DNA from: Streptomyces sp. NBC_01478
Lineage (GTDB): Bacteria; Actinomycetota; Actinomycetes; Streptomycetales; Streptomycetaceae
DNA length: 64,000 nucleotides
Assembly: GCF_036227225.1 (NCBI RefSeq)
Contig: NZ_CP109444.1
Span: forward strand, 2,271,001 to 2,335,000
Direction of reading: 5' to 3'
Made by a program: the position numbers and the translations under genes. The notes under the pieces are model-generated. The model was not told where the DNA came from and searched no databases. It worked only from the letters and a program-made list of their open reading frames with translations. Numbering within the stretch: position 1 is the stretch's first letter; the number at the start of each line of letters is the position of its first letter. This document shows, piece by piece, positions 1 through 64,000 of the stretch.

Positions 1-2
1 CC

Positions 3-545
3 CTCTCCGAGGACCGCCCGACCCGCGTCCGCGTTGCCGGTCTGGGCCTGGGCTTCCTGGGCGTCCTGACGGTCCTGGGCGCCTGGCAGGGCTTCCACGG
101 CCTGGACGCCACGGGCACGGCGATGGCCCTGCTGGCCTCGCTCAGCTATCCGATCGGCTGGATCTACGTCCGCCGCACGCTGGCGGGCACCGACGCGTCG
201 CATCTCTCCCTGACGGGCGCCCAGTTGCTCCTGGCGACCCTCCAACTGGCCGTCATCACCCCGCTGTTCACGTCGGTGCCGGCCCGCTTCCCCCTCCTCC
301 CCCTGCTGGCGATCGCCGCGCTGGGCGCCCTGGGCACGGGACTCGCCGTCCTCCTCCAGTACGGCCTGGTCGCCGAGGTCGGCCCCACCACCGCCCAGAT
401 GGTCACGTACTTCATCCCGGTCGTCGCCACGGCGGCGGGCGTCGCGATCCTGGGCGAGACGCTGACCTGGTCGACTCCGGTCGGGGCGGTGATCGTGCTG
501 GCGGGGGCGGGACTTACGCAGGCGGGGCGCAGGGCAGGCCGGTAG
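3..545 (+). CDS. EamA/DMT-family transporter, C-terminal part (cut by window edge)
   Basis: The reading frame is open from base 3, so the gene begins before the window; about 180 residues remain. Hydrophobic segments alternate with short loops in the pattern of the second EamA repeat of drug/metabolite transporters, including the typical end motif TTAQMVTYFIPVVATAAGVAILGE (seen here as TTAQMVTYFIPV followed by ILGETL). The protein should be an inner-membrane exporter of a small metabolite; the substrate cannot be read from the sequence. It converges on the MocR-type regulator gene that ends at 589, with only about 43 bases between the two stops. A functional link to that regulator is possible but not shown. 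Confidence 0.85.
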   Translation, partial: LSEDRPTRVRVAGLGLGFLGVLTVLGAWQGFHGLDATGTAMALLASLSYPIGWIYVRRTLAGTDASHLSLTGAQLLLATLQLAVITPLFTSVPARFPLLPLLAIAALGALGTGLAVLLQYGLVAEVGPTTAQMVTYFIPVVATAAGVAILGETLTWSTPVGAVIVLAGAGLTQAGRRAGR

Positions 546-588
546 GCGGGCCCCGAGGCGGCCCCGAGTCGGGAGGGCCCGGAACCTC

Positions 589-1929
589 CTACGCGTACCC
601 CCGGACCGGCGTCGGCCCGCAGGCGGAAGCGATCGCCTCCGCCAGGGCGTCCGTCTCGTCGGGTGTCAGGGTCGAGACGGTGACGCGGATGCCGGGGGAT
701 GCGCTCAGCCGGAAGCGCGCGCCGGGAGCCACGGCCCAGCCGGCGTGGAGGAGGCGGGAGACCGCGCCGGTCTCGTCCGGTACGGGGATCCACACGTTGA
801 GGCCGCTGATGCCGTGGGCCGCGACCCCGCGTTCGGCGAGCGCGGCGGTAAGCGCGTCCCGGCGGGCGCCGTACGCGGCCGCCACCGCCGGTGTGTCGAC
901 CGCGCCGTCGGCCCACAGCCGGGCCACGGCCCGCTGGGTCAGGCGGCTGACCCAGCCCGGGCCCAGCCGTTGCCGGCCACGGACCCGGTCGAGGGTGACG
1001 GCGTCGCCGGTGAGCACGGCGAGCCGTAGATCGGGGCCGTACGCCTTGGCCGCCGATCGGACGAAGGCCCAGGTGCGGGTGGTGCCGGCCAGGGGGTGCA
1101 GGGGCTGGTCGACGATGCCGTGACCGTGGTCGTCCTCGATCAGCAGGGTCTCCGGGTGGGCCCGGAGCACGGAACGCAAGGCACGCGCGCGCGTGGCGCT
1201 CACCACCGCTCCGGTGGGGTTCTGCGCCCGGTCGGTGACGATCAGGGCCCGCGCACCGGACTCCAGCGCGGCGCGCACGTCGTCGGGGAGCGGCCCCTCG
1301 TCGTCGACACCGACGGGGGTCACGCGCAGCCCGAGCGCCGGTACGAGATCGAGCAGGCTGCCCCACCCGGGGTCCTCCACGGCGACGGTGTCCCCGGGCT
1401 TCAGATGGGCGCTCAGGACCCGCTCGATGACGTCCAGCGAGCCGGAGCCGACGGCCACGGGGCCCGCCGGGACCCCGTCCGCGTCCAGTTCGGCCCGCGC
1501 GATGCGCGCCAGCTCCGGTTCGACCGGGGCGTCGCCGTACATCACCGGTGCCCGGTCGGACTGTTCGGCGGCGAAGGTGAACGCGCGGGCGAGGGAGGGC
1601 AGCAGCGCCCGGTCCGGGTTGCCGTGGGAAACATCGCGCACCCCCGCCGGCACGTCCACCCGGATGTGCTCGCGCCCGGTCGTGGCCGGCTTGGGCCGCA
1701 CCCGGCTGCCCCGGCGCCCGGCGGTCTCGATGACCCCGCGCTCCCGCAGCGTCCGGTACGCGGCCGCGACCGTGTTCGGGTTCACTCCCAGCTCTACGGC
1801 CAACTCCCGCATGGGCGGCAGCAGTTGCCCCGGCTCCAGCTCCCCGGAGCCCACCGCGCGCTCGACGTCCGCCGCGATGTCCGCTGCGCGTCGCCCTTCG
1901 ATCCGATATCCTCCTAGCACAAAGCACAC
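589..1929 (-). CDS. MocR-type regulator (GntR HTH fused to PLP aminotransferase domain)
   Basis: Residues about 10-75 form a GntR winged helix (LPPMRELAVELGVNPNTV) and residues about 100-440 a fold-type I aminotransferase domain. The PLP lysine is in RSAAKAYG (K295), and the QNPTG cofactor motif is at 236-240. The domain order is that of the MocR/PdxR family, which uses bound PLP to sense vitamin B6 or amino compounds rather than to catalyse. Start is GTG at 1929; no ribosome site lies in front of it, so the transcript may be leaderless. The gene is divergent from two FMN-binding split-barrel (PNPOx-like) genes with a 52-bp gap holding a 12-bp palindrome, so autoregulation and control of the split-barrel genes is the obvious inference. 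Confidence 0.88.
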   Translation of the reverse strand: MCFVLGGYRIEGRRAADIAADVERAVGSGELEPGQLLPPMRELAVELGVNPNTVAAAYRTLRERGVIETAGRRGSRVRPKPATTGREHIRVDVPAGVRDVSHGNPDRALLPSLARAFTFAAEQSDRAPVMYGDAPVEPELARIARAELDADGVPAGPVAVGSGSLDVIERVLSAHLKPGDTVAVEDPGWGSLLDLVPALGLRVTPVGVDDEGPLPDDVRAALESGARALIVTDRAQNPTGAVVSATRARALRSVLRAHPETLLIEDDHGHGIVDQPLHPLAGTTRTWAFVRSAAKAYGPDLRLAVLTGDAVTLDRVRGRQRLGPGWVSRLTQRAVARLWADGAVDTPAVAAAYGARRDALTAALAERGVAAHGISGLNVWIPVPDETGAVSRLLHAGWAVAPGARFRLSASPGIRVTVSTLTPDETDALAEAIASACGPTPVRGYA

Positions 1930-1931
1930 TA

Positions 1932-1943
1932 TGCACTAGTGCA
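1932..1943. promoter_or_regulatory. Candidate MocR operator, perfect 12-bp palindrome
   Basis: TGCACTAGTGCA is a perfect palindrome just upstream of the MocR GTG start and 38 bases before the divergent split-barrel start. Related half-sites (GTGC/GCAC) continue towards the MocR start codon (AAGCACACT at 1922-1930), giving the mix of direct and inverted repeats that is typical of MocR operators. Binding is inferred from position only. Confidence 0.5.
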
Positions 1944-1981
1944 ATACGAATGGCAACCGGCGACCAGCAACTGGAGAGCAC

Positions 1982-2668
1982 ATGCAGGGGACCACCTCGA
2001 AGCCGACGTCACCACCCGCCGCCTACACGCCCACCGACCGGACCGTCCCCACCCGCTCCGCGGACCGGGCGTCGTACGACAAGGAGCTGGTGCACGCGAT
2101 ACTCGACGAGGCCTATGTCTGCCACCTCGGCTTCGTGCGCGACGGGGCGCCGGTCGTGCTGCCGACGCTGTACGGGCGGGTCGGCGAGCGGCTGTACGTG
2201 CACGGTTCGACGGGTGCGCGCCCGCTGCGGATGACGGGGCAGGCCGATCCGGGGCTCCCGGTGTGTCTGACGGTCACGCACGTCGACGGTCTGGTGCTGG
2301 CCCGTTCCGCGTTCCACCACTCGATCAACTACCGGTCCGTGGTGGTGCACGGCATCGCCCACCAGGTGACGGACCCGCAGGAGAAGCGGACGGCGCTGGA
2401 CGCGCTGGTCGACCACGTCGTGCCGGGCCGGTCGGCGGACTCGCGGCCCGCGAACAAGAAGGAACTCGCCGCCACGATGGTGATCCGCCTCGACCTCGAC
2501 CAGGTCTCCGCCAAGCTCCGCACCGGCGGCGCCAACGACGACCCCGAGGACCTGGACCTCCCGCACTGGGCCGGCGTGGTCCCCCTCCAGCCGTCCTACG
2601 GAGCCCCGCTCCCGAACGACGACCTGGCCCCCGGCACCGAACTCCCCGACTACCTCGCCGCGTTGTAA
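1982..2668 (+). CDS. Pyridoxamine 5'-phosphate oxidase-family (FMN split-barrel) protein
   Basis: The 228-residue protein has the N-terminal pattern of the Nim/PNPOx-like group: LVHAILDEAYVCHLGFVRDG, then VVLPTLYGRVGERLYVHGST, ending each strand of the split beta-barrel that binds FMN or F420. Proteins of this group reduce nitro compounds or quinones, or only bind flavin. The ATG at 1982 has GGAGAG about 5 bases upstream. The next gene starts inside its stop codon (TAATG), so the two are translationally coupled. Both face away from a MocR (PLP-sensing) regulator, which makes a role in vitamin B6 or amine metabolism plausible but unproven. Confidence 0.85.
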   Translation: MQGTTSKPTSPPAAYTPTDRTVPTRSADRASYDKELVHAILDEAYVCHLGFVRDGAPVVLPTLYGRVGERLYVHGSTGARPLRMTGQADPGLPVCLTVTHVDGLVLARSAFHHSINYRSVVVHGIAHQVTDPQEKRTALDALVDHVVPGRSADSRPANKKELAATMVIRLDLDQVSAKLRTGGANDDPEDLDLPHWAGVVPLQPSYGAPLPNDDLAPGTELPDYLAAL

Positions 2669-3303
2669 TGCTCATCCACCCCTGGGACGCACCCCAGGAC
2701 GACACCGAGTGGCAACACTGGCTCGCCGCCCACGACTTCGGCCAACTGGCGGTCAACGGCCCTTCCGGAGAGCCCCCGTTCGTCCAGCCGCTCCACTTCG
2801 CCTACGACCCGGAGCGCGGCGAGGCGATCACTCATCTCGCCCGCCCCAACCCCCTGTTGCCCGCGCTTGAGGCCGCCCCTCAGGTGGTCCTGAGCGTCGT
2901 CGACGACTACGTGTACGTCCCGGGCCCCTGGCAGGCCGAACCGGACGGCCCGGCCGAGCACGGCGTACCGACGAGCTTCTACGCGGCGGTCCAACTCCGT
3001 TGCACCGCGCACCTGGTGGACGACCCCGCCGAGATGGCACCCCTCCTCGATCACCAGGTCGGGCACTTCCAGCCCGAGGGCGGCTCGTCGCCGGTCGTCG
3101 CGGGCGGGCCGCCGTACGGACGGCTGTTGTCCGGTATCCGGGTGGTGCGGCTCGAAGTGACCGGTGTGCGGGCGAAGTTCAAGTACGCGGGGAAGCGGTC
3201 GGCCGCGGTCCAGGACCGGATCGCGGCGGGGCTCGTGGAGCGGGGCGGGCCTCGGGACGCCGTGGCCCGGGAGCATCTGCTGCGCCGGCGCCGGGAAGGC
3301 TGA
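2668..3303 (+). CDS. FMN-binding negative regulator, PaiB family
   Basis: The 211-residue protein starts MLIHPWDAP and contains LHFAYDPERGEAITHLARPNP, YVPGPWQ and LLSGIRVVRLEVTGVRAKFKYAGKRS, all typical of PaiB-like (FMN_bind_2) split-barrel proteins. Bacillus PaiB is a negative regulator near polyamine acetyltransferase PaiA; other members may be flavin enzymes. The ATG overlaps the preceding stop by one base (TAATG), which fixes the start and indicates one transcript with the PNPOx-like gene. GC content and codon use match the neighbours. Confidence 0.85.
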   Translation: MLIHPWDAPQDDTEWQHWLAAHDFGQLAVNGPSGEPPFVQPLHFAYDPERGEAITHLARPNPLLPALEAAPQVVLSVVDDYVYVPGPWQAEPDGPAEHGVPTSFYAAVQLRCTAHLVDDPAEMAPLLDHQVGHFQPEGGSSPVVAGGPPYGRLLSGIRVVRLEVTGVRAKFKYAGKRSAAVQDRIAAGLVERGGPRDAVAREHLLRRRREG

Positions 3304-3315
3304 CGGGGTCTCTCC

Positions 3316-4263
3316 TCACCTCGGCAGGGGGTTGCCGGCCGTCGCCGTGCGTGCCTCCGTCACCGCCAGGCCCGTGACCGAGGCGAGCATCAGCAGGGTG
3401 CCGGCCAGGGTCGTGGGGGTCAGTGGTTCACCGAGCAGGGTGACGGCGAGGACGGCCGCGCTCACCGGTTCCAGGAGCATGATCACGGAGACGGTGGCGG
3501 ACCGTACGACGGCCGCGGCCGCGAAGTAGAGGGCGTAGGCGAGGGCTGTCGGGACCGTCGCGATGTATCCGAGGAGCCACAGGACTTGGCCGGGCTGGGC
3601 GGTGTGCGGTACCAGCCCCTCGGCCAGGGCGAACGGGAGCACGCACAGGCAGGCGACCGCGAATGTCCCGACCGCCGTGGCGGACGCGTCGGTTCCGCCG
3701 TCGCGTCCCCAGCGTCGGGTCAGCAGGGTCATGGCCGAGCCGCCCGCCGCCGAGACGAGCGCGAGCAGCACACCCGACGGACGTACGGTCGCGGCCGGGC
3801 CCAGGAACAGGACGGCGAGGCCGGTGAGCGCGCCGCCCACGGCGACCGTGCCGCCGGCACCGAGCCGCTCGCCCAGGGTGAGCCGGGCACCGAGCGCGAC
3901 GAGGACGGGTCCGGCGCCCAGCGTGACGACGGTGGCCACGACGAGCCCGGTGGCCGCGACGGCCGCGAAGTAGGCCGTCTGGAAGACGGCCAGCCCGAGC
4001 CCTGTCGTCACGGTGCGCAGTGCCTTGCGGCCGAGCGGTTCGGCTACGGCGGTGGGGCGCGCCCTCGGGCGACGGAGGAGCCGGACGGCGAGCAGCAGCG
4101 CGAAACCGGCCGCGCAGCGCCAGAAGGACAGGGCGAGGGGGCCGAGGTCACTGGCCCGGTAGACCAGGGAGGCGGCCGCGCCCGCGGTGCCCCAGGCGAC
4201 TCCGGCGATGATCAGGTAGAGCAGGCCTCGCCCGACGGGCAGGCCGAGAGCGGTGTTCGACAC
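3316..4263 (-). CDS. EamA/DMT-family exporter
   Basis: The 315-residue protein has ten hydrophobic segments in two EamA repeats: the first opens with [21 protein letters not shown], the second ends [21 protein letters not shown]. It should be an inner-membrane exporter of a small organic solute. The GTG start at 4263 has GGAG 7 bases upstream. Upstream lies a 13-codon reading frame rich in Val and Leu plus two hairpins, which suggests attenuation control. A second EamA gene lies just upstream on the same strand; the pair are distant paralogues. Confidence 0.85.
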
Positions 4264-4386
4264 GAGAGGTCTCCGCAGAGGTGCAGAAGTGCGACGAGGA
4301 ACCCCTGTCGGCGGGGTCCATGGGCTTCTTCTGCGGGCAGCACCGTTCCGCCCGGCTCTGCCGGGCGTGGATTCCGGGGGCCCGCC

Positions 4387-4428
4387 TCAGGCGGCCGGCG
4401 GCGGAAGAACGAGGACGTTCCGGTGCAT
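4387..4428 (-). promoter_or_regulatory. Candidate leader peptide with four consecutive Val/Leu codons
   Basis: An ATG at 4428 opens a 13-codon frame encoding MHRNVLVLPPPAA and a TGA at 4387. The run V-L-V-L is written GTC-CTC-GTT-CTT; GTT and CTT are scarce in this GC-rich genome, as expected of codons meant to stall ribosomes. It is followed by a GC stem (GCCCGGC-AGA-GCCGGGC on the minus strand, about 4345-4370) and further downstream complementary segments before the EamA start at 4263. No good ribosome site is visible, the start lies 10 bases after the upstream gene's stop. The attenuation role is inferred from layout. Confidence 0.45.
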
Positions 4429-4438
4429 GATCGGGAGC

Positions 4439-5455
4439 CTAGGCGGCCGTTCCGCGGCGGGACAACTCCCTTTCGGGGCCGCCGCCGGCCACCGGCTCCT
4501 CGGAGCCCTTCGTGGGCGCGGAGGACTGCGCGATGAAGGCGCCCAGCAGGACCACCGCTCCCCCGACGATCTGCGGCGCGGAGAGGTGTTCGCCGAGCAG
4601 GACCCAGGCCAGGACGGTCGCGATGACCGCTTCGAGGCACGCCACGACGCCCGCGACCTGCGGGGAGAGGCGGCGGACGGAGACGACTCCGGTGACGTAC
4701 GCCAGGACGGTGGCGATCAGCACGATCCAGGCGAGCAGGACGGCGGCCGGGACCGCGGTGCCGTTCATGTGGGCGTCGCCCTCGAGGATCGACCAGTCCA
4801 TGGTCCAGGGGCGGGCCACAGCGGTGAGGACGAGGGCGCCGACGAGCAGGCCGTAGGCGATCACGCCGAGCGGGTCGGGGGCCTCGGTGCCGGCGTCGCT
4901 GCCCTGGTCGGACAGGACGAAGTAGCCGACCTGGCAGCAGGCGGCGGCGAGCGCGAGCAGCAGTCCCACGGCGTCGAAGCTCAGGCCCGCCCACACCTCG
5001 ACGACACAGGCGAGTCCGCCGGCCGCGAGGACCACACCGAGCGCGGCGGCCCGGGTGACGGGACGCCGCTGCACGAACCGCACCCAGCCGAGCACGAGGG
5101 CGGGTGCGAGGTACTCCACGAGCAGGGCGACGCCGACGGGTATGCGGGAGATCGCGGCGAAGTAGCAGGCCTGGACACCGGCCACGGCGAGCAGCCCGAA
5201 CCCGAGGAGCAGCGCGGGACGGCTGCGGACGAGCGCGCGGTGCCGTACGGCGAGGGGCAGCATCACGAGGGCCGCGCCGGCCACCCGCAGCCACACCACG
5301 TGCAGCGGATCGAGCCCCGCCTCGATCAGCGGCTTCGCCGCGACCCCGGACCCGCCGAAGGCCAGCGCGGACCCGAGCGCGAGGCCGAGCCCGACACCCT
5401 TGCCGCCACCCTTGCCACCGCCGGCCGCACTGCTCTCAGACGTATGCACGGGCAC
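4439..5455 (-). CDS. EamA/DMT-family exporter
   Basis: The 338-residue protein contains two EamA repeats, with about ten membrane segments. The first begins GLALGSALAFGGSGVAAKPLIEAG and has the DMT signature WLRVAGAALVMLPLAV; the second ends ACLEAVIATVLAWVLLGEHLSAPQ. The C-terminus is a hydrophilic tail of about 30 residues. The GTG at 5455 is the longest start; a start at another nearby codon cannot be excluded. It precedes a second EamA gene by 175 bases that hold a putative leader peptide, so both may share a transcript. The substrate is unknown. Confidence 0.85.
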   Translation of the reverse strand: MPVHTSESSAAGGGKGGGKGVGLGLALGSALAFGGSGVAAKPLIEAGLDPLHVVWLRVAGAALVMLPLAVRHRALVRSRPALLLGFGLLAVAGVQACYFAAISRIPVGVALLVEYLAPALVLGWVRFVQRRPVTRAAALGVVLAAGGLACVVEVWAGLSFDAVGLLLALAAACCQVGYFVLSDQGSDAGTEAPDPLGVIAYGLLVGALVLTAVARPWTMDWSILEGDAHMNGTAVPAAVLLAWIVLIATVLAYVTGVVSVRRLSPQVAGVVACLEAVIATVLAWVLLGEHLSAPQIVGGAVVLLGAFIAQSSAPTKGSEEPVAGGGPERELSRRGTAA

Positions 5456-5556
5456 ATGATGACAGCGGATGACATGAGCGTCACCCCCGTTTGCACCTGT
5501 CTCAGGAGATGGACGAGCCCCTTACCGGTGCGCTCGGCGAACCGGAGGGACGCGGA

Positions 5557-5690
5557 CGGCTCGGCGGGCCGGGGGATACGGCGGCTCAGCGGGCCGGGGA
5601 TACGTGCGGCTCGGCGGGCCGGGGACGCGTGCGGCTCGGCGGGCCGGGGACGCGTGCGGCTCGGCGGGCCGGGGACGCGTGCGGCTCAGC
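5557..5690. repeat. 25-bp tandem repeat, five full units plus a partial sixth
   Basis: Units start with CGGCTC at 5557, 5582, 5607, 5632, 5657 and 5682, exactly 25 bases apart. The core is CGGCTCGGCGGGCCGGGG followed by ATACG or ACGCGTG. The last, partial unit carries the stop codon of the Clp-N gene (5686-5688), so the array starts right at that gene's end and fills most of the gap to the EamA gene. The unit length is not a multiple of three and no good frame runs through it. Confidence 0.85.
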
Positions 5691-6240
5691 AGCCCGTCTC
5701 GCCGCCGCCCCCGACGTACTCCCCCGAGCGGCCCTCGATCCAGATCAGTACCTCGGGGGACTCGATGCCGGCGCGGTGGAGGACCTCGACGGCGCGGGAC
5801 CCGGGGTCCGCGACGATCGTGGCGAGGAGGTCGATGCCGGACGCCAGGTCGTCGCCGCGGAGTTCGGCGCGCTCGCAGGCGTGTTCCAGGGCATCGGCGG
5901 CCAGGGGCGACCAGCCCTCCGCCGCGGCGATCACGGGGATCGCGCCGGAGTCCTCGACCGAGCCCTGCCAGCGGAGGCCGTAGCCGATGCTGCGCTGGAC
6001 GAGGTAGCCGAGCAGTCGGGCGATCTGCGGGCCGTCGCCGAAGACGGCGCGTGCCTCGGAGTCCGACTCCAGGAGGCTGTGCAGCAGATGGGCCGTGTCG
6101 ATCTGCCGGTCCCCGTCCCGCAGGGCCCGGCGGCGCGCACCGGTGACCACCGCTGCCAGCTCTGCACTGAGCCTGGCATCGTTGTCCGCGCGGTGGATTC
6201 CCTGCTCGTGGACCGACTGCCTGGGGATACGGGGTTGCAC
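5686..6240 (-). CDS. Clp N-terminal (repeat) domain protein
   Basis: This 184-residue protein matches the double Clp-N motif that recruits substrates in ClpA/ClpC: DNDARLSAELAAVVTGARRRALRDG followed by IDTAHLLHSLLESDSEARAVFGD, then a second half with WSPLAADALEHACERAELRGDD and LLATIVADP. There is no AAA+ ATPase module, so it is a stand-alone adaptor-like protein, as is common in Streptomyces (relatives of ClpC N-domain or ClpS-like adaptors). Start is GTG at 6240. The C-terminus is short and Gly-rich. A role in protein turnover or stress is inferred from the family. Confidence 0.75.
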   Translation of the reverse strand: MQPRIPRQSVHEQGIHRADNDARLSAELAAVVTGARRRALRDGDRQIDTAHLLHSLLESDSEARAVFGDGPQIARLLGYLVQRSIGYGLRWQGSVEDSGAIPVIAAAEGWSPLAADALEHACERAELRGDDLASGIDLLATIVADPGSRAVEVLHRAGIESPEVLIWIEGRSGEYVGGGGETGC

Positions 6241-6438
6241 TCTCCTACCCCATCAGTCCCCCGCTTCGAGGGCATCCCCGGAGGGTTGCATTTCGTCGTC
6301 CCACACAAAGTGGACCCGGGGCGACGGAATCTCCTCCTTACGGATGAGATCACGCCCCTTGACCCCGAGAGGCGCGCGCCCGCCCGCCGCGCGCCCCGTA
6401 CGCAACCGTCCCGCATCCGGCGTACGTCTTTCGCGAAC

Positions 6439-6627
6439 ATGGAGAGCAGGTGCTGGCTGGTGGCTCTGCCGGCGGTCGACGGCAGGCAGTACGTGTACCG
6501 GGTGTACGCCCCGGAGGACGCGCTGCTCGCCGACCTGTTCTGGGACGCGTGGCACTGTCACGACGAGAGCGCCCACCCGCGCGCGTGGGACCTGTTCGAC
6601 GCGGCGGAGATACGGCGGGTGAGCTGA
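6439..6627 (+). CDS. Small conserved-looking hypothetical protein (62 aa)
   Basis: The frame from ATG 6439 encodes 62 residues with a balanced composition rich in W, Y, H and D (CWLVALPAVDG, QYVYRVYAPEDALLADLFWDAW), unlike the Arg/Ala/Gly-rich shadows around it. No signal peptide, membrane segment or known motif is visible. It is divergent from the Clp-N gene and lies 112 bases before the SRPBCC gene. The frame stays open far upstream, so a longer start is possible, but the earlier part reads as the antisense of the Clp-N gene and its repeats. Confidence 0.5.
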   Translation: MESRCWLVALPAVDGRQYVYRVYAPEDALLADLFWDAWHCHDESAHPRAWDLFDAAEIRRVS

Positions 6628-6739
6628 ACCGCGCAAGTGGGCGCACACGCACAATTCCTGACGGTTCATCAGTATTGAATGTTGCGCCCCCTGCGGCTAC
6701 GTTCCGCGACACCGTAGCCCGATACGAAGAGGTGGTCGC

Positions 6740-7168
6740 ATGGCCGAAATCAGCGCGGAGGCACGCATCGAGGCCCCGGCCGAGAAGGTGTGGGCACAAC
6801 TCACGGACTGGTCCGCGTACGGCGAGTGGAACGCGACCCACACCAACTTCCCCAAGGGCGGCCCGGAAGTCCTCGCGGTGGGCGGGACCTTCCAGGAGAA
6901 CATGAAGCTGATGGGCTTCCCGGCCGAAGTCGATTGGACCATCGAGGAGTTGGAGCCGGCCCGCGTGCTGGCCATCCGCGGCAAGGGACCGATGGCGGTG
7001 AACGTCGCCACGCGCTACACGCTCACACCCGACGGCGATGCCACGACGGTCCGTATCGACGGCGAGTTCACGGGCGCGGCGGTGTCGTTGATGGCGGGCA
7101 AGCTGAAGGACTCGGGGACGGCCGCACTGAACGAATCGCTGCGCAAACTGGCCGGGCTGGTGGCCTGA
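6740..7168 (+). CDS. SRPBCC/polyketide-cyclase-like lipid-binding-fold protein
   Basis: The 142-residue protein has the START/Bet v1-like pattern: an N-terminal strand with EARIEAPAEKVWAQLTDWSAYGEWN, a middle FPAEVDWTIEELEPARVLAIRGKG, and a long C-terminal helix ending ALNESLRKLAGLVA. Such proteins bind hydrophobic ligands; many Streptomyces members are of unknown function, some act as cyclases or CoxG-like proteins. The ATG has GAGGTGG 6-8 bases upstream. A strong hairpin that serves as a shared terminator follows the gene, separating it from the PadR gene on the other strand. Confidence 0.8.
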   Translation: MAEISAEARIEAPAEKVWAQLTDWSAYGEWNATHTNFPKGGPEVLAVGGTFQENMKLMGFPAEVDWTIEELEPARVLAIRGKGPMAVNVATRYTLTPDGDATTVRIDGEFTGAAVSLMAGKLKDSGTAALNESLRKLAGLVA

Positions 7169-7214
7169 GAAAAGCACCGGGACACCGCAGGAACGGGAAC
7201 GCGCAAAGGGAAGA

Positions 7215-7239
7215 CGCCCCACGGAAGCTCCGTGGGGCG
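7215..7239. terminator. Bidirectional terminator hairpin
   Basis: CGCCCCACGGA (7215-7225) and TCCGTGGGGCG (7229-7239) form a perfect 11-bp stem with loop AGC. It sits between the convergent SRPBCC and PadR genes. There is no T-run, which is usual for Streptomyces hairpin terminators. Confidence 0.8.
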
Positions 7240-7273
7240 CCTTGGCCTGCTGCCTCTTCCGGCGCCGGGGACA

Positions 7274-7912
7274 TCAGTCCTCGTCGGCCAGGATCAGGTA
7301 CAGCTTCTTGCGGGCGTCGTTGATGACGGTCAGCGCCTTCTCGCGCTGCTCCTTGCTGCCGGTCTTCCAGACCTGGCCGAAGGCCTCCATCAGACCGAAG
7401 CCGGCCTGGCGGATCTCGGTGAGGGCCTCCCAGTCGACACCTCGGGAAGCCTCTTCCCAGGGCGCGTCCGGACCTTCCTCGGCCGCGGTACGGCCGGCCT
7501 CGGTGAGGGCGAACAGCTTCTTGCCGCCCTCCGACTCACTGGCGATCAGGCCCTCGTCCTCCAGCATCTGCAGGGTGGGGTAGACCGAGCCGGGGCTCGG
7601 CTTCCACGCGCCGCCGCTGCGCTCGGCGATCTCCTGGATCATCTCGTAGCCGTGCATCGGCCGGTCCTTGAGGAGGGCGAGGATCGACGCGCGCACATCG
7701 CCGCGCCGCGCCCTGCCGCCCCTCGGGCCGCCGCGCCCTCGTCCACCCCAGGGCCCGGGACCGAAGCCCGGCCCGAAGCCAGGGCCACCGGGCCCACCCG
7801 GACCACCGGGCCCGAAGGGCCCAAAAGCCCCACGCCGCCCGTCAGGGCCACCCCGGCCGCGCCGGAAGGGGCCTTCCTGTCCATGTCCACGCTCGTATCC
7901 GTGGGTACGCAT
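7274..7912 (-). CDS. PadR-family transcriptional regulator with Gly/Pro/Arg-rich N-terminus
   Basis: The 212-residue protein has a low-complexity head (residues about 8-68, runs of GPGGPGGP and RGRGGPRGG) and then the PadR winged helix: DVRASILALLKDRPMHGYEMIQ, SGGAWKPSPGSVYPTLQMLEDEGLI and GKKLFALTEAGR. The C-terminal helices (REKALTVINDARKKLYLILAD) are the usual dimerisation part. ATG 7912 is preferred because GGAG lies 8 bases upstream; a GTG at 7921 is possible. PadR proteins repress by binding operators of the ATATCG..CGATAT kind; one is present just upstream, so autorepression is likely. The disordered head is typical of a Streptomyces PadR subgroup. Confidence 0.88.
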   Translation of the reverse strand: MRTHGYERGHGQEGPFRRGRGGPDGRRGAFGPFGPGGPGGPGGPGFGPGFGPGPWGGRGRGGPRGGRARRGDVRASILALLKDRPMHGYEMIQEIAERSGGAWKPSPGSVYPTLQMLEDEGLIASESEGGKKLFALTEAGRTAAEEGPDAPWEEASRGVDWEALTEIRQAGFGLMEAFGQVWKTGSKEQREKALTVINDARKKLYLILADED

Positions 7913-7929
7913 CGCAATCACTCCATTCC

Positions 7930-7965
7930 ATCGTTGATCTGTCGCGATGCGTCAACGATATATCG
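7930..7965. promoter_or_regulatory. Candidate PadR operator
   Basis: ATCGTTGA (7930-7937) and TCAACGAT (7952-7959) are perfect inverted repeats separated by 14 bases, and the second arm overlaps the palindrome CGATATATCG (7956-7965). The site lies 18 bases upstream of the PadR start and inside the likely promoter. The AT-rich palindrome stands out from the surrounding GC-rich DNA and fits PadR-family sites. Confidence 0.65.
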
Positions 7966-8070
7966 GAACTGTTCGGCTGGCAAGCCCCTTCTTTATCGGT
8001 TGCCGTCGTACCGGTTGATCTGGTCTGCTTCCGGCGTTTCGAGTCGGACCAGTGGAAGAGCCTGCGAGCG

Positions 8071-8967
8071 ATGACCATGCACGATGACCAAGTGGACGTG
8101 ACCACCGAAATCGTCGCGACCTTGATCCGGGAGCAGTTCCCTCAGTGGAGCGGCGAGGCGATCCGTCCCCTGTCGTCGACCGGGACGGTCCACGCGATCT
8201 TCCGCGTCGGCAACGACCTCTCGGCGCGCTTCCCACTGCGTCCGGCCGATCCCGCCCAGGCGCTGGCGGTGCTGGAACAGGAAGCCCGGGCGAGCGCGGA
8301 ACTGGCGCGGGTGTCCCGGTTCCCCGTCCCGGAACCCGTAGCCCTGGGGAAGCCCGGAGCGGGTTACCCCATGCCGTGGTCGGTCCAGACATGGCTGCCG
8401 GGGACGGTCGCCTCCGATGCCGACCCGAGTGGGTCGGACGCTTTCGCCGAGGACCTCGCGGTCTTCATCGCGGCCCTGCGGGACGCCGAGACGCGGGGGC
8501 GGCTGTTCGACGGCGACAATCGCGGCGGCGTTCTCGCGCACCACGACGACTGGATGGCGAAGTGCTTCGAGGAGAGCGAGGGGCTGCTCGACGTGCCCGA
8601 GCTGCGCCAAGTGTGGGGCCGCTTTCGGGAGTTGCCTCGCACGAGTCCCGACGTGATGAGCCATGGCGACCTGATTCCCGGCAACGTACTGGTCGCGGAA
8701 GACCGGCTGAGCGGCGTGCTCGACACCGGCGGCTTCGGCCCGGCCGACCCCGCGCTGGATCTGGTCAGTGCCTGGCACCTGTTGCAGCCGGGCCCGCGGG
8801 AAGTGCTCCGGCGGACACTCGCCTGTGACGATCTGGAGTGGGAGCGCGGCAAGGCATGGGCGTTCGAACAGGCGATGGGTCTCGTCTGGTACTACGTCGA
8901 GAGCAATCCGACGATGAGCGGCCTGGGGCGCCGGACACTCGACCGCATTCTGGAGTCGACGGAGTGA
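8071..8967 (+). CDS. Aminoglycoside phosphotransferase-family kinase
   Basis: The 298-residue protein has the APH/choline-kinase fold: a start LIREQFPQWSGEAIRPLSSTGTVHAIFRVG for the nucleotide loop, the hinge region WSVQTWLPG, the catalytic loop SHGDLIPGNVLV (near residues 197-208) and the metal motif LDTGGFGPADPALDL. The last is LD-TGG rather than the more usual IDFG/IDWE. Members phosphorylate aminoglycosides, macrolides or small metabolites; the substrate here cannot be told from sequence. A second ATG two codons later is possible. The gene stands alone between PadR (divergent) and the aldo/keto reductase (convergent). Confidence 0.85.
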   Translation: MTMHDDQVDVTTEIVATLIREQFPQWSGEAIRPLSSTGTVHAIFRVGNDLSARFPLRPADPAQALAVLEQEARASAELARVSRFPVPEPVALGKPGAGYPMPWSVQTWLPGTVASDADPSGSDAFAEDLAVFIAALRDAETRGRLFDGDNRGGVLAHHDDWMAKCFEESEGLLDVPELRQVWGRFRELPRTSPDVMSHGDLIPGNVLVAEDRLSGVLDTGGFGPADPALDLVSAWHLLQPGPREVLRRTLACDDLEWERGKAWAFEQAMGLVWYYVESNPTMSGLGRRTLDRILESTE

Positions 8968-9010
8968 TGCGGGCCCGTGCCGGTGATCACAGGCCGACGG
9001 AGTGCGGGTT

Positions 9011-10027
9011 TCAGCGGCGCCGCAGGCGTTTGTCGGTGATCGGCGGGGTGGGGTCGATGTAGAAGTCGTCGGGATTCACGTCGACGCCGGGCGGGACGAT
9101 CTCGTCGATACGGTCGAGGATGTCGTCGCCGAGTTCCACGTCGGCCGCGGCGAGGAGGTCGGTCAGTTGCTCGGGGCGGCGCGGGCCGATGAGTACCGCG
9201 GTGACCGCCGGATGGGCCCGGACGAATGCGGTGGCCAGATGAGGCAGCGGCAGTCCGGCCTCGGCGGCCAGAGCGGTCAGTTTGCCCACGGCGTCGGCCT
9301 TGGCCTGAACACCCGGCTGGGTCAGGTCGAACATCTTCGCCCCCACGCCGGCGTTGCGATGCCCGGCGGTGGGATCCGCGCGGCCCGACAGCCAGCCGGA
9401 GTTGAGCGGACCGAAGGTCAGCACGCCCATGCCGTAGCGCTGGGCGGTGGGCAGCACCCGGCTCTCCACGCCACGGGTGAGGATCGAGTACGGCGGCTGC
9501 TCGGTGCGGAACCGGTGGTGGCCGCGGCGCTCGGCCGTCCACTGGGCCTCGACGATCTCCTCGGGTGAGAAGAACGAGCCGCCGATGGCACGGACCTTCC
9601 CGGCCCGGACCAGGTCCGACAGGGCGCCGAGGGTCTCGTCGATGTCGGTGTGCGGGTCGGGGCGGTGAAGCTGGTAGAGGTCGATGTGGTCGGTGTCCAG
9701 GCGGCGCAGGCTGTCCTCCACCGCGCGGCGGATCCAGCGGGCCGACCCGCCGCCCCGGTTCGGGTCCTCGCCCATCGCCAGCCCGAACTTGCTGGCCAGG
9801 ACGATGTCGTCGCGACGGCCCTTGAGCGCCTTGCCCACGATCACCTCCGACTCGCCGCCGGAGTACACGTCGGCGGTGTCGACGAGGTTGATCCCGGCGT
9901 CCAGTGCCGTGTGGATCATGCGGACCGACTCGTCGTGGTCGGTGTTGCCCATCGCGCCGAACATCATCGCGCCGAGTGCGTACTCGCTCACCGACATGCC
10001 GGTGCCGCCGAGAATCCTGCGTTTCAT
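9011..10027 (-). CDS. Aldo/keto reductase
   Basis: The 338-residue NADPH-dependent oxidoreductase has the AKR TIM-barrel landmarks: ALGAMMFG near the start, the catalytic Asp and Tyr in NLVDTADVYSGGESE, the Lys in IVLASKFG, and the His in DLYQLHRPDP. The C-terminal cofactor motif is VTAVLIGPRRPEQLTDLL. It resembles the YajO/AKR11-13 group that reduces carbonyl compounds. ATG 10027 has GGAGG about 8 bases upstream. It is divergent from an XRE/MmyB-type regulator with a 143-bp gap, an arrangement in which the regulator normally controls the reductase gene. Confidence 0.92.
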   Translation of the reverse strand: MKRRILGGTGMSVSEYALGAMMFGAMGNTDHDESVRMIHTALDAGINLVDTADVYSGGESEVIVGKALKGRRDDIVLASKFGLAMGEDPNRGGGSARWIRRAVEDSLRRLDTDHIDLYQLHRPDPHTDIDETLGALSDLVRAGKVRAIGGSFFSPEEIVEAQWTAERRGHHRFRTEQPPYSILTRGVESRVLPTAQRYGMGVLTFGPLNSGWLSGRADPTAGHRNAGVGAKMFDLTQPGVQAKADAVGKLTALAAEAGLPLPHLATAFVRAHPAVTAVLIGPRRPEQLTDLLAAADVELGDDILDRIDEIVPPGVDVNPDDFYIDPTPPITDKRLRRR

Positions 10028-10170
10028 CAGGGGTACCTCCAGGTGCGTGCTTGCTTTTCCACCAGTCGAGCACCGCTCGCGCCCGGGGCGGGAGACCCGC
10101 TCCGACCGGGGGTCCGACAGACCCCCTTCGGCGCATCTGCTCCCCAGGTCACCCGGTCTACGGTGGAGGC

Positions 10171-11025
10171 ATGGCCCAGGAACCGAACAGCGAGCTGCGG
10201 GACTTCCTCCGTTCGCGCCGCGCGAAGATCACCCCCGAGGAGGCGGGCCTGGCACCCCAGCCCGGTGCCCGCCGCGTTCCGGGCCTGCGGCGCGAGGAGG
10301 TCGCCCAGCTCGCCGGCGTCAGCGTCGACTACTACATCCGGCTGGAGCGCGGACGCCACCTCAACGTCTCCGCATCCGTCCTGGACGCGATCGCCCGCGC
10401 CCTGCGCCTCAACGATCTGGAGCGCGACCACCTGTTCCGGATCGCCAGACCGGTCCGAACCCGTCCCCGCCCGCTGCCCGCGCAGCGCGTCCGCCCCGGT
10501 CTGCGACTGCTGCTCGACAGCCTCACCGACGTCCCCGCCCTCGTCTACGGCCGCCGCATGGACGTCCTGGCCGCCAACCGCCTCGCCCACGCCCTGTACA
10601 CGGACTTCGAGGCCCTGCCCGCCCGCAGCCGCAACATGGCCCGCCTGGTCTTCCTCGACGACCACTACCGGACCCTGTACGCCGACTGGGAGGACGCCGC
10701 CCGCGGCATCGTCGCCTCACTTCGCCTGTACGCGGGACGTCACCCGCATGACCCCGCCCCGGCCGAACTCATCGGCGAACTCTCCGTCCAGGACGCGGAC
10801 TTCCGCCACTGGTGGGCCGACCACGACGTGTTCCAGCGCACCCACGGCACCAAGCGCTTCCACCATCCCGTCGTCGGCGACCTCGTCCTCGGCTACGAGG
10901 CCTTCGCCCCCGCCGACGACTCCGAGCAGACCCTGGGCGTCTTCACCGCCGAACCAGGGTCCCCCTCCGCGGACGGCCTGAAGCTGTTGGGCGACTGGTC
11001 CCTGTCCCACCACGGCCATGACTGA
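10171..11025 (+). CDS. XRE-family regulator with MmyB-like ligand domain
   Basis: Residues about 10-75 hold the helix-turn-helix with the strict family text PGLRREEVAQLAGVSVDYYIRLERGR; residues about 105-280 are the MmyB-like domain (MDVLAANRLAHALYTDF, YHPVVGDLVLGYE-type end), which in MmyB binds a fatty-acid-like ligand. The ATG at 10171 is preceded by TACGGT 6 bases upstream, and by GGAGG, so a near-leaderless transcript is likely. These regulators typically sit back to back with an oxidoreductase gene they control, as here with the aldo/keto reductase. Confidence 0.92.
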   Translation: MAQEPNSELRDFLRSRRAKITPEEAGLAPQPGARRVPGLRREEVAQLAGVSVDYYIRLERGRHLNVSASVLDAIARALRLNDLERDHLFRIARPVRTRPRPLPAQRVRPGLRLLLDSLTDVPALVYGRRMDVLAANRLAHALYTDFEALPARSRNMARLVFLDDHYRTLYADWEDAARGIVASLRLYAGRHPHDPAPAELIGELSVQDADFRHWWADHDVFQRTHGTKRFHHPVVGDLVLGYEAFAPADDSEQTLGVFTAEPGSPSADGLKLLGDWSLSHHGHD

Positions 11026-11065
11026 CAACAGCGGACAGGCGGGCTCCCTCCCTACACTCATCCGC

Positions 11066-11746
11066 GTGACCGAGCAGCCCTCCTACCTCACCGCGATCCG
11101 GGAGTCGTACGACACCGTCGCCGCCGACTACGCCCAACTCGTCAAGGAACCGGCCGAGTTGGACCCGATCTCCCGCGCGACGCTGGCCGCGTTCGCCGAG
11201 ACCGTGCGGGCCTCCGACCTGGGGCCGGTGGCGGATCTGGGGTGCGGGCCCGGCAAGGTCACGGCGTATCTGGCAGGGCTCGGGGTGCCGGTCTTCGGCA
11301 TCGATCTCTCCCCGAGGATGATCGAACTGGCCCGCCGCGCCCACCCGGGCCTGACCTTCACCGTGGGCTCGATGACAGCGGCGCCGATCGGGGACGACGA
11401 GCTCGGCGGCATCCTCGCCTACTACTCCACGCACCACACCCCGCCGGACCAACTGCCGGTCGTCTTCGCGGAGTTCCACCGCACCCTCGCTCCCGGCGGC
11501 CATCTGATGCTGGCCGGTCACGTGGGAGAGGGCCAACTCCGGCGCCCGACACAGGCGTACAGCGGCCACCCCGTCTCCTACGAGTCCCACCTGCTCCCAC
11601 CGGACCGGATCGCCGAGCTGCTCGCCCGGGCCGGACTCACGCTCACCGGCCGGCTGATCCAGGAGCCGGTCGAGGGAGCGAAGCGGACCTACGCCACCTT
11701 CCTGGCCCGGAAGCCGGAACGCCCCGCCGGCACATCGGTCCACTGA
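11066..11746 (+). CDS. Class I SAM-dependent methyltransferase
   Basis: The 226-residue protein carries motif I VADLGCGPGKVTAYLAGLG, motif II FGIDLSPRMIELAR, and a post-motif stretch GILAYYSTHHTPPDQLP, followed by LAPGGHLMLAGHVGEG. The substrate is unknown. GTG 11066 is chosen because TACACT (11053-11058) ends exactly 7 bases before it, the spacing of a leaderless transcript. An upstream ATG at 11018, overlapping the XRE stop, would add 16 residues that look unlike the family start. Confidence 0.85.
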   Translation: MTEQPSYLTAIRESYDTVAADYAQLVKEPAELDPISRATLAAFAETVRASDLGPVADLGCGPGKVTAYLAGLGVPVFGIDLSPRMIELARRAHPGLTFTVGSMTAAPIGDDELGGILAYYSTHHTPPDQLPVVFAEFHRTLAPGGHLMLAGHVGEGQLRRPTQAYSGHPVSYESHLLPPDRIAELLARAGLTLTGRLIQEPVEGAKRTYATFLARKPERPAGTSVH

Positions 11747-11796
11747 CCCCGAATTGGCCTTGGTCCGCGGCTCCACGCACCCTCTAGCGTCACGGC

Positions 11797-12609
11797 ATGA
11801 GGATTCGCATCGTCGACGCGTTCACCGACCGCCCCTTCGCCGGCAATCCGGCCGGGGTGGTGCTTCTCGACGCCTTCCCGGCGGACGACGACTGGCTGCA
11901 GAAGGTCGCGATGGAGGTCAATCACGCCGAGACCGCCTTCGCGCACCAACTGCCCGAAGGCGGGGACGCCGACTGGGCGTTGCGGTGGTTCACGCCGGCG
12001 ACCGAGGTCGCGCTGTGCGGGCACGCGACCCTCGCCACCGCCCATGTGCTGCACACCACCGGCGCCCACGAAGGGCCCGTCCGGTTCGCCACGCGGAGCG
12101 GTGTGCTCATCGCCACGCCGGCCGAGGACGGGTCGATCACCCTCGACTTCCCGACCGCCCCGCTCACCGCCGTCACGATCCCGGACGGGGTCGCCGAAGC
12201 CCTGGGCGCCGAGCCGCTCACGGCCTTCGACACCGGCCCGAACATCGGCGACCTTCTCGTCGAACTCGCCGACGAGAAGACGGTCGTGGGCCTGGCCCCC
12301 GATCACAAGGCCCTCGCCGCCCACTCCGAGCGCGGCATCATCGCCACCGCGCGGGCCGAAGACCCCACCCGGGGCTACGACTTCGTGTCCCGCTGCTTCT
12401 TCCCGAACGTCGGCATCGACGAGGACCCGGTCACCGGCAGCGCGCACACGGCGCTGGCTCCCTACTGGTCCGAGCGGCTCGGGAACGCGGTCCTCACCGG
12501 GCTGCAGGCCTCGCCCCGCTCCGGGCTCGTGCGTACCGAACTCCGGGGCGGGCGGACCCTGTTGACCGGGCGGGCGGTCACGGTCGTCGACGGCGAGTTG
12601 CTCGCCTGA
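11797..12609 (+). CDS. PhzF-family isomerase-like protein
   Basis: The 270-residue protein shows the diaminopimelate-epimerase-like fold of the PhzF family: IVDAFTDRPFAGNPAGVVLLD at the N-terminus, the catalytic Glu in MEVNHAETAF, LRWFTPATEVALCGHATLATAHVL, and the second-half motif DEDPVTGSAHTALAPYW. PhzF isomerises DHHA in phenazine synthesis, but lone homologues are widespread and no other phenazine gene is nearby, so a phenazine role is unlikely. TAGCGT sits 6 bases before the ATG, suggesting a leaderless mRNA. Confidence 0.9.
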   Translation: MRIRIVDAFTDRPFAGNPAGVVLLDAFPADDDWLQKVAMEVNHAETAFAHQLPEGGDADWALRWFTPATEVALCGHATLATAHVLHTTGAHEGPVRFATRSGVLIATPAEDGSITLDFPTAPLTAVTIPDGVAEALGAEPLTAFDTGPNIGDLLVELADEKTVVGLAPDHKALAAHSERGIIATARAEDPTRGYDFVSRCFFPNVGIDEDPVTGSAHTALAPYWSERLGNAVLTGLQASPRSGLVRTELRGGRTLLTGRAVTVVDGELLA

Positions 12610-12637
12610 GCCGCAACGGACCCGCCCCTCCCGGGAC

Positions 12638-13432
12638 TTACGCCGTCGGCAGCCAGCCGACCTTCCCCGCCAGCAGCGCATAGCCGACGAACGCCCCGAT
12701 GTCGAGCAGGGAATGCGCCACCACCAGGGGACCCACGCGGCCCCAACGGCGGTACAGGTAGACGAAGACCACGCCCATCACCATGTTGCCGACGAAGCCG
12801 CCGATGCCCTGGTAGAGGTGGTAGCTACCGCGCAGTACGGAACTGGCCACCAGCGCGGTGCCCGGCGTCCAGCCCAACTGGCCCAGCCTGCGCAGCAGAT
12901 AGCCCACCACGATCACTTCTTCGAGGATCGCGTTCTGCATCGCGGAGAGGATCAGGACCGGGTACTTCCACCAGACGTCGGGCAGCGCCTCCGGCACCAC
13001 CGTGAGGTTGAAGCCGAGGCCGCGGGCGGACAGGTAGAAAGCGATGCCGGTGCTGCCGATGACCGCCGCGATCGCAGCCCCGCGTCCCAGGTCGGGCCAG
13101 GGCCGGGTGCGGTCGAAGCCGATCGTGCGCAGGCTCTCGCCCTCCCGCAGGAGGAAGTGCGCGACGAGCGCGACGGGGACGAGTGCCGACGCGATCCCGA
13201 ACAACTGCCAGGCGAGATCCAGCCAGGGACGGCCCGGCGCGGCAGAGGCGTTGAGGGTGGCGGCCTGATCCTTGAGGCCGCCCGGTTTCGTGACCGATCC
13301 GACAAAACTGATCAGGGCGGACACACCGCTCGCACCGAGCGAAAGCCCCAGAACGAGCAGTGCCTCGGACCGGAGAATCCGCCGTGTGGGCCGCTCCAGC
13401 GGAAAAGTTTCGGCCACCTGCCCTGCCTCCAC
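12638..13432 (-). CDS. CPBP-family intramembrane metalloprotease-like protein
   Basis: The 264-residue protein has about seven membrane segments and the three CPBP (Abi) motifs: AILEEVIVVGYLLRRL, RGSYHLYQGIGGF and VAHSLLDIGAF. In classical members the first motif is EExxxR; here the arginine position is valine (EEVIVV), although both glutamates and the two histidines are kept, so the catalytic state is uncertain. Family roles include prenyl-protein processing and bacteriocin self-protection. It converges on the PhzF gene (29-bp gap) and is divergent from the substrate-binding/VWA gene. Confidence 0.88.
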   Translation of the reverse strand: MEAGQVAETFPLERPTRRILRSEALLVLGLSLGASGVSALISFVGSVTKPGGLKDQAATLNASAAPGRPWLDLAWQLFGIASALVPVALVAHFLLREGESLRTIGFDRTRPWPDLGRGAAIAAVIGSTGIAFYLSARGLGFNLTVVPEALPDVWWKYPVLILSAMQNAILEEVIVVGYLLRRLGQLGWTPGTALVASSVLRGSYHLYQGIGGFVGNMVMGVVFVYLYRRWGRVGPLVVAHSLLDIGAFVGYALLAGKVGWLPTA

Positions 13433-13577
13433 CTGCGCACCTGCCTTCAGTTCGGAATTCCCGCCTCATGCCCATCTTCGTCCCGCTAGGGTCTCGAAAG
13501 AACTTACGAAGATCGTGCTCGACAGGCCGTTGGGGGAGACGGTGGCACGAGGTTCAACAGGGAGGGGCACCACCGTC

Positions 13578-15365
13578 ATGGGACGTCACAGCTTGCCCGA
13601 TCAGGACCGGGCGGGCGGCAGCGACCCCCGTCCTCGCGCGCGCCGCCGTACGGTGGCCATCGCCACGGTCCTCGTGCTGACCATCGCCGGCGGTACCGCC
13701 GTGGCGGTGCAGAGCGGGTTGCTCTCCTTCGGCTCCTCCTGCCGCAAGGACGCGGTACGGCTGAAGCTCGCCGCCTCCCCCGATCTGGCTCCCGCCCTGC
13801 GCGCGGCGGCCGGACAGGCCCGTGACCAGGGCATCACGTCCGACGGGCAGTGTCTGAACATCTCGGTGACCGCCCAGGAGTCGTACAAGTTCGCGGACAC
13901 GCTCAAGGCGGGCAAGCACCCGGACGCACAGGTTTGGGTGCCCGACTCGGAGCTGTGGGTGAACGAGGTCTCGTCGGCCGCCGACAGCGCTGCCACGGAG
14001 GTGACCCCCGCGGGCAACGTGGCCTCCACGCCGGTCGGTGTGGCGATGGTCCCGGCCGCCGCGAAATCGCTGGGATGGCCGCAGAAGACGTACACCTGGC
14101 TGGATCTGGCCGGGGCCACCCTGACGGACGACTCGCTGAAGCTGGGCGCGGCCGATCCGGCGCGCAGCGCGACGGGGCTGCTGGCGCTGACGCAGTTGAG
14201 CACGGCCGCGGCGAAGGTCAAGGGCGGGGCCACGCAGGCGGCGGCGATGATGAAGACGTTGTCGCAGCGGATCTCGGACACCGACGGTCAGGTGCTGGAC
14301 ACCCTGCCGCGCGACTCCTCGGGCACCGAGCAGGGCAATCCGAAGCGCAACCAGGCGCTGGTGCTGAGCGAGCAGTCGGCGTTCGCGTACAACGCGTCGG
14401 CCGACGGCGGCGGGAGCCTGGACCTGTTCTATCCGAAGGACGGCTCCCCTCGGCTCGACTATCCGTACAACCTCGTCGACCAGGAGCGGCTGACGACCGA
14501 CCAGAGCCGGGCCGCGATCCGGTTCCTGACCTATCTGGGCCAACCCGCGCAGCAGAAGCTCCTGGAGAAGTACGGCTTCCGCACGGACGACGAGTCCGCG
14601 CCGAAGGCCGTCGTCGCCCAGGCCGGCGGCAGCAGCCCGCAGCCGTACGCCGTGGCGGCGGCCGAGCCCGCCTCCGACGCGGCGCTCCAAGAGGCCCTGG
14701 GCACCTGGACGATCACGGTGCAGAGCGCGCGGATCACCACGGTCGTCGACGCGTCCGCCTCGATGTCGGAGAAGGTGCCGGGGACCGGCCAGTCGCGCAT
14801 GGATGTCACGAAGGCCTCGCTGCTGCAGGCACTGGCCACGTTCACGCCCGAGGACGAGATCGGGCTGTGGGAGTTCTCGACGAAGCTCGACGGCAACAAG
14901 GACTACCGCGTCCTGGTGCCGACCGAGCGGCTCGGCGACCGCAAGGGCGACGGCACCCAACGGGACGCCCTGTCAGCGGCGTTCGGCTCGCTGAAGCCGG
15001 TGCCGGGCGGGGCGACCGGGCTCTACGACACCACGCTCGCCGCGTACAGGGCGGCCACGTCCTCTTATGTGAAAGGGAAGTTCAACGCGTTGGTCATCCT
15101 GACCGACGGGGTCAATCAGGACCCGGGCAGCATCTCCCGCACCGCCCTCGTCAGGCAGTTGAAGCAACTCGCCAGCCCTGAAAGGCCGGTGCCCCTCATC
15201 ATGATCGCGGTGGGCCCGGAGGCCGACAAGGAGGAGGCCCGGCAGATCGCCGAGGCGACCGGCGGCTCGGGCCACGAGGTGAGCGACCCGGCACAGATCC
15301 AGTCGGTGATCCTCCAGGCCATCGTGGCCGCGGGCGCGTCGGGTGCGTCCGCCAACGCGGGCTGA
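13578..15365 (+). CDS. Membrane-anchored substrate-binding plus VWA-domain protein
   Basis: The 595-residue protein starts with a basic stretch and one N-terminal membrane anchor (TVAIATVLVLTIAGGTAVAVQ, about residues 24-45). The outer part first resembles a periplasmic solute-binding protein (LKLAASPDLAPALRAAAGQA, then NQALVLSEQSAFAYN), then a von Willebrand A domain with the MIDAS motif VVDASASM and the later TDG (VILTDGVNQD). Such two-domain proteins are common in Streptomyces and presumably act at the cell surface as metal-dependent adhesion or assembly modules. ATG 13578 has GGGAGGGG upstream. The frame is open further upstream but without a good start. Confidence 0.82.
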   Translation: MGRHSLPDQDRAGGSDPRPRARRRTVAIATVLVLTIAGGTAVAVQSGLLSFGSSCRKDAVRLKLAASPDLAPALRAAAGQARDQGITSDGQCLNISVTAQESYKFADTLKAGKHPDAQVWVPDSELWVNEVSSAADSAATEVTPAGNVASTPVGVAMVPAAAKSLGWPQKTYTWLDLAGATLTDDSLKLGAADPARSATGLLALTQLSTAAAKVKGGATQAAAMMKTLSQRISDTDGQVLDTLPRDSSGTEQGNPKRNQALVLSEQSAFAYNASADGGGSLDLFYPKDGSPRLDYPYNLVDQERLTTDQSRAAIRFLTYLGQPAQQKLLEKYGFRTDDESAPKAVVAQAGGSSPQPYAVAAAEPASDAALQEALGTWTITVQSARITTVVDASASMSEKVPGTGQSRMDVTKASLLQALATFTPEDEIGLWEFSTKLDGNKDYRVLVPTERLGDRKGDGTQRDALSAAFGSLKPVPGGATGLYDTTLAAYRAATSSYVKGKFNALVILTDGVNQDPGSISRTALVRQLKQLASPERPVPLIMIAVGPEADKEEARQIAEATGGSGHEVSDPAQIQSVILQAIVAAGASGASANAG

Positions 15366-15396
15366 AACAGGGTCAGTTCACCCCACCCCCCACGCC

Positions 15397-16908
15397 TCAC
15401 CCCAGCGGCTCCGGCAGCCCCACCGGCCAGGTGTGGACCGGCTCCCCGAGGTGCATCAGCTCGCTGTAGCGGCGAGTGGTGGCGGCCAGCGCGGCTTCCC
15501 TCGTGTGGCCCTGTTCCAGTGCGCGGTGGAACGTGGCGGACTGCCAGGTCGCGCCGTTGGCCCGGCGCCGGCAGCGTTCGTCGATCACGCCCAAGTACAG
15601 GTCCCGGTCGGCCGGTTCGACCCCCCACGCGTCCAGACCGGCCTCCGCGAGCGGCAGCAGTTCGTCGCGTACGAGGGCCACCGCGTCGATCTCGTTGGTG
15701 CCGCCGAGCCGCCCGCGCCGGGGCCAGAGAAGGCGGGCGTCGATGCCGTGGCGGCATGCGGTGTCGAAGTTGGCGGCCGCCGCCTCGAAGGGCAGCCGGG
15801 TCCACACCGGCCGCGACTCCTCGGCGAGGGCGCGGACGACGCCGTAGTAGAAGGCGGTGTTGGCGATGACGTCGGTGACGGTGGGGCCGGCCGGCAGGAC
15901 GCGGTTCTCGACGCGGAGGTGCGGGACGCCGTCGGCGATGCCGTAGACCGGGCGGTTCCAGCGGTACACCGTGCCGTTGTGCAGGACGAGTTCGGCGAGG
16001 GTGGGGATGCCGCCGGCGTCGAGCACGTCGAGGGGTTCCTCGTCGTCGTGGATGGGGAGCAGGGGCGGGAAGTAGCGCAGGTTCTCCTCGAAGAGCTCGT
16101 ACGCCGAGGTGACCCAGCGCTCGCCGAACCAGGTGCGGGGGCGGACGCCCTGGGCCTGGAGTTCGGGCGGGCGGGTGTCGGTGGCCTGCTGGAAGAGCGG
16201 GGGGCGGGACTCGTGCCACAGCTCACGGCCGAACAGGAAGGGCGAGTTGGCGCCCACGGCGACCTGGACGGCGGCGACGGCCTGGGCCGCGTTCCACACG
16301 TCCGCGAAGCGGTCGGGGGTGACCTGGAGGTGCAACTGCACGGAGGTGCAGGCGGCCTCGGGCGCGATGGAGCCCGAGGTGCACGTGAGGTGCTCGACGC
16401 CTTCGATGTCGAGGACGAAATCCTCGCCGCGGGCGGCCACGATCTGATCGTTCAGCAGGGTGTAGCGGTCGACCGCGGAGAGGTTGGAGGAGACCAGGTC
16501 GTCCCGGTCGAGTGTCGGCAGAATGCCGATCATCAGTATTCCGGCGTCGACCTCGCCGGCTTTCCGGTGGGCATATGCCAGTGACGTGCGGATCTCCTCG
16601 GCTAGCCGGTCGAATACCCGGCCGTCCAATCGATGTGGGGCAATGTTGACTTCCAGATTGAACATGGCGAGTTCTGTTTGGAAATCTCGGCTCGCGATGC
16701 GTTCCAGTACTTGCCCATTCAGCATTTTCGGCATGCCGTCGGAGCCGACGAGGTTCAGTTCGATCTCCAGCCCCATGAGGTTCCTGGGGCGGTCGAACCG
16801 CTTCTCGGCCAGCAGCCGCTCCAGTCCCGTCAGACAGCGCCGCAGCTTGGCGCGGTAGCGTTGCCGGTCGGCCAGTTCGAACGGCCCTGCCACGACCTTC
16901 TCACCCAT
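15397..16908 (-). CDS. Glutamate-cysteine ligase-family (GCS2-type) protein
   Basis: The 503-residue protein has the GCS2 pattern: GLEIELNLVG for the ATP-grasp-like glutamate site, FNLEVNIAPH, the metal and substrate strand CTSVQLHLQV, and PHLRVENRVLPAGPT near the C-terminus. Related proteins include YbdK carboxylate-amine ligases and EgtA of ergothioneine synthesis; no egtB-E genes are nearby, so the exact product is open. ATG 16908 has AGGAGGTGA upstream, an almost perfect ribosome site. It converges on the VWA gene with 31 bases between stops. Confidence 0.85.
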   Translation of the reverse strand: MGEKVVAGPFELADRQRYRAKLRRCLTGLERLLAEKRFDRPRNLMGLEIELNLVGSDGMPKMLNGQVLERIASRDFQTELAMFNLEVNIAPHRLDGRVFDRLAEEIRTSLAYAHRKAGEVDAGILMIGILPTLDRDDLVSSNLSAVDRYTLLNDQIVAARGEDFVLDIEGVEHLTCTSGSIAPEAACTSVQLHLQVTPDRFADVWNAAQAVAAVQVAVGANSPFLFGRELWHESRPPLFQQATDTRPPELQAQGVRPRTWFGERWVTSAYELFEENLRYFPPLLPIHDDEEPLDVLDAGGIPTLAELVLHNGTVYRWNRPVYGIADGVPHLRVENRVLPAGPTVTDVIANTAFYYGVVRALAEESRPVWTRLPFEAAAANFDTACRHGIDARLLWPRRGRLGGTNEIDAVALVRDELLPLAEAGLDAWGVEPADRDLYLGVIDERCRRRANGATWQSATFHRALEQGHTREAALAATTRRYSELMHLGEPVHTWPVGLPEPLG

Positions 16909-17432
16909 CGAAGCGTCACCTCCTCGTCCCTGGGTCAGGAAGGATGATGCCCAGACCTGGCGATCGATAACGTCCCCGTACCGGCCCGGGGCCAGCTACT
17001 CTGGTCGGACGTGACCCGCGGCACATTCGCGAGGCATGCGGCACATGCAGTTCCGTCCGCAATGAAGACCTCGTGAAAAACGCCGACGACAATTGGCCGA
17101 CCCCATCGGAGACATATCCCGAGGTCATCGCCGCGGAGCCGGTTCGGAACCGGGATGATTCCCGTGAATCCCTGGCCGAATAGGCCCTTGTTGTTCATAC
17201 GGGAAACGGTTAGATGAAACATCGTCTGAACACGTGTCGTATAAACTCCGCGAACAAGGCAGAAGGTTGGCGCCCACGGTCCCGGAACCTGCCGTCGAGG
17301 TGACGTGCGGCAGGCCCTACCCATGTGCACGGAACCCGGCCCCGGCCTCCCTGACCCCGAGAGCTGACAGCGCCGTCCGCCCCCGCCCCGCCCTCGTGCC
17401 ACCAGTGCCTGTCGAATGAGAGGCGACCCACC
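16909..17432. other. 524-bp intergenic region between divergent genes
   Basis: No convincing coding frame is seen. The stretch 17185-17260 is notably AT-rich for this genome and contains a TATAAA-like segment, the palindrome ACACGTGT, and the imperfect inverted repeat AGATG-AAA-CATC. A perfect 15-base hairpin CCGGTTC-G-GAACCGG lies at 17139-17153. It probably holds the promoters of the GCS2-type gene (leftwards) and the 17433 gene (rightwards). Confidence 0.6.
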
Positions 17433-18017
17433 ATGCCGCTGCATGTCCCCCCGGCTCCCGCGCCCGCCCTGCGCTCCGTTCTCACGGCACTCGGTTCCCC
17501 CACCGCAGTCCGCGAGGCCCGAACCCCGTCCCTGCGCGCGGCCCAGGGGCCGGCAACACCCGAACTCCCGCTGCCCCTCCATGTGTTGGAGCGCGTCACC
17601 GCGGAGGGGACGGCGGTCACCCGGCTGGCCGGGTGGCGTTTCCTGATCCGCTGCGGTGACCGCGCGGTGGCCGCGGCCGAGACCATGCTGACCCCCGACG
17701 GCTGGGCGTTCTCGCACTTCTTCGAGGGCCCGTACATCGCCTCCACCGAGCGCGCGCTGCGCCAGGCCGAGAACATGAAGGGCGCCCACCAGCCGCGCCT
17801 CCTCTCCGTGCCCGGCCTCTACATGCTGACACTCTGGCTGCACGGCGACCCCACCGCGGACGGCGCCGACGGCCACCCCGTCGCGTCCGATCTGCTGGTC
17901 CCGCTGGCCCCGGCACCGCCCGGCATCGCGGCCCACCGACCGCACCGGGTCGCCGAGTTGCTGCCGCTGCTGACCCATCGGGTGACTCCCGCGCCGCTGC
18001 TCGGTTCGCCCGCCTGA
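17433..18017 (+). CDS. Hypothetical protein, Streptomyces type
   Basis: The 194-residue protein has no recognisable catalytic motif, signal peptide or membrane segment. It has an Ala/Pro-rich head and tail and a central, better-structured stretch (GWRFLIRCGDRAVAAAETML, WAFSHFFEGPYIASTERALR, LYMLTLWLHGD), which suggests one compact domain. The composition of the centre, with W, F, Y and charged residues in balance, supports a real gene. GAGAGGCG lies upstream of the ATG. Function unknown. Confidence 0.75.
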   Translation: MPLHVPPAPAPALRSVLTALGSPTAVREARTPSLRAAQGPATPELPLPLHVLERVTAEGTAVTRLAGWRFLIRCGDRAVAAAETMLTPDGWAFSHFFEGPYIASTERALRQAENMKGAHQPRLLSVPGLYMLTLWLHGDPTADGADGHPVASDLLVPLAPAPPGIAAHRPHRVAELLPLLTHRVTPAPLLGSPA

Positions 18018-18095
18018 CTTTCCCTCGCCGTCACTCTCGTACCCCGTCACCGAATTCCCGGCGGCGGGGTACGATCGCGTTTCCGGCCCTTTCAC

Positions 18096-18137
18096 GCTCG
18101 TAACGCTCGTCCGAGCACGAAATAGCTCGTACGAGCC
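18096..18137. promoter_or_regulatory. Pair of 12-bp palindromes 21 bp apart
   Basis: GCTCGTCCGAGC (18105-18116, one mismatched centre) and GCTCGTACGAGC (18126-18137, perfect) start 21 bases apart, exactly two helical turns. A further half-site GCTCGTAAC lies at 18096. They are upstream of the DUF5999 gene and downstream of the 17433 gene. The phasing suggests a dimer-pair operator. The regulator is unknown. Confidence 0.6.
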
Positions 18138-18300
18138 GGGAATTGGGATGAACCGTCCGCGCGGGTGATGCGTCTTGAACCTGTGAGAAGCGGTGCTGCT
18201 AAATCCCTGCGGATTGACGTCCATGGGGCAACACTGGGTTCGGACCGACTCAACACCACGGGGGACGGACATGACCACAACAGAGCGAGAGATCCCACCA

Positions 18301-18492
18301 ATGTGCAAGCACCAGCCACCGTGTCCCACAGCCGAATCCGCCGACCGGGAGTCCGCCCGCCTCATGGCGCACCACCCGGAACAGGGCTGGAGCCTGCTGT
18401 GCAATGGCGTTCTCCTGTTCGAGGACACCGGTGAGCTCCTGCCCGACGGCCAGATCATCGCCCCACACCGTCAGGTGATGACTGCCGCTTGA
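18301..18492 (+). CDS. DUF5999-family protein
   Basis: The 63-residue protein begins MCKHQPPCPTAESADRESA and continues WSLLCNGVLLFEDTGELLPDG and IAPHR, the standard text of the Streptomyces DUF5999 family. The MCxHxxPC head could bind metal but no function is known. ATG 18301 is chosen because family members start at MCQHQPPCP; an in-frame ATG at 18271 would add ten residues. A pair of palindromes upstream suggests specific regulation. It is followed by a bidirectional hairpin terminator. Confidence 0.85.
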   Translation: MCKHQPPCPTAESADRESARLMAHHPEQGWSLLCNGVLLFEDTGELLPDGQIIAPHRQVMTAA

Positions 18493-18509
18493 GCATTTCA
18501 AGAACATGA

Positions 18510-18545
18510 GGGGCCGGCCGCACACACGAGGTGCGCACCGGCCCC
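18510..18545. terminator. Bidirectional hairpin terminator
   Basis: GGGGCCGG (18510-18517) pairs with CCGGCCCC (18538-18545), with an inner CGCAC/GTGCG pairing. It lies between the DUF5999 gene and the convergent GH43 gene. Confidence 0.7.
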
Positions 18546-18560
18546 GACGCATTTCCGGGG

Positions 18561-20036
18561 TCAATCACCCTCCGTAGTCGGCCGCTTTCCCAGCGCCTCC
18601 TCATAGTCGAACCAGTCGAAGTCCGCCTCACCCTCGGCGACATACATGCCGATCACCCGTCCGGTGAATCCCCCCGCCACCTGCGTGGACAGATAGCGTC
18701 CGTCCAACTTCGCCATTTCCACGGCACCTTGAGGGCCCTCCACCGAAAAGGCGAGGGTGTCGGGGCCGCGCGTGCCGACGCCCGCCGTACCGATGTCGAC
18801 GGCCAGAGTGACCGGCCCTGGCGGCACGGGTTGCTCCGCGACCGCCTGCCGCACCGGGCCGATCCGCGCCACCACACTCGCCACTCCCCCGGCGACCTCC
18901 ACGTCGTAGTGATGCGCCTCGTCCATGCGGACGGACAGGCCGGCGCGTCCGGAGCCGGGGTCGAGCCGGACCGTCGCGCGGCAGTCGGGGTGCTGCTGTC
19001 GGCGTCCGAGGAACACCCGACCCGCCTCACCGCGCAGCGTCAGCCAGCCCGGCCGCTCGGTCAGCGACCAACTGTCGTCCCGCCTGCCGCGCGGGGAGAT
19101 CCAGGAGGCGGCGAGGGTCGGGGCGTCGAAGTCGTCGCGTACCGGCGGGAGTTGGACGGGGTGCCAGGCCGCCGGAGCCGGGTGCCGTTCCTGTACGGGG
19201 CCGACCCGGGGCCAGCCGTCCACCCATTCCACCGGGGTCAGGAACGTCTCGCGGCCCAGGACGTGGAAGCCGGGGAACCAGCCCCGGGGGCGGGTGCCGA
19301 GCAGCACCATCCACCAGGTGCCGTCGGGGGCCGTGACCAGGTCGGCGTGGCCGGTGCTCTGGATGGGGAGGTCCGTGCTGCGGTGGGAGAGGATCGGGTT
19401 GGCAGGGGCCGGTTCGTAGGGGCCGCGCGGGGAGCGGGCGCGGGCGATCGAGACGCTGTGGCCGTGTGCGGTGCCGCCCTCGGCCACCATCAGGTACCAC
19501 CAGTCGCCGACGCGGTAGAGGTGCGGGGCCTCCGGGTGCTGGAGTCCCGTGCCGGACCAGACGGGGAGCGGGCCCTCCAGGAGCTTGCCGGTCGCCGGGT
19601 CGATACGGGCGACCTTCACCCCGGCCACCGCGCACCAGCAGGTGCCGTCGTCGTCCCAGGCCAGGTCGGGGTCGATGCCGGGCATGTCGACGAGTACCGG
19701 GTCCGACCAGGGGCCCTCGGGCCGGTCGGCGGTGACGAGGAAGTTGCCCTTGCCGCCCACGTCGGTGGTGATCAGGTGGAAGCGGCCGTCGTGGTGGCGG
19801 AGGGTCGGGGCGTAGATGCCCGCCGAGGCCGGGGTGTCGTCCGGCAGGTCCAACTGGCTTGGTCTGTCGAGTACGTTGCCGATCTGGCGCCAGTGCACCA
19901 GGTCCCGGCTGTGGAAGAGCGGGACCCCCGGGAAGTACTCGAAGCTGGAGCACGCGAGGTAGTAGTCCTCGCCGACCCGGCACACGCTGGGGTCGGGATG
20001 GAAGCCGCCGATGACAGGGTTGTCGTAGGTCCGCAT
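18561..20036 (-). CDS. Glycoside hydrolase family 43 (beta-xylosidase type)
   Basis: The 491-residue enzyme has the five-bladed propeller landmarks of GH43: the catalytic base Asp in GGFHPDPSVCRVGEDYYLA, the pKa-modulating Asp in GIDPDLAWDDDGTCW, and the catalytic acid Glu in HPEAPHLYRVGDWWYLMVAEGGT. A C-terminal concanavalin-like domain (from about residue 320, FDAPTLAASWISPRGR onward) is that of beta-xylosidases. There is no signal peptide, so it likely acts in the cytoplasm on imported xylo-oligosaccharides. It lies only 57 bases downstream of kdpD on the same strand but no shared function is evident. Confidence 0.92.
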   Translation of the reverse strand: MRTYDNPVIGGFHPDPSVCRVGEDYYLACSSFEYFPGVPLFHSRDLVHWRQIGNVLDRPSQLDLPDDTPASAGIYAPTLRHHDGRFHLITTDVGGKGNFLVTADRPEGPWSDPVLVDMPGIDPDLAWDDDGTCWCAVAGVKVARIDPATGKLLEGPLPVWSGTGLQHPEAPHLYRVGDWWYLMVAEGGTAHGHSVSIARARSPRGPYEPAPANPILSHRSTDLPIQSTGHADLVTAPDGTWWMVLLGTRPRGWFPGFHVLGRETFLTPVEWVDGWPRVGPVQERHPAPAAWHPVQLPPVRDDFDAPTLAASWISPRGRRDDSWSLTERPGWLTLRGEAGRVFLGRRQQHPDCRATVRLDPGSGRAGLSVRMDEAHHYDVEVAGGVASVVARIGPVRQAVAEQPVPPGPVTLAVDIGTAGVGTRGPDTLAFSVEGPQGAVEMAKLDGRYLSTQVAGGFTGRVIGMYVAEGEADFDWFDYEEALGKRPTTEGD

Positions 20037-20093
20037 GTGTCCCCGCTTCTCCGTCCGGCCCGCCTTCGAAAGTTTCGGGCCGATGGGCGAACA

Positions 20094-22640
20094 TTACGGA
20101 GCGGGACTGTAGGTGGCTCCTGAGGTGTCGGCAAGGTCCTGGGCGGGGGCGAGTCGGAGGCTGAGCACCATCGTGAGGCCGCCGCCGGGGGTGTCCTCGG
20201 CGCCGAGTGTGCCGCCGAGGGCCTCGGTGAAGCCGCGGGCGACAGCGAGGCCGAGGCCCACTCCGGCGCCGCGCGGGGCGTCGCCGTAGCGCTGGAAGGG
20301 TTCGAAGATGCGGTTCTTGGCCGCGTCGGGGACGCCGGGGCCGCGGTCGATCACCCGTATCTCGACGCGGTCGGCGATGGCACTCGCCTTGACCAGTACG
20401 GGAGTTCGCTCCGGGCTGTACTTGACCGCGTTCTCGACGATGTTGGCGACCGCGCGTTCCAGCAGGCCCTTGTCGACGGGGACCATGGGCAGGCTCTCCG
20501 GGATGTCGAGTTCGACGCTGTCCTCGGGGACCCCGCCCAGCGCCATCGGGACCACCTCGTCCAGGTCGACCTCGCGGATGATCGGGGTGACCGTGCCGGT
20601 CTGCAGGCGGGACATGTCGAGGAGGTTCCCGACGAGGTTGTCGAGGCGGTCGGCGCCGTCCTCGATGCCGGCCAGGAGTTCCGCCCGGTCCTCGTCCGAC
20701 CAGGCGACGTCCTCGGAACGGAGCGAGGAGACGGCCGCCTTGATGCCTGCCAGCGGGGTGCGCAGGTCGTGGCTCACGGCGGCGAGGAGTGCCGTGCGGA
20801 TGCGGTTGCCCTCGGCCAACGCCCGTGCCTGGTCGGCCTCTTCGCGGAGGCGACGGCGGTCCAGGACCACGGCGGCCTGCGCTGCGAAGGCGGCCAGGAC
20901 GCGGCGGTCCTCGGCCGGCAGGACCCGGCCGGAGAGGGCGAGGGCCATGTGGTCGCCCACCGGTACGTCGACGTCCGCGTCCTCCGGGTTCTGGCAGGGG
21001 CGGGGGCCCACGCTGCCCGCGCAGGTCCAGGGTTCGACGTCGCTCGCGCGCTCCAGCAGGGCGGCGGACTCCATGCCGAAGGTCTCCCGGACCCGTTCCA
21101 GGAGCGCCTCCAGGCTGGTCTCGCCGCGCAGCACATTGCCCGCGAGGAAGGACAGGATCTCCGACTCGGCGCGCAGCCGGGCCGCTTGGTGCGTGCGCCT
21201 CGCGGCCAGGTCGACCACCGAAGCGACCGACACCGCCACGGCCACGAAGATCGCGATGGCGACGATGTTCTTGGGGTCGGCGATGGTGAAGGTGTGCACG
21301 GGCGGGGTGAAGTACCAGTTGAGCAGCAGCGATCCGACCGCCGCCGAGGCCAGTGCGGGGAAGAGTCCGCCGAGCAGGGCCGCCGCCACGGTCAGGGACA
21401 GGAACAGCAACATGTCGTTGGCCAGGCCCACTTCGGGGGCGACACCGCTCAACAGCCAGGTCAGCAGCAGCGGTCCGCCGATTCCGGCCAGCCAGCCCCA
21501 GACGATACGGGCCCGCCCGAGCCGCGCGCCCCGGTTCACGGGCAGTCCGCGCCCCTTGCCCGCCTCGTCGTGGGTGATGAGGTGGACGTCGAGATCGGGA
21601 CCGGACTCACGGGCGACCGTCGAGCCGACGCCGGGCCCGAAGACGTACTGCCAGCCCTTGCGGCGGGAGACACCGAGGACGATCTGGGTGGCGTTCACCC
21701 CGCGCGCGAAGTCCAGCAGGGCCACCGGGATGTCCTCGCCGACGACTTGGTGGAAGGTGCCGCCCAAGTCCTCGACCAGGGTGCGCTGTTGGGCGAGCTC
21801 CTTCGGGGAGGCGGAGGTCAGGCCGTCGCTGCGGGAGATGTAGACCGCCAACACCTCGCCTCCCGCGCCCTTTTCGGCGAGGCGCGCGGCCCGGCGGATC
21901 AGGGTGCGGCCCTCGGGTCCACCGGTCAGGCCGACGACGATCCGCTCGCGCGAGCCCCAGATCGCCGAGACGCGGTGTTCGCTGCGGTACTCCTGGAGGT
22001 AGGCGTCGACCCGGTCGGCGAGCCAGAGCAGCGCCAACTCCCGCAGGGCGGTGAGGTTTCCGGGGCGGAAGTAGTTGGAGAGGGCGGCGTCGACCTTGTC
22101 GGGCTTGTAGATGTTGCCGTGGGCCATCCGGCGCCGTAGCGCGGGTGGTGACATGTCGACGAGTTCGACCTGGTCGGCCCGGCGGACTACCTCGTCCGGG
22201 ACGGTCTCCTGCTGCCGTACGCCGGTGATGGACTCGACGATGTCGCCCAGGGACTCCAGGTGTTGGATGTTGACGGTCGAGATCACGTCGATGCCGGCCG
22301 CCAGCAGCTCTTCGATGTCCTGCCAGCGCTTGGCGTTGCGGGAGCCGGGGATGTTGGTGTGCGGCAGCTCGTCGACGAGGGCCACCTCGGGGTGGCGGGC
22401 GAGGACCGCGTCGACGTCCATCTCGGTGAACGTCGTGTCCCGGTAGGCGAGTTCGCGGCGCGGGATCTCCTCCAGGCCGTGCAGCATCACCTCGGTGCGC
22501 GGCCGGTTGTGGTGCTCGACGAAGGCGACCACGCAGTCGGTGCCCCGCTCGATTCGGCGGTGTGCCTCGGACAGCATCGCGTACGTCTTGCCGACGCCCG
22601 GTGCCGCGCCGAGGTAGATCCGGAGCTTGCCGCGTCCCAT
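20094..22640 (-). CDS. kdpD: Osmosensitive K+ channel histidine kinase KdpD
   Basis: The 848-residue sensor has all KdpD parts in order: the N-terminal KdpD domain with Walker A GAAPGVGKTYAML (residues about 12-24) and VDELPHTNIPGSRNAKRWQDI, a universal-stress-protein-like domain, four close membrane segments with DUF4118 (about 395-490), a GAF-like region, and the kinase core with H-box AVSHDLRTPLAG and the ATP-binding G boxes (VIDRGPGVPD, GAGVGLGLAV). It senses K+/turgor limits and phosphorylates KdpE. kdpE ends one base before its ATG, so both are cotranscribed. Confidence 0.96.
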   Translation of the reverse strand: MGRGKLRIYLGAAPGVGKTYAMLSEAHRRIERGTDCVVAFVEHHNRPRTEVMLHGLEEIPRRELAYRDTTFTEMDVDAVLARHPEVALVDELPHTNIPGSRNAKRWQDIEELLAAGIDVISTVNIQHLESLGDIVESITGVRQQETVPDEVVRRADQVELVDMSPPALRRRMAHGNIYKPDKVDAALSNYFRPGNLTALRELALLWLADRVDAYLQEYRSEHRVSAIWGSRERIVVGLTGGPEGRTLIRRAARLAEKGAGGEVLAVYISRSDGLTSASPKELAQQRTLVEDLGGTFHQVVGEDIPVALLDFARGVNATQIVLGVSRRKGWQYVFGPGVGSTVARESGPDLDVHLITHDEAGKGRGLPVNRGARLGRARIVWGWLAGIGGPLLLTWLLSGVAPEVGLANDMLLFLSLTVAAALLGGLFPALASAAVGSLLLNWYFTPPVHTFTIADPKNIVAIAIFVAVAVSVASVVDLAARRTHQAARLRAESEILSFLAGNVLRGETSLEALLERVRETFGMESAALLERASDVEPWTCAGSVGPRPCQNPEDADVDVPVGDHMALALSGRVLPAEDRRVLAAFAAQAAVVLDRRRLREEADQARALAEGNRIRTALLAAVSHDLRTPLAGIKAAVSSLRSEDVAWSDEDRAELLAGIEDGADRLDNLVGNLLDMSRLQTGTVTPIIREVDLDEVVPMALGGVPEDSVELDIPESLPMVPVDKGLLERAVANIVENAVKYSPERTPVLVKASAIADRVEIRVIDRGPGVPDAAKNRIFEPFQRYGDAPRGAGVGLGLAVARGFTEALGGTLGAEDTPGGGLTMVLSLRLAPAQDLADTSGATYSPAP

Positions 22641-22641
22641 G

Positions 22642-23325
22642 TCATCCTTCGAAGCGGTAGCCCATGCCGGGCTCGGTGATCAGATAGCGGGGGCTCGACG
22701 GGTCCCCCTCCAACTTCCTTCTCAACTGGGCCATATAGACCCGCAGATAGTTGGTCTTGTTGCTCTGGGTCACCCCCCACACCTCCTGCAACAGGTACTT
22801 CTGGGTGACCAGCCGGCCCGGGTTGGTGATCAGGATCTCCAGCAGATGCCACTCGGTGGGGGTGAGCCGGATGTCGTGTCCGTCGCGGGTGGCCTTCTTG
22901 GCGAGCAGGTCGATGGTGAAGTCGTCGGTGGTGACGAGGGTGGTCGTCGGGGCGAGCGGCACGTCCTCGACGCGGCGGACGGCGGCCCGTAGCCGGGCGA
23001 GGAGTTCGTCCATGCTGAACGGCTTGGTGATGTAGTCGTCGGCGCCCGCGTCGAGGGCGGCGACCTTCTCGTCGGAGGCCTGCCGGGCGGACAGCACCAG
23101 GATCGGGACCCGGGTCCAGCCGCGCAGCGCCTTGATGACGTCGACGCCGTCCATGTCGGGCAGCCCGAGGTCGAGCATCACGACGTCCGGCTGCCGCGCG
23201 GCCGCGAGCCGGAGCGCGGTGGCTCCGTCGGGGGCGGCGTCGACGCCGTACTGGCGGGCCTGCATGTTGATCACGAGGGCCCGTACGAGCTGCGGGTCGT
23301 CCTCCACCACCAACACCCGTGTCAT
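22642..23325 (-). CDS. kdpE: Response regulator KdpE
   Basis: The 227-residue OmpR/PhoB-type regulator has an N-terminal receiver (VLVVEDDPQ, phosphoacceptor in VVMLDLGLPDMDG, LSARQASDEKVAALDAGADDYITKPF) and a C-terminal winged helix (IRLTPTEWHLLEILITNPGRLV, VYMAQLRRKLEGD). ATG 23325 is chosen over an upstream codon that would add 12 residues not found in receivers. In this family the DNA site is a direct repeat with about 11-bp period; exactly such repeats occur at several promoters between 28 and 38 kb. The order kdpE-kdpD is the reverse of that in enteric bacteria. Confidence 0.96.
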   Translation of the reverse strand: MTRVLVVEDDPQLVRALVINMQARQYGVDAAPDGATALRLAAARQPDVVMLDLGLPDMDGVDVIKALRGWTRVPILVLSARQASDEKVAALDAGADDYITKPFSMDELLARLRAAVRRVEDVPLAPTTTLVTTDDFTIDLLAKKATRDGHDIRLTPTEWHLLEILITNPGRLVTQKYLLQEVWGVTQSNKTNYLRVYMAQLRRKLEGDPSSPRYLITEPGMGYRFEG

Positions 23326-23362
23326 GGGGGTGTGCCTTTCGTGTGGTCCCTGGCATGGCACC

Positions 23363-23405
23363 GGGAGTCGGCGGTGCCGGGATCCCTCCCGGGCCGCCGA
23401 CTCCC
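23363..23405 (-). terminator. Hairpin between kdpC and kdpE
   Basis: GGGAGTCGGCGG (23363-23374) and CCGCCGACTCCC (23394-23405) form a perfect 12-bp stem; the loop itself contains a smaller CCGGGA/TCCCGG stem. It could end most kdpFABC transcripts or lower kdpED expression relative to the pump genes. Confidence 0.75.
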
Positions 23406-23425
23406 CTGCCGGTCGCGTAACGCCA

Positions 23426-24094
23426 TCAGCTCTTCGTCACAAGGGACTTGAGCGCGATGTTGAGCTCCAGCACGTTCACCGTCGGCTCACCGATGAAGCC
23501 GAGGGTGCGGCCGTCGGTGTGGTCGTCCACCAGCTTCCGCACCTGGGTGACGGTCAGGCCGTTCTTCTCGGCGATGCGGTGGACCTGGAGGTCCGCGTAC
23601 GCCAGGGAGATGTCCGGGTCGAGACCGGAGCCGGAGGAGGTGACGGCGTCGGCGGGCACCTGGGACGCCTTGACCGTGTAGCCGGGCACCGAGTTGTCCT
23701 TGACGACGGCGGCCTTGGCGTCCTTGACCTGCTGGACGAGGACCTTGCTGTCGGCGGAGAGGTTGGTGGCGCCGGACAGGATCAACGAGTACTGCGTGTT
23801 GATGCTGTTGGTGCCGAGACCGTTCTGCGGGCGGCCCTGGAACCACTTCAGATCCGGATCCGGGGTCTCCTGGCCCTTCTTCAACGGCAGGTTGTACGAC
23901 TGCCCGATCAGGGACGAGCCGACGACCTTGCCGTCCGCCTTGATCTCCGAGCCGTTCGCCTTGCCGGGGAAGACCGCCTGGGCGATGCCGGTGACGACCA
24001 GCGGGTAGATGACGCCCGTCACCAGGGTCAGCACGAGCAGGGCGCGCAGGCCCGCCCAGAGCAACCGGGCTGTGTTGGATACCGAGTTGTTCAT
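23426..24094 (-). CDS. kdpC: Potassium-transporting ATPase subunit KdpC
   Basis: The 222-residue subunit has one N-terminal membrane helix (LLVLTLVTGVIYPLVVTGIAQAVFP) followed by the soluble domain with GSSLIGQSYNLP, FQGRP, SGSGLDPDISLAYADLQVHRIA and VRKLVDDHTDGRTLGFIGEPTVNVLELN, the standard KdpC motifs. It is the accessory subunit of the KdpFABC K+ pump in the cytoplasmic membrane. It follows kdpB by 25 bases and is separated from kdpE by a hairpin. Confidence 0.97.
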   Translation of the reverse strand: MNNSVSNTARLLWAGLRALLVLTLVTGVIYPLVVTGIAQAVFPGKANGSEIKADGKVVGSSLIGQSYNLPLKKGQETPDPDLKWFQGRPQNGLGTNSINTQYSLILSGATNLSADSKVLVQQVKDAKAAVVKDNSVPGYTVKASQVPADAVTSSGSGLDPDISLAYADLQVHRIAEKNGLTVTQVRKLVDDHTDGRTLGFIGEPTVNVLELNIALKSLVTKS

Positions 24095-24119
24095 AGCCGA
24101 TCAGCACGCTTTCAAAAAG

Positions 24120-26246
24120 TTACAGCCCGGGGATGAGGGAGATGAGGAGGTCGATGATCTTGATGCCGATGAAGGGCGCGATCAGCCCGCCGATGCCGTA
24201 GATCGTCAGGTTGCGGCGCAGCATCTTGTCGGCGCTGACCGGCCGGTACTGCACACCCCGCAGGGAGAGCGGCACGAGCGCGATGATGACCAGCGCGTTG
24301 AAGATGACCGCCGACAGGATGGCGGAGTCCGGTGAGGACAGGCCCATCACGTTGAGCTTGTCCAGGCCCGGGTAGACGGCCGCGAACAGCGCCGGGATGA
24401 TCGCGAAGTACTTCGCTACGTCGTTGGCGATCGAGAACGTCGTCAACGCGCCCCGGGTGATGAGGAGTTGCTTGCCGATCTCGACGATCTCGATGAGCTT
24501 GGTCGGGTTCGAGTCGAGGTCGACCATGTTGCCGGCCTCCTTCGCGGCCGACGTGCCGGTGTTCATCGCGACGCCGACGTCCGCCTGGGCCAGCGCGGGC
24601 GCGTCGTTCGTGCCGTCGCCGGTCATCGCGACCAGCTTGCCGCCGGCCTGCTCGCGCTTGATGAGCGCCATCTTGTCCTCGGGAGTGGCCTCCGCGAGGA
24701 AGTCGTCGACGCCGGCCTCGTCCGCGATCGCCTTGGCGGTCAGCGGGTTGTCGCCCGTGATCATGATGGTCTTGATGCCCATGCGGCGCAGCTCGTCGAA
24801 CCGCTCGCGCATGCCCGCCTTGACGACGTCCTTGAGGTGGATGACGCCCAACACCCGTGCGCCTTCGGTGTCTTCGACGGCGACGAGCAGCGGGGTGCCG
24901 CCGGCCGCGGAGATCCGGTCGGTGAGCGCGCCGGCGTCCTCGGACACCTCGCCGCCCCGCTCCCGGACCCAGGTGACGACCGAACCGGCCGCGCCCTTGC
25001 GGATCTTGCGCCCGTCGACGTCCACGCCCGACATACGGGTCTGGGCGGTGAAGGCGATCCACTCGGCGTGGGCCAACTCGCCCTGGTGGCGCTCGCGCAG
25101 GCCGTACTTCTCCTTCGCCAGGACGACGATGGAGCGGCCCTCGGGCGTCTCGTCGGCCAGCGAGGAGAGCTGGGCGGCGTCGGCGAGTTCGGCCTCGGTG
25201 GTGCCGGGGACGGGCACGAACTCGGAGGCCTGGCGGTTGCCGAGGGTGATGGTGCCGGTCTTGTCGAGCAGCAGCGTCGAGACGTCGCCCGCGGCCTCGA
25301 CTGCCCTGCCGGACATGGCCAGTACGTTGCGCTGCACCAGCCGGTCCATGCCCGCGATGCCGATCGCGGAGAGCAGCGCGCCGATCGTGGTCGGGATCAG
25401 ACAGACCAGCAGGGCCACCAGCACGATCAACGTGAGGTGCGTGCCCGCGTAGTCCGCGAACGGCGGCAGGGTCGCCACCGCGAGCAGGAAGACGATGGTG
25501 AGGGACGCCAACAGGATGTTCAGGGCGATCTCGTTGGGCGTCTTCTGCCGGGCGGCGCCCTCGACCAGGGCGATCATCCGGTCGATGAAAGTCTCGCCGG
25601 GCTTCGTCGTGATCTTGATGACGATACGGTCGGAGAGGACCTTCGTACCGCCGGTGACGGCCGAACGGTCGCCGCCGGACTCGCGGATGACGGGCGCGGA
25701 CTCACCGGTGATGGCCGACTCGTCGACACTCGCCACGCCCTCCACGACGTCACCGTCGCCGGGGATGATGTCGCCCGCCTCGCACACGACCAGGTCGCCG
25801 ATGCGGAGTTCGGTGCCGGGGACCTGTTCCTCGACGGTGCCGTTGAGCCGTCGGGCCACCGTGTCGGTCTTGGCCTTGCGCAGGGTGTCGGCCTGCGCCT
25901 TGCCGCGGCCCTCGGCGACGGCCTCCGCGAGGTTGGCGAAGATGACGGTCAGCCACAGCCAGGCGCTGATCGCCCAACCGAACCAGTCGCCAGGGTCCTT
26001 GAAGGAGAAGATCGTGGTCAGCACGGACCCGATCCACACCACGAACATGACGGGCGACTTGACCATCACCCGCGGGTCGAGCTTGCGGCAGGCGTCGGGC
26101 AGGGACTTGATCAGTTGCTTCGGGTCGAACAGACCCGCGCCGACACGTCCCTCTTCCTTGTGACCGGTCGGCACATCGCTGTGCGGCGCCCTGGTCGGAG
26201 TGGCTGTGGACATCGAGTCCTCTTGGTTGTCTGTGCGGGTGCTCAT
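24120..26246 (-). CDS. kdpB: Potassium-transporting P-type ATPase subunit KdpB
   Basis: The 708-residue catalytic subunit has the P-type ATPase signatures: TGES in the actuator domain ([12 protein letters not shown]), the phosphorylation site [21 protein letters not shown] in the nucleotide domain, and [18 protein letters not shown]. It hydrolyses ATP to drive K+ import through KdpA. The ATG at 26246 overlaps the kdpA stop (ATGA), which gives translational coupling; a second ATG 11 codons downstream (MSTATPT) is an alternative start. The C-terminus ends in membrane helices with LISLIPGL. Confidence 0.97.
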
Positions 26247-27907
26247 GACGCCAGCCCCTCGGCCAGCGGTCCCAGCGCCAGCGCCGGGAAGTAGGTCAGA
26301 CCGGTGATGATGAGGATCGCGCCCACCAACAGGCCGGTGAACAGCGGCTTTTCGGTGCGCAGGGTGCCCGCCGTCGCCGGGACCGGCTTCTGCTCGGCGA
26401 GCGAACCGGCCAGCGCCAGCACGAACACCATCGGCAGGAAGCGGCCGAGGACCATCGCGAGTCCGGTCATGGTGTTGAACCAGTCGGTGTTCGCGTTCAG
26501 GCCTGCGAAGGCGGAGCCGTTGTTGTTGGCGGCGGAGGTGAAGGCGTACAGCACCTCGGAGAAGCCGTGCGCGCCGGAGTTCAGCATGGAGTGCGGCGGG
26601 GTCGGCAGCGCCATGGAAGCGGCTGCGAAGATCAGCACCAGGGCCGGGGTGATCAGGATGTAGCAGGCCGCGAGCTTCATCTCGCGGGTGCCGATCTTCT
26701 TGCCCAGGTACTCGGGCGTACGGCCGACCATCAGTCCGGCGATGAACACCGCGATGACCGCCATGATCAGCATTCCGTAGAGGCCGGAGCCGGTACCACC
26801 GGGTGCGATCTCGCCCAACTGCATGCCCAGGATGGTGATTCCGCCGCCGAGCCCGGTGAACGAGGAGTGGAAGGAGTCCACCGCGCCCGTCGAGGTCAGC
26901 GTCGTCGACACCGCGAAGATCGAGGAGGCGCCGACACCGATCCGGGTCTCCTTGCCCTCCATCGCACCGCCGGCGGCCTGGAGCGCCGCGCCGTGGTGGG
27001 CGAACTCGGTCCACATCATGAGGGCCACGAAGCCGACCCAGATGGTGGCCATGGTGGCGAGGATCGCGTAGCCCTGCTTGATCGAGCCGACCATCACGCC
27101 GAAGGTGCGGGTCAGCGCGAACGGGATCACCAGCAGCAGGAAGATCTCGAAGAGGTTCGTGAACGGGGTCGGGTTCTCGAAGGGGTGGGCGGAGTTGGCG
27201 TTGAAGTAACCGCCACCGTTGGTGCCGAACTCCTTGATCGCCTCCTGCGAGGCGACCGCACCGCCGTTCCACTGCTGGTGGCCGCCCATGAACTGACCGA
27301 CCTCGTGAATGCCGGAGAAGTTCTGGATCGCACCGCAGGCGACGAGCACGAGCGCGGCGATGATCGAGCCGGGCACCAGGATGCGGATGACACCGCGCAC
27401 CAAGTCGGCCCAGAAGTTGCCGAGTTCACCGGTACGGGAGCGCGCGAAGCCGCGTACGAGAGCCACCGCGACGGCGATGCCGACGGCCGCGGAGACGAAG
27501 TTCTGCACGGCCAGGCCGGCGGTCTGCACGACGTGACCCATGGTCTGCTCGCCGTAGTACGACTGCCAGTTGGTGTTCGTCACGAACGACACGGCCGTGT
27601 TGAACGACTGCGCCGGGTTGACCGAGGAGAAGCCCAGCGAGCCGGGCAGGATCCCTTGGATGCGCTGGAGCAGATAGAGGAAGAGAACACCGACCGCCGA
27701 GAAGGCGAGCACGCCGCGCAGATACGCGGGCCAGCGCATCTCGGTGTTCGGGTCGGCACCGATGCCCTTGTAGATCCACTTCTCGACACGCCAGTGCTTG
27801 TCGGAGGAGTAGACCCTGGCCATGTAGTTGCCGAGGGGGACGTAGGCGAGCGCCAGCGCCGCTATCAGGGCGATGAGCTGGAGCACACCGGCAAGGACGG
27901 GACCCAT
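26243..27907 (-). CDS. kdpA: Potassium-transporting ATPase K+-channel subunit KdpA
   Basis: The 554-residue subunit is the superfamily-of-K-transporters channel part, with about ten membrane helices and the filter-containing stretches [48 protein letters not shown] and [17 protein letters not shown]. Length equals that of E. coli KdpA (557). It is followed with a four-base overlap by kdpB and preceded by kdpF 7 bases upstream. Confidence 0.97.
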
Positions 27908-27914
27908 ACGCTGC

Positions 27915-28004
27915 TCAGAACCTCTCCGGGAAGATCAGGGCGAGGACGAGATAGCCCAGCAGGGCGACGGCCACGACGAGGCCGACGATGTTCTCGGCGG
28001 TCAC
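27915..28004 (-). CDS. kdpF: KdpF, 29-aa membrane subunit
   Basis: A GTG start at 28004 opens a 29-codon frame, [18 protein letters not shown] then [10 protein letters not shown], the classic KdpF text: one hydrophobic helix that stabilises KdpFABC. It starts inside the stop codon of the upstream 27-residue gene (GTGA overlap) and ends 7 bases before kdpA. It is too short for standard gene calling but position and sequence make it certain. Confidence 0.93.
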
Positions 28005-28084
28005 AGCTTCGTCACCCCCTTGGCGACGAGGGCCACCAGCGCGAAGACCGCGATCGTGGTGACGACGAAGGCCAGATCGGCCAT
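28001..28084 (-). CDS. 27-aa single-helix membrane protein at head of kdp operon
   Basis: ATG 28084 opens a 27-codon frame (MADLAFVVTTIAVFALVALV then AKGVTKL) with AGGAG 6-7 bases upstream. It is a single hydrophobic helix with a basic tail, and its stop overlaps the kdpF start by four bases, so it is made in step with the pump. It looks like a second KdpF-type subunit but is not KdpF, which follows. I do not know a named function; an accessory subunit of the Kdp complex is inferred from size, hydrophobicity and coupling. Confidence 0.75.
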   Translation of the reverse strand: MADLAFVVTTIAVFALVALVAKGVTKL

Positions 28085-28157
28085 CGTGAGCTCCTGGAAT
28101 GAGGTTCGGATGGAACGGACGCTTAGAGGTAACCGCGCCCGTGACCGGATATGGCCA

Positions 28158-28210
28158 CCGTTGACGGGTCCCTTACGGCGGCGCATACGCCTTTGACGCG
28201 ACTCTTACGG
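28158..28210 (-). promoter_or_regulatory. Two KdpE-like direct-repeat sites in the kdp promoter
   Basis: Read on the minus strand, CCGTAAGAG-TCG-CGTCAAAGG (28210 to 28190) and CCGTAAGGG-ACC-CGTCAACGG (28178 to 28158) are two near-identical 21-base sites whose starts are 32 bases apart (three turns). Within each, the two halves are 11 bases apart. They lie 74 bases upstream of the first kdp operon gene. The same element occurs at other K+-linked promoters nearby; binding by KdpE is inferred. Confidence 0.7.
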
Positions 28211-28225
28211 CGGGGCGGGGCTTCG

Positions 28226-28560
28226 GCCCGCGAGCGGGGTTCTACGGCGGTGTGGGGCGCCGGCCCGCGAGCGGTTCTCGGCGGCGGCGGTGCCGGCTCG
28301 CGGGCGGTTTCACGGCGGCGTTGACACCCTGCCGCAGGCGGATCCACGGCGCCGCCGGCACCGGTCCACAGCCGGATCTACAACGACACTGGTGCCGGCC
28401 CGGGGGCGGTTCTTCGGCGGCGCTGACGCCCGACCGCAGACGGATCTACGACAGCGCCGGCGCCGGCCCGCGGCGGGTCTGAGCCGAACGTCGGCACCGA
28501 CCCGCAGGCGTTCTACGCCGACGCGGCACCGACCCACGAGCGGCTTTGCACCGACGCCGT
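28226..28560. repeat. Degenerate 33-bp tandem repeat, about ten units
   Basis: Imperfect units of 32-35 bases with the outline CCCGCGAGCGGTTCT-ACGGCGGCG-GTGCCGG run from about 28226 to 28560, with drift between copies. The plus strand can be read as an 11-residue repeat (for example PARGRFHGGVD and PARGRFFGGAD), but no good start or ribosome site exists, and it seems to be non-coding. It fills the gap between the KimA-like gene stop and the kdp promoter. Confidence 0.65.
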
Positions 28561-28634
28561 GCGGCAAGCGCAGGGGCAGGCGCGAGCGCCGCACCCCGGC
28601 GGCGAAACAGTGCGCCCGCACCACACCCCCCGCG

Positions 28635-30467
28635 TCAGAACAGCCGGAATCTCAGCCGGCAGATCACCGCGTCCGTGTCCCGTCGTACGGCATGGGCGAC
28701 GACGGCCCCGCGCTGGTTCTGCAGCAGTCTCTGCCACAGCCGGACGGGCTCCACCTCGGCGATCAGGACGGTGACGCGGGTGTCCGGTTCCGACGCCGAC
28801 ACGTCGCGTACGTACGCGGCGATCGGGCGGCCCAGTGTGCGGCGTTCGCAGGTGAGGCGGACCAGGGGGACGCCGGGGTCCCATTGGGCCCAGGCGCGTT
28901 CCAGGGCGTGGAGGTGGGCCCGGTCCTCGGGGTCGGGGTAGCAGACGGTCACGGCGCGGACCTCGTCGCCGAGGGAGGCGGCGGCCGTCAGCGCCTCGGA
29001 GGTGAGCCGGGTGAGGGAGGAGACGGGCACGATCACTACGGACCGGTCGCGGTGCGGCGGTTCCGGGACACGGCCGAGGCCGAGCCGTTCGCCGATGTGC
29101 GCGTAGGCGCGGTGCACGGTCTCGAAGGCGAGCACGAGCAGCGGCAGGGTGATCACGATCAGCCAGGCGCCCTCCTCGAACTTGCTCGCGGTGACGACGA
29201 TCGCCGCGACACCGGTGAGGATCGCGCCGAAGCCGTTCAGCAGGGCCTTGCCGCGCCAGCCGGTGCCGCGCTCGCCGCGCCAGTGCCGGACCATGCCGAC
29301 CTGGGCGACGGTGAAGCCGACGAAGACGCCGATCGCGAAGAGCGGCACGAGGGTGTTGGTGTCGCCGCCGGAGAAGACCAGCAGGACGGCCGAGACCGCG
29401 GCCAGCGCGAGCACGCCGTGCCGGTGCACCTGGCGGTCGGCCTTGAGGGCGAAGACGTGCGGGAGGTAGTTGTCACGGGCGAGCAGCTTCAGCAGCACCG
29501 GCAGCCCGCCGAAGGACGTGTTCGCGGACAGGGCGAGCAGGATCATCGTCGCGAACTGGATGACGTAGAAAGCCCAGTTGTGGCCGAGGGAGGCGTCCGC
29601 GAGCTGGGCGAGGACGGTGACTCCCTGGACGGGCTGGAGGTGGAAGCGGGAGATCAGGACGGACAGGCCGATCAGCATCACGCCGAGCACCGCGCCGAGG
29701 GCGACCTCCGCGCGCTGGGCCCGCTTCACGCGGGGTGTGCGGAAGGAGGGCACGGCGTTGGCGATGGCCTCGACGCCGGTGAGGGCGCTGCACCCGGAGG
29801 CGAAAGCTTTCAGCAGGAGCAGCACGCCGACGCTTGTGGCGTTGCCGGTCACCACGGACTCGCTGTTGACCCGGTTCACAGGCCCATCGCGGAAAAGGCC
29901 GACCACAATGAGGACGAAGATCGAGCCGACGAACACGACGGTCGGCACGATGAACACCCGCGCCGACTCGGCGATCCCGCGCAGGTTCACACCTGTGAGC
30001 AGTGTCAACACCGCCAGGCAGAGCCACAGCCGTTCACCGTAGAGCGAGGGGAAAGCGGAGGTGAGCGCCGCGACTCCGGCGGTCACGGCCACGGCCACGT
30101 TCAGGACGTAGTCGAGCACCAGCGAGCCCGCCGCCACCAGACTCGTCCGCGCGCCCAGGTGGGTCTTCGCCACCGCGTACGAACCGCCGCCGTCCGGGAA
30201 GGCCGCGATGACCTGCCGGTACGACGCGACGAGCACCGCGAGCAGGGCGGCGATGGCGAGCGTGACCGGCAGGGTGAAGCCGAGCCCGTGCGCACCGGCG
30301 GCGGCCAGCACGAGGACGATCGCCTCGGGACCGTAGGCGACCGACGCCATGGCGTCCAGGGAGAGGGCGGCGAACCCGGCGAGGGCGGTCAGCCGATGGC
30401 GTTCGCCGGTATCCGGGGGCTCCTCGTCGGCTGGCGTCTCGCCCGGCTGGACGGTCAGAACGGTCAT
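28635..30467 (-). CDS. KimA-like APC-family potassium permease
   Basis: The 610-residue protein has about twelve membrane segments then a cytosolic C-terminal domain (from about residue 450, VVIVPVSSLTRLTSEALTAA). Its motifs LSLDAMASVAYGPEAIV, SYRQVIAAFPDGGGSYAVAK and LLLKAFASGCSALTGVEAI follow those of the Bacillus K+ importer KimA (YdaO), and length agrees (607). KimA works as a K+/H+ symporter and is shut by cyclic di-AMP on its C-terminal domain. ATG 30467 is chosen because the upstream extension is Arg-rich shadow. Its neighbours are all K+ genes. No ydaO-type riboswitch is seen in the 120-base leader. Confidence 0.85.
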   Translation of the reverse strand: MTVLTVQPGETPADEEPPDTGERHRLTALAGFAALSLDAMASVAYGPEAIVLVLAAAGAHGLGFTLPVTLAIAALLAVLVASYRQVIAAFPDGGGSYAVAKTHLGARTSLVAAGSLVLDYVLNVAVAVTAGVAALTSAFPSLYGERLWLCLAVLTLLTGVNLRGIAESARVFIVPTVVFVGSIFVLIVVGLFRDGPVNRVNSESVVTGNATSVGVLLLLKAFASGCSALTGVEAIANAVPSFRTPRVKRAQRAEVALGAVLGVMLIGLSVLISRFHLQPVQGVTVLAQLADASLGHNWAFYVIQFATMILLALSANTSFGGLPVLLKLLARDNYLPHVFALKADRQVHRHGVLALAAVSAVLLVFSGGDTNTLVPLFAIGVFVGFTVAQVGMVRHWRGERGTGWRGKALLNGFGAILTGVAAIVVTASKFEEGAWLIVITLPLLVLAFETVHRAYAHIGERLGLGRVPEPPHRDRSVVIVPVSSLTRLTSEALTAAASLGDEVRAVTVCYPDPEDRAHLHALERAWAQWDPGVPLVRLTCERRTLGRPIAAYVRDVSASEPDTRVTVLIAEVEPVRLWQRLLQNQRGAVVAHAVRRDTDAVICRLRFRLF

Positions 30468-30588
30468 GCTGGTGGCTCCTTCACGTACGGACGCGCGGTG
30501 GCGGGAACGCGCGGGTGCGCTCCAGGTTCTGTCCCGTCGCCGCCGGTTTCCCCTTCTCCTTGCGGCTTCTTCGCGCCGAACACGCGTT

Positions 30589-30609
30589 CCTTGACGGGAA
30601 CTTGACGAG
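30589..30609 (-). promoter_or_regulatory. KdpE-like direct repeat before the KimA-like gene
   Basis: On the minus strand CTCGTCAAG-TTCC-CGTCAAGG gives two CGTCAAG halves 11 bases apart, oriented towards the KimA-like gene, 122 bases before its ATG. It belongs to the same motif family as the kdp promoter sites. Confidence 0.65.
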
Positions 30610-30647
30610 CGTGTGACCAGGGCAACCGCCGCCGACCGCTGCGAGGG

Positions 30648-30719
30648 CGTCAAGAACCACCGGACACCCGTCAGAGTCCCGTCAAGGCCGGGCTTCCGTA
30701 CGCCGGGAATCTCTACGGT
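30648..30719 (+). promoter_or_regulatory. KdpE-like sites plus -10 box of a leaderless promoter
   Basis: CGTCAAG at 30648, CGTCAGAG at 30669 and CGTCAAGG at 30680 are spaced 21 and 11 bases. TACGGT (30714-30719) starts 34 bases after the last half-site and ends 7 bases before the ATG at 30727. That spacing puts the transcription start at the start codon. The paralogous gene at 37877 has the same geometry. Confidence 0.65.
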
Positions 30720-30726
30720 CGCCACC

Positions 30727-31242
30727 ATGGGACACCCGCACGACGCAGGGGCGCACGATCGACGGTGGGCGCGGGACCTGCGCGACACGTTCCGCTGCGC
30801 GGGCGCGCTGCTCGGACTCCTGCTGCTCGTCGACCAGTTCAGCGGTCGGCTCACCCTCTGGCGCGCCGCGCTCTGGTTCGCCGTGGCACTGCTGCTCTTC
30901 GTGGTGCTCTACCCGGCACGGGTCCGGGCGGGCGCGGGCTGGCTCTCCTCGCGCGGGCTGCTGCGTGAACGACACGTGCGCACGGACCGGCTCGTGTCGG
31001 TGCGGTGTCTGGACGGGGTCTCTCAACGGTTGTTGCTGCGGGACGAGTTCGGGGGCCGGGTCGAGATCGACCCCGATGTGCTGGTCAACAACCCCGATGT
31101 GTGGCACCTGTTGGCCGAGGGCTCCCGCCGGTCCCTCGACTCCGGCACGCTGACCTGCGGGGCGACCGCGCTGCGCCGGATCGCGGAACGCGTCGAGCGC
31201 GAGACCGCGGAGACCGTGTTCAAGGTGTCCGGCCTGGAGTAG
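30727..31242 (+). CDS. Two-helix membrane protein of unknown function (paralogue A)
   Basis: The 171-residue protein has a basic N-terminus, two close hydrophobic helices (CAGALLGLLLLVDQF and AALWFAVALLLFVVLYPARV, about residues 27-65) and a soluble C-terminal part that looks like a small beta-domain (GWLSSRGLLRERHVRTDRLVSVRCLDG, LLLRDEFGGRVEIDPDVLVNNPDVW), similar in outline to membrane-linked PH-like domains. A paralogue lies at 37877 with matching motifs (WLTVDGPLLRRTVHTDALTVVRQYGD, LDPRVLVANPLLW). Both carry KdpE-like promoter repeats and sit among K+ transport genes; a role as K+ or turgor accessory protein is inferred. Its 3' end overlaps kdpD2 by 23 bases. Confidence 0.85.
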   Translation: MGHPHDAGAHDRRWARDLRDTFRCAGALLGLLLLVDQFSGRLTLWRAALWFAVALLLFVVLYPARVRAGAGWLSSRGLLRERHVRTDRLVSVRCLDGVSQRLLLRDEFGGRVEIDPDVLVNNPDVWHLLAEGSRRSLDSGTLTCGATALRRIAERVERETAETVFKVSGLE

Positions 31243-33769
31243 CCACCACTGTTGAAGCTGAGGGGTCCGCCCATTCGGCCAGCGGCAACGACACGACCAT
31301 CGTCAGACCACCCCCCGGTGTGTCCTCAGGAGTGAGCGTCCCGTTCATCGCCTCGGTGAGGCCGCGCGCGAGGGCGAGTCCCAGCCCGAGGCCGGTGGTG
31401 TTGTCCGTGTCGCCGAGCCGCTGGAACGGCTCAAAGAGACGCTCGCGGCCGGTAGTTGGAAGCCCGGGCCCTCGGTCCACGACCCTCAACTCCACTCTCC
31501 CGCCCAGCGCGCTGGCGGTGACCATGACCCGGCGCCCGGCCGGGGTGTGCCGGGCCGCGTTGCCGGCCAGGTTGGCGATCACACGCTCCAGCAGCGGCGG
31601 ATCGACGAGCACCGGCGGAATAGACTCCACGTCCCGCAGATCCACGTCGGGCACGTCGGCGAGCGCCATCGGCAGCACCTCCTCCAGGCTGGTGGCCCGC
31701 AGGTTCAGCGGGAGCGCGCCCGCCTCCAGGCGGCTCAAGTCGAGGAGGTTCTCCAGCAGCCGGTTCAGCTTGGCCATGGACTCGTCGGCGGTGGCGAGGA
31801 GTTCGTCCCGGTCCTCGTCCGAGAACTCCACGTCCCGCCCGCGCAGCGAGGTGACGGCCGCCCAGCCCGCCGCGAGCGGTGTCCGCAGATCGTGTCCTAC
31901 GGCCCGCAGCAGCGCCGTACGCAGCCGGTCGGCGGCCTTCACCGGCTCTATCTCGGCGGCTGCTTCGGCGAGTTGGGCCCGTTCGACGGCGGAGCCGACG
32001 TGGGCGGCGAAGGCGGCCAGGACGCGCCGTTCCGAGGAGGAGAGGGTGCGTCCGCGCAGGACGAGGAAGGCGCCGGGGCCGGCCGGGACGGTGGTGACAC
32101 CACTGCCGACCTCGTGGTCCGGTGGTTCGTCGACGAGTTCGGCCGACTCGGTGCCGAAGGTCTCGCGGGTGCGTTCCAAGAGGGCCGGGATCGTCTGGCC
32201 GCCGCGCACGATGCTGCCCGCGAGGGAGGACATGGTCTCGGCCTCGGCGGTGGCACGGGCCGAGCGCCGGGACAGTCGTAGCGAACGGTCGACGACGGCG
32301 GCCACGGTGGCCGCCACCACCGTGAACACCCCTAGCGCGAGAAGGGCGTTGGGGTCGTCCAGGGTGAACTGCCCGATGGGCGGGATGAACCAGTAGTTGA
32401 GCAGCACCGAGGCCGTCAACGACGCGATGACCGCCGAGGTGACACCGCCTATGCAGGCGACCCCGACCACGGCGAGCAGGAACAGCAGGGCCTCGCTGGT
32501 GAGGTTGACCGTGCCGCGCACCTGGGCGAGGCAGACGGTGAGCAGCACCGGCAGCACAAGTCCCGCTACGGGACCGGCAATCAGCCGTGCCGTCGAGAGG
32601 GTACGGCGGCGGGAGGGCAGCAGGGTGCCGCGTCCGGCGCGCTCGTGGGTGACCCGGTGGACGTCGATGTCGCCGGACAGTTCAGTCACCGTCTCGCCGG
32701 TGCCGGGCCCGGTCAGGAACCGCTCGAACCGGCCCCGGCGGCTGGTGCCGAGGACGAGTTGGGTGGCGTTCTCGGTGCGGGCGAACTCGACCAGGGCGGT
32801 GGCGACGCCGTCGCCGACCACCGAGTGGTAGCTGCCGCCGAGGTCCTCGACGAGCCTGCGCTGCCGGGCGAGCGAGGCGTGCGACACCCCGGCGGCGAGT
32901 CCGTCGCTGCGGGCCACGTGCACGGCGAGCAGGTCACCGCCGGCGATGGGGGTCCCCCCGGTCGAGCGAAGCCGAGAGTGGGGGAGGTCGGCGATGCGGG
33001 CGGCCCGCCGGATGAGTGTGTCGCCCTCCGGGCCGCCGGTCAGCGCGACGACCACCCGTTCCCGGATCTCCCACACCCCGCCGATGGCGTGCTCGGCACG
33101 ATACGTATGCAGCGCCTCGTCGACCCGGTCGGCGACCCACAGCAGCGCCAACTGCCGCAGCGCGGTGAGGTTTCCGGGCCGGAAGTAGTTGGCGAGAGCC
33201 GCGTCGATCTTCTCGGGCGTGTAGATGTTGCCGTGCGCCATGCGCCGCCGCAGTCCCTCGGGCGGCATGTCGATCAGCTCGATCTGCTGGGCCCGGCGGA
33301 CGACGTCGTCGGGCACCGTCTCGTGCTGCGGCACCCCGGTGATCTTCTCGACGACGTCCTTGAGGGAGGCGAGATGCTGCACGTTGACGGCGGTGACGAC
33401 GTCGATGCCGGCGGTGAGCAGTTCGTCGACGTCCTGCCAGCGCTTGGCGTTGCGTCCGCCGCCGGGCACGTTGCTGTGCGCGAACTCGTCGACGACGGCC
33501 ACCTCCGGGCGCCGTTCGAGGACCGCCGCGAGGTCCATCTCCTCGAACTCCCCGCCCCGGTAGGCGCATTGGGTCCGCGCCACGACCTCCAGGCCGTCGA
33601 GCATCGCCTCGGTGCGGGGGCGCCCGTGGCACTCGGCGAAGCCCACCACCACATCGGCGCCGCGAGCGGCCCGGCGCCGTGCCTCGTCGAGCATGCGGTA
33701 GGTCTTGCCGACACCCGGGGCCGCCCCGAGGTAGACCTTCAGCCGTCCGCGTCGCAGTACGTCGTTCAT
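31220..33769 (-). CDS. Second KdpD-type sensor kinase without KdpE partner
   Basis: The 849-residue protein repeats the whole KdpD architecture: GAAPGVGKTYRMLDEARRRA, VDEFAHSNVPGGGRNAKRW, universal-stress-protein-like domain, four membrane segments with DUF4118, then VGHDLRTPLAAGW and VVDRGPGLP plus GLGLGLALARG in the kinase. All key residues are kept, so it should be active. No response-regulator gene is next to it, so it may signal to the KdpE encoded at 22642. ATG 33769 with GGGAGG 5 bases upstream is the start; the longer frame would swallow the KdpE-like site at 33841. The 3' end overlaps paralogue A by 23 bases. Confidence 0.9.
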   Translation of the reverse strand: MNDVLRRGRLKVYLGAAPGVGKTYRMLDEARRRAARGADVVVGFAECHGRPRTEAMLDGLEVVARTQCAYRGGEFEEMDLAAVLERRPEVAVVDEFAHSNVPGGGRNAKRWQDVDELLTAGIDVVTAVNVQHLASLKDVVEKITGVPQHETVPDDVVRRAQQIELIDMPPEGLRRRMAHGNIYTPEKIDAALANYFRPGNLTALRQLALLWVADRVDEALHTYRAEHAIGGVWEIRERVVVALTGGPEGDTLIRRAARIADLPHSRLRSTGGTPIAGGDLLAVHVARSDGLAAGVSHASLARQRRLVEDLGGSYHSVVGDGVATALVEFARTENATQLVLGTSRRGRFERFLTGPGTGETVTELSGDIDVHRVTHERAGRGTLLPSRRRTLSTARLIAGPVAGLVLPVLLTVCLAQVRGTVNLTSEALLFLLAVVGVACIGGVTSAVIASLTASVLLNYWFIPPIGQFTLDDPNALLALGVFTVVAATVAAVVDRSLRLSRRSARATAEAETMSSLAGSIVRGGQTIPALLERTRETFGTESAELVDEPPDHEVGSGVTTVPAGPGAFLVLRGRTLSSSERRVLAAFAAHVGSAVERAQLAEAAAEIEPVKAADRLRTALLRAVGHDLRTPLAAGWAAVTSLRGRDVEFSDEDRDELLATADESMAKLNRLLENLLDLSRLEAGALPLNLRATSLEEVLPMALADVPDVDLRDVESIPPVLVDPPLLERVIANLAGNAARHTPAGRRVMVTASALGGRVELRVVDRGPGLPTTGRERLFEPFQRLGDTDNTTGLGLGLALARGLTEAMNGTLTPEDTPGGGLTMVVSLPLAEWADPSASTVVATPGRTP

Positions 33770-33840
33770 CGCCTCCCAGAGAAGCGCTCCGCAGGCCTCC
33801 AGGCAGGCTTCTTGATGCGTCCCTGGCGCTGCCCGCAGGG

Positions 33841-33861
33841 ACGTTGACACTGTCTTGACGG
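33841..33861. promoter_or_regulatory. KdpE-like direct repeat between kdpD2 and the antiporter gene
   Basis: On the minus strand CCGTCAAG-ACAG-TGTCAAC has halves 11 bases apart. It is 72 bases upstream of the kdpD2 start and 61 bases before the divergent antiporter ATG. In the plus direction TTGACGG is followed by TAGGGT (33875-33880), a good Streptomyces -10 box, so both genes could be controlled from it. Confidence 0.6.
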
Positions 33862-33921
33862 CGCCCGGCCGGGTTAGGGTGAGCGCGGTGTGCCGGGAAG
33901 TCTGGTCGGCGGGGAGTCCAC

Positions 33922-35526
33922 ATGGGCTCGTCCAAGCCCCAGGGGGACGGCATGCGCGGCGTCGGTACGGTTCTCGCTCTCGTGGTACTGGCGACGCTGG
34001 TGGCGACGTTCGCCCGCCGGTGGCGCATCCCCGCGCCCTCCCTCCTCGTGGTCGCCGGTCTCTCCGTGGCCCTGCTGCCGGGCACCCCGGCGATCGAGAT
34101 CAGCCCCGATGTGATCGGCCTGGTCGTCCTGCCGCCGCTCCTCTACGCCAGCGCCGAGGACATGTCGTGGCGCGAGCTGAAGGCGGTGTGGAAGCCGGTC
34201 GGGATCCTCGCGATCGGCCTGGTCCTCGCGTCCGCGGCGGCGGTGGGCTGGGTGGCGTCCACGGTGACCCCGCTGTCCTGGCAGATGGCGCTCGTGCTCG
34301 GCGCGGTCCTCGCCAGCACCGACCCGGTCGCCGTCACCGCGCTGGGCCGCCGGCTCGCGCTGCCGCCCCGGGTCCAGGTGCTCGTCCAGGCGGAGTCCCT
34401 GTTCAACGACGCGACCTCGCTGGTCCTGTTCCGGGTCGCGGTGAGCATCGCCGTGGCCTCGGCGGCGGCCAACTGGGGCGCGGCGGGCGGTGAGTTCGTG
34501 GTGCTCGCGGGCGGCGGCACGGTCATCGGGGCGGCCGTCGCCTACGTCGTGACACTGATCCGGCGGCACACCGAGGACCCGGTCCTGGAGACGGTGATCG
34601 CCCTGGTCACGCCGTACGCGGCCTACGTCCTCGCGGAGGGCGCCCACACGTCCGGCGTGACCTCGGTCGTGGTCGCCGGGGTCGTCCTGGGCGGTCACGG
34701 CGACCGACTCACCAACGCCCGCATCCGGCTCCAACTGAACGCCGTCTACGGCACGGTGGTGTTCCTGCTGGAGAGCGTGGTGTTCTCGTTGATCGGGCTG
34801 GCGCTGCCCGCGCAGGTGCAAGCCCTGTCCGACGGCGACCGGGCCTGGCCGCTGTACGCGTTCGCGGTGGCGGGCACCCTGATCGCCGTACGACTGCTGT
34901 GGCTGGCGCCGCTGTCGGCGGTGCTGCAGCGCAAGGGCGGGACGCACCGGGTGAACTGGCGGGTGCCGATGGTACTGACCTGGGCGGGCACCCGGGGTGT
35001 CCTTCCCCTGGCGGCGGCCCTGTCGATCCCCGAGGTCACGAAGACCGGCGCCGCGCTGCCCGACCGCCCCCTGGTCCTCGTCCTGACCACCTCGGTCGTC
35101 GTGGTCACCCTGGTGGTCCAGGGATTCACCCTGGCCCCCGTCGTCCGCCGCTCCGGCATCGCCCTCGAACCCGACCACACGGAACGCGAAGAGGCCTCCG
35201 CCCGCTGCCACTTGGCCGACGCGGGCATCCGCCGCCTCGACGAACTCGCCGAGCTGGAGGCCGTGCCGGACGTCGTCCTCGACCGACTCCGCCGCGGTCT
35301 CAACGCCCGCCTCGACGACGCCCGAGACCGCCTCTCCGAGAACAACGGCCACGTGTCCCACACGGAGTCCGCCGACCTGGTCTACCGCCAACTCCGCCGC
35401 GACCTGATCGCCGTGGAGACGGTGGAACTACAGCGCCTCTACGACGATCACGCCATCAGCGACACGACCCGCAGGCGGCTCCAGCGGTCGCTGGACCTGG
35501 AGGAGGCGAGGCTGGCGGACGTGTGA
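33922..35526 (+). CDS. CPA1-family Na+/H+ antiporter
   Basis: The 534-residue protein has about twelve membrane helices with the CPA1/NhaP ion-site motifs VLASTDPVAVTALGRRL and AESLFNDATSLVLFRVA, plus VTSVVVAGVVLGG and WAGTRGVLPLAAALSIP. A C-terminal cytosolic tail of about 130 residues (LDELAELEAVPDVVLDRL onward) is helical and probably regulatory. It exchanges Na+ or K+ for protons. ATG 33922 is used; a second ATG at 33952 fits the family start better and may be the true one. It is divergent from kdpD2. Confidence 0.9.
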   Translation: MGSSKPQGDGMRGVGTVLALVVLATLVATFARRWRIPAPSLLVVAGLSVALLPGTPAIEISPDVIGLVVLPPLLYASAEDMSWRELKAVWKPVGILAIGLVLASAAAVGWVASTVTPLSWQMALVLGAVLASTDPVAVTALGRRLALPPRVQVLVQAESLFNDATSLVLFRVAVSIAVASAAANWGAAGGEFVVLAGGGTVIGAAVAYVVTLIRRHTEDPVLETVIALVTPYAAYVLAEGAHTSGVTSVVVAGVVLGGHGDRLTNARIRLQLNAVYGTVVFLLESVVFSLIGLALPAQVQALSDGDRAWPLYAFAVAGTLIAVRLLWLAPLSAVLQRKGGTHRVNWRVPMVLTWAGTRGVLPLAAALSIPEVTKTGAALPDRPLVLVLTTSVVVVTLVVQGFTLAPVVRRSGIALEPDHTEREEASARCHLADAGIRRLDELAELEAVPDVVLDRLRRGLNARLDDARDRLSENNGHVSHTESADLVYRQLRRDLIAVETVELQRLYDDHAISDTTRRRLQRSLDLEEARLADV

Positions 35527-35664
35527 CGCGGCGGGACTCCCGCCGTGGTGACGCTCGGTGTCCACCACCCCCGACCGCCCGCCCAAGCCCCCCATACAGC
35601 CCAACGCACCCCGAACCGCTCCCGGCCACCCGTTCCTGATGCGCCGCTTCCGCTCACCCCGCCA

Positions 35665-35685
35665 GTCTTAACGGAAGATTGACGC
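35665..35685. promoter_or_regulatory. KdpE-like direct repeat before the second APC permease
   Basis: TCTTAACGG-AAGA-TTGACGC has TTAACGG and TTGACGC 11 bases apart; on the minus strand it reads GCGTCAAT-CTTC-CGTTAAG. It lies 111 bases upstream of the ATG at 35796, in the reverse orientation compared with the kdp sites. This is the weakest copy. Confidence 0.5.
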
Positions 35686-35795
35686 TCACGGCCCCTCCAT
35701 CCATGGGCCCACGCGTCACTCTCCGCTTACGCTGGTGCCGCCGTCCGCGTGATGGCCACAGACCACACGCTGACCCGCAGCTCAGGAGCACGCCG

Positions 35796-37757
35796 ATGGC
35801 CACCACCGAACACCCTCCGCCCAGTCGCCTGCGCGCCTGGATGCTGGAGGGGCTGGCCGACATGGGCAAGGGCGGCACGCACGCTGCTCAGGCCGCGCCG
35901 GAACCGGAGCAGCCCGCCCACCAGGGCCAGCGCTGGTGGCGGGTGATGTGCCTGACCGGCGTCGACTACTTCTCCACCCTCGGCTACCAGCCCGGCATCG
36001 CGGCCCTGGCCGCCGGTCTGCTGTCGCCGGTGGCGACCATCGTGCTCGTGCTGGTCACTCTCTTCGGCGCCCTGCCCGTGTACCGCCGGGTGGCCGAGGA
36101 GAGCCCGCACGGCGAGGGCTCCATCGCGATGCTGGAGCGGCTGCTGTCGTTCTGGAAGGGCAAGCTGTTCGTCCTGGCCCTGCTCGGCTTCGCCGCGACC
36201 GACTTCCTGATCACCATCACTCTTTCGGCGGCGGACGCCTCCACTCACCTGGTGGAGAACCCGCACTTCACGAGTGTGCTGCACGACAAGCAGATGCTGA
36301 TCACCCTGATCCTGGTCGCCCTGCTGGGCGCGGTGTTCCTCAAGGGCTTCCTGGAGGCGATCGGCGTCGCGGTGTACCTGGTGGTGGCCTACCTGGCGCT
36401 CAACACCGTGGTCGTGGTCGTCGGCATGTGGCACGTGGCCACCGAGGGGCATGTCGTCACCGACTGGACCAGTGCCCTGACCACCGAGCACGGCAATGTC
36501 TTCGCCATGGTCGGCGTCTCCCTGCTGGTCTTCCCCAAGCTGGCGCTCGGCCTGTCCGGCTTCGAGACCGGCGTGGCCGTCATGCCGCACGTCGAGGGCG
36601 ACCCCGACGACACCGAGCAGAATCCGAAGGGCCGGATCCGGGACACCAAGAAACTGCTGACGGCCGCCGCGCTCATCATGAGCGTGTTCCTGATCGCGAC
36701 CAGCTTCATCACCACCGTGCTCATCCCGGAGAAGGAGTTCAAGTCCGGCGGCCAGGCCAACGGACGTGCGCTGGCGTACCTCTCGCACGAATACCTCGGC
36801 AACGCCTTCGGCACGGTCTACGACTTCTCCACCATCGCCATCCTGTGGTTCGCCGGCGCCTCCGCGATGGCCGGCCTGCTCAACCTGATGCCGCGCTACC
36901 TGCCCCGGTACGGCATGGCCCCGCACTGGGCCCGCGCGGTGCGTCCGATGGTGATCGTCTTCACCCTGATCGGGTTCCTGGTCACCTGGATCTTCGACGC
37001 CGACGTCGACGCCCAGGGCGGCGCCTACGCCACCGGCGTCCTGGTCCTGATGTCCTCCGCCGCGATCGCGGTGACCATCGCCGCCCGCCGCGCCCAGCAG
37101 CGCAACTGGACCATCGGCTTCGCGGCCGTGTCCGCGGTCCTGCTCTACGTCACGGTCGCCAACGTCATCGAGCGCCCGGACGGTGTGAAGATCGGCGCCT
37201 GCTTCATCGCCGGCATCATCCTGGTCTCCCTGCTGTCCCGGCTGGCCCGCGCCTTCGAACTCCGCGTGACCAGTGTGACCTTCGACGACATGGCGGAACG
37301 ATTCATCCGCGACATCGCCAGCCGCAAGATCCGCTTCATCGCCAACGAACCCGACCGCCGCGACAAGGCCGAGTACCGGGAGAAGATCGAACAGATCCGC
37401 AACGACAACGATCTGCCCGAGCAAGAGGACTTCGTCTTCGTCGAGGTGACGGTCCTCGACGCCTCCGAGTTCGAGGCGGGCCTGACCGTGCGCGGCGAGG
37501 TCCTCCACAACCGCTACCGGGTCCTGACCCTGGAGTCCTCCTCCATCCCCAACGCCCTGGCCGCACTGCTCCTCAACGTCCGCGACACGACGGGCTGCAC
37601 CCCGCACATGTACTTCGAGTGGACCGAGGGCAATCCGTTCGCCAACTTCCTCCGCTTCTTCCTCTTCGGCCAGGGCGAGGTCGCCCCGGTCACCCGCGAG
37701 GTCCTGCGCGAGGCGGAACCGGACCGGACGCGGCGCCCGCGCGTGCACACCGGCTGA
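35796..37757 (+). CDS. APC-superfamily permease with cytosolic C-terminal domain
   Basis: The 653-residue protein has about twelve membrane segments: [25 protein letters not shown] marks the first helix with the unwound APC core, and [18 protein letters not shown] the sixth. A C-terminal soluble domain of about 160 residues ([24 protein letters not shown] to [13 protein letters not shown]) has no name known to me. It is annotated in relatives as an amino acid permease, but its position in a K+ gene set with a KdpE-like site suggests an ion substrate. ATG 35796 has AGGAG 8 bases upstream, which removes the longer frame. Confidence 0.85.
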
Positions 37758-37786
37758 CCGTTCGAGGGCGCCCGAGCGGACGTCAC

Positions 37787-37869
37787 CGTAAGAGACACGA
37801 CAAAATCCGGTCCCGCAGCGTAAGAGCCCCGTCAGCGGCCCGCGCACCACGCTCCCGGCGCCCTACGGT
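37787..37869 (+). promoter_or_regulatory. Two KdpE-like repeats plus -10 box of a leaderless promoter
   Basis: CGTAAGAG-ACA-CGACAAA (from 37787) and CGTAAGAG-CCC-CGTCAGC (from 37819) are 32 bases apart, the same distance as the pair at kdp. TACGGT at 37864-37869 starts 34 bases after the last half-site (37830) and ends 7 bases before the ATG at 37877, the same geometry as paralogue A. Confidence 0.65.
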
Positions 37870-37876
37870 CGGCCTC

Positions 37877-38398
37877 ATGCGGCACAGCACCCCACCACCG
37901 GACCCGACCGGCGACCGCCACTGGCGCGGCGACGCCCGACTGGCGACGGGCTGCGCGCTCGGCTTCCTCGGCCTGACCCTGCTGGTCGACCGGGAAGCGG
38001 GAACCCTGACCCTGACCCGCGCGCTGCTGTGGTTCGCCCTGTCGGCGCTGCTGTTCGTCGTCCTGCTGCCGCACCGGGTCACCGCGGGTCCCGGCTGGCT
38101 CACCGTGGACGGCCCGCTGCTGAGGCGCACGGTGCACACGGACGCGCTGACCGTCGTACGACAGTACGGCGACGTGTCCGCACGCCTGGTCCTGCGGGAC
38201 GCGCACGGACATTGGCTCGAACTGGACCCCCGGGTGCTGGTCGCCAACCCCCTGCTCTGGCACGAGCTGGACACGGGCATACGGCGCTCGATGGAACGCG
38301 GCACACTGCGCCAGGGCACCGATGTCCGGCGTCACCTGGGCCATCTGATCGACGACGAGACGGCGCGGTCGGTGCTCAGGGCTTCGGGGATTTCCTGA
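37877..38398 (+). CDS. Two-helix membrane protein of unknown function (paralogue B)
   Basis: The 173-residue protein is the sibling of the one at 30727: two N-terminal hydrophobic helices (LATGCALGFLGLTLLVD and ALLWFALSALLFVVLLPHRV) and a soluble part with GPGWLTVDGPLLRRTVHTD, LVLRDAHGHWLELDPRVLVAN and a helical tail DDETARSVLRASGIS. The start is fixed by the -10 box 7 bases upstream, implying a leaderless transcript. It follows the APC permease gene by 119 bases but has its own KdpE-like promoter. Its last 23 bases overlap the end of the DUF1707 gene on the other strand. Confidence 0.85.
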   Translation: MRHSTPPPDPTGDRHWRGDARLATGCALGFLGLTLLVDREAGTLTLTRALLWFALSALLFVVLLPHRVTAGPGWLTVDGPLLRRTVHTDALTVVRQYGDVSARLVLRDAHGHWLELDPRVLVANPLLWHELDTGIRRSMERGTLRQGTDVRRHLGHLIDDETARSVLRASGIS

Positions 38399-38966
38399 TC
38401 CCGCGTCGCGTCCGGCGCACCACGACGTTCCCGAGCCGTATCTGCCCGACGATCTCAATGCGCAGGTCGACCGGCGCACCCGCGTCGGCGGGCCCGCGCG
38501 TCTTGACCTTCCCATAGCTGAACACCAGCGAGTCGGTGTCCACCACGATGCCCGGCCCGATCAGCAGACGCAGCTTGCCCAGGTGCATGTCCAGGTCGAT
38601 GTGCAGGACGTCGTGGGTGATCACCGCCTGGGTGAAGTCGAGCGTCACATCGCCCAGGCTCGACTCGATCTCCAGCCGACGCGGCACCACCCAGCCGTCA
38701 CCGCGCTGCGCCGAGCAGGCGCGCTGCTCGATGCGGACGACATCCCTGGCCCCGGCCGCGACCGCACCGGCCACCACTGGCAGGTCGGCCGTCAGGACAG
38801 CCAACTCCCCCATCGTGCGGGCGGTCAGAGCGGCCTCGACGCGCTCGTCGAGCTCCTCGGCGGTCAGCCGTCCGTCGCCGGCCGCGCCGGTCAGCACGTC
38901 CACCACACGGTCCCGGTCCGCATGCGAGGCACGCAACGCGGTCGTGCTCGTCAGCTCACCCGACAT
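38376..38966 (-). CDS. DUF1707 domain protein
   Basis: The 196-residue protein opens with the DUF1707 (SHOCT-like) module, LRASHADRDRVVDVLTGAAGDGRLTAEELDERVEAALTARTMGELAVLTADLP, followed by a beta-rich C-terminal half (VPRRLEIESSLGDVTLDFTQAVI, DIDLDMHLGKLRLLIGPGIVVDTDSL) that resembles the LiaF-like/DUF2154 wall-active fold. No membrane segment is seen. Such proteins are common in Streptomyces and possibly linked to cell envelope stress; function unproven. It shares a promoter region with the HTH-Mop gene. Confidence 0.85.
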   Translation of the reverse strand: MSGELTSTTALRASHADRDRVVDVLTGAAGDGRLTAEELDERVEAALTARTMGELAVLTADLPVVAGAVAAGARDVVRIEQRACSAQRGDGWVVPRRLEIESSLGDVTLDFTQAVITHDVLHIDLDMHLGKLRLLIGPGIVVDTDSLVFSYGKVKTRGPADAGAPVDLRIEIVGQIRLGNVVVRRTRRGIRKSPKP

Positions 38967-38994
38967 ACCCTCACCCCGATCGATGGACTGGCGC

Positions 38995-39008
38995 TATATC
39001 GCGTTATA
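38995..39008. promoter_or_regulatory. AT-rich palindrome upstream of the Mop regulator
   Basis: TATA-T-CGCG-T-TATA is a near-perfect palindrome between the DUF1707 and HTH-Mop gene starts. It stands out as AT-rich and resembles the outline of ModE-type sites (TATA arms around a GC core). A TAGGGT box (39052-39057) lies 44 bases downstream and 7 bases before the Mop ATG. Role inferred. Confidence 0.45.
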
Positions 39009-39064
39009 CCCCAGAGCCAACCCCCCGTCCACCGGTTACCGTTTCTGGCCCTAGGGTGGCGCGT

Positions 39065-39460
39065 ATGCAGTCCTACACAATCGGCCAGGCGGCGCGGCTG
39101 CTCGGCGTGAGCCCGGACACCGCGCGCCGGTGGGCGGACGCGGGCCGGGTGACGACCCACCGCGACGAGGGCGGGCGCCGGCTCATCGACGGTGTCGATC
39201 TGGCCGCGTTCTCGGTCGAGTTGGCGAAGGCGGGCGAAGTCGAGGAGGACCCTTCCTACACCTCCGTGCGCAACGCGTTCCCCGGCATCGTCACCGCGAT
39301 CAAGCTCGGCGATGTCGCGGCCCAGGTCGAGATCCAGTCGGGCCCGCACCGGCTGGTCTCCCTGCTGACCCGGGAGGCCGTCGAGGAACTCGGCCTGGAG
39401 GTCGGCATGGAGGCCACCGCCCGCGTGAAGTCGACGAACGTGCACGTCGACCGTGTGTGA
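39065..39460 (+). CDS. MerR/excisionase-type HTH fused to Mop (TOBE) domain
   Basis: The 131-residue protein begins with a small helix-turn-helix (YTIGQAARLLGVSPDTARRWADAGRV) and ends with a molybdate-binding Mop domain (NAFPGIVTAIKLGDVAAQVEI and LEVGMEATARVKSTNVHV). This layout is that of small ModE-like regulators that sense molybdate or tungstate. It is a candidate to control the modABC genes 4.5 kb downstream. The TAGGGT box ends exactly 7 bases before the ATG, so the transcript is probably leaderless. Confidence 0.88.
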   Translation: MQSYTIGQAARLLGVSPDTARRWADAGRVTTHRDEGGRRLIDGVDLAAFSVELAKAGEVEEDPSYTSVRNAFPGIVTAIKLGDVAAQVEIQSGPHRLVSLLTREAVEELGLEVGMEATARVKSTNVHVDRV

Positions 39461-39505
39461 AGCGGGCCATGGCCTCCATCAGTCACGTGCCGGCCGAGCG
39501 CTCCG

Positions 39506-40666
39506 TCACTTGGTGACCGAGTAGGAGTGCGCGCCGGTCCCCGCCAACGCGCCCCCGTCCACGATCAGATACTCGTCCCGGATCGGCCGCCCCGCGAAGA
39601 ACGCCTCCAGGATCTCCCGGGTGCCCGCCGCGTACCGGGCCTGCGCCGACAGCGAGGACCCGGAGATGTGCGGGGTCATCCCGTGGTGCGGCATGGTGCG
39701 CCACGGGTGGTCCGCCGGGGCGGGCTGCGGGAACCACACGTCACCGGCGTAACCCGCCAACTGCCCACTGCGCAGGGCCCGGTCGACGGCGTCCCGGTCG
39801 ACGATCTTCGCCCGCGCGGTGTTGATGAGATACGCGCCGCGCTTCATCTGCGCGAGCAGCTTGTCGCCGAACAGGCCCTCGGTCTCGGGGTGCAGCGGCG
39901 CGTTGATCGTCACGACGTCGCAGTGCGGCACCATGTCCTCGGCACTCTCGTGCCAGGTCAGCCCCAGCTCCCGCTCCACGTCCTCGGACAGCCGGTACCG
40001 GTCGGTGTAGTGCAGCTTGACGTCGAACGGCGCGAGCCGCCGCAGCACCGCGAGCCCGATCCGCCCGGCGGCGACCGTGCCGACGTGCATGCCTTCGAGG
40101 TCGTACGAACGCGCCACGCAGTCCGCGATGTTCCAGCCGCCGTCGAGCACGACCTGGTGGGACGGCAGGTAGTTGCGCACGAGGGACAGCGTCATCATCA
40201 CGACGTGTTCGGCGACGCTGATGCTGTTGCAGTACGTCACTTCGGCGACCGTCACGCCGTGGGAGATCGCCGCGTCGAGGTCGACGTGGTCGGAGCCGAT
40301 GCCGGCGGTGACCGCGAGCTTGAGGTTCTTCGCGGCGGCGATCCGCTCGGGGGTCAGGTACGCGGGCCAGAACGGCTGCGAGATCACGATGTCGGCGTCG
40401 ACCAGTTCACGGTCGAAGACCGAACCCTCGCCGTCCTTGTCGGAGGTGACGACGAGGGTGTGTCCGGCGGCCTCCAGGTAGGCGCGCAGGCCGAGTTCAC
40501 CGGAGACGCTGCCGAGGAGGTGCCCCGGGGTGAAGTCGACGGCCTCGGGGGTGGGGGTGGTCTGGCCGCCCGGGTAGTGGTCGATCACGGGCAGGTCGTC
40601 GCGGGCGTACGAGGTCGGGTAACCGTCGGTGGGGTCGTCGTACAGAACACAGAGAACCTTGGCCAT
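39506..40666 (-). CDS. fdh: NAD+-dependent formate dehydrogenase (metal-independent)
   Basis: The 386-residue enzyme is a D-2-hydroxyacid dehydrogenase-family protein: MAKVLCVLYDDPTDGYPTSYARDDLP at the N-terminus, ITGxGSDH-like stretch AGIGSDHVDLDAAI, NSISVAEHVVM, the NAD site VGTVAAGRIGLAVLRRL, and the catalytic His in GMTPHISGSSLSAQARYA. This text is that of bacterial and plant FDHs, which oxidise formate to CO2 without molybdenum. ATG 40666 has GAGGAG upstream. It lies just downstream of a LysR gene on the same strand, with a LysR-box-like palindrome in between. Confidence 0.93.
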   Translation of the reverse strand: MAKVLCVLYDDPTDGYPTSYARDDLPVIDHYPGGQTTPTPEAVDFTPGHLLGSVSGELGLRAYLEAAGHTLVVTSDKDGEGSVFDRELVDADIVISQPFWPAYLTPERIAAAKNLKLAVTAGIGSDHVDLDAAISHGVTVAEVTYCNSISVAEHVVMMTLSLVRNYLPSHQVVLDGGWNIADCVARSYDLEGMHVGTVAAGRIGLAVLRRLAPFDVKLHYTDRYRLSEDVERELGLTWHESAEDMVPHCDVVTINAPLHPETEGLFGDKLLAQMKRGAYLINTARAKIVDRDAVDRALRSGQLAGYAGDVWFPQPAPADHPWRTMPHHGMTPHISGSSLSAQARYAAGTREILEAFFAGRPIRDEYLIVDGGALAGTGAHSYSVTK

Positions 40667-40679
40667 GTCGCGGCTCCTC

Positions 40680-40713
40680 AACTCCGTTGTCGGAAGAACT
40701 CCGTTGTCGGAAG
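40680..40713. repeat. 17-bp perfect tandem duplication in the fdh leader
   Basis: AACTCCGTTGTCGGAAG occurs twice head to tail (40680-40696 and 40697-40713), 14 bases upstream of the fdh start codon. It lies in the untranslated leader or promoter. Confidence 0.85.
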
Positions 40714-40761
40714 ACGCACTTGACGATCCTCGGGGTGAATCGCCCTGGTCAAAGCGAACGT

Positions 40762-40778
40762 TGCTATCGCCGGATAGC
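40762..40778. promoter_or_regulatory. Candidate LysR box upstream of fdh
   Basis: GCTATC-GCCG-GATAGC (40763-40778) is a perfect inverted repeat and contains a T-N11-A spacing, the LysR-type pattern. It sits directly after the LysR-gene stop codon, about 96 bases before fdh. Confidence 0.5.
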
Positions 40779-40784
40779 CCGCTT

Positions 40785-41720
40785 CTATGAACTTCGTTCG
40801 CCGAGGTAGGTGTGCAGCAGCTCGTCGAGCGCGTCGCGTACGCCGGCCTCCCTCGCCACCTTCAACAGCGCCTCCGCCAGCACGGATTGGGGTTCGGTCC
40901 GGGCGACGACCAGTCCGACCCGGGGACCGTGCGCGGGCCCGTTCAGCGCCACCACCCGCATCCCCTCGGGTACGTCGAACATGTGCAGCCACGCGTGCGA
41001 GATCACGCTGGACCAACGCCCGCCGGGGAGCAGGGTGTAGAGCCCGGCGACGCTGTCCGACTCGACCGCCGGGGCAGCCGTCGCGCCCTCGGCCGCGAAG
41101 CACTCGTCGATGATCCGGCGGTTGCGCATCCGCGAGTTGAGCAGGCAGAGGGGAAGCGTGGCCGCCTGTGCCCAACTGGCCTTGGAAACACCGGCGAGTG
41201 GCCCGTCGACCGGTGTGAGGAGGACGTACCGCTCCTCGTAGAGCGGGAGGCGGCGGACGTTGCGCAGGGTGTCGTCGTCCAGGTACGTCATCGCCGCGTC
41301 CAGCTCGAACTCGGCGAGCCCGTGGGTGATGTCGACGGATGAGAGGGACTCCAGGGCGACCCGGGCCCGGGGATGCCGTTCGCAGAACGGGGTGGTGAGA
41401 AGGGAGGCGGCGGGCAGCGCGGTGGGCACCACCCCGAGCCTCAGCGTGCCGGACAGTCCACCCCGCAGCGCGGACAACTCCTGGTGCAGGGCGTCCCGTT
41501 CGGCCAGGATGCGGTGCGCCCAGGCCAGCACCACCTCGCCCTCCGGGGTCAGCCCCTCGTACCGTCTGCCGCGCCGCACGATCGGCACGTCCAACTCGTG
41601 CTCCAGGCGCCGGATCGCGGCCGACAGCGAGGGCTGCGAGACATAGCAGGCCGCCGCGGCGCGCGCGAAGTGCCGTTCACGGGCGAGCGCGACGAGGTAT
41701 TCGAGCTGACGCAGCAGCAC
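40785..41720 (-). CDS. LysR-family transcriptional regulator
   Basis: The 311-residue protein has the LysR winged helix at its N-terminus (LLRQLEYLVALARERHFARAAAACYVSQPSLSAAIRRLEHEL) and the two-lobe effector domain (LRLGVVPTALPAASLL, VEFELDAAMTYLDDD, YVLLTPVDGPLA). GTG 41720 with GGGGAGG about 6 bases upstream is the true start; the longer frame is shadow. It lies upstream of fdh on the same strand and probably regulates it, possibly in response to formate or another C1 compound. Confidence 0.88.
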   Translation of the reverse strand: MLLRQLEYLVALARERHFARAAAACYVSQPSLSAAIRRLEHELDVPIVRRGRRYEGLTPEGEVVLAWAHRILAERDALHQELSALRGGLSGTLRLGVVPTALPAASLLTTPFCERHPRARVALESLSSVDITHGLAEFELDAAMTYLDDDTLRNVRRLPLYEERYVLLTPVDGPLAGVSKASWAQAATLPLCLLNSRMRNRRIIDECFAAEGATAAPAVESDSVAGLYTLLPGGRWSSVISHAWLHMFDVPEGMRVVALNGPAHGPRVGLVVARTEPQSVLAEALLKVAREAGVRDALDELLHTYLGERSS

Positions 41721-41770
41721 GCCCAACCTCCCCTGGAACGTCGGACCACAGGACCCGTAGAACGTGCAGG

Positions 41771-42240
41771 TTAAGCGCTGTCCGTCCGGCACAACAGGGC
41801 CGCCCACAGGTCGAGGCGGTCGTAGAGGCGGGAGAGGTCGCGGCCGGTGAAGTGCTCGATGCGTCCGATGCGGTCGTGCGCGGAGTTGACGTGCGGATGC
41901 AGCGCCTCCGCCGTCCGCGCCCAGGAACCGTCGCACGCGAGGAAGGTCTCCAGGGTCTCCAACAGGACGGCGTTGGACCGCAGTTCACCGAGAACGGCCC
42001 AGCTGTAGGCGGTACGGACCTCGGCCGGAACGCCGGTGAGCAGCGCGTCGAGTCCGGTGAGCGTCGAGGCATCGGTGAGCGCCGAACCGTCGCGTGCGGT
42101 ACCGCGCGCCGAGGCCGGCGCGTAACGCGCCTGCGCCAGCGCCCCGTTGAGTTCCCGCGCGGTGGCGACGGGCGCCCCGGTCCCGCCGTGGAGCGGCACG
42201 TCCGGTTCACCGGCACCGACAAGCGGCCAGACCTCATGCA
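41771..42240 (-). pseudogene. C-terminal remnant of a PucR-type regulator
   Basis: Minus-strand text from about 42240 to the stop at 41771 reads as the end of a PucR/CdaR-like activator, including the last helix-turn-helix: FLACDGSWARTAEALHPHVNSAHDRIGRIEHFTGRDLSRLYDRLDLW. The N-terminal sensor part, normally 250-400 residues, is missing; upstream the frame runs antisense through a xanthine dehydrogenase fragment. The break point near 42240 is estimated from where family-like text ends. It is not expected to be expressed as a whole protein. Confidence 0.72.
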
Positions 42241-42244
42241 GCAC

Positions 42245-43006
42245 GTCGGCCTCCCCCCGGGTGACGACCGCGAACGCGACACGGGCGCCTTCGCCTCCAC
42301 GGGCACGGTGGTGGCGGGCAAGGCCACCCTGCGCGCCGCTCGTGCCCTGGCCGACCACCTGCTCGACTTCGCCGCCGCCCATCTGCGACTCCCGCGCGCG
42401 GACTGCCGGTTGGCCGAGGAGGCCGTACTGCATCCTGGTGGCCGTCTGTCGTTGAAGGAGCTGCACGCGGCGGGTGCGGCGGTCGGCGTGGAGTTCGCCG
42501 CCGACGGGCACTTCGGCGGGACGCCCCGCTCGGTGGCCTTCAACGCGCAGTGGTTCAGGGTCGCCGTGGACCCGGACACGGGTGAGATCCGCATCCTGCG
42601 CAGTGTGCACGCGGCCGACGCGGGCAAGGTGATGAACCCGATGCAGTGCCGGGGACAGGTGGAGGGCGGGGTCGCCCAGGCGCTCGGCGCGACCCTCTTC
42701 GAGAACGTCCGCATCGACGAGCGGGGCGCGGTGGAGACGGCCGCGTTCCGCCGCTACCGGCTCCCGCAGTACGCGGACGTGCCGCGCACCGAGGTCCACT
42801 TCATGGAAACGGCGGACGCCATCGGCCCGTTGGGCGCCAAGTCGATGAGCGAGAGCCCCTTCAACCCGGTCGCGCCCGCCTTCGCCAACGCCCTGCGGGA
42901 CGCGACGGGCGTCCGCTTCACCGAACTTCCGCTGACCCGCGACCGGGTGTGGCCGGCACTGGCCAACTCGCCGCGCCATACCCCCCGTCCACCCGTATCG
43001 CACTGA
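42245..43006 (+). pseudogene. C-terminal remnant of a xanthine dehydrogenase molybdenum subunit
   Basis: From about 42245 the plus strand encodes roughly 250 residues of a molybdopterin-binding XdhB/XdhA subunit: GDDRERDTGAFASTGTVVAG, HFGGTPRSVAFNAQWFRVAVDPDTGEI, HAADAGKVMNPMQCRGQVEGGVAQALG and ETADAIGPLGAKSMSESPFNPVAPAFANAL. The full subunit is about 700-800 residues, so two thirds are lost. The frame has no proper start at the break. Back-to-back with the PucR remnant, it looks like a deletion that removed the divergent promoter and both 5' ends. Confidence 0.8.
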
Positions 43007-43409
43007 TCCCACTGATGTGCCGGGCCCCGCAACGGTCCTGCGGAAGCACCAGTTGCGGTCCGGCACGGTCCAGCGGGGTGTCGTCGATGCTCACCGCGAG
43101 CAGAACAGGGGCATGAGCGAAGTCGGGGTCGATCTCGGCCCAGGACAGCAGCGCGTGGTGCCCGTCCGTACCGCTGACCGCGATCAGGAAGCGCAGCCGG
43201 TCCTTGCGGCGGACGGGGTCGAAGCCGGGACCGGCCGCGGACAGGACGTCGTAGAGCCGAGGTCCCGCGAAGCGGTGCACCTGGGTGCCGCTGGTGGCGC
43301 ACTCGAAGCTGACCCGCACCCGGTGCAGCGGCCAGTTCAACAGGTCCGGCACGGTCAGCCGGGTGGGCCGGGCGAGGTCCCCCGTCAGGTCGAGCTGCGC
43401 GAGCGTCAC
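42918..43409 (-). CDS. Sulfite-oxidase-fold molybdopterin-binding protein
   Basis: The 163-residue protein has the oxidoreductase molybdopterin domain text: LTVPDLLNWPLHRVRVSFECATSGTQVHRFAGPRLYDVLSAAG, LRFLIAVSGTDGHHALLSWAEIDPDF and LVLPQDRCGARHISGISAIRV. This is the short stand-alone form (about 140-160 residues). The Cys in SFECATSG is where the family has its molybdenum ligand. Its 3' end overlaps the xanthine dehydrogenase remnant by 89 bases, so the last residues (GGYGAASWPVPATPGRG) may be a product of the same deletion. It is divergent from modABC. Confidence 0.75.
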   Translation of the reverse strand: MTLAQLDLTGDLARPTRLTVPDLLNWPLHRVRVSFECATSGTQVHRFAGPRLYDVLSAAGPGFDPVRRKDRLRFLIAVSGTDGHHALLSWAEIDPDFAHAPVLLAVSIDDTPLDRAGPQLVLPQDRCGARHISGISAIRVDGGYGAASWPVPATPGRGSAEVR

Positions 43410-43608
43410 GAGCCATCACCTCCCGGATGGTGGTACCCGGACGGCACTCCCGTACAAACGCACATGCGCACCCCGCAAGCGAATAGTGCAGCTCATGCGA
43501 TGCGACAGGAGACTTACGCCTTGCATATGCGGCAGTATCATCGCGGCACGGCCGTTGCGGCCGGGCAAGGGCGCGACCCCATGTCAGCAGAGTCAGAGGA
43601 GTAGAACC
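43410..43608. other. Intergenic region before modABC
   Basis: This 199-base gap separates the divergent sulfite-oxidase-fold gene and modA. It has GCATATGC, a perfect palindrome at 43523-43530, in an AT-richer patch, and a ribosome site GAGGAG just before modA. No copy of the palindrome found upstream of the Mop gene is present. Confidence 0.5.
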
Positions 43609-44433
43609 GTGATGACCCGTTCCGCGCGTCGGACCCGCCGGACCCTGCAGGTTGCCGGGGCGGGAGCCGCCGCGCTGCTGGCCCTGAGCGCCTGCTCCTC
43701 CAGCGACGACTCGTCCTCCTCGAAGTCCGGCTCCTCGGCGTCCGCGTCCCCGAAGATGTCCGGCACGGTCACCGTCTTCGCCGCCGCCTCGCTCAAGGAG
43801 TCCTTCACGACCCTGGGCAAGGAGTTCGAGACGGCGCACCCCGGCACCAAGATCACCTTCAACTTCGCGGGCAGCGACACCCTCGCCGCGAGCATCACCA
43901 GCGGTGCCCCGGCCGATGTGTTCGCCGCCGCCAGCCCCAAGACCATGGCGATCGTCACGGACAAGGGCGACGGCGTCGGCACGCCGGCCACGTTCGTCCG
44001 CAACCAACTGGAGATCGCGACCCTGCCGGGCAACCCCGACAAGGTGACCTCCCTGAAGGACCTCACCAGGTCCTCGCTCAAGGTCGTGCTGTGCGACAAG
44101 ACGGTGCCGTGCGGCGCCGCGGCCCAAAAGGCGCTCACGGCAAGCAAGTTGAAGCTCACCCCGGTGTCCTACGAGGAGGACGTCAAGTCGGCCCTCAACA
44201 AGGTGGTGCTGAAGGAGGCCGACGCGGCGGTCGTCTACAAGACCGACGTGCACGCGGCAGGTGACAAGGTGGAGGGCGTGGAGTTCCCCGAGTCCGCCGA
44301 CGCCATCAACGACTACCCGATCACCCTCCTCAAGAACGCGCCCAACGCGGTCGCCGCCAAGGCGTTCATCGCGCTGGTGCAGTCCGCCGAGGGCCAGAAG
44401 GTGCTGTCCGCGGCGGGCTTCCTCAAGCCGTGA
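43609..44433 (+). CDS. modA: Molybdate ABC transporter substrate-binding lipoprotein ModA
   Basis: The 274-residue protein has a basic start and a lipobox (LLALSACSS, cysteine near residue 24), then a Ser-rich linker and the ModA fold: VTVFAAASLKESFTTLGKEFE, TFNFAGSDTLAASITSGAPADVFAAAS, and NDYPITLLKNAPNAVAAKAFIALVQS. It captures molybdate outside the membrane. GTG 43609 has GGAG 7 bases upstream; the adjacent ATG 43612 is equally possible. Its stop overlaps the modB start by four bases. Confidence 0.95.
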   Translation: MMTRSARRTRRTLQVAGAGAAALLALSACSSSDDSSSSKSGSSASASPKMSGTVTVFAAASLKESFTTLGKEFETAHPGTKITFNFAGSDTLAASITSGAPADVFAAASPKTMAIVTDKGDGVGTPATFVRNQLEIATLPGNPDKVTSLKDLTRSSLKVVLCDKTVPCGAAAQKALTASKLKLTPVSYEEDVKSALNKVVLKEADAAVVYKTDVHAAGDKVEGVEFPESADAINDYPITLLKNAPNAVAAKAFIALVQSAEGQKVLSAAGFLKP

Positions 44434-45287
44434 CCCCGCTCGACACCTCCGACGCCGCGGCCGAGACCCTCAAGGGCGGGCCGCGGCGGCGCCGTGTCCG
44501 GATGACAGGTCGCGGAGTACCGCTCCCCCTGCTGGTGCCCGCGCTCGTAGGCCTGGCGTTCCTGATCCTCCCCCTGATCGCCCTCCTGGTACGGGCCCCT
44601 TGGCGTTCCCTGCCGTCCCAGCTCACCAGCACAGAGGTCTGGCAGGCACTCCAACTCTCCCTGTTCAGCGCGACCGCCGCGACGGCCGTGAGCCTGGTCC
44701 TGGGCGTACCGCTGGCCTGGGTGCTGGCCCGCACGGAGTTCCCCGGCCGCGGCTTCCTCCGCGCCCTGGTGACGCTCCCGCTGGTCCTGCCCCCGGTGGT
44801 GGGCGGCGTGGCACTGCTCCTGGCCCTCGGCCGCAACGGTGTCGTAGGCCAGTGGCTGGACTCGTGGTTCGGCATCACGCTCCCCTTCACCACGGCCGGT
44901 GTCGTGGTCGCGGAGTCGTTCGTCGCGATGCCGTTCCTGGTCATCAGCGTCGAGGGCACCCTGCGCGCCGCCGACCCGCGCTACGAAGAGGCCGCCCAGA
45001 CCCTCGGCGCCTCCCGCTTCACGGCGTTCCGCCGGGTCACGCTCCCGCTGATCGCCCCGGGCATCGCGGCGGGCGCGGTCCTCGCCTGGGCCCGCGCGCT
45101 GGGCGAGTTCGGCGCGACGATCACCTTCGCCGGCAACTTCCCCGGCCGCACCCAGACCATGCCGCTCGCGGTCTACCTGGCCCTCCAGAACGACCCGGAG
45201 GCGGCGATCGCCCTCAGCCTGGTCCTGCTGGCCGTGTCGATCGCGGTACTGGCGGGACTCCGGGACCGCTGGATGACGACCTCATGA
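44430..45287 (+). CDS. modB: Molybdate ABC transporter permease ModB
   Basis: The 285-residue protein has five to six membrane segments and the ABC-permease coupling loop EEAAQTLGASRFTAFRRVTLPLIAPGI. ARALGEFGATITFAGNFPGRTQTMPLAVY is the standard ModB end. GTG 44430 overlaps the modA stop (GTGA) and the stop overlaps modC, so the three are translationally coupled. Confidence 0.95.
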   Translation: MTPLDTSDAAAETLKGGPRRRRVRMTGRGVPLPLLVPALVGLAFLILPLIALLVRAPWRSLPSQLTSTEVWQALQLSLFSATAATAVSLVLGVPLAWVLARTEFPGRGFLRALVTLPLVLPPVVGGVALLLALGRNGVVGQWLDSWFGITLPFTTAGVVVAESFVAMPFLVISVEGTLRAADPRYEEAAQTLGASRFTAFRRVTLPLIAPGIAAGAVLAWARALGEFGATITFAGNFPGRTQTMPLAVYLALQNDPEAAIALSLVLLAVSIAVLAGLRDRWMTTS

Positions 45288-46348
45288 CCGACTTCATCAC
45301 CACACCGGACAAGGGCCTCGACGCCCGTCTCATCGTGGACCGCGGCACCTTCCGCCTGGACGTCGAACTGACCGCGGCACCCGGGGACGTCGTCGCCCTG
45401 CTCGGCCCCAACGGCGCCGGCAAGACGACAGCGCTGCGCGCCCTGGCGGGCCTGATCCACCTGACGGACGGTCATCTACGCCTGGACGGAACGGAGTTGG
45501 ACCGTACGCCACCGGAGTCCCGCCCGGTGGGAGTCGTCTTCCAGGACTATCTTCTCTTCCCCCACCTGACCGCGCTCGACAACGTCGGCTTCGGCCCCCG
45601 CTGCCAGGGCGCGACCAAGGCGGAGTCCCGCGCCATCGCCGCCGAGTGGCTGGACCGCATGGGCCTCGCCGAGCACGCGGGCGCCAAGCCCCGCAGACTC
45701 TCCGGCGGCCAGGCCCAACGCGTCGCCGTGGCAAGGGCGTTGGCGACCCGCCCGCGCCTGCTGCTCCTCGACGAACCCCTGGCAGCCCTTGACGCCCGCA
45801 CCCGCCTCGACGTACGGGCCCAACTCCGACGCCACCTCGCGGAGTTCGAGGCAGTCGCCGTCCTGGTCACCCACGACCCCCTGGACGCCATGGTGTTGGC
45901 CGACCGGCTGATCGTGATCGAGCAGGGCACGGTCGTCCAGGAGGGCACCCCCGCCGACATCGCCCGCCACCCGCGCACGGACTACATCGCCCAACTCGTC
46001 GGCCTCAACCTCTACAAGGGCCACGCCGACGGCCACACGGTCACCCTCGACACCGGCCCCACGATCACCACCACGGAGGATCTCCAGGGCGAGGTGTTCG
46101 TAGCGTTCCCACCGAGCGCGGTCACTCTCTTCCGGGACCACCCCACCGGCGCCAGCGCCCGCAACCTCTGGCACTGCGAGGTAGCGGGCCTGGAAACCCA
46201 CGGCGACCAGATCCGCGTAGACCTGACCGGCGAACTCCCCCTGGCAGCCGACCTGACGACACCGTCAGCGGCCGAACTGGACCTACACCAGGGCGCATCG
46301 GTCTGGGCCGCCGTCAAGGCAACCCAGACCCACTCATACCCCACCTGA
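45284..46348 (+). CDS. modC: Molybdate ABC transporter ATP-binding protein ModC
   Basis: The 354-residue ATPase has Walker A LLGPNGAGKTTAL, Q-loop VFQDYLLFP, signature RLSGGQAQRVAVARA, Walker B LLLLDEPLAALD and the switch His in VTHDP. The C-terminal TOBE-like part (about residues 260-350, HDGHTVTL- and ASARNLWHCEV-type text) fits ModC regulation. ATG 45284 overlaps the modB stop by four bases. It powers molybdate import for ModAB. Confidence 0.95.
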   Translation: MTDFITTPDKGLDARLIVDRGTFRLDVELTAAPGDVVALLGPNGAGKTTALRALAGLIHLTDGHLRLDGTELDRTPPESRPVGVVFQDYLLFPHLTALDNVGFGPRCQGATKAESRAIAAEWLDRMGLAEHAGAKPRRLSGGQAQRVAVARALATRPRLLLLDEPLAALDARTRLDVRAQLRRHLAEFEAVAVLVTHDPLDAMVLADRLIVIEQGTVVQEGTPADIARHPRTDYIAQLVGLNLYKGHADGHTVTLDTGPTITTTEDLQGEVFVAFPPSAVTLFRDHPTGASARNLWHCEVAGLETHGDQIRVDLTGELPLAADLTTPSAAELDLHQGASVWAAVKATQTHSYPT

Positions 46349-46354
46349 GCTACA

Positions 46355-46412
46355 GCGCCCCAAAGGGGCGCGGGGAACTGCGCGCCCAGCCACAATGGCG
46401 CCGCAGACGAAA
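46355..46412. repeat. Streptomyces dispersed intergenic repeat with terminator hairpin
   Basis: GCGCCCC-AAA-GGGGCGC (46355-46371) is a perfect hairpin followed by GGGGAACTGCGCG, CAGCCACAA and GGCGCCGCAGACGAAAAAC. I recognise this combination as a sequence that recurs between genes in many Streptomyces genomes. It lies between the convergent modC and gcvP genes and likely terminates both. Confidence 0.7.
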
Positions 46413-46415
46413 AAC

Positions 46416-49301
46416 TCAGTCCTCGTACGCGTCCAACGGCGGGCAGGAACACACCAGGTTCCGGTCACCAAAGGCCTGGTCGATCCTGCGCACCGGCGGC
46501 CAGTACTTGTCGGCAACAGAAACACCCGCCGGGAAGACAGCCTCCTCACGCGAATACGCGTGCCCCCACTCCCCACCCAACGCGGCAGCGGTATGCGGCG
46601 CGTTCCGCAACGGGTTGTCCTCAGCCGGCCACTCCCCCGCCCCGACCTTCTCGATCTCCCCACGAATCGCGATCATCGCCTCGCAGAACCGGTCCAGCTC
46701 GATCAGGTCCTCGGACTCCGTCGGCTCGATCATCAGCGTGCCGGCCACCGGGAACGACATGGTCGGCGCGTGGAAGCCGTAGTCGATGAGCCGCTTGGCG
46801 ATGTCGTCGACGCTGACCCCGGTCGCCTTGCTGATCGGCCGCAGATCGATGATGCACTCGTGCGCGACGAGCCCGCCGGGCCCGGTGTAGAGCACGGGGT
46901 AGTGCGGTTCGAGCCGCTTGGCGATGTAGTTGGCGGAGAGCACGGCCACCTGCGTGGCCCGCTTGAGCCCCTCGCCACCCATGAGCCGGACGTACGCCCA
47001 AGAGATCGGCAGGATCCCGGCCGAGCCCCACGGAGCAGCCGAGATCGGCCCAACTCCCGTCTCCGGCCCGGCCGCAGGCTGCAACGGGTGGTTCGGCAGA
47101 TACGGCGCCAGATGCGCACGCACACCCACCGGCCCGACCCCCGGACCACCACCACCGTGCGGAATGCAGAACGTCTTGTGCAGATTCAGATGCGAGACGT
47201 CACCGCCGAAGTGCCCCGGCTTGGCAAGCCCCACAAGGGCGTTGAGGTTGGCACCGTCGACGTAGACCTGCCCACCCGCCTCATGCACCTGCGCGCAGAT
47301 GTCGGCGACATGCTCCTCGAACACCCCGTGCGTGGACGGGTAAGTGATCATCAGCACAGCGAGCTCGTCACTGTACTGCTCGATCTTCGCCCGCAGATCC
47401 TCGACGTCGATCTCGCCGTCCTCGGCGGTCTTCACGACGACGACCTTCATGCCGGCCATCACGGCACTCGCGGCATTGGTCCCATGCGCCGACGACGGAA
47501 TCAGACACACGGTCCGCTGCTCGTCACCGTTGGCACGGTGGTATCCGCGTACGGCGAGCAGCCCGGCCAACTCGCCCTGCGAACCGGCGTTGGGCTGCAA
47601 CGACACCTTGTCGTACCCGGTGACCTCGGCGAGCCGCTCCTCCAACTCCCGGATGAGCGTGAGGTATCCCTGCGCCTGCTCGGCGGGCGCGAAGGGGTGC
47701 AACTGCCCGAACTCCGGCCAGGTGACCGGCTCCATCTCGGTGGTCGCGTTGAGCTTCATCGTGCAGGAACCCAGCGGGATCATGCCCCGGTCGAGCGCGT
47801 AGTCACGGTCGGCGAGCCTGCGCAGGTAGCGCAGCATCGCGGTCTCGGAACGGTGGTCCCGGAACACGGGGTGCGTGAGATACGCGTCGGTCCGCAGCAG
47901 CGCCTCGGGCAGCGTGTCCTCGGCGGACGCGTCAAGCGCCTCGACGTCACCGTCCACCCCGAACGCGGTCCATACGGCGGCCAGTTGGGCGCGCGTGGTG
48001 GTCTCGTCGCAGGCGATGGACACCTGGTCCGCGTCCACGAGGTGCAGGTTGACGCCGTCCTCACGGGCGGCGGCGACGACCTCGGCGGCCCGGCCGGGAA
48101 CGCGCGCGGTCAGCGTGTCGAAGTAGCCGCCGTGCACGACCTCGACACCGCCGGCGGTGAGTCCGGCGGCGAGGATCGTGGCGTACCGGTGCGTCCGCCG
48201 CGCGATGCCCTTGAGCCCCTCGGGCCCGTGGTAGACGGCGTACATCCCGGCCATGACGGCGAGCAGCACCTGGGCGGTGCAGATGTTGCTGGTGGCCTTC
48301 TCACGGCGGATGTGCTGCTCGCGGGTCTGCAGGGCGAGGCGGTACGCCTTGTGCCCGTCGGCGTCGACGGAGACGCCCACCAGCCGCCCGGGCAGGCTGC
48401 GCGCGAACTTCTCACGCACGGCCATGTATCCCGCGTGGGGCCCGCCGAAGCCCATCGGCACCCCGAAGCGCTGCGTCGTACCGACCGCGATGTCCGCGCC
48501 CAACTCGCCGGGCGACTTGAGCAGCGTGAGCGCGAGGAGATCCGCGGCGACGGTGACGAGCGCACCGAGCGCGTGCGCCTGCTCGATCAGCGGCTTGATG
48601 TCGCGTACGGCACCGGAGGCGCCCGGGTACTGCACGAGCACGCCGTTGATCTCACGCTCGGCGAGGTCGGCCGGGATGCCCTCACTGAGGTCGGCGACGA
48701 CGACCTCGACACCGGCCGGCTCGGCACGGGTCTCGATGACGGCGATAGTCTGCGGCAACGCGTCGGCGTCGACCAGGAACAGACCCTTCTTGTTCTTGCC
48801 CATGCGGCGCGAGAGCGCCACTGCCTCGGCGGCGGCCGTGCCCTCGTCGAGCAGGGAGGCGCCGGAGGTCGGCAGCCCGGTGAGGTCGGCGACCACGGTC
48901 TGGAAGTTCAGCAGGGCTTCGAGCCGCCCCTGGGAGATCTCCGGCTGATACGGCGTGTAGGCCGTGTACCAGGCCGGGTTCTCCATGACGTTGCGCAGGA
49001 TCACGGGCGGGGTGAAGGTCCCGTAGTACCCGAGCCCGATCATGGAACCGAGGACCTCGTTGCGGTCCGCGAGAGAGCGCAGCTCGGCCAGTACCTCGGC
49101 CTCGGTGCGGGCGCCCGGCAGGTCGAGGGAGTCGGCGTTCTTGATCACATCGGGGACCGCGGCGGCCGTGAGCTCGTCGAGCGAGCCGTAGCCGACCTGC
49201 GCGAGCATCTTGGCCCGCGCCTCATGGTTGGGCCCGATGTGACGCTGCTCGAACGGGATGCCCTGTTCGAGCTCGGAGAGTGAAGTGCGAGGGGCGGTCA
49301 T
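46416..49301 (-). CDS. gcvP: Glycine dehydrogenase (decarboxylating), GcvP
   Basis: The 961-residue P-protein of the glycine cleavage system has the fused N- and C-halves of bacterial Gcv[22 protein letters not shown] starts it, [26 protein letters not shown] and the PLP-lysine motif [16 protein letters not shown] identify it. E. coli GcvP is 957 residues. It decarboxylates glycine and passes the aminomethyl group to GcvH. ATG 49301 has AGGAGG 8 bases upstream; the frame starts 8 codons earlier but with a worse ribosome site. A tandem glycine riboswitch lies in its leader. Confidence 0.97.
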
Positions 49302-49379
49302 GAGGGAGGCCTCCTGGTCGGACACGACCTTCGAGGGACACCACAGCTGTGGGGTGCCCGGACGGCCTCCCCCTCTGTC

Positions 49380-49578
49380 ATCTCAACCTGAGAGCTTCAC
49401 CGGGCATCCCGAAGGAACCCGGCTTTCACCGTCGGTGAGAGCGGAAGCCGTCGACGCCGTCGGCACCCGCCCTGCTTTCCAGAGTGACCTCGTCCGTGCG
49501 GTACGTGAGCCTGAGAGATTCCGGGGAGGATTTGCTCCTTCGGCGCCTCCGATGAAGTCTGGAGGACTCTCCCGCACG
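49380..49578 (-). ncRNA. Tandem glycine riboswitch in the gcvP leader
   Basis: On the minus strand, GCGGGAGAGTCCTCCAG (from 49575), GCCGAAGGAGCAA and CCCCGGAATCTCTCAGGC form the first glycine aptamer. GGTCACTCTGGAAAGCAG, CGCTCTCACCG and GGTGAAGCTCTCAGGT form the second. The GAGAG-GGAGCAA-CTCTCAGG order is the glycine-aptamer signature. Two aptamers in tandem before gcv genes usually turn expression on when glycine is high. It ends about 80 bases before the gcvP start. Confidence 0.93.
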
Positions 49579-49698
49579 GGGTCAGCAGCCGTTCGCCAGC
49601 CTACCAGCGAGCACTAGAGCCCGGCTTTCGAGTGGCCACCGGCCTCAATGTGCTCTTTTGTAGTATTCACGGATGAGTTGCGAGCAGGAGGAGGTCCC

Positions 49699-50070
49699 GT
49701 GCAGACCGACATCGATCCGCGCAACCTGATCGGCCGCAAGGCGTTCGACCGCACCGGCGCCAAGATCGGCACGATCGACGAGGTCTACCTCGACGACGCC
49801 ACCGGCGAACCGGAGTGGGCGGCCATACGCACCGGCCTGTTCTCCAGAGACGCCTTCGTCCCCCTGGAGCCCAGCGAACTGATCGAAGGCACCCTCCACA
49901 TCCCCTTCGAACGCTCCCTGATCAAAGACGCCCCGGACTTCGGAGTGGGCCGCCACCTCTCCCCGGACCAGGAACTCCAGCTCTACCACCACTACGGCTT
50001 GGACGTGGGCCCGGCTCCATCACTCCCGGACCGCGACTTCGGCAAGGTGGCGGGGGCGGAGGAGGACTGA
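49699..50070 (+). CDS. PRC-barrel domain protein
   Basis: The 123-residue protein is a single PRC-barrel unit: DPRNLIGRKAFDRTGAKIGTIDEVYLDDATGEPEWAAIRTGLF, FVPLEPSELIEGTLHIPFERSLIKDAP, and a polar tail. Such small proteins are frequent in Streptomyces and of uncertain role (RNA processing in RimM, photosynthetic reaction-centre scaffolds elsewhere). GTG 49699 follows AGGAGGAGG and is preferred over the upstream start. It is divergent from gcvP beyond the riboswitch. Confidence 0.85.
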   Translation: MQTDIDPRNLIGRKAFDRTGAKIGTIDEVYLDDATGEPEWAAIRTGLFSRDAFVPLEPSELIEGTLHIPFERSLIKDAPDFGVGRHLSPDQELQLYHHYGLDVGPAPSLPDRDFGKVAGAEED

Positions 50071-50071
50071 A

Positions 50072-50108
50072 GGGGGGTGGGATGGGTGGGATGGGTGAGG
50101 TGGGTGGA
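50072..50108 (+). other. G-rich tract able to form a G-quadruplex
   Basis: From 50072 the plus strand has GGGGGGTGGGATGGGTGGGA followed by TGGGTGAGGTGGGTGG: five or more GGG runs split by one to three bases, right after the PRC-barrel stop and before the convergent dinB end. It could fold into a quadruplex in the transcript or in DNA. Confidence 0.6.
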
Positions 50109-50205
50109 CTGGCTGAGGGCGTCGGTGGGGGATACGGATGCTCGGGACATCGACGCTGCGAAGGCACGGACGCCGCGGGCAGCACTTCGGGGCTGTTTCC
50201 AAGCC

Positions 50206-51687
50206 TCAACTCTCCAGAGCCCCCGGCACCACAGCAGGCGGAACCTCAGAACCCAGCCCACCCGACCGATCCGCGCCCCTCGTCTCACCACCGACACCGG
50301 CACCGTCATCAGCGCCGCAGGCTCCCTCCGCCGGCGGCAGCGCCCCATCAGACCCCCGCCCCACCAACGGCAACGGCTCCGCCGACTCCAACTCCGGATC
50401 ATCGGTCCGGAACGTCCGCACCCGCCCCGGCCCCGAATCCTCAGGCGTCTCGAACCGCACCGTGACCCGCCCCAGCCCACTCCCCTGCACCCACCCGTGC
50501 CCGAACCCGGCGTGGTGCACATCGTGCCCCGCGGCCCAGCGCCGCTCCACAGGCGCCGCCCGCTCCTCGCTCTCCTCCTCCGGGTGCTCCTCCTCAAGAA
50601 GCTCCGCCCGCTCCCCCGCGGCCTGTGCGAACAGGTCCTCCTGCGTGTAGTCGGCGAGCCCGGAGACACCCACCCCGAGCAGCCGTACCCCGCCCGTGGT
50701 GTCCACGGAGTCCAGCAACCGGGCCGCGGCCTCCCGCACCACCCCCGGATCGTCGGTGGGCCCACGCAGCGTCTCGGACCGGGTCAGCGTCGAGAAGTCG
50801 TACCGCCGCACCTTCAGCACGATGGTCCGCCCCGACAGACCGGCCCCGCGCAGCCGCCGCACACACCGGTCCGCGAGCCGCTGCACCTCCAGGCCCACCC
50901 GGGTCCGGTCATGGATGTCCACGTCGTACGTGTCCTCGACCGACACCGACTTGGTCTCCCGCTCGGCCACCACGGGCCGCACGTCGTGCGCCAGCGCCAT
51001 CGCGTACAGCGCGTGCCCGTGCGCCTTGCCCACCAGCCGTACGAGCTCGTCCTCGCCCGCCTCGGCGATCTCGTCGACCGTGGTGATCCCGGCCCGCCGC
51101 AGATGATCACCCGTCGCCGGCCCGACCCCCGGCAGCGTGCGCACCGACAGCGGCCCGAGCAGCGCCCGCTCGGTCCCCGGCTCGATCAGCACGAGCCCGT
51201 CCGGCTTGGCCCGCTCGGAGGCGATCTTCGCGATCATCTTGGAGGCGGCGAGGCCCACCGACCCCGTGAGCCCCGTGACCGCCCGTATGTCCGCCCGCAG
51301 CCGCTCCCCGGTCACCTGAGCCGACTCGGCGTCCCAGGCCGTTCCCCCGGCCTCCAGGTCCACGAACGCCTCGTCCAGGCTCAGCGGCTCCACCAGCGGC
51401 GACAACGCGCGCAGCAGCCCCATCACCTGCTCGCTGATCGACCGGTAGAACCCGAACCGCGGCACGAGATACGCGGCGTTCGGCGCGAGCCGGCGCGCCT
51501 GGGCCATCGGCATCGCCGAGTTCACCCCGAAGACCCGTGCCTCGTACGACGCGGTGGCGACCACCCCGCGCGGTCCGAGCCCGCCCACGACGACGGCCTT
51601 CCCGCGCAGGCTCGGCTTGGACGCCTGCTCCGCCGAGGCGAAGAAGGCATCCATGTCGAGATGCAGGATCGTGGGCGCGGTTCTCAC
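50206..51687 (-). CDS. dinB: DNA polymerase IV (DinB)
   Basis: The 493-residue Y-family polymerase has the palm metal motifs ILHLDMDAFFASAEQ and LSLDEAFVDLE, the thumb and little-finger text GLAASKMIAKIASERAKPDG, RTLPGVGPATGDHLRRAG and ETKSVSVEDTYDVDI. After about residue 340 it has an extra acidic, low-complexity tail of about 150 residues (EEEHPEEESEE, then TDDPELESAEPLPL) rather than a beta-clamp motif that I can place. It performs translesion synthesis. It is in the same minus-strand run as the MerR gene upstream. Confidence 0.94.
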   Translation of the reverse strand: MRTAPTILHLDMDAFFASAEQASKPSLRGKAVVVGGLGPRGVVATASYEARVFGVNSAMPMAQARRLAPNAAYLVPRFGFYRSISEQVMGLLRALSPLVEPLSLDEAFVDLEAGGTAWDAESAQVTGERLRADIRAVTGLTGSVGLAASKMIAKIASERAKPDGLVLIEPGTERALLGPLSVRTLPGVGPATGDHLRRAGITTVDEIAEAGEDELVRLVGKAHGHALYAMALAHDVRPVVAERETKSVSVEDTYDVDIHDRTRVGLEVQRLADRCVRRLRGAGLSGRTIVLKVRRYDFSTLTRSETLRGPTDDPGVVREAAARLLDSVDTTGGVRLLGVGVSGLADYTQEDLFAQAAGERAELLEEEHPEEESEERAAPVERRWAAGHDVHHAGFGHGWVQGSGLGRVTVRFETPEDSGPGRVRTFRTDDPELESAEPLPLVGRGSDGALPPAEGACGADDGAGVGGETRGADRSGGLGSEVPPAVVPGALES

Positions 51688-51744
51688 ATCTCCGATGCTG
51701 CCCTACGCCACTGACAATGCCCCGCTACGGCTCCCGCGGGGCCC

Positions 51745-52389
51745 TCAGACGGCCCGGTTGCGCCGCCTGGCCAGCTCGTCCGCGGGGTTGGACCCGACAA
51801 GCGTCTCGCCGGTGTCGACGCGCTCCCCGTGCAACTGCGACAGGGCGCTCTCGACATCCCGCCACACGACCCCCACGGCGATCCCGAAGACGCCCTGGCC
51901 GCCCTGGAGCAGCGCATGGACCTCGTCCGGCGACGTGCACTCGTAGACCGTGGCGCCGTCGCTCATCAGCGTCATGCGCTCCAGGTCACGGAAGCCGCAC
52001 TCTCTCAGGTGCAGAACGGCGCTGCGGATGTTCTGCAGCGACACACCCGTGTCGAGGAACCGCTTGACGATCTTGAGGACGACAACGTCCCGGAAGCTGT
52101 AGAGCCGCTGTGTCCCCGACCCGTGCGCGGGCCGCACGCTGGGCTCGACGAGCCCGGTGCGCGCCCAGTAGTCCAGTTGCCGATAGGTGATGCCGGCCGC
52201 CGCACAGGCCGTAGGGCCCCGGTAGCCGATCTCCTCGGACGCCATGGACGTCGCCCCTCCGCTGCTCGGCACTGCCGCCGGCCGCTGCGGAATGCGATCG
52301 GCCGTACTGCCGTGAAGCGGGTACGGACCTCTGTCCCCGAAACTGCGTTCCGGGGCACCCCCAGCCGTACCGTCGCCGCTGCTTCTCAC
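51745..52389 (-). CDS. MerR-family regulator (Rv1830/ResR-like)
   Basis: The 214-residue protein has a MerR winged helix (YRGPTACAAAGITYRQLDYWARTGLVEPS, RLYSFRDVVVLKIVKRFLDTGVSLQNIRSAV) and a C-terminal helix region without metal cysteines. Its neighbours (DUF151, FtsR-like, GarA-like) match those of Rv1830 in Mycobacterium, a regulator linked to growth recovery. GTG 52389 has GGAGG 6 bases upstream; ATG 52245 with GGAGG farther upstream would drop the disordered head. It likely regulates growth or division genes. Confidence 0.85.
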   Translation of the reverse strand: MRSSGDGTAGGAPERSFGDRGPYPLHGSTADRIPQRPAAVPSSGGATSMASEEIGYRGPTACAAAGITYRQLDYWARTGLVEPSVRPAHGSGTQRLYSFRDVVVLKIVKRFLDTGVSLQNIRSAVLHLRECGFRDLERMTLMSDGATVYECTSPDEVHALLQGGQGVFGIAVGVVWRDVESALSQLHGERVDTGETLVGSNPADELARRRNRAV

Positions 52390-52613
52390 GCCGACCTCCG
52401 TCCTTGACCTGCCTTCTCGACGGTAGGCAGTCACCAGGGGTGCGTCAACGATCGCCACACTCGGCACGCCGAGTGATAATCACCCAAGGAGTGGTTTCCC
52501 GTGTCCCACCGCGGGGAAAGGCTAGCCGAATGCGCTCGCGGAGAGCCGCAGGACGCTCTCACACGCCGGTGGCAAATGCCAGCATTTCCTCGCCGGCCGT
52601 CGGCCTCCCGGGC

Positions 52614-53087
52614 TCACTGGCTGTTGGTGCCGAAGTCCTCGGGCGAGATCTGGTCGAGGAACTCGCGGAACTTCTCCACCTCGTCCTCCTGCTCGTCCGG
52701 GATCGCGATGCCCGCGTCGTCGAGCACACCGTCACTGCCGTAGATCGGCGTCCCGGTGCGCAGCGCCAGCGCTATGGCGTCGGAAGGACGGGCGCTCACC
52801 TCGACGCCGCTGGCGAAGACCAGCTCCGCATAGAAGACGCCCTCCCGCAGATCCGTGATGCGCACTTCGGTCAGCTCCTGGCCGACGGCCTCCAGCACGT
52901 CCTTGAACAGGTCGTGGGTCAGCGGTCGTGCGGGGGCCATGCCCTGCTGCGCGAAGGCGATCGCCGTCGCCTCCCCGGGCCCGATCCAGATGGGGAGGTA
53001 GCGGTCGCCTCCCACTTCACGCAGGAGCACGATCGGTTGGTTGGAGGGCATTTCGACCCGGACACCTACGACATCGAGCTCGTTCAC
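52614..53087 (-). CDS. Bifunctional nuclease-family protein (DUF151)
   Basis: The 157-residue protein has the DUF151 core: MNELDVVGVRVEMPSNQPIVLLRE, LPIWIGPGEATAIAFAQQG, and GVEVSARPSDAIALALRTGTPIY. Plant BBD nucleases and bacterial relatives are in this family, but bacterial roles are unclear. It is the orthologue by synteny of Rv1829. An acidic C-terminal tail (DEQEDEVEKFREFLDQISPEDFG) is typical. It lies between the two MerR-family genes. Confidence 0.9.
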   Translation of the reverse strand: MNELDVVGVRVEMPSNQPIVLLREVGGDRYLPIWIGPGEATAIAFAQQGMAPARPLTHDLFKDVLEAVGQELTEVRITDLREGVFYAELVFASGVEVSARPSDAIALALRTGTPIYGSDGVLDDAGIAIPDEQEDEVEKFREFLDQISPEDFGTNSQ

Positions 53088-53172
53088 ACAGCAACCCTAG
53101 GCCGTGCCCGGGACGTTTGGGTAGTCGGGCCGAGAACGGGTGACCGATCAGGCAGCCGCGAGCCCGCCCGGC

Positions 53173-53910
53173 TCAGGGCAGGCGCACACCGAGCGCGGTC
53201 TGCACCAGGGCCGCGTGCAGCTTCACCGTGAGCCCCGCCAGTTCCTTCGTACGGGCCTCCGCGTGGGCCCTGGTCTGCGGATTGCGGTGGCGCTTGAGCG
53301 GGGCCACCACCTGGTCGACGAGCCCGGCCTCACGGTCGGCGGCCGCCTTCATCGCGCGCAGGTGCCGCGGTTCGATCCCGAACCGACCCAACTCGAGGAC
53401 AAGTCCGGCCACGGTGACGGCTTCCGCGTCGTAGACCCCGTCCGGCAGCGGGGCGATGAGTCCGTACGACTCCCACTCGTCGAGCTCCGCCTCACCGATC
53501 CCGGCGGCGGCCAGCAGCTCGGTCCGCCCGATCCGGGCCGCCGTGGGCCCCTCCACGGGCTCCAGGACGACCTCGCCGTCCCGCTGACGCCCCACCGTGG
53601 GCAGTGGCGCGGCCTCCCCGCGCTCCATGGCGTCGAGATGCTCGCGGATGACCTTGAGCGGCAGATAGTGGTCCCGCTGCATCCTCAGGACATGGCCGAG
53701 GCGCTCGACGTCGGCGGCGCTGAACTTGCGGTACCCGGAAGGGGTCCGCTGCGGCTCGATGAGGCCCTCCGACTCCAGGAAACGGATCTTGGAGATGGTG
53801 ACTTCGGGGAACTCGTCGCGCAGCACGTTCAGCACCGTGCCGATGCTCATCAGCCCAGTGTCCGCGGCGGCGGTACCGTGCCCGGCACCGCCGCTCGGTG
53901 TTTGAAGCAT
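53173..53910 (-). CDS. ftsR: MerR-family regulator FtsR
   Basis: The 245-residue protein starts MLQTPSGGAGHG, then the MerR helix (SIGTVLNVLRDEFPEVTISKIRFLESEGLIEPQRTPSGYRKFS) and DVERLGHVLRMQRDHYLPLKVIREHLDAMERG. It is the homologue of Rv1828 and of the corynebacterial FtsR, which activates ftsZ. ATG 53910 with AGGAAGG upstream is the start. It follows the GarA-like gene by 43 bases and so is probably in one operon with it. Confidence 0.88.
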   Translation of the reverse strand: MLQTPSGGAGHGTAAADTGLMSIGTVLNVLRDEFPEVTISKIRFLESEGLIEPQRTPSGYRKFSAADVERLGHVLRMQRDHYLPLKVIREHLDAMERGEAAPLPTVGRQRDGEVVLEPVEGPTAARIGRTELLAAAGIGEAELDEWESYGLIAPLPDGVYDAEAVTVAGLVLELGRFGIEPRHLRAMKAAADREAGLVDQVVAPLKRHRNPQTRAHAEARTKELAGLTVKLHAALVQTALGVRLP

Positions 53911-53953
53911 GGACCTTCCTGGGGAATCCCCCCGGACCCAGTCCGAGGAAGGG

Positions 53954-54706
53954 TCAGTAACCCCGCTGGCTCGCGTAGAACACCAGCCGGTACTTGCCGA
54001 TCTGCACCTCGTCACCGTTCGCCAGCGAGACCGAGTCGATGCGCTCGCGGTTGACGTACGTACCGTTCAGACTGCCGACATCGGCGACCGTGAACGAACC
54101 GTCAGCAGAGCGCCGGAACTCCACATGCCGGCGCGAGACCGTCACGTCGTCCAGGAAGATGTCGCTCTGCGGATGACGGCCGGCCGTGGTCAGCTCGCCG
54201 TCCAGCAGGAAGCGGCTGCCCGAGTTCGGACCGCGACGCACCACCAGCAGCGCCGAGCCCAACGGCAGCGCGTCGACGGCGGCCTGCGCCTCCGGGGAGA
54301 GCGTCGGCATCTGCGTCTGGCCGGTCACTTCGGCGTCGTAGGCCTCAAGACCGGAGATGGAGATCGTGGAGGTCGTCTCGGACGGACGCTCCGGGGTCGC
54401 GCCGGGGCGCAGCGGCGCACCGCAGTTGGAACAGAAGCGGCTGTTCTCCGCGTTGCGGTTACCGCACCTCGTACACACCAGGGCCGACATAGGGGAAAAC
54501 CCTCCACCCGTACTTGAGGTTGACGGTTGCCCGAAACCTATGTCGCCGGACTGCGCAGGGTCAACCGACGGCGCACCCTGGCCGGCGACCTGGTCGCGGA
54601 ACAGCGGGCGCTGGCCTTCTGCGTCCGGTTGTGCGCGATGGCGAGCGGTCTGGTTGTCGCTGCTCTCTTTCGCACTCTTGCCGAACAACTTCGCAAACAA
54701 CTTCAC
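53954..54706 (-). CDS. garA: FHA-domain protein of the GarA/OdhI type with zinc ribbon
   Basis: The 250-residue protein has a disordered head, a zinc ribbon (ALVCTRCGNRNAENSRFCSNCGAPLR) and the phosphorylation motif SETTSTISI, matching the ETT site of GarA that Ser/Thr kinases modify. The C-terminal FHA domain has FLLDGELTTAGRHPQSDIFLDDVTVSRRHVEFRR and VADVGSLNGTYVNRERID. In mycobacteria and corynebacteria unphosphorylated GarA/OdhI inhibits 2-oxoglutarate dehydrogenase. GTG 54706 (VKLFAKLFGK) is the start, as in Streptomyces relatives; an inner ATG before the zinc ribbon is possible. Confidence 0.9.
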   Translation of the reverse strand: MKLFAKLFGKSAKESSDNQTARHRAQPDAEGQRPLFRDQVAGQGAPSVDPAQSGDIGFGQPSTSSTGGGFSPMSALVCTRCGNRNAENSRFCSNCGAPLRPGATPERPSETTSTISISGLEAYDAEVTGQTQMPTLSPEAQAAVDALPLGSALLVVRRGPNSGSRFLLDGELTTAGRHPQSDIFLDDVTVSRRHVEFRRSADGSFTVADVGSLNGTYVNRERIDSVSLANGDEVQIGKYRLVFYASQRGY

Positions 54707-54896
54707 GGGCGATTCCCCTTGACCGAAACAGACCCGCCCGTGGGGCAGGACGAACCCTGATTGAACACACCGGTTGACCCGGACATCCTCACAACGTCCG
54801 TATCCACCTGACAGTTTCCACCACGCACCACCCAATCGGTGCGTCGACCCCCCGCAACCTCATGCCCTCGGACAACGGCCCCCATGCACCTGCGGT

Positions 54897-55742
54897 TCAC
54901 CGGGAAGACGACCGAGCGTAGTCAGGCTGCTTCGCGGCCCGCAAGGCATCCACGACGATCTTGCCCGACCGCTCGACGGTAACGGTGGCCTGCTCCTTCT
55001 CGAGAGTCTGCACCACGCCTCCAGGGATGTTGAGCGCCGGTTCGAGATCCTGCGGCTTGCCGATGACCTTGAAACGGTACGGGGCGTTGATCTTGTTCCC
55101 GTCGACACTCACGCTCTTGCCGGAGTCCGTCAGATACGTGTTGGCCACGACCCGCACCTCGTTCACCTGGATCGCCTCCGCGCCCGCCGCGCGCAGCTCC
55201 TGAACCGCGTCGAGCAGCATGTCCGCCTCGACCGTTCCCTTCGTGTCGTCGATGGTCATCGTGATGCCGGGTCCCTGCGCGGCCACGGTGCCCGCCAGAA
55301 TGCCGAGTTGCTTCTCCTTCTCGGCCGTCTGCTTGCGGGCCTCCTCGGCCTGGTCGGAGCTGTTCTCCAGCTCGTCGCGCTGCTTCTGCAGACCCTGCTT
55401 CTCGTCCTCAAGACGCTGAGTACGGTCGTCCAGTTCATCGAGAATGCGGACAAGATCTTCCTGTCGTGCCCCACGCAGCGCGCTGTCACTGTTGCTGTTC
55501 GAGGCGACCTGGACGGCCAGCCCGAAACCGAGGCCGAACAGCAGCACGGCGACGATGAGTTGGGCCCGGCTCACGCGCGGCGGCCACAGCCCCTGCACCA
55601 GCCGCTGCCGACCGGTCACGGTGGACGCGGCCCGCTCCTCCGGAACCGGCGCCTCCGAAGAAGCAGACGCCGGTACTTCCTCGGGCAGTTCCCTGCGCAG
55701 CCTGTGTTCGGGCCGCTCGTCTTCGTTGCTCATCGACCTCAC
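54897..55742 (-). CDS. DUF881 membrane protein
   Basis: The 281-residue protein has one membrane segment (AQLIVAVLLFGLGFGLAVQVAS, about residues 59-80), a coiled coil (LDDRTQRLEDEKQGLQKQRDELENSS), and the DUF881 outer domain: VAAQGPGITMTIDDTKG, LRAAGAEAIQVNEVRVVANTYLTD and PYRFKVIGKPQDLEPAL. GTG 55742 overlaps the sbp stop (GTGA), so it is coupled to it. Mycobacterial Rv1825 is the syntenic counterpart. A role in cell envelope or division is suggested only by position. Confidence 0.9.
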   Translation of the reverse strand: MRSMSNEDERPEHRLRRELPEEVPASASSEAPVPEERAASTVTGRQRLVQGLWPPRVSRAQLIVAVLLFGLGFGLAVQVASNSNSDSALRGARQEDLVRILDELDDRTQRLEDEKQGLQKQRDELENSSDQAEEARKQTAEKEKQLGILAGTVAAQGPGITMTIDDTKGTVEADMLLDAVQELRAAGAEAIQVNEVRVVANTYLTDSGKSVSVDGNKINAPYRFKVIGKPQDLEPALNIPGGVVQTLEKEQATVTVERSGKIVVDALRAAKQPDYARSSSR

Positions 55743-56071
55743 GCCTGGAAGACGTGCCGGCGAATGGCCGCGGCGTTGGAGAAGATACGGATACCGAGGA
55801 CGACCACAACACCCGTGGACAACTGGGCACCGACGCCCAACTTGTCGCCCAGGAACACGATCAGCGCGGCCACGACCACGTTCGACAGGAACGACACCAC
55901 GAAGACCTTGTCGTCGAAGATGCCGTCGAGCATGGCCCGCAGACCACCGAAGACGGCGTCGAGCGCCGCGACGACGGCGATCGGCAGATACGGCTCGACG
56001 ACCACCGGCACCTCAGGCCGGACCAGGATTCCGGCCACCACTCCCACGATGAGGCCCAGTACGGCGATCAC
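55739..56071 (-). CDS. sbp: Small basic membrane protein Sbp (DUF1290)
   Basis: The 110-residue protein has three hydrophobic segments with AVLGLIVGVVAGILVRPEVP, LDAVFGGLRAMLDGIFDDKVFVVSF and VGAQLSTGVVVVLGIRIFSNAAAIRR, the DUF1290 family pattern (Bacillus Sbp, next to ftsA-Z there). GTG 56071 overlaps the preceding DUF881 stop (GTGA) and its own stop overlaps the next DUF881 start. It is thus one unit with both DUF881 genes, as in mycobacteria (Rv1824). Confidence 0.92.
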   Translation of the reverse strand: MIAVLGLIVGVVAGILVRPEVPVVVEPYLPIAVVAALDAVFGGLRAMLDGIFDDKVFVVSFLSNVVVAALIVFLGDKLGVGAQLSTGVVVVLGIRIFSNAAAIRRHVFQA

Positions 56072-56964
56072 GATGTGCCCTTCTCAGTTCTCGGCTGTGC
56101 TGTACGTACGATCACACTCGGCGCGGCGGCCAGCCGGAGATCGCTCTCCACGGCGATGGTCGCCCTGATGCCGTAGTTGTCTTCCAGGGCGTGCAGATAG
56201 AGCCCGTCGGCACCGTTCTGGAACCTGGTGCTCAGCCGTTGGCCGTCCCCCACCGCGAGCACCGTATAAGGCGGCACGAGTGGCCTGTTGTCGACCAGTA
56301 TCGCGTCACCGGCGGCCCTGATCGCGGACAGCGCCGTCAGCCGCTGTCCGTTGACGGAGATGGCCTCGGCCCCTGCCGCCCACAGTCCGTTGACGACGCG
56401 CTGCATGTCGCGGTCGCGCACCCGACCGGTGTCGGAGAAGTCCGCGGTCTCCCGCGGGTCGTCGCCCCCGCCGGTGCTGGCTTCCTTCGCGTCGTCGACG
56501 ACGAGTTTCACACCGGGGCCGTGCACCGCGGTGGCACCGGACAGCATGCTCACCAGGTCCGCCTGGCCACTGCCGCCACTCGTCTTGAGCGCCGCCCGCT
56601 GCCGCGCGCTCACGTCGTCACGGAGCTTGTCGACGGTGCCTTCCAGCTTGTCCGCCGACGAGGTCTCCTTGTCGATACGGTCGATCAGCTCCTGGCGCTC
56701 CTTGGCCACCACGGGGGCGGCCACGCGTGCCTGTGCCGCTCCCAGGGTCACGACGAGGGCGGCCAGCACCAGGCCGGCGGCGAGACCGAGCTTCGCCCGG
56801 AGGGTCTTCGGCATGCCGCTCGCGCCCGCGGCCTTCTTCCGGGCGGCGGCCTCGGCGTATCCGTCGTCGAGGCTGTGGTCCATGACATTGGTGAGCAGCG
56901 ACATGGATGCGTCCGGGCGCGCAGGGCGCGTGGGTGTGCTCCGAACGGGGGGCTGCTGCGGCAT
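56068..56964 (-). CDS. DUF881 membrane protein
   Basis: The 298-residue protein has a membrane segment (LGLAAGLVLAALVVTLGAAQA), a coiled-coil region and the DUF881 domain with VHGPGVKLVVDDAKE, LWAAGAEAISVNGQRLTALSAI, DNRPLVPPYTVLAVGD and LEDNYGIRATIAVESDL. It is a paralogue of the DUF881 protein at 54897 and matches Rv1823 by synteny. ATG 56964 (MPQQPPVR) is preferred; 56973 is also possible. It is translationally coupled to sbp. Confidence 0.88.
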   Translation of the reverse strand: MPQQPPVRSTPTRPARPDASMSLLTNVMDHSLDDGYAEAAARKKAAGASGMPKTLRAKLGLAAGLVLAALVVTLGAAQARVAAPVVAKERQELIDRIDKETSSADKLEGTVDKLRDDVSARQRAALKTSGGSGQADLVSMLSGATAVHGPGVKLVVDDAKEASTGGGDDPRETADFSDTGRVRDRDMQRVVNGLWAAGAEAISVNGQRLTALSAIRAAGDAILVDNRPLVPPYTVLAVGDGQRLSTRFQNGADGLYLHALEDNYGIRATIAVESDLRLAAAPSVIVRTAQPRTEKGTS

Positions 56965-57071
56965 GCCGCACATCGTCGCACGTGGTGGCCTGTACCTCCG
57001 AATGGCCCCACCGACGTGCCGGACAGGCCCCCTTGGGGAGGCATGTCCGGCACGCGTGCGTGCTCCGTGTT

Positions 57072-59567
57072 TTACCGTCCGGCGCTGTCCACGACCGCCG
57101 ACCACTCATCCAACAGGGCCTGCGCGGAAGCGTCGTCGGGCCCTTCGGCCCACAGATGCGTGACCGCCTCGGCGGGGTCGGGCAGCACCATCACCCAACG
57201 CCCGTCGGTCTCCACAACCCGTACACCGTCCGTGGTGTCGACAAAGCGATCGCCGGCCGCTTCCACGACCCGGCGCATCACAAGTCCCTTGACGGCCCAG
57301 GGAGTCGCGAGGTCCCGCTTGAGGACGTGCGCCCGCGGAATCCGCGCGTCGATCTGGCTCAGCGTCAACTGTGTCCGCGCCACCAGCCCGATCAGCCGTA
57401 CGAAGGCCGCGGCACCGTCGAAGACACTGCTGAACTCCGGAATGATGAACCCGGCCTTGCCGTCCCCGCCGAAGATGGTCGTCTCGTCACGCCCGACCCT
57501 GGTCAGGTCGTCCGGCGAGGTCGTCGTCCACTCGACCTGCGTGCCGTGATAGGCCGCCACCTGCTCCGCGATCCGCGTGGTGGTCACCGGCAGCGCCACC
57601 CGCCCGCTGCGCCGCTCGGCGGCCACCAGGTCGAGCATCACGAGCAGAGCGCGGTCGTCCTCGACGATCCGCCCCTTCTCGTCGACGAGCGAAAGCCGCT
57701 CACCGACAGGGTCGAACCGCACTCCGAACGCGGCCCGCGCGGAGGCCACGATCTCACCGAGCCGCACCAGCCCCGACCGCCGTGTGTCCGCGGTCTCCGT
57801 CGGCCTGGACTCGTCGAGCCCCGGATTGATCGTCAGCGAGTCCACACCCAGCTTGCCGAGCAGACTGGGCAGCACGAGCCCGGCGCTGCCGTTCGACGCG
57901 TCCACCACGACCTTCAGGCCGGAGTCGGCGATCCCGGTCGTGTCGACATTCCGCAGCAACGACCCGGTGTACGAGTCGAAGACGCTGGCCGGGAAGTGCA
58001 GGTCCCCGATCTCACCGGGGAACGCACGCCGGTACTCCTGGCGCGCGAACACCCGGTCCAGCTTGCGCTGACTCCCCTGCGAGAGGTCGGCTCCCTGGCT
58101 GTCGAAGAACATGATGTCGACGGAGTCCGGCACACCAGGTGTGGTCCGGATCATGATCCCGCCGGCACTGCCCCGCGCGGTCTGCTGCCGCGCCACGGGC
58201 AGCGGTACGTTTTCCAGGTCCCGTACGTCGATGGCACTCGTCTGCAAGGCGGAGATCACCGCCCGCTTGAGCGCACGGGCACCTCGGGAGTGGTCGCGGG
58301 CCGTGGTGACCGTCGACCCCTTCTTGAGGGTCGTGGCGTAGGCGCCGGCGAGACGGACGACGAGCTCCGGCGTGATCTCCACGTTCAGGATCCCGGACAC
58401 ACCGCGCGCGCCGAAGAGGTGCGCCTGGCCTCTGTTCTCCCAGATCACCGACGTGTTGACGAAGGCACCGGCTTCGATCGTCTTGAACGGGTAGACCCGC
58501 ACATTGCCCTGCACGATCGATTCTTCACCGATCAGGCACTCGTCACCGATGACCGCGCCGTCCTCGATCCGGGCCGCACGCATGATGTCGGTGTTCTTCC
58601 CGACGACACAGCCACGCAGATTGCTGTGCTGCCCGACATACACGTTGTCGTGCACGACGGCCCTGTGCAGAAAAGCTCCGGTCTTCACGACGACGTTGGA
58701 ACCGATGACGGTGTGCTCACGGATTTCGGCACCCGCCTCGACCTTGGCGTAGTCACCGATGTACAGCGGCCCCCGCAGAACCGCGTCGGGGTGCACCTCT
58801 GCGCCCTCGGCCACCCAGACACCCGGCGACAGCTCGAAGCCGTCGATCTCGACGTCGACCTTGCCCTCCAGGACATCGGCCTGCGCCTTCACGTAGCTCT
58901 CGTGGGTCCCGACATCTTCCCAGTAGCCCTCGGCGATAAAGCCGTAGACCGGCTTGCCTTCCTTCATCAACTGCGGGAAGACATCACCGGACCAGTCGAC
59001 GGGAACGTCGGCCTCGACATAGTCGAAGACCTCGGGCTCCATCACATAGATGCCCGTGTTCACCGTGTCCGAGAAGACCTGACCCCAAGTCGGCTTCTCG
59101 AGGAAACGCTCGACCTTTCCCTCTTCGTCGACGATGGTGATGCCGAATTCCAGCGGATTGGGCACCCGGGTCAGACAGACAGTGACCAGAGCGCCTTTTT
59201 CCTTGTGGAAATTGATCAGTTCGGTGAGGTCGAAGTCGGTCAGGGCATCACCGGAAATGACGACGAAGGCATCGTCCTTCAACGCCTCTTCGGCGTTCTT
59301 GACGCTTCCGGCGGTACCGAGTGGCTTCTCCTCATTGGCATACGAGAGCTCCATCCCGAGCTCTTCGCCGTCACCGAAGTAGTTCTTGACCAACGAGGCC
59401 AGGAACTGCACGGTGACTACGGTCTCATTGAGCCCATGCCTTTTGAGCAACCTGAGCACATGCTCCATGATCGGTCGATTGACCACGGGCAACAGTGGCT
59501 TGGGCATGCTTGAGGTCATGGGGCGAAGGCGTGTGCCTTCGCCTCCGGCCATCACTACGGCCTTCAT
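57072..59567 (-). CDS. Sugar-1-phosphate guanylyltransferase fused to degenerate phosphomannomutase domain
   Basis: The 831-residue protein starts with the nucleotidyltransferase signature [18 protein letters not shown] and [10 protein letters not shown] (residues 1-235), then a left-handed beta-helix with hexad repeats (about 250-370), then a phosphohexomutase-like part. In that last part the catalytic serine loop is replaced by RTTPG (residues 474-478) and the metal loop DGDAD by FDPVGER (618-624), so the mutase activity is probably lost. The first domain likely makes GDP-mannose from mannose-1-phosphate. It is cotranscribed downstream of a CDP-alcohol phosphatidyltransferase gene. Confidence 0.9.
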
Positions 59568-59681
59568 GTCGGAAGCGTCCTCCTCTGCGAGACGACGGTC
59601 TAGCCGACTTCACCAGTTCAGATTGTCCCGCACTTTTGCGCAACGGGCCATCGAGCGACTGTTACCGCCCAATCGGCAAGG

Positions 59682-60290
59682 TCAGTCGGCCATGGCGTCC
59701 GCACGCAGTAGGCGGCGGACTTGTACCACGTAGAGGACTCCTGCCCACCAGTAGAGCGTTGTACCCCATCCTGCGAACGCCCATCCAAAAATGGCTGCGA
59801 GTGAGGGGAGCCATCCACTTCCGTCACTGAGCAGCAGCAACGGGAACGCGTACATCAGGTTGAACGTAGCCGCCTTGCCCAGGAAGTTCACCTGCAGCGG
59901 CGGATAGCCGTGCCGTCTGAGGATGCCCACCACCACGAGCAGGACCAGCTCCCGCGCGAGCAGTACGGCGGTCAACCAGATTGGCAGAATCTCGCGCCAG
60001 GTGAGTCCGACGAGAGTCGAGAGAATGTAGAGCCGGTCCGCGGCGGGATCAAGAAGCCGGCCGAGACTGCTGATCTGGTTCCAGCGCCGCGCGAGCTTGC
60101 CGTCCAGGTAGTCGCTGATCCCGCTCAGCATCAGCACCAGAAGCGCCCAGCCGTCGCTCTTGGGCCCACCGAACTCGGGCCTGAGGATCAACCACAGGAA
60201 GATGGGTACGCCGACCAGGCGCGCCATGCTGAGGATGTTCGGGATGGTGAGCACCCGCTCTGTCTGAACGCGGGTCTCCTGGACCTCCAC
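59682..60290 (-). CDS. CDP-alcohol phosphatidyltransferase (PgsA-like)
   Basis: The 202-residue protein has about five membrane helices and the CDP-alcohol motif D-G-x2-A-R-x8-G-x3-D-x3-D, seen as SDYLDGKLARRWNQISSLGRLLDPAADRL. It transfers a phosphoalcohol to CDP-diacylglycerol in phospholipid synthesis. The substrate cannot be told from sequence; the syntenic mycobacterial gene is pgsA2. It starts 57 bases downstream of the rRNA terminator and is the first gene of the minus-strand run. Confidence 0.9.
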   Translation of the reverse strand: MEVQETRVQTERVLTIPNILSMARLVGVPIFLWLILRPEFGGPKSDGWALLVLMLSGISDYLDGKLARRWNQISSLGRLLDPAADRLYILSTLVGLTWREILPIWLTAVLLARELVLLVVVGILRRHGYPPLQVNFLGKAATFNLMYAFPLLLLSDGSGWLPSLAAIFGWAFAGWGTTLYWWAGVLYVVQVRRLLRADAMAD

Positions 60291-60347
60291 CCGGGGGCCT
60301 CCTGTGGGAAAACGTGCCGACGATGCCCCCTGACCTTACCCCAACGC

Positions 60348-60391
60348 AAAAAAGCTCTGGCTCTTGGGCGGCATGCCCAAGAGCCAGAGCT
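60348..60391 (-). terminator. Rho-independent terminator of the rRNA operon
   Basis: AGCTCTGGCTCTTGGGC (60353-60369) and GCCCAAGAGCCAGAGCT (60375-60391) form a perfect 17-bp stem with a 5-base loop. On the minus strand it is followed by TTTTTT (60353 to 60348). It lies just after 5S. Confidence 0.96.
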
Positions 60392-60400
60392 CTAAAAGGA

Positions 60401-60519
60401 GTTCGGCGGCGTCCTACTCTCCCACAGGGTCCCCCCTGCAGTACCATCGGCGCTGTAAGGCTTAGCTTCCGGGTTCGGAATGTAACCGGGCGTTTCCCTC
60501 ACGCTATGACCACCGAAAC
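60401..60519 (-). rRNA. rrf: 5S ribosomal RNA
   Basis: On the minus strand the sequence starts GTTTCGGTGGTCATAGCG, continues with GGGAAACGCCCGGTTACATT and ends GGACGCCGCCGAAC. These are the typical Streptomyces 5S ends, and they pair with each other. It lies about 90 bases after the 23S end. Confidence 0.95.
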
Positions 60520-60589
60520 ACTATGAAACACATCAACCGCACCACTGCCGTGACCATGGCAATGGGGTTGTTCGTGGTTTCAGAACCAA

Positions 60590-60606
60590 CACAGTGGACG
60601 CGAGCA
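60590..60606 (-). promoter_or_regulatory. 3' arm of the 23S rRNA processing stem
   Basis: CACAGTGGACGCGAGCA at 60590-60606 is an exact reverse complement of 63738-63754. In the transcript the two arms flank 23S and can pair over 17 bp, forming the RNase III processing stem. Confidence 0.85.
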
Positions 60607-63730
<3,124 letters not shown>

Positions 63731-64000
63731 CCACAGATGCTCGCGTCCACTGTGCAGTTCTCAAACAACGACCAACCACCCATCACCCCGCCCTACCGGG
63801 CAAGTTCACTGGGGTCGGCACTGAAGGCGGCTTCACAGCCGTACCCTCAGACACCCAACAGCGTGCCCGGCACCATCGCCACTCGTGATCAGCTTTCCAC
63901 GCCCCGAAGAGCAGTACTCGCAGCCATGAGATGACCGACAGTGCCGAATAATCAACGTTCCACCCTTGAGCAACCAGCATCAGACGTTCGCTGATGAACT
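63731..64000 (-). other. 16S-23S spacer (window ends before 16S)
   Basis: This spacer has no tRNA gene, as is usual in Streptomyces rRNA operons. 63738-63754 (TGCTCGCGTCCACTGTG) is the 5' arm of the 23S processing stem, and TTTGAGAACTGCACAG on the minus strand (near 63765) is the usual boxA/processing segment. The 16S gene lies beyond the window. Confidence 0.9.

What the first reader, a model, noticed from the sequence alone, without database searches (positions are those of the whole stretch)
28158..37840. KdpE-like direct-repeat operator shared by K+ transport promoters
Sites of the form CGTnAnG-N4-CGTCAnG, with halves 11 bp apart, occur before kdp (two, 32 bp apart), the KimA-like permease, both two-helix membrane proteins, and between kdpD2 and the antiporter; a weaker one precedes the APC permease. 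The 11-bp direct repeat is the hallmark of OmpR/PhoB-type regulators, and KdpE of this type is encoded in the same block. This would define a whole KdpE regulon in one place, including genes of unknown function.
Basis: partly seen in the sequence, partly recalled or inferred. Interest (0 to 1): 0.85.

Follow-up and report, generated by a model that had tools for sequence, protein, structure and literature searches.

The report
KdpE operator of Streptomyces potassium regulon
A repeated DNA switch, very probably bound by the potassium-starvation regulator KdpE, sits in front of a set of potassium-uptake and companion genes here and in many Streptomyces, and it also marks an unexpected lysine-making gene.

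Summary
The sites are real.

The full operator is a double site: four CGTMAR half-sites at 0, 11, 32 and 43. At most one mismatch allowed, it occurs in 128 of 199 sampled Streptomyces genomes; the reversed control occurs in 2.

KdpE is the likely binder. The published minimal KdpE site of Mycobacterium smegmatis contains CGTAA-N6-CATCA. It scores 19.2 bits in register; none of 200,000 random 22-mers does. The five sampled genomes without KdpE have no operator.

The regulon is larger than one block: kdpFABC, kimA, two paralogous 2TM proteins, kdpD2, a second K+ block 8 Mb away, GlnX-like genes, and SAV_915 plus a second lysine gene (lysA2). The sodium/proton antiporter is probably not a direct target. 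The 653-aa permease has a conserved but inverted site.

Some operators (kimA, kdpD2) are degenerate and missed by a genome-wide profile. Binding and activation in Streptomyces are untested.

The parts
28191..28209 (-). kdpFABC operator, distal pair CGTAAGAGTCGCGTCAAAG
   Evidence: matrix 24.8 bits, rank 3 of window; double site 28159-28209 scores 50.3; profile E=7e-10 in whole genome
28159..28177 (-). kdpFABC operator, proximal pair CGTAAGGGACCCGTCAACG, 32 bp downstream of the distal pair
   Evidence: matrix 25.5 bits, rank 2; kdpA orthologues have the site in 37 of 37 entries from KdpE-anchored loci
28126..28131 (-). candidate -10 box TACCTC of kdpFABC
   Evidence: read from the sequence; 35 nt after the start of the proximal CGTCA; a T-rich box (TTTnCT) is conserved there in 77 kdpA sites, though only 3 of the 77 have TAnnnT
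22642..23361 (-). kdpE, OmpR-type response regulator (proposed binder; ORF end to end, the true start may lie further in)
   Evidence: Response_reg + Trans_reg_C; KdpE is the best NCBIfam model, 235 bits, below its cut-off of 325; PDB KdpE 4kny 210 bits
20094..22640 (-). kdpD1, sensor kinase
   Evidence: KdpD, Usp, DUF4118, HisKA, HATPase_c
23426..27907 (-). kdpC, kdpB, kdpA
   Evidence: Pfam (KdpC, E1-E2 ATPase, KdpA); TIGR00680 kdpA 669 bits
27915..28004 (-). kdpF (29 aa)
   Evidence: translation; name and start assigned by eye
30589..30607 (-). kimA operator, distal pair CGTCAAGTTCCCGTCAAGG
   Evidence: 22.4 bits, rank 4; kimA orthologues 16 of 20 entries
30557..30575 (-). kimA operator, degenerate proximal pair
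   Evidence: 32 bp downstream of the distal pair; all 10 kimA loci printed have a similar sequence ending CGCAAGGA; double score 21.0
28635..30467 (-). KimA-like K+ symporter (610 aa)
   Evidence: PDB KimA 6s3k 406 bits
30669..30687 (+). operator of 2TM protein 1, proximal pair CGTCAGAGTCCCGTCAAGG
   Evidence: 25.8 bits, rank 1; orthologues 14 of 14 single
30637..30655 (+). operator of 2TM protein 1, degenerate distal pair
   Evidence: double score 23.5; double site above the 99% level in 8 of 14 orthologues
30714..30719 (+). -10 box TACGGT of 2TM protein 1; ATG follows 7 nt later, so probably leaderless
   Evidence: sequence; offset 34 from the proximal CGTCA, as in other sites
30727..31242 (+). 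2TM protein 1, with PH-like domain (171 aa)
   Evidence: family alignment and model
33842..33860 (-). kdpD2 operator, distal pair CGTCAAGACAGTGTCAACG
   Evidence: 18.8 bits, rank 6; kdpD2 orthologues 14 of 14 single and double, same orientation
33810..33828 (-). kdpD2 operator, degenerate proximal pair
   Evidence: double score 32.1
31220..33769 (-). kdpD2, second KdpD-type kinase without an adjacent response regulator
   Evidence: Pfam; ATG start chosen by eye
35666..35684 (-). inverted operator upstream of the 653-aa permease, CGTCAATCTTCCGTTAAGA
   Evidence: 15.0 bits; present in reverse orientation in 9 of 9 orthologues at -127 to -159; aligned with a conserved -10 TACGCT
35796..37757 (+).
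37787..37805 (+). operator of 2TM protein 2, distal pair CGTAAGAGACACGACAAAA
   Evidence: 14.9 bits
37819..37837 (+). operator of 2TM protein 2, proximal pair CGTAAGAGCCCCGTCAGCG
   Evidence: 20.7 bits, rank 5; double 35.7; orthologues 6 of 6
37864..37869 (+). -10 box TACGGT of 2TM protein 2; ATG 7 nt later
   Evidence: sequence; offset 34; TAnnnT at 34-36 in 8 of 8 TM2b sites elsewhere
37877..38398 (+). 2TM protein 2, with PH-like domain (173 aa)
33922..35526 (+). Na+/H+ antiporter a_cpa1 type; probably not a direct target
   Evidence: TIGR00831 341 bits; forward operator in 1 of 12 entries

Best explanation
The sites are operators of KdpE. Each full operator has four half-sites CGTMAR at 0, 11, 32 and 43. 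One KdpE dimer would bind each 11-bp direct repeat; the two dimers, 32 bp (about three helical turns) apart, would sit on the same face of the DNA just upstream of the -35 region. Where a -10-like box can be seen it begins 34-36 nt after the last CGTCA begins, so the two pairs would lie near -82 and -50, as expected for an OmpR/PhoB-type activator. Under K+ limitation phosphorylated KdpE (kinase KdpD1, perhaps also KdpD2) would switch on kdpFABC, kimA, the two 2TM proteins with a PH-like domain, kdpD2 (positive feedback) and, outside the window, a second K+ block, GlnX-like genes, a Usp gene and SAV_915-lysA2. Shown here: sequence, positions, conservation, association with genes and with KdpE. 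Inferred: binding, activation, signal, start sites, helical-phase argument.
For: Window ranks with an independent matrix. Whole-genome profile search: ten best hits all at regulon genes. Genus: 128 of 199 genomes against 2 with the reversed control. Inner gap 16 in 47 of 68 hits when 6-36 were allowed (tallied in 43). Named genomes: of 119 non-redundant exact double sites, 99 of 112 in Actinomycetota lie within 1.5 kb upstream, same strand, of a regulon gene, 96 of them within 400 nt; random positions in the same loci do so in 24% (5,457 of 22,400); outside Actinomycetota 0 of 7. 40 loci chosen by KdpE and not by the motif, counted as entries: kdpA 37/37, GlnX 9/9, TM2b 6/6, kdpD2 14/14, TM2a 14/14, kimA 16/20; in-operon genes kdpC 0/37, kdpB 0/42. 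M. smegmatis KdpE minimal site in register. No operator in the 5 genomes without KdpE. TAnnnT at offset 34-36 in 32 of 60 non-kdpA sites, about 0.02 per offset elsewhere. The three residues that matter for DNA binding in E. coli KdpE (R193, R200, T215, abstract passage of PMC3264566) align to R207, R214 and T229 of the window KdpE (alignment with 6lgq; numbering mapped by eye after removing its tag).
Against: No binding or expression data for any Streptomyces KdpE. 66 of 194 KdpE-bearing genomes have no double site at <=1 mismatch, so operators are often weaker or single. The profile search does not recover the window's kimA, kdpD2 or permease operators above background. TAnnnT at 34-36 is seen in 35 of 137 sites overall, only 3 of 77 kdpA, 0 of 7 GlnX, 1 of 8 lysA2 and 0 of 4 kdpD sites. 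Of all 165 non-redundant sites with <=1 mismatch in the non-own loci 28 have no regulon gene. The five KdpE-free genomes are few and one (G197) is 81% complete. A review reports as unpublished data that KdpDE is not needed by S. venezuelae for development on standard sporulation medium or for growth on 0.5 M NaCl or KCl (PMC10117811, passages). The query families SAV_915, LysA2, GlnX, TM2 and Usp were chosen because they stand next to sites in this genome, so their counts are partly circular; the Kdp genes alone account for 61 of 119. The E. coli site fits only as the reverse complement and only in part.
Confidence: 0.84

Rival explanations
1. Another OmpR-family regulator (MtrA, GlnR or AfsQ1) binds these repeats; boxes of the GTnAC type are direct repeats with the same 11-bp period.
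For: GTnAC-n6-GTnAC and GtnAcC-n5-GTnAcn boxes are reported for GlnR and MtrA (PMC10704036 and PMC13189361, passages); the AfsQ1 box is recalled, not read. The period is identical and GTMA is shared. GlnR sites can also hold four half-sites.
Against: The sixth base of our half-site, which the search pattern left free, is A or G in 530 of 548 half-sites and C in 3, where GTnAC boxes need C. 'kdp' and 'potassium' do not occur in the main text of the 2026 MtrA paper. The four half-sites of the GlnR box are evenly 11 bp apart; here the pairs are 21 bp apart. Targets are K+ genes, not nitrogen or development genes.
Confidence: 0.08
2. The operators are KdpE sites, but KdpE represses at some of them or at high K+, so the regulon is bidirectional.
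For: The permease site is inverted in 9 of 9 genomes and, from the predicted -10, sits about 14 bp further out than a normal proximal pair (measured by eye); an inverted, displaced site need not activate.
Against: Where a -10 is visible the other operators have a fixed activator-like distance to it, and KdpE activates kdpFABC in M. smegmatis (abstract passage of PMC5401905).
Confidence: 0.15
3. Only the kdp and kimA operators are functional; the others are relics of a duplicated and reshuffled K+ island.
For: The genome carries two K+ blocks with paralogous genes; K+ genes shuffle their order between species.
Against: kdpD2, TM2a, TM2b and GlnX orthologues keep their operators in 14/14, 14/14, 6/6 and 9/9 entries, with TAnnnT at 34-36 for TM2b in 8 of 8.
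Confidence: 0.07
4. Chance: CGTCA is a common word in a 69% GC genome.
Against: Controls and the ranking.
Confidence: 0.01

Closest known systems
KdpE operator of Mycobacterium smegmatis PkdpF (PMC5401905; abstract passage, other passages and section 20 seen)
   Same: CGTAA-N6-CATCA, an 11-bp direct repeat in the same register; upstream of kdpFABC; KdpE activates
   Different: One 22-bp site at one promoter, and the kdpDE promoter was not bound; 'direct repeat' does not occur in the main text; here a double site and many targets
KdpE site of E. coli kdpFABC (PMC3264566; abstract and other passages seen)
   Same: Two half-sites with 11-bp period (TTTATA-N5-TTTACA); one KdpE DNA-binding domain per half-site
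   Different: AT-rich; resembles CGTMAR only when read on the other strand (TGTAAA-N5-TATAAA, my inference); a single pair
GlnR a-b-a-b box and MtrA box of Streptomyces (PMC10704036, PMC13189361; passages seen)
   Same: OmpR-family direct repeats with 11-bp period; GlnR boxes can have four half-sites
   Different: C as last base of GTnAC; half-sites evenly spaced; nitrogen and development targets
K+ replacement by cationic amino acids in Bacillus subtilis (PMC5573677; passages seen)
   Same: Cells short of K+ grow if given lysine, ornithine, citrulline or arginine (also glutamate)
   Different: There by suppressor mutations in arginine synthesis or by feeding; here a dedicated second lysA appears to be wired to the K+ regulator (inference)

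Membership tests
KdpDE/KdpFABC potassium system | kdpFABC genes with KdpD kinase and OmpR-type KdpE | tested here: met
   Pfam and NCBIfam: KdpA, KdpC, P-type ATPase, KdpD, response regulator; kdpF by eye
KdpDE/KdpFABC potassium system | KdpE reaches the curated KdpE cut-off | tested here: not met
   NF007820 is the best of 104 models but 235 bits against a cut-off of 325; the cut-off probably fits enterobacterial KdpE (my reading)
KdpE operator | Resembles an experimentally mapped KdpE site | tested here: met
   M. smegmatis minimal site scores 19.2 bits; 0 of 200,000 random 22-mers reach it at either GC content tried
KdpE operator | Bound by KdpE in vitro | not testable with these tools
   needs EMSA or footprint
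KdpE regulon | Operators absent where KdpE is absent | tested here: met
   0 of 5 genomes without KdpE (E <= 1e-60) against 128 of 194 with it, p = 0.005; only five such genomes, one 81% complete
OmpR/PhoB-type direct-repeat operator | Direct repeat with 11-bp period near -35 | tested here: met
   repeat; position only from predicted -10 boxes, no mapped start site
GTnAC box of MtrA, GlnR, AfsQ1 | C as last base of GTnAC | tested here: not met
   C at the sixth base of CGTMAR in 3 of 548 half-sites
KimA K+ symporter (window 28635-30467) | Full-length match to KimA | tested here: met
   6s3k residues 20-587, 406 bits
KimA K+ symporter (window 35796-37757) | Match to KimA or AA_permease | tested here: inconclusive
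   no Pfam, NCBIfam or PDB match at E <= 0.001
Diaminopimelate decarboxylase (lysA2, outside window) | Curated lysA cut-off reached and active-site motifs kept | tested here: met
   TIGR01048 435.6 bits, cut-off 297.9, for the copy at 9.19 Mb; YAAKAFLC and HCExGD aligned with 1hkv (motif roles recalled)
GlnX family (outside window) | Curated cut-off NF058618 | tested here: not met
   242.2 and 247.7 bits, cut-off 250, hence 'GlnX-like'
PH domain (2TM proteins) | Fold match to PH domains | tested here: inconclusive

The most novel reading that the evidence does not exclude
KdpE in actinomycetes commands a whole 'do without potassium' programme. Besides K+ pumps it drives a second, dedicated diaminopimelate decarboxylase (lysA2, usually behind a SAV_915 gene) so that lysine made in the cell replaces K+ as counter-ion. 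The link would be old: the same double operator stands before a lysA2-type gene in Streptomyces, Microbispora (followed by kimA), Rhodococcus and Prescottella, and before a more distant lysA-like gene in Antrihabitans. The PH-like 2TM proteins would be new partners or brakes of the K+ transporters.
Probability: 0.35. Interest if true: 0.82.

Novelty: new variant of a known kind. Interest (0 to 1): 0.64.

Why it matters
[quoted passage not shown] This gives a precise operator, its geometry and a target list that can be tested in a laboratory strain at once. It puts the M. smegmatis site in the same class, gives first functional leads for unknown families (2TM proteins with a PH-like domain, SAV_915, an orphan second KdpD), and proposes a link between K+ starvation and lysine synthesis.

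Tried and rejected
Single-pair pattern in the whole genome (CGTNANNNNNNCGTCA): 90 hits, reversed control 39, so only clusters and pairs stand out. Antiporter as a direct target: forward operator in 1 of 12 entries, reverse in 12 of 12, which I read as the operator of kdpD2 or another divergent neighbour. GTnAC regulators: rejected on the sixth base. Ordinary direction for the permease operator: 1 of 9 forward, 9 of 9 reverse. Phylum-wide scan with <=1 mismatch: 14 of 296 genomes; of the 8 outside Streptomyces 7 have KdpA, KdpD or KimA beside the site and 1 is a tandem repeat without; among the Streptomyces hits of that scan three loci (L213, L214, L221) had no match to any query. This exact form is therefore mostly streptomycete.

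Sites without a regulon gene. Of 119 non-redundant exact sites 20 have none: 7 outside Actinomycetota (Photobacterium, Gemmatimonadaceae, Chloroflexi, Thiohalomonas, Paraburkholderia, Prevotella, Victivallales) and 13 inside (L118, L126, L134, L140, L142, L160, L174, L185, L188, L191, L199, L206, L207). Of the 13, L134, L140 and L191 (the last two the same contigs as L218 and L219) have KdpD or KimA genes nearby, L118 precedes a BioF-like gene, L207 lies at the edge of the stretch held, L174 is a tandem repeat (same contig as L215) and L185 is a Gordonia locus with no K+ gene seen. An earlier tally (95 of 112) had dropped seven sites shared with other loci; one search replaces it. At <=1 mismatch 137 of 165 sites in all non-own loci have a target; in the loci, 27 of 29 (none: L032, L058). 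Of 29 loci from the profile search, 5 had no assigned target; two of these (L317, L324) have kdpA beside the site but my script mis-set strand or position.

Literature: nine searches. The listings shown held no paper on a Streptomyces KdpE regulon, on KdpE with a diaminopimelate decarboxylase as target, or on this repeat. That covers open-licence PMC papers only, and listings were capped. A M. tuberculosis study gives 85 genes that fall only without K+ in kdpDE mutants (PMC12210973, passages and section 8); its tables were not read.
Full report
WHERE AND WHAT. The window is positions 2,271,001-2,335,000 of a 12.12-Mb single-contig Streptomyces-like chromosome. A close named relative among the loci compared is S. 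prunicolor (kdpA 98%, kimA 96%). The block reads, minus strand, kdpD1, kdpE, kdpC, kdpB, kdpA, kdpF, then kimA (-), 2TM protein 1 (+), kdpD2 (-), a Na+/H+ antiporter (+), a 653-aa permease (+) and 2TM protein 2 (+). KimA is the 610-aa protein at 28635-30467 (PDB 6s3k, 406 bits); the 653-aa permease matches nothing in Pfam, NCBIfam or PDB. The two 2TM proteins are paralogues (48% identity).

IS THE MOTIF REAL? I therefore collected operator sites from other genomes, built a matrix from 136 of them that stand before a regulon gene, and scanned the window. Rank 7 is unrelated (54089); ranks 8 and 9 are the permease site and a second site before 2TM protein 2. Dropping near-identical loci (132 sites left) or all kdpA sites (59 left) keeps the same sites on top.

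THE UNIT IS A DOUBLE SITE. A single-pair pattern in the whole genome shows repeated pairs exactly 32 bp apart. The pattern CGTMA-N6-CGTCA-N16-CGTMA-N6-CGTCA with up to 3 mismatches has 14 hits in 12.1 Mb, 2 in the reversed control; all 9 with at most one mismatch are at K+ or companion genes. In 199 Streptomyces genomes, this one included, 128 have it (223 operators); the control is found in 2. When the inner gap may be 6-36, 47 of 68 hits in 121 genomes have 16; 9 have 6 and 9 have 15, several of these being simple tandem repeats or another repeat family; the control gives 5. The half-site extends to CGTMAR: the sixth base was free in the pattern, yet A or G in 530 of 548.

PROMOTER GEOMETRY. 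TAnnnT begins 34-36 nt after the start of the last CGTCA in 32 of 60 non-kdpA sites (SAV_915 20 of 21, TM2b 8 of 8) and hardly anywhere else; kdpA has it in 3 of 77, GlnX in 0 of 7 and lysA2 in 1 of 8. At the same place kdpA promoters share TTTnCT and GlnX-like ones CAGACT (consensus). In the window TACGGT lies at offset 34 before both 2TM genes with ATG 7 nt later, so leaderless messages are likely. Where one pair has decayed its remnant often keeps the 32-bp register: kimA and kdpD2, both with a degenerate proximal pair.

WHOLE GENOME. A sequence-only profile finds ten hits at E <= 6.3e-4, all at regulon genes: kdp and kdp-2, 2TM protein 2 and its copy, 2TM protein 1, the second kimA, a GlnX-like gene, both SAV_915-lysA2 operons and a Usp gene; the eleventh has E = 0.012. 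It does not separate the weaker operators from background: the GlnX-like gene at 9.22 Mb has E = 0.024, kdpD2 2.7, kimA 4.4, and the permease site is not listed. In 61 genomes 47 have a hit at E <= 0.001.

INDEPENDENT FOOTPRINT. I fetched 40 regions chosen by KdpE position, not by the motif, and scored 400 bp upstream of each orthologue against the 99% level of 1,600 random stretches. Sites in gene direction, counted per entry: kdpA 37/37 (double 36/37), GlnX 9/9, TM2b 6/6, kdpD2 14/14, SAV_915 2/2, TM2a 14/14 (double 8/14), kimA 16/20, Usp 2/3. Genes inside operons: kdpC 0/37, kdpB 0/42, kdpE 2/50, lysA2 0/2. kdpD has one in 7 of 33, the 7 being the loci L256-L262 whose gene order differs. 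The antiporter has 1/12. Some matrix training sites come from the same genomes.

THE INVERTED SITE. Upstream of the 653-aa permease the site is reversed in 9 of 9 genomes, at -127 to -159, with second half CGTTAAG in 8 of 9. Aligned, the ten promoters (window included) keep the operator and a TACGCT -10 at constant distance. In several genomes a divergent operator-bearing gene is near; in L253, as here, the upstream neighbour is the antiporter in tandem, so it is probably not a mere shared operator. What KdpE does there is open.

WHO BINDS? KdpE of M. smegmatis binds a minimal 22-mer CCGTAAAGAAACCATCAAGGCC (PMC5401905, section 20). It contains CGTAA-N6-CATCA. My matrix, which never saw it, gives 19.2 bits at exactly that register; 0 of 200,000 random 22-mers and 0 of 100,000 shuffles of the site reach this. 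Of 199 genomes 194 have KdpE (E <= 1e-60); the five without have no operator (Fisher p = 0.005). Genomes with a KdpE close to the window's (a cut I set after seeing the list) have more operators: mean 2.02 in 43, this genome included, against 0.90 in 151; p = 4e-7. Relatedness between genomes was not corrected for. E. coli KdpE half-sites also have an 11-bp period (PMC3264566). The GTnAC boxes of GlnR and MtrA share the period but need C where ours has a purine.

BEYOND STREPTOMYCES. They hold 119 non-redundant sites. In Actinomycetota 99 of 112 precede a regulon gene within 1.5 kb on the same strand, against 24% of random positions in the same loci; outside, 0 of 7. Targets: kdpA 55, SAV_915 14, TM2b 8, GlnX 6, lysA2 6, others 10; genes of the Kdp system alone 61. 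Genera outside Streptomyces with kdpA as target: Oerskovia, Isoptericola, Geodermatophilus, Prauserella, Nocardioides, Kineococcus, Saccharothrix, Rhodococcus.

THE LYSINE LINK. SAV_915, mostly followed by lysA2, is after kdpA the commonest target (14 of 119, with 6 more sites directly before a lysA2-type gene). This genome has two lysA2 copies (75% alike), a 182-aa fragment 99% like one of them, and a separate lysA 47-50% like them. Rhodococcus, Prescottella and Microbispora genes with the operator are nearer to lysA2 (52-62%) than to that lysA (46-50%); whether those genomes also have an ordinary lysA was not searched. In Microbispora kimA follows directly. B. subtilis short of K+ grows on lysine, ornithine, citrulline or arginine (PMC5573677). 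I infer that KdpE-driven lysA2 supplies a cation; cell-wall change is an alternative.

VERDICT. It is a new variant of a known kind: a KdpE operator with four half-sites and a broad, partly unexpected target set.

Noticed in passing
window 35626-35830; L224, L232, L236, L242, L243, L245, L247, L250, L253: Leader of the 653-aa permease holds a second conserved stretch (GCCGTCCGCGTGATGGCC, exact in 8 of 10 sequences aligned) just after the -10; perhaps a leader peptide or RNA element.
   Followed up: partly
window 28001-28084 (-): A 27-aa hydrophobic peptide ([27 protein letters not shown]) is encoded between the kdp operator and kdpF.
   Followed up: no
L004:18287-19954(-) and L019; also L106, L150: A KdpB-like P-type ATPase gene with no kdpA or kdpC seen beside it, divergent from a GlnX-like gene or behind its own double operator (TIGR01497 866 bits for the copy in this genome).
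   Followed up: partly
G000:C1:10.65-10.69 Mb (L004-L006): A second K+ block with kdp, kimA, kdpD2, antiporter, 2TM genes, permease, GlnX-like and SAV_915-lysA2 genes.
   Followed up: yes
G083:C133:42866, G096:C131:17549, G010:C2:1355902, G104:C1:2109784, L003:8201: Another repeat family, CGTCAAATGAGCGTCA..15..CGTCATTTCAGCGTCA, recurs in several Streptomyces genomes; in this genome a variant lies near a 1703-codon gene. No K+ gene was seen beside the copy in this genome.
   Followed up: no
L004:15401-16840(-); L118:3240-4580(+): A BioF/serine-palmitoyltransferase-like gene near K+ genes has an operator-like site upstream (weak here, exact in S. caeruleatus).
   Followed up: partly
L154:186-3748: In Microbispora corallina one operator precedes a lysA2-type gene directly followed by kimA.
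   Followed up: partly
G048:C25:4929-4979 (L320): A good operator match has no K+ gene beside it; the next gene downstream looks like a UbiE/MenG methyltransferase (by eye).
   Followed up: no
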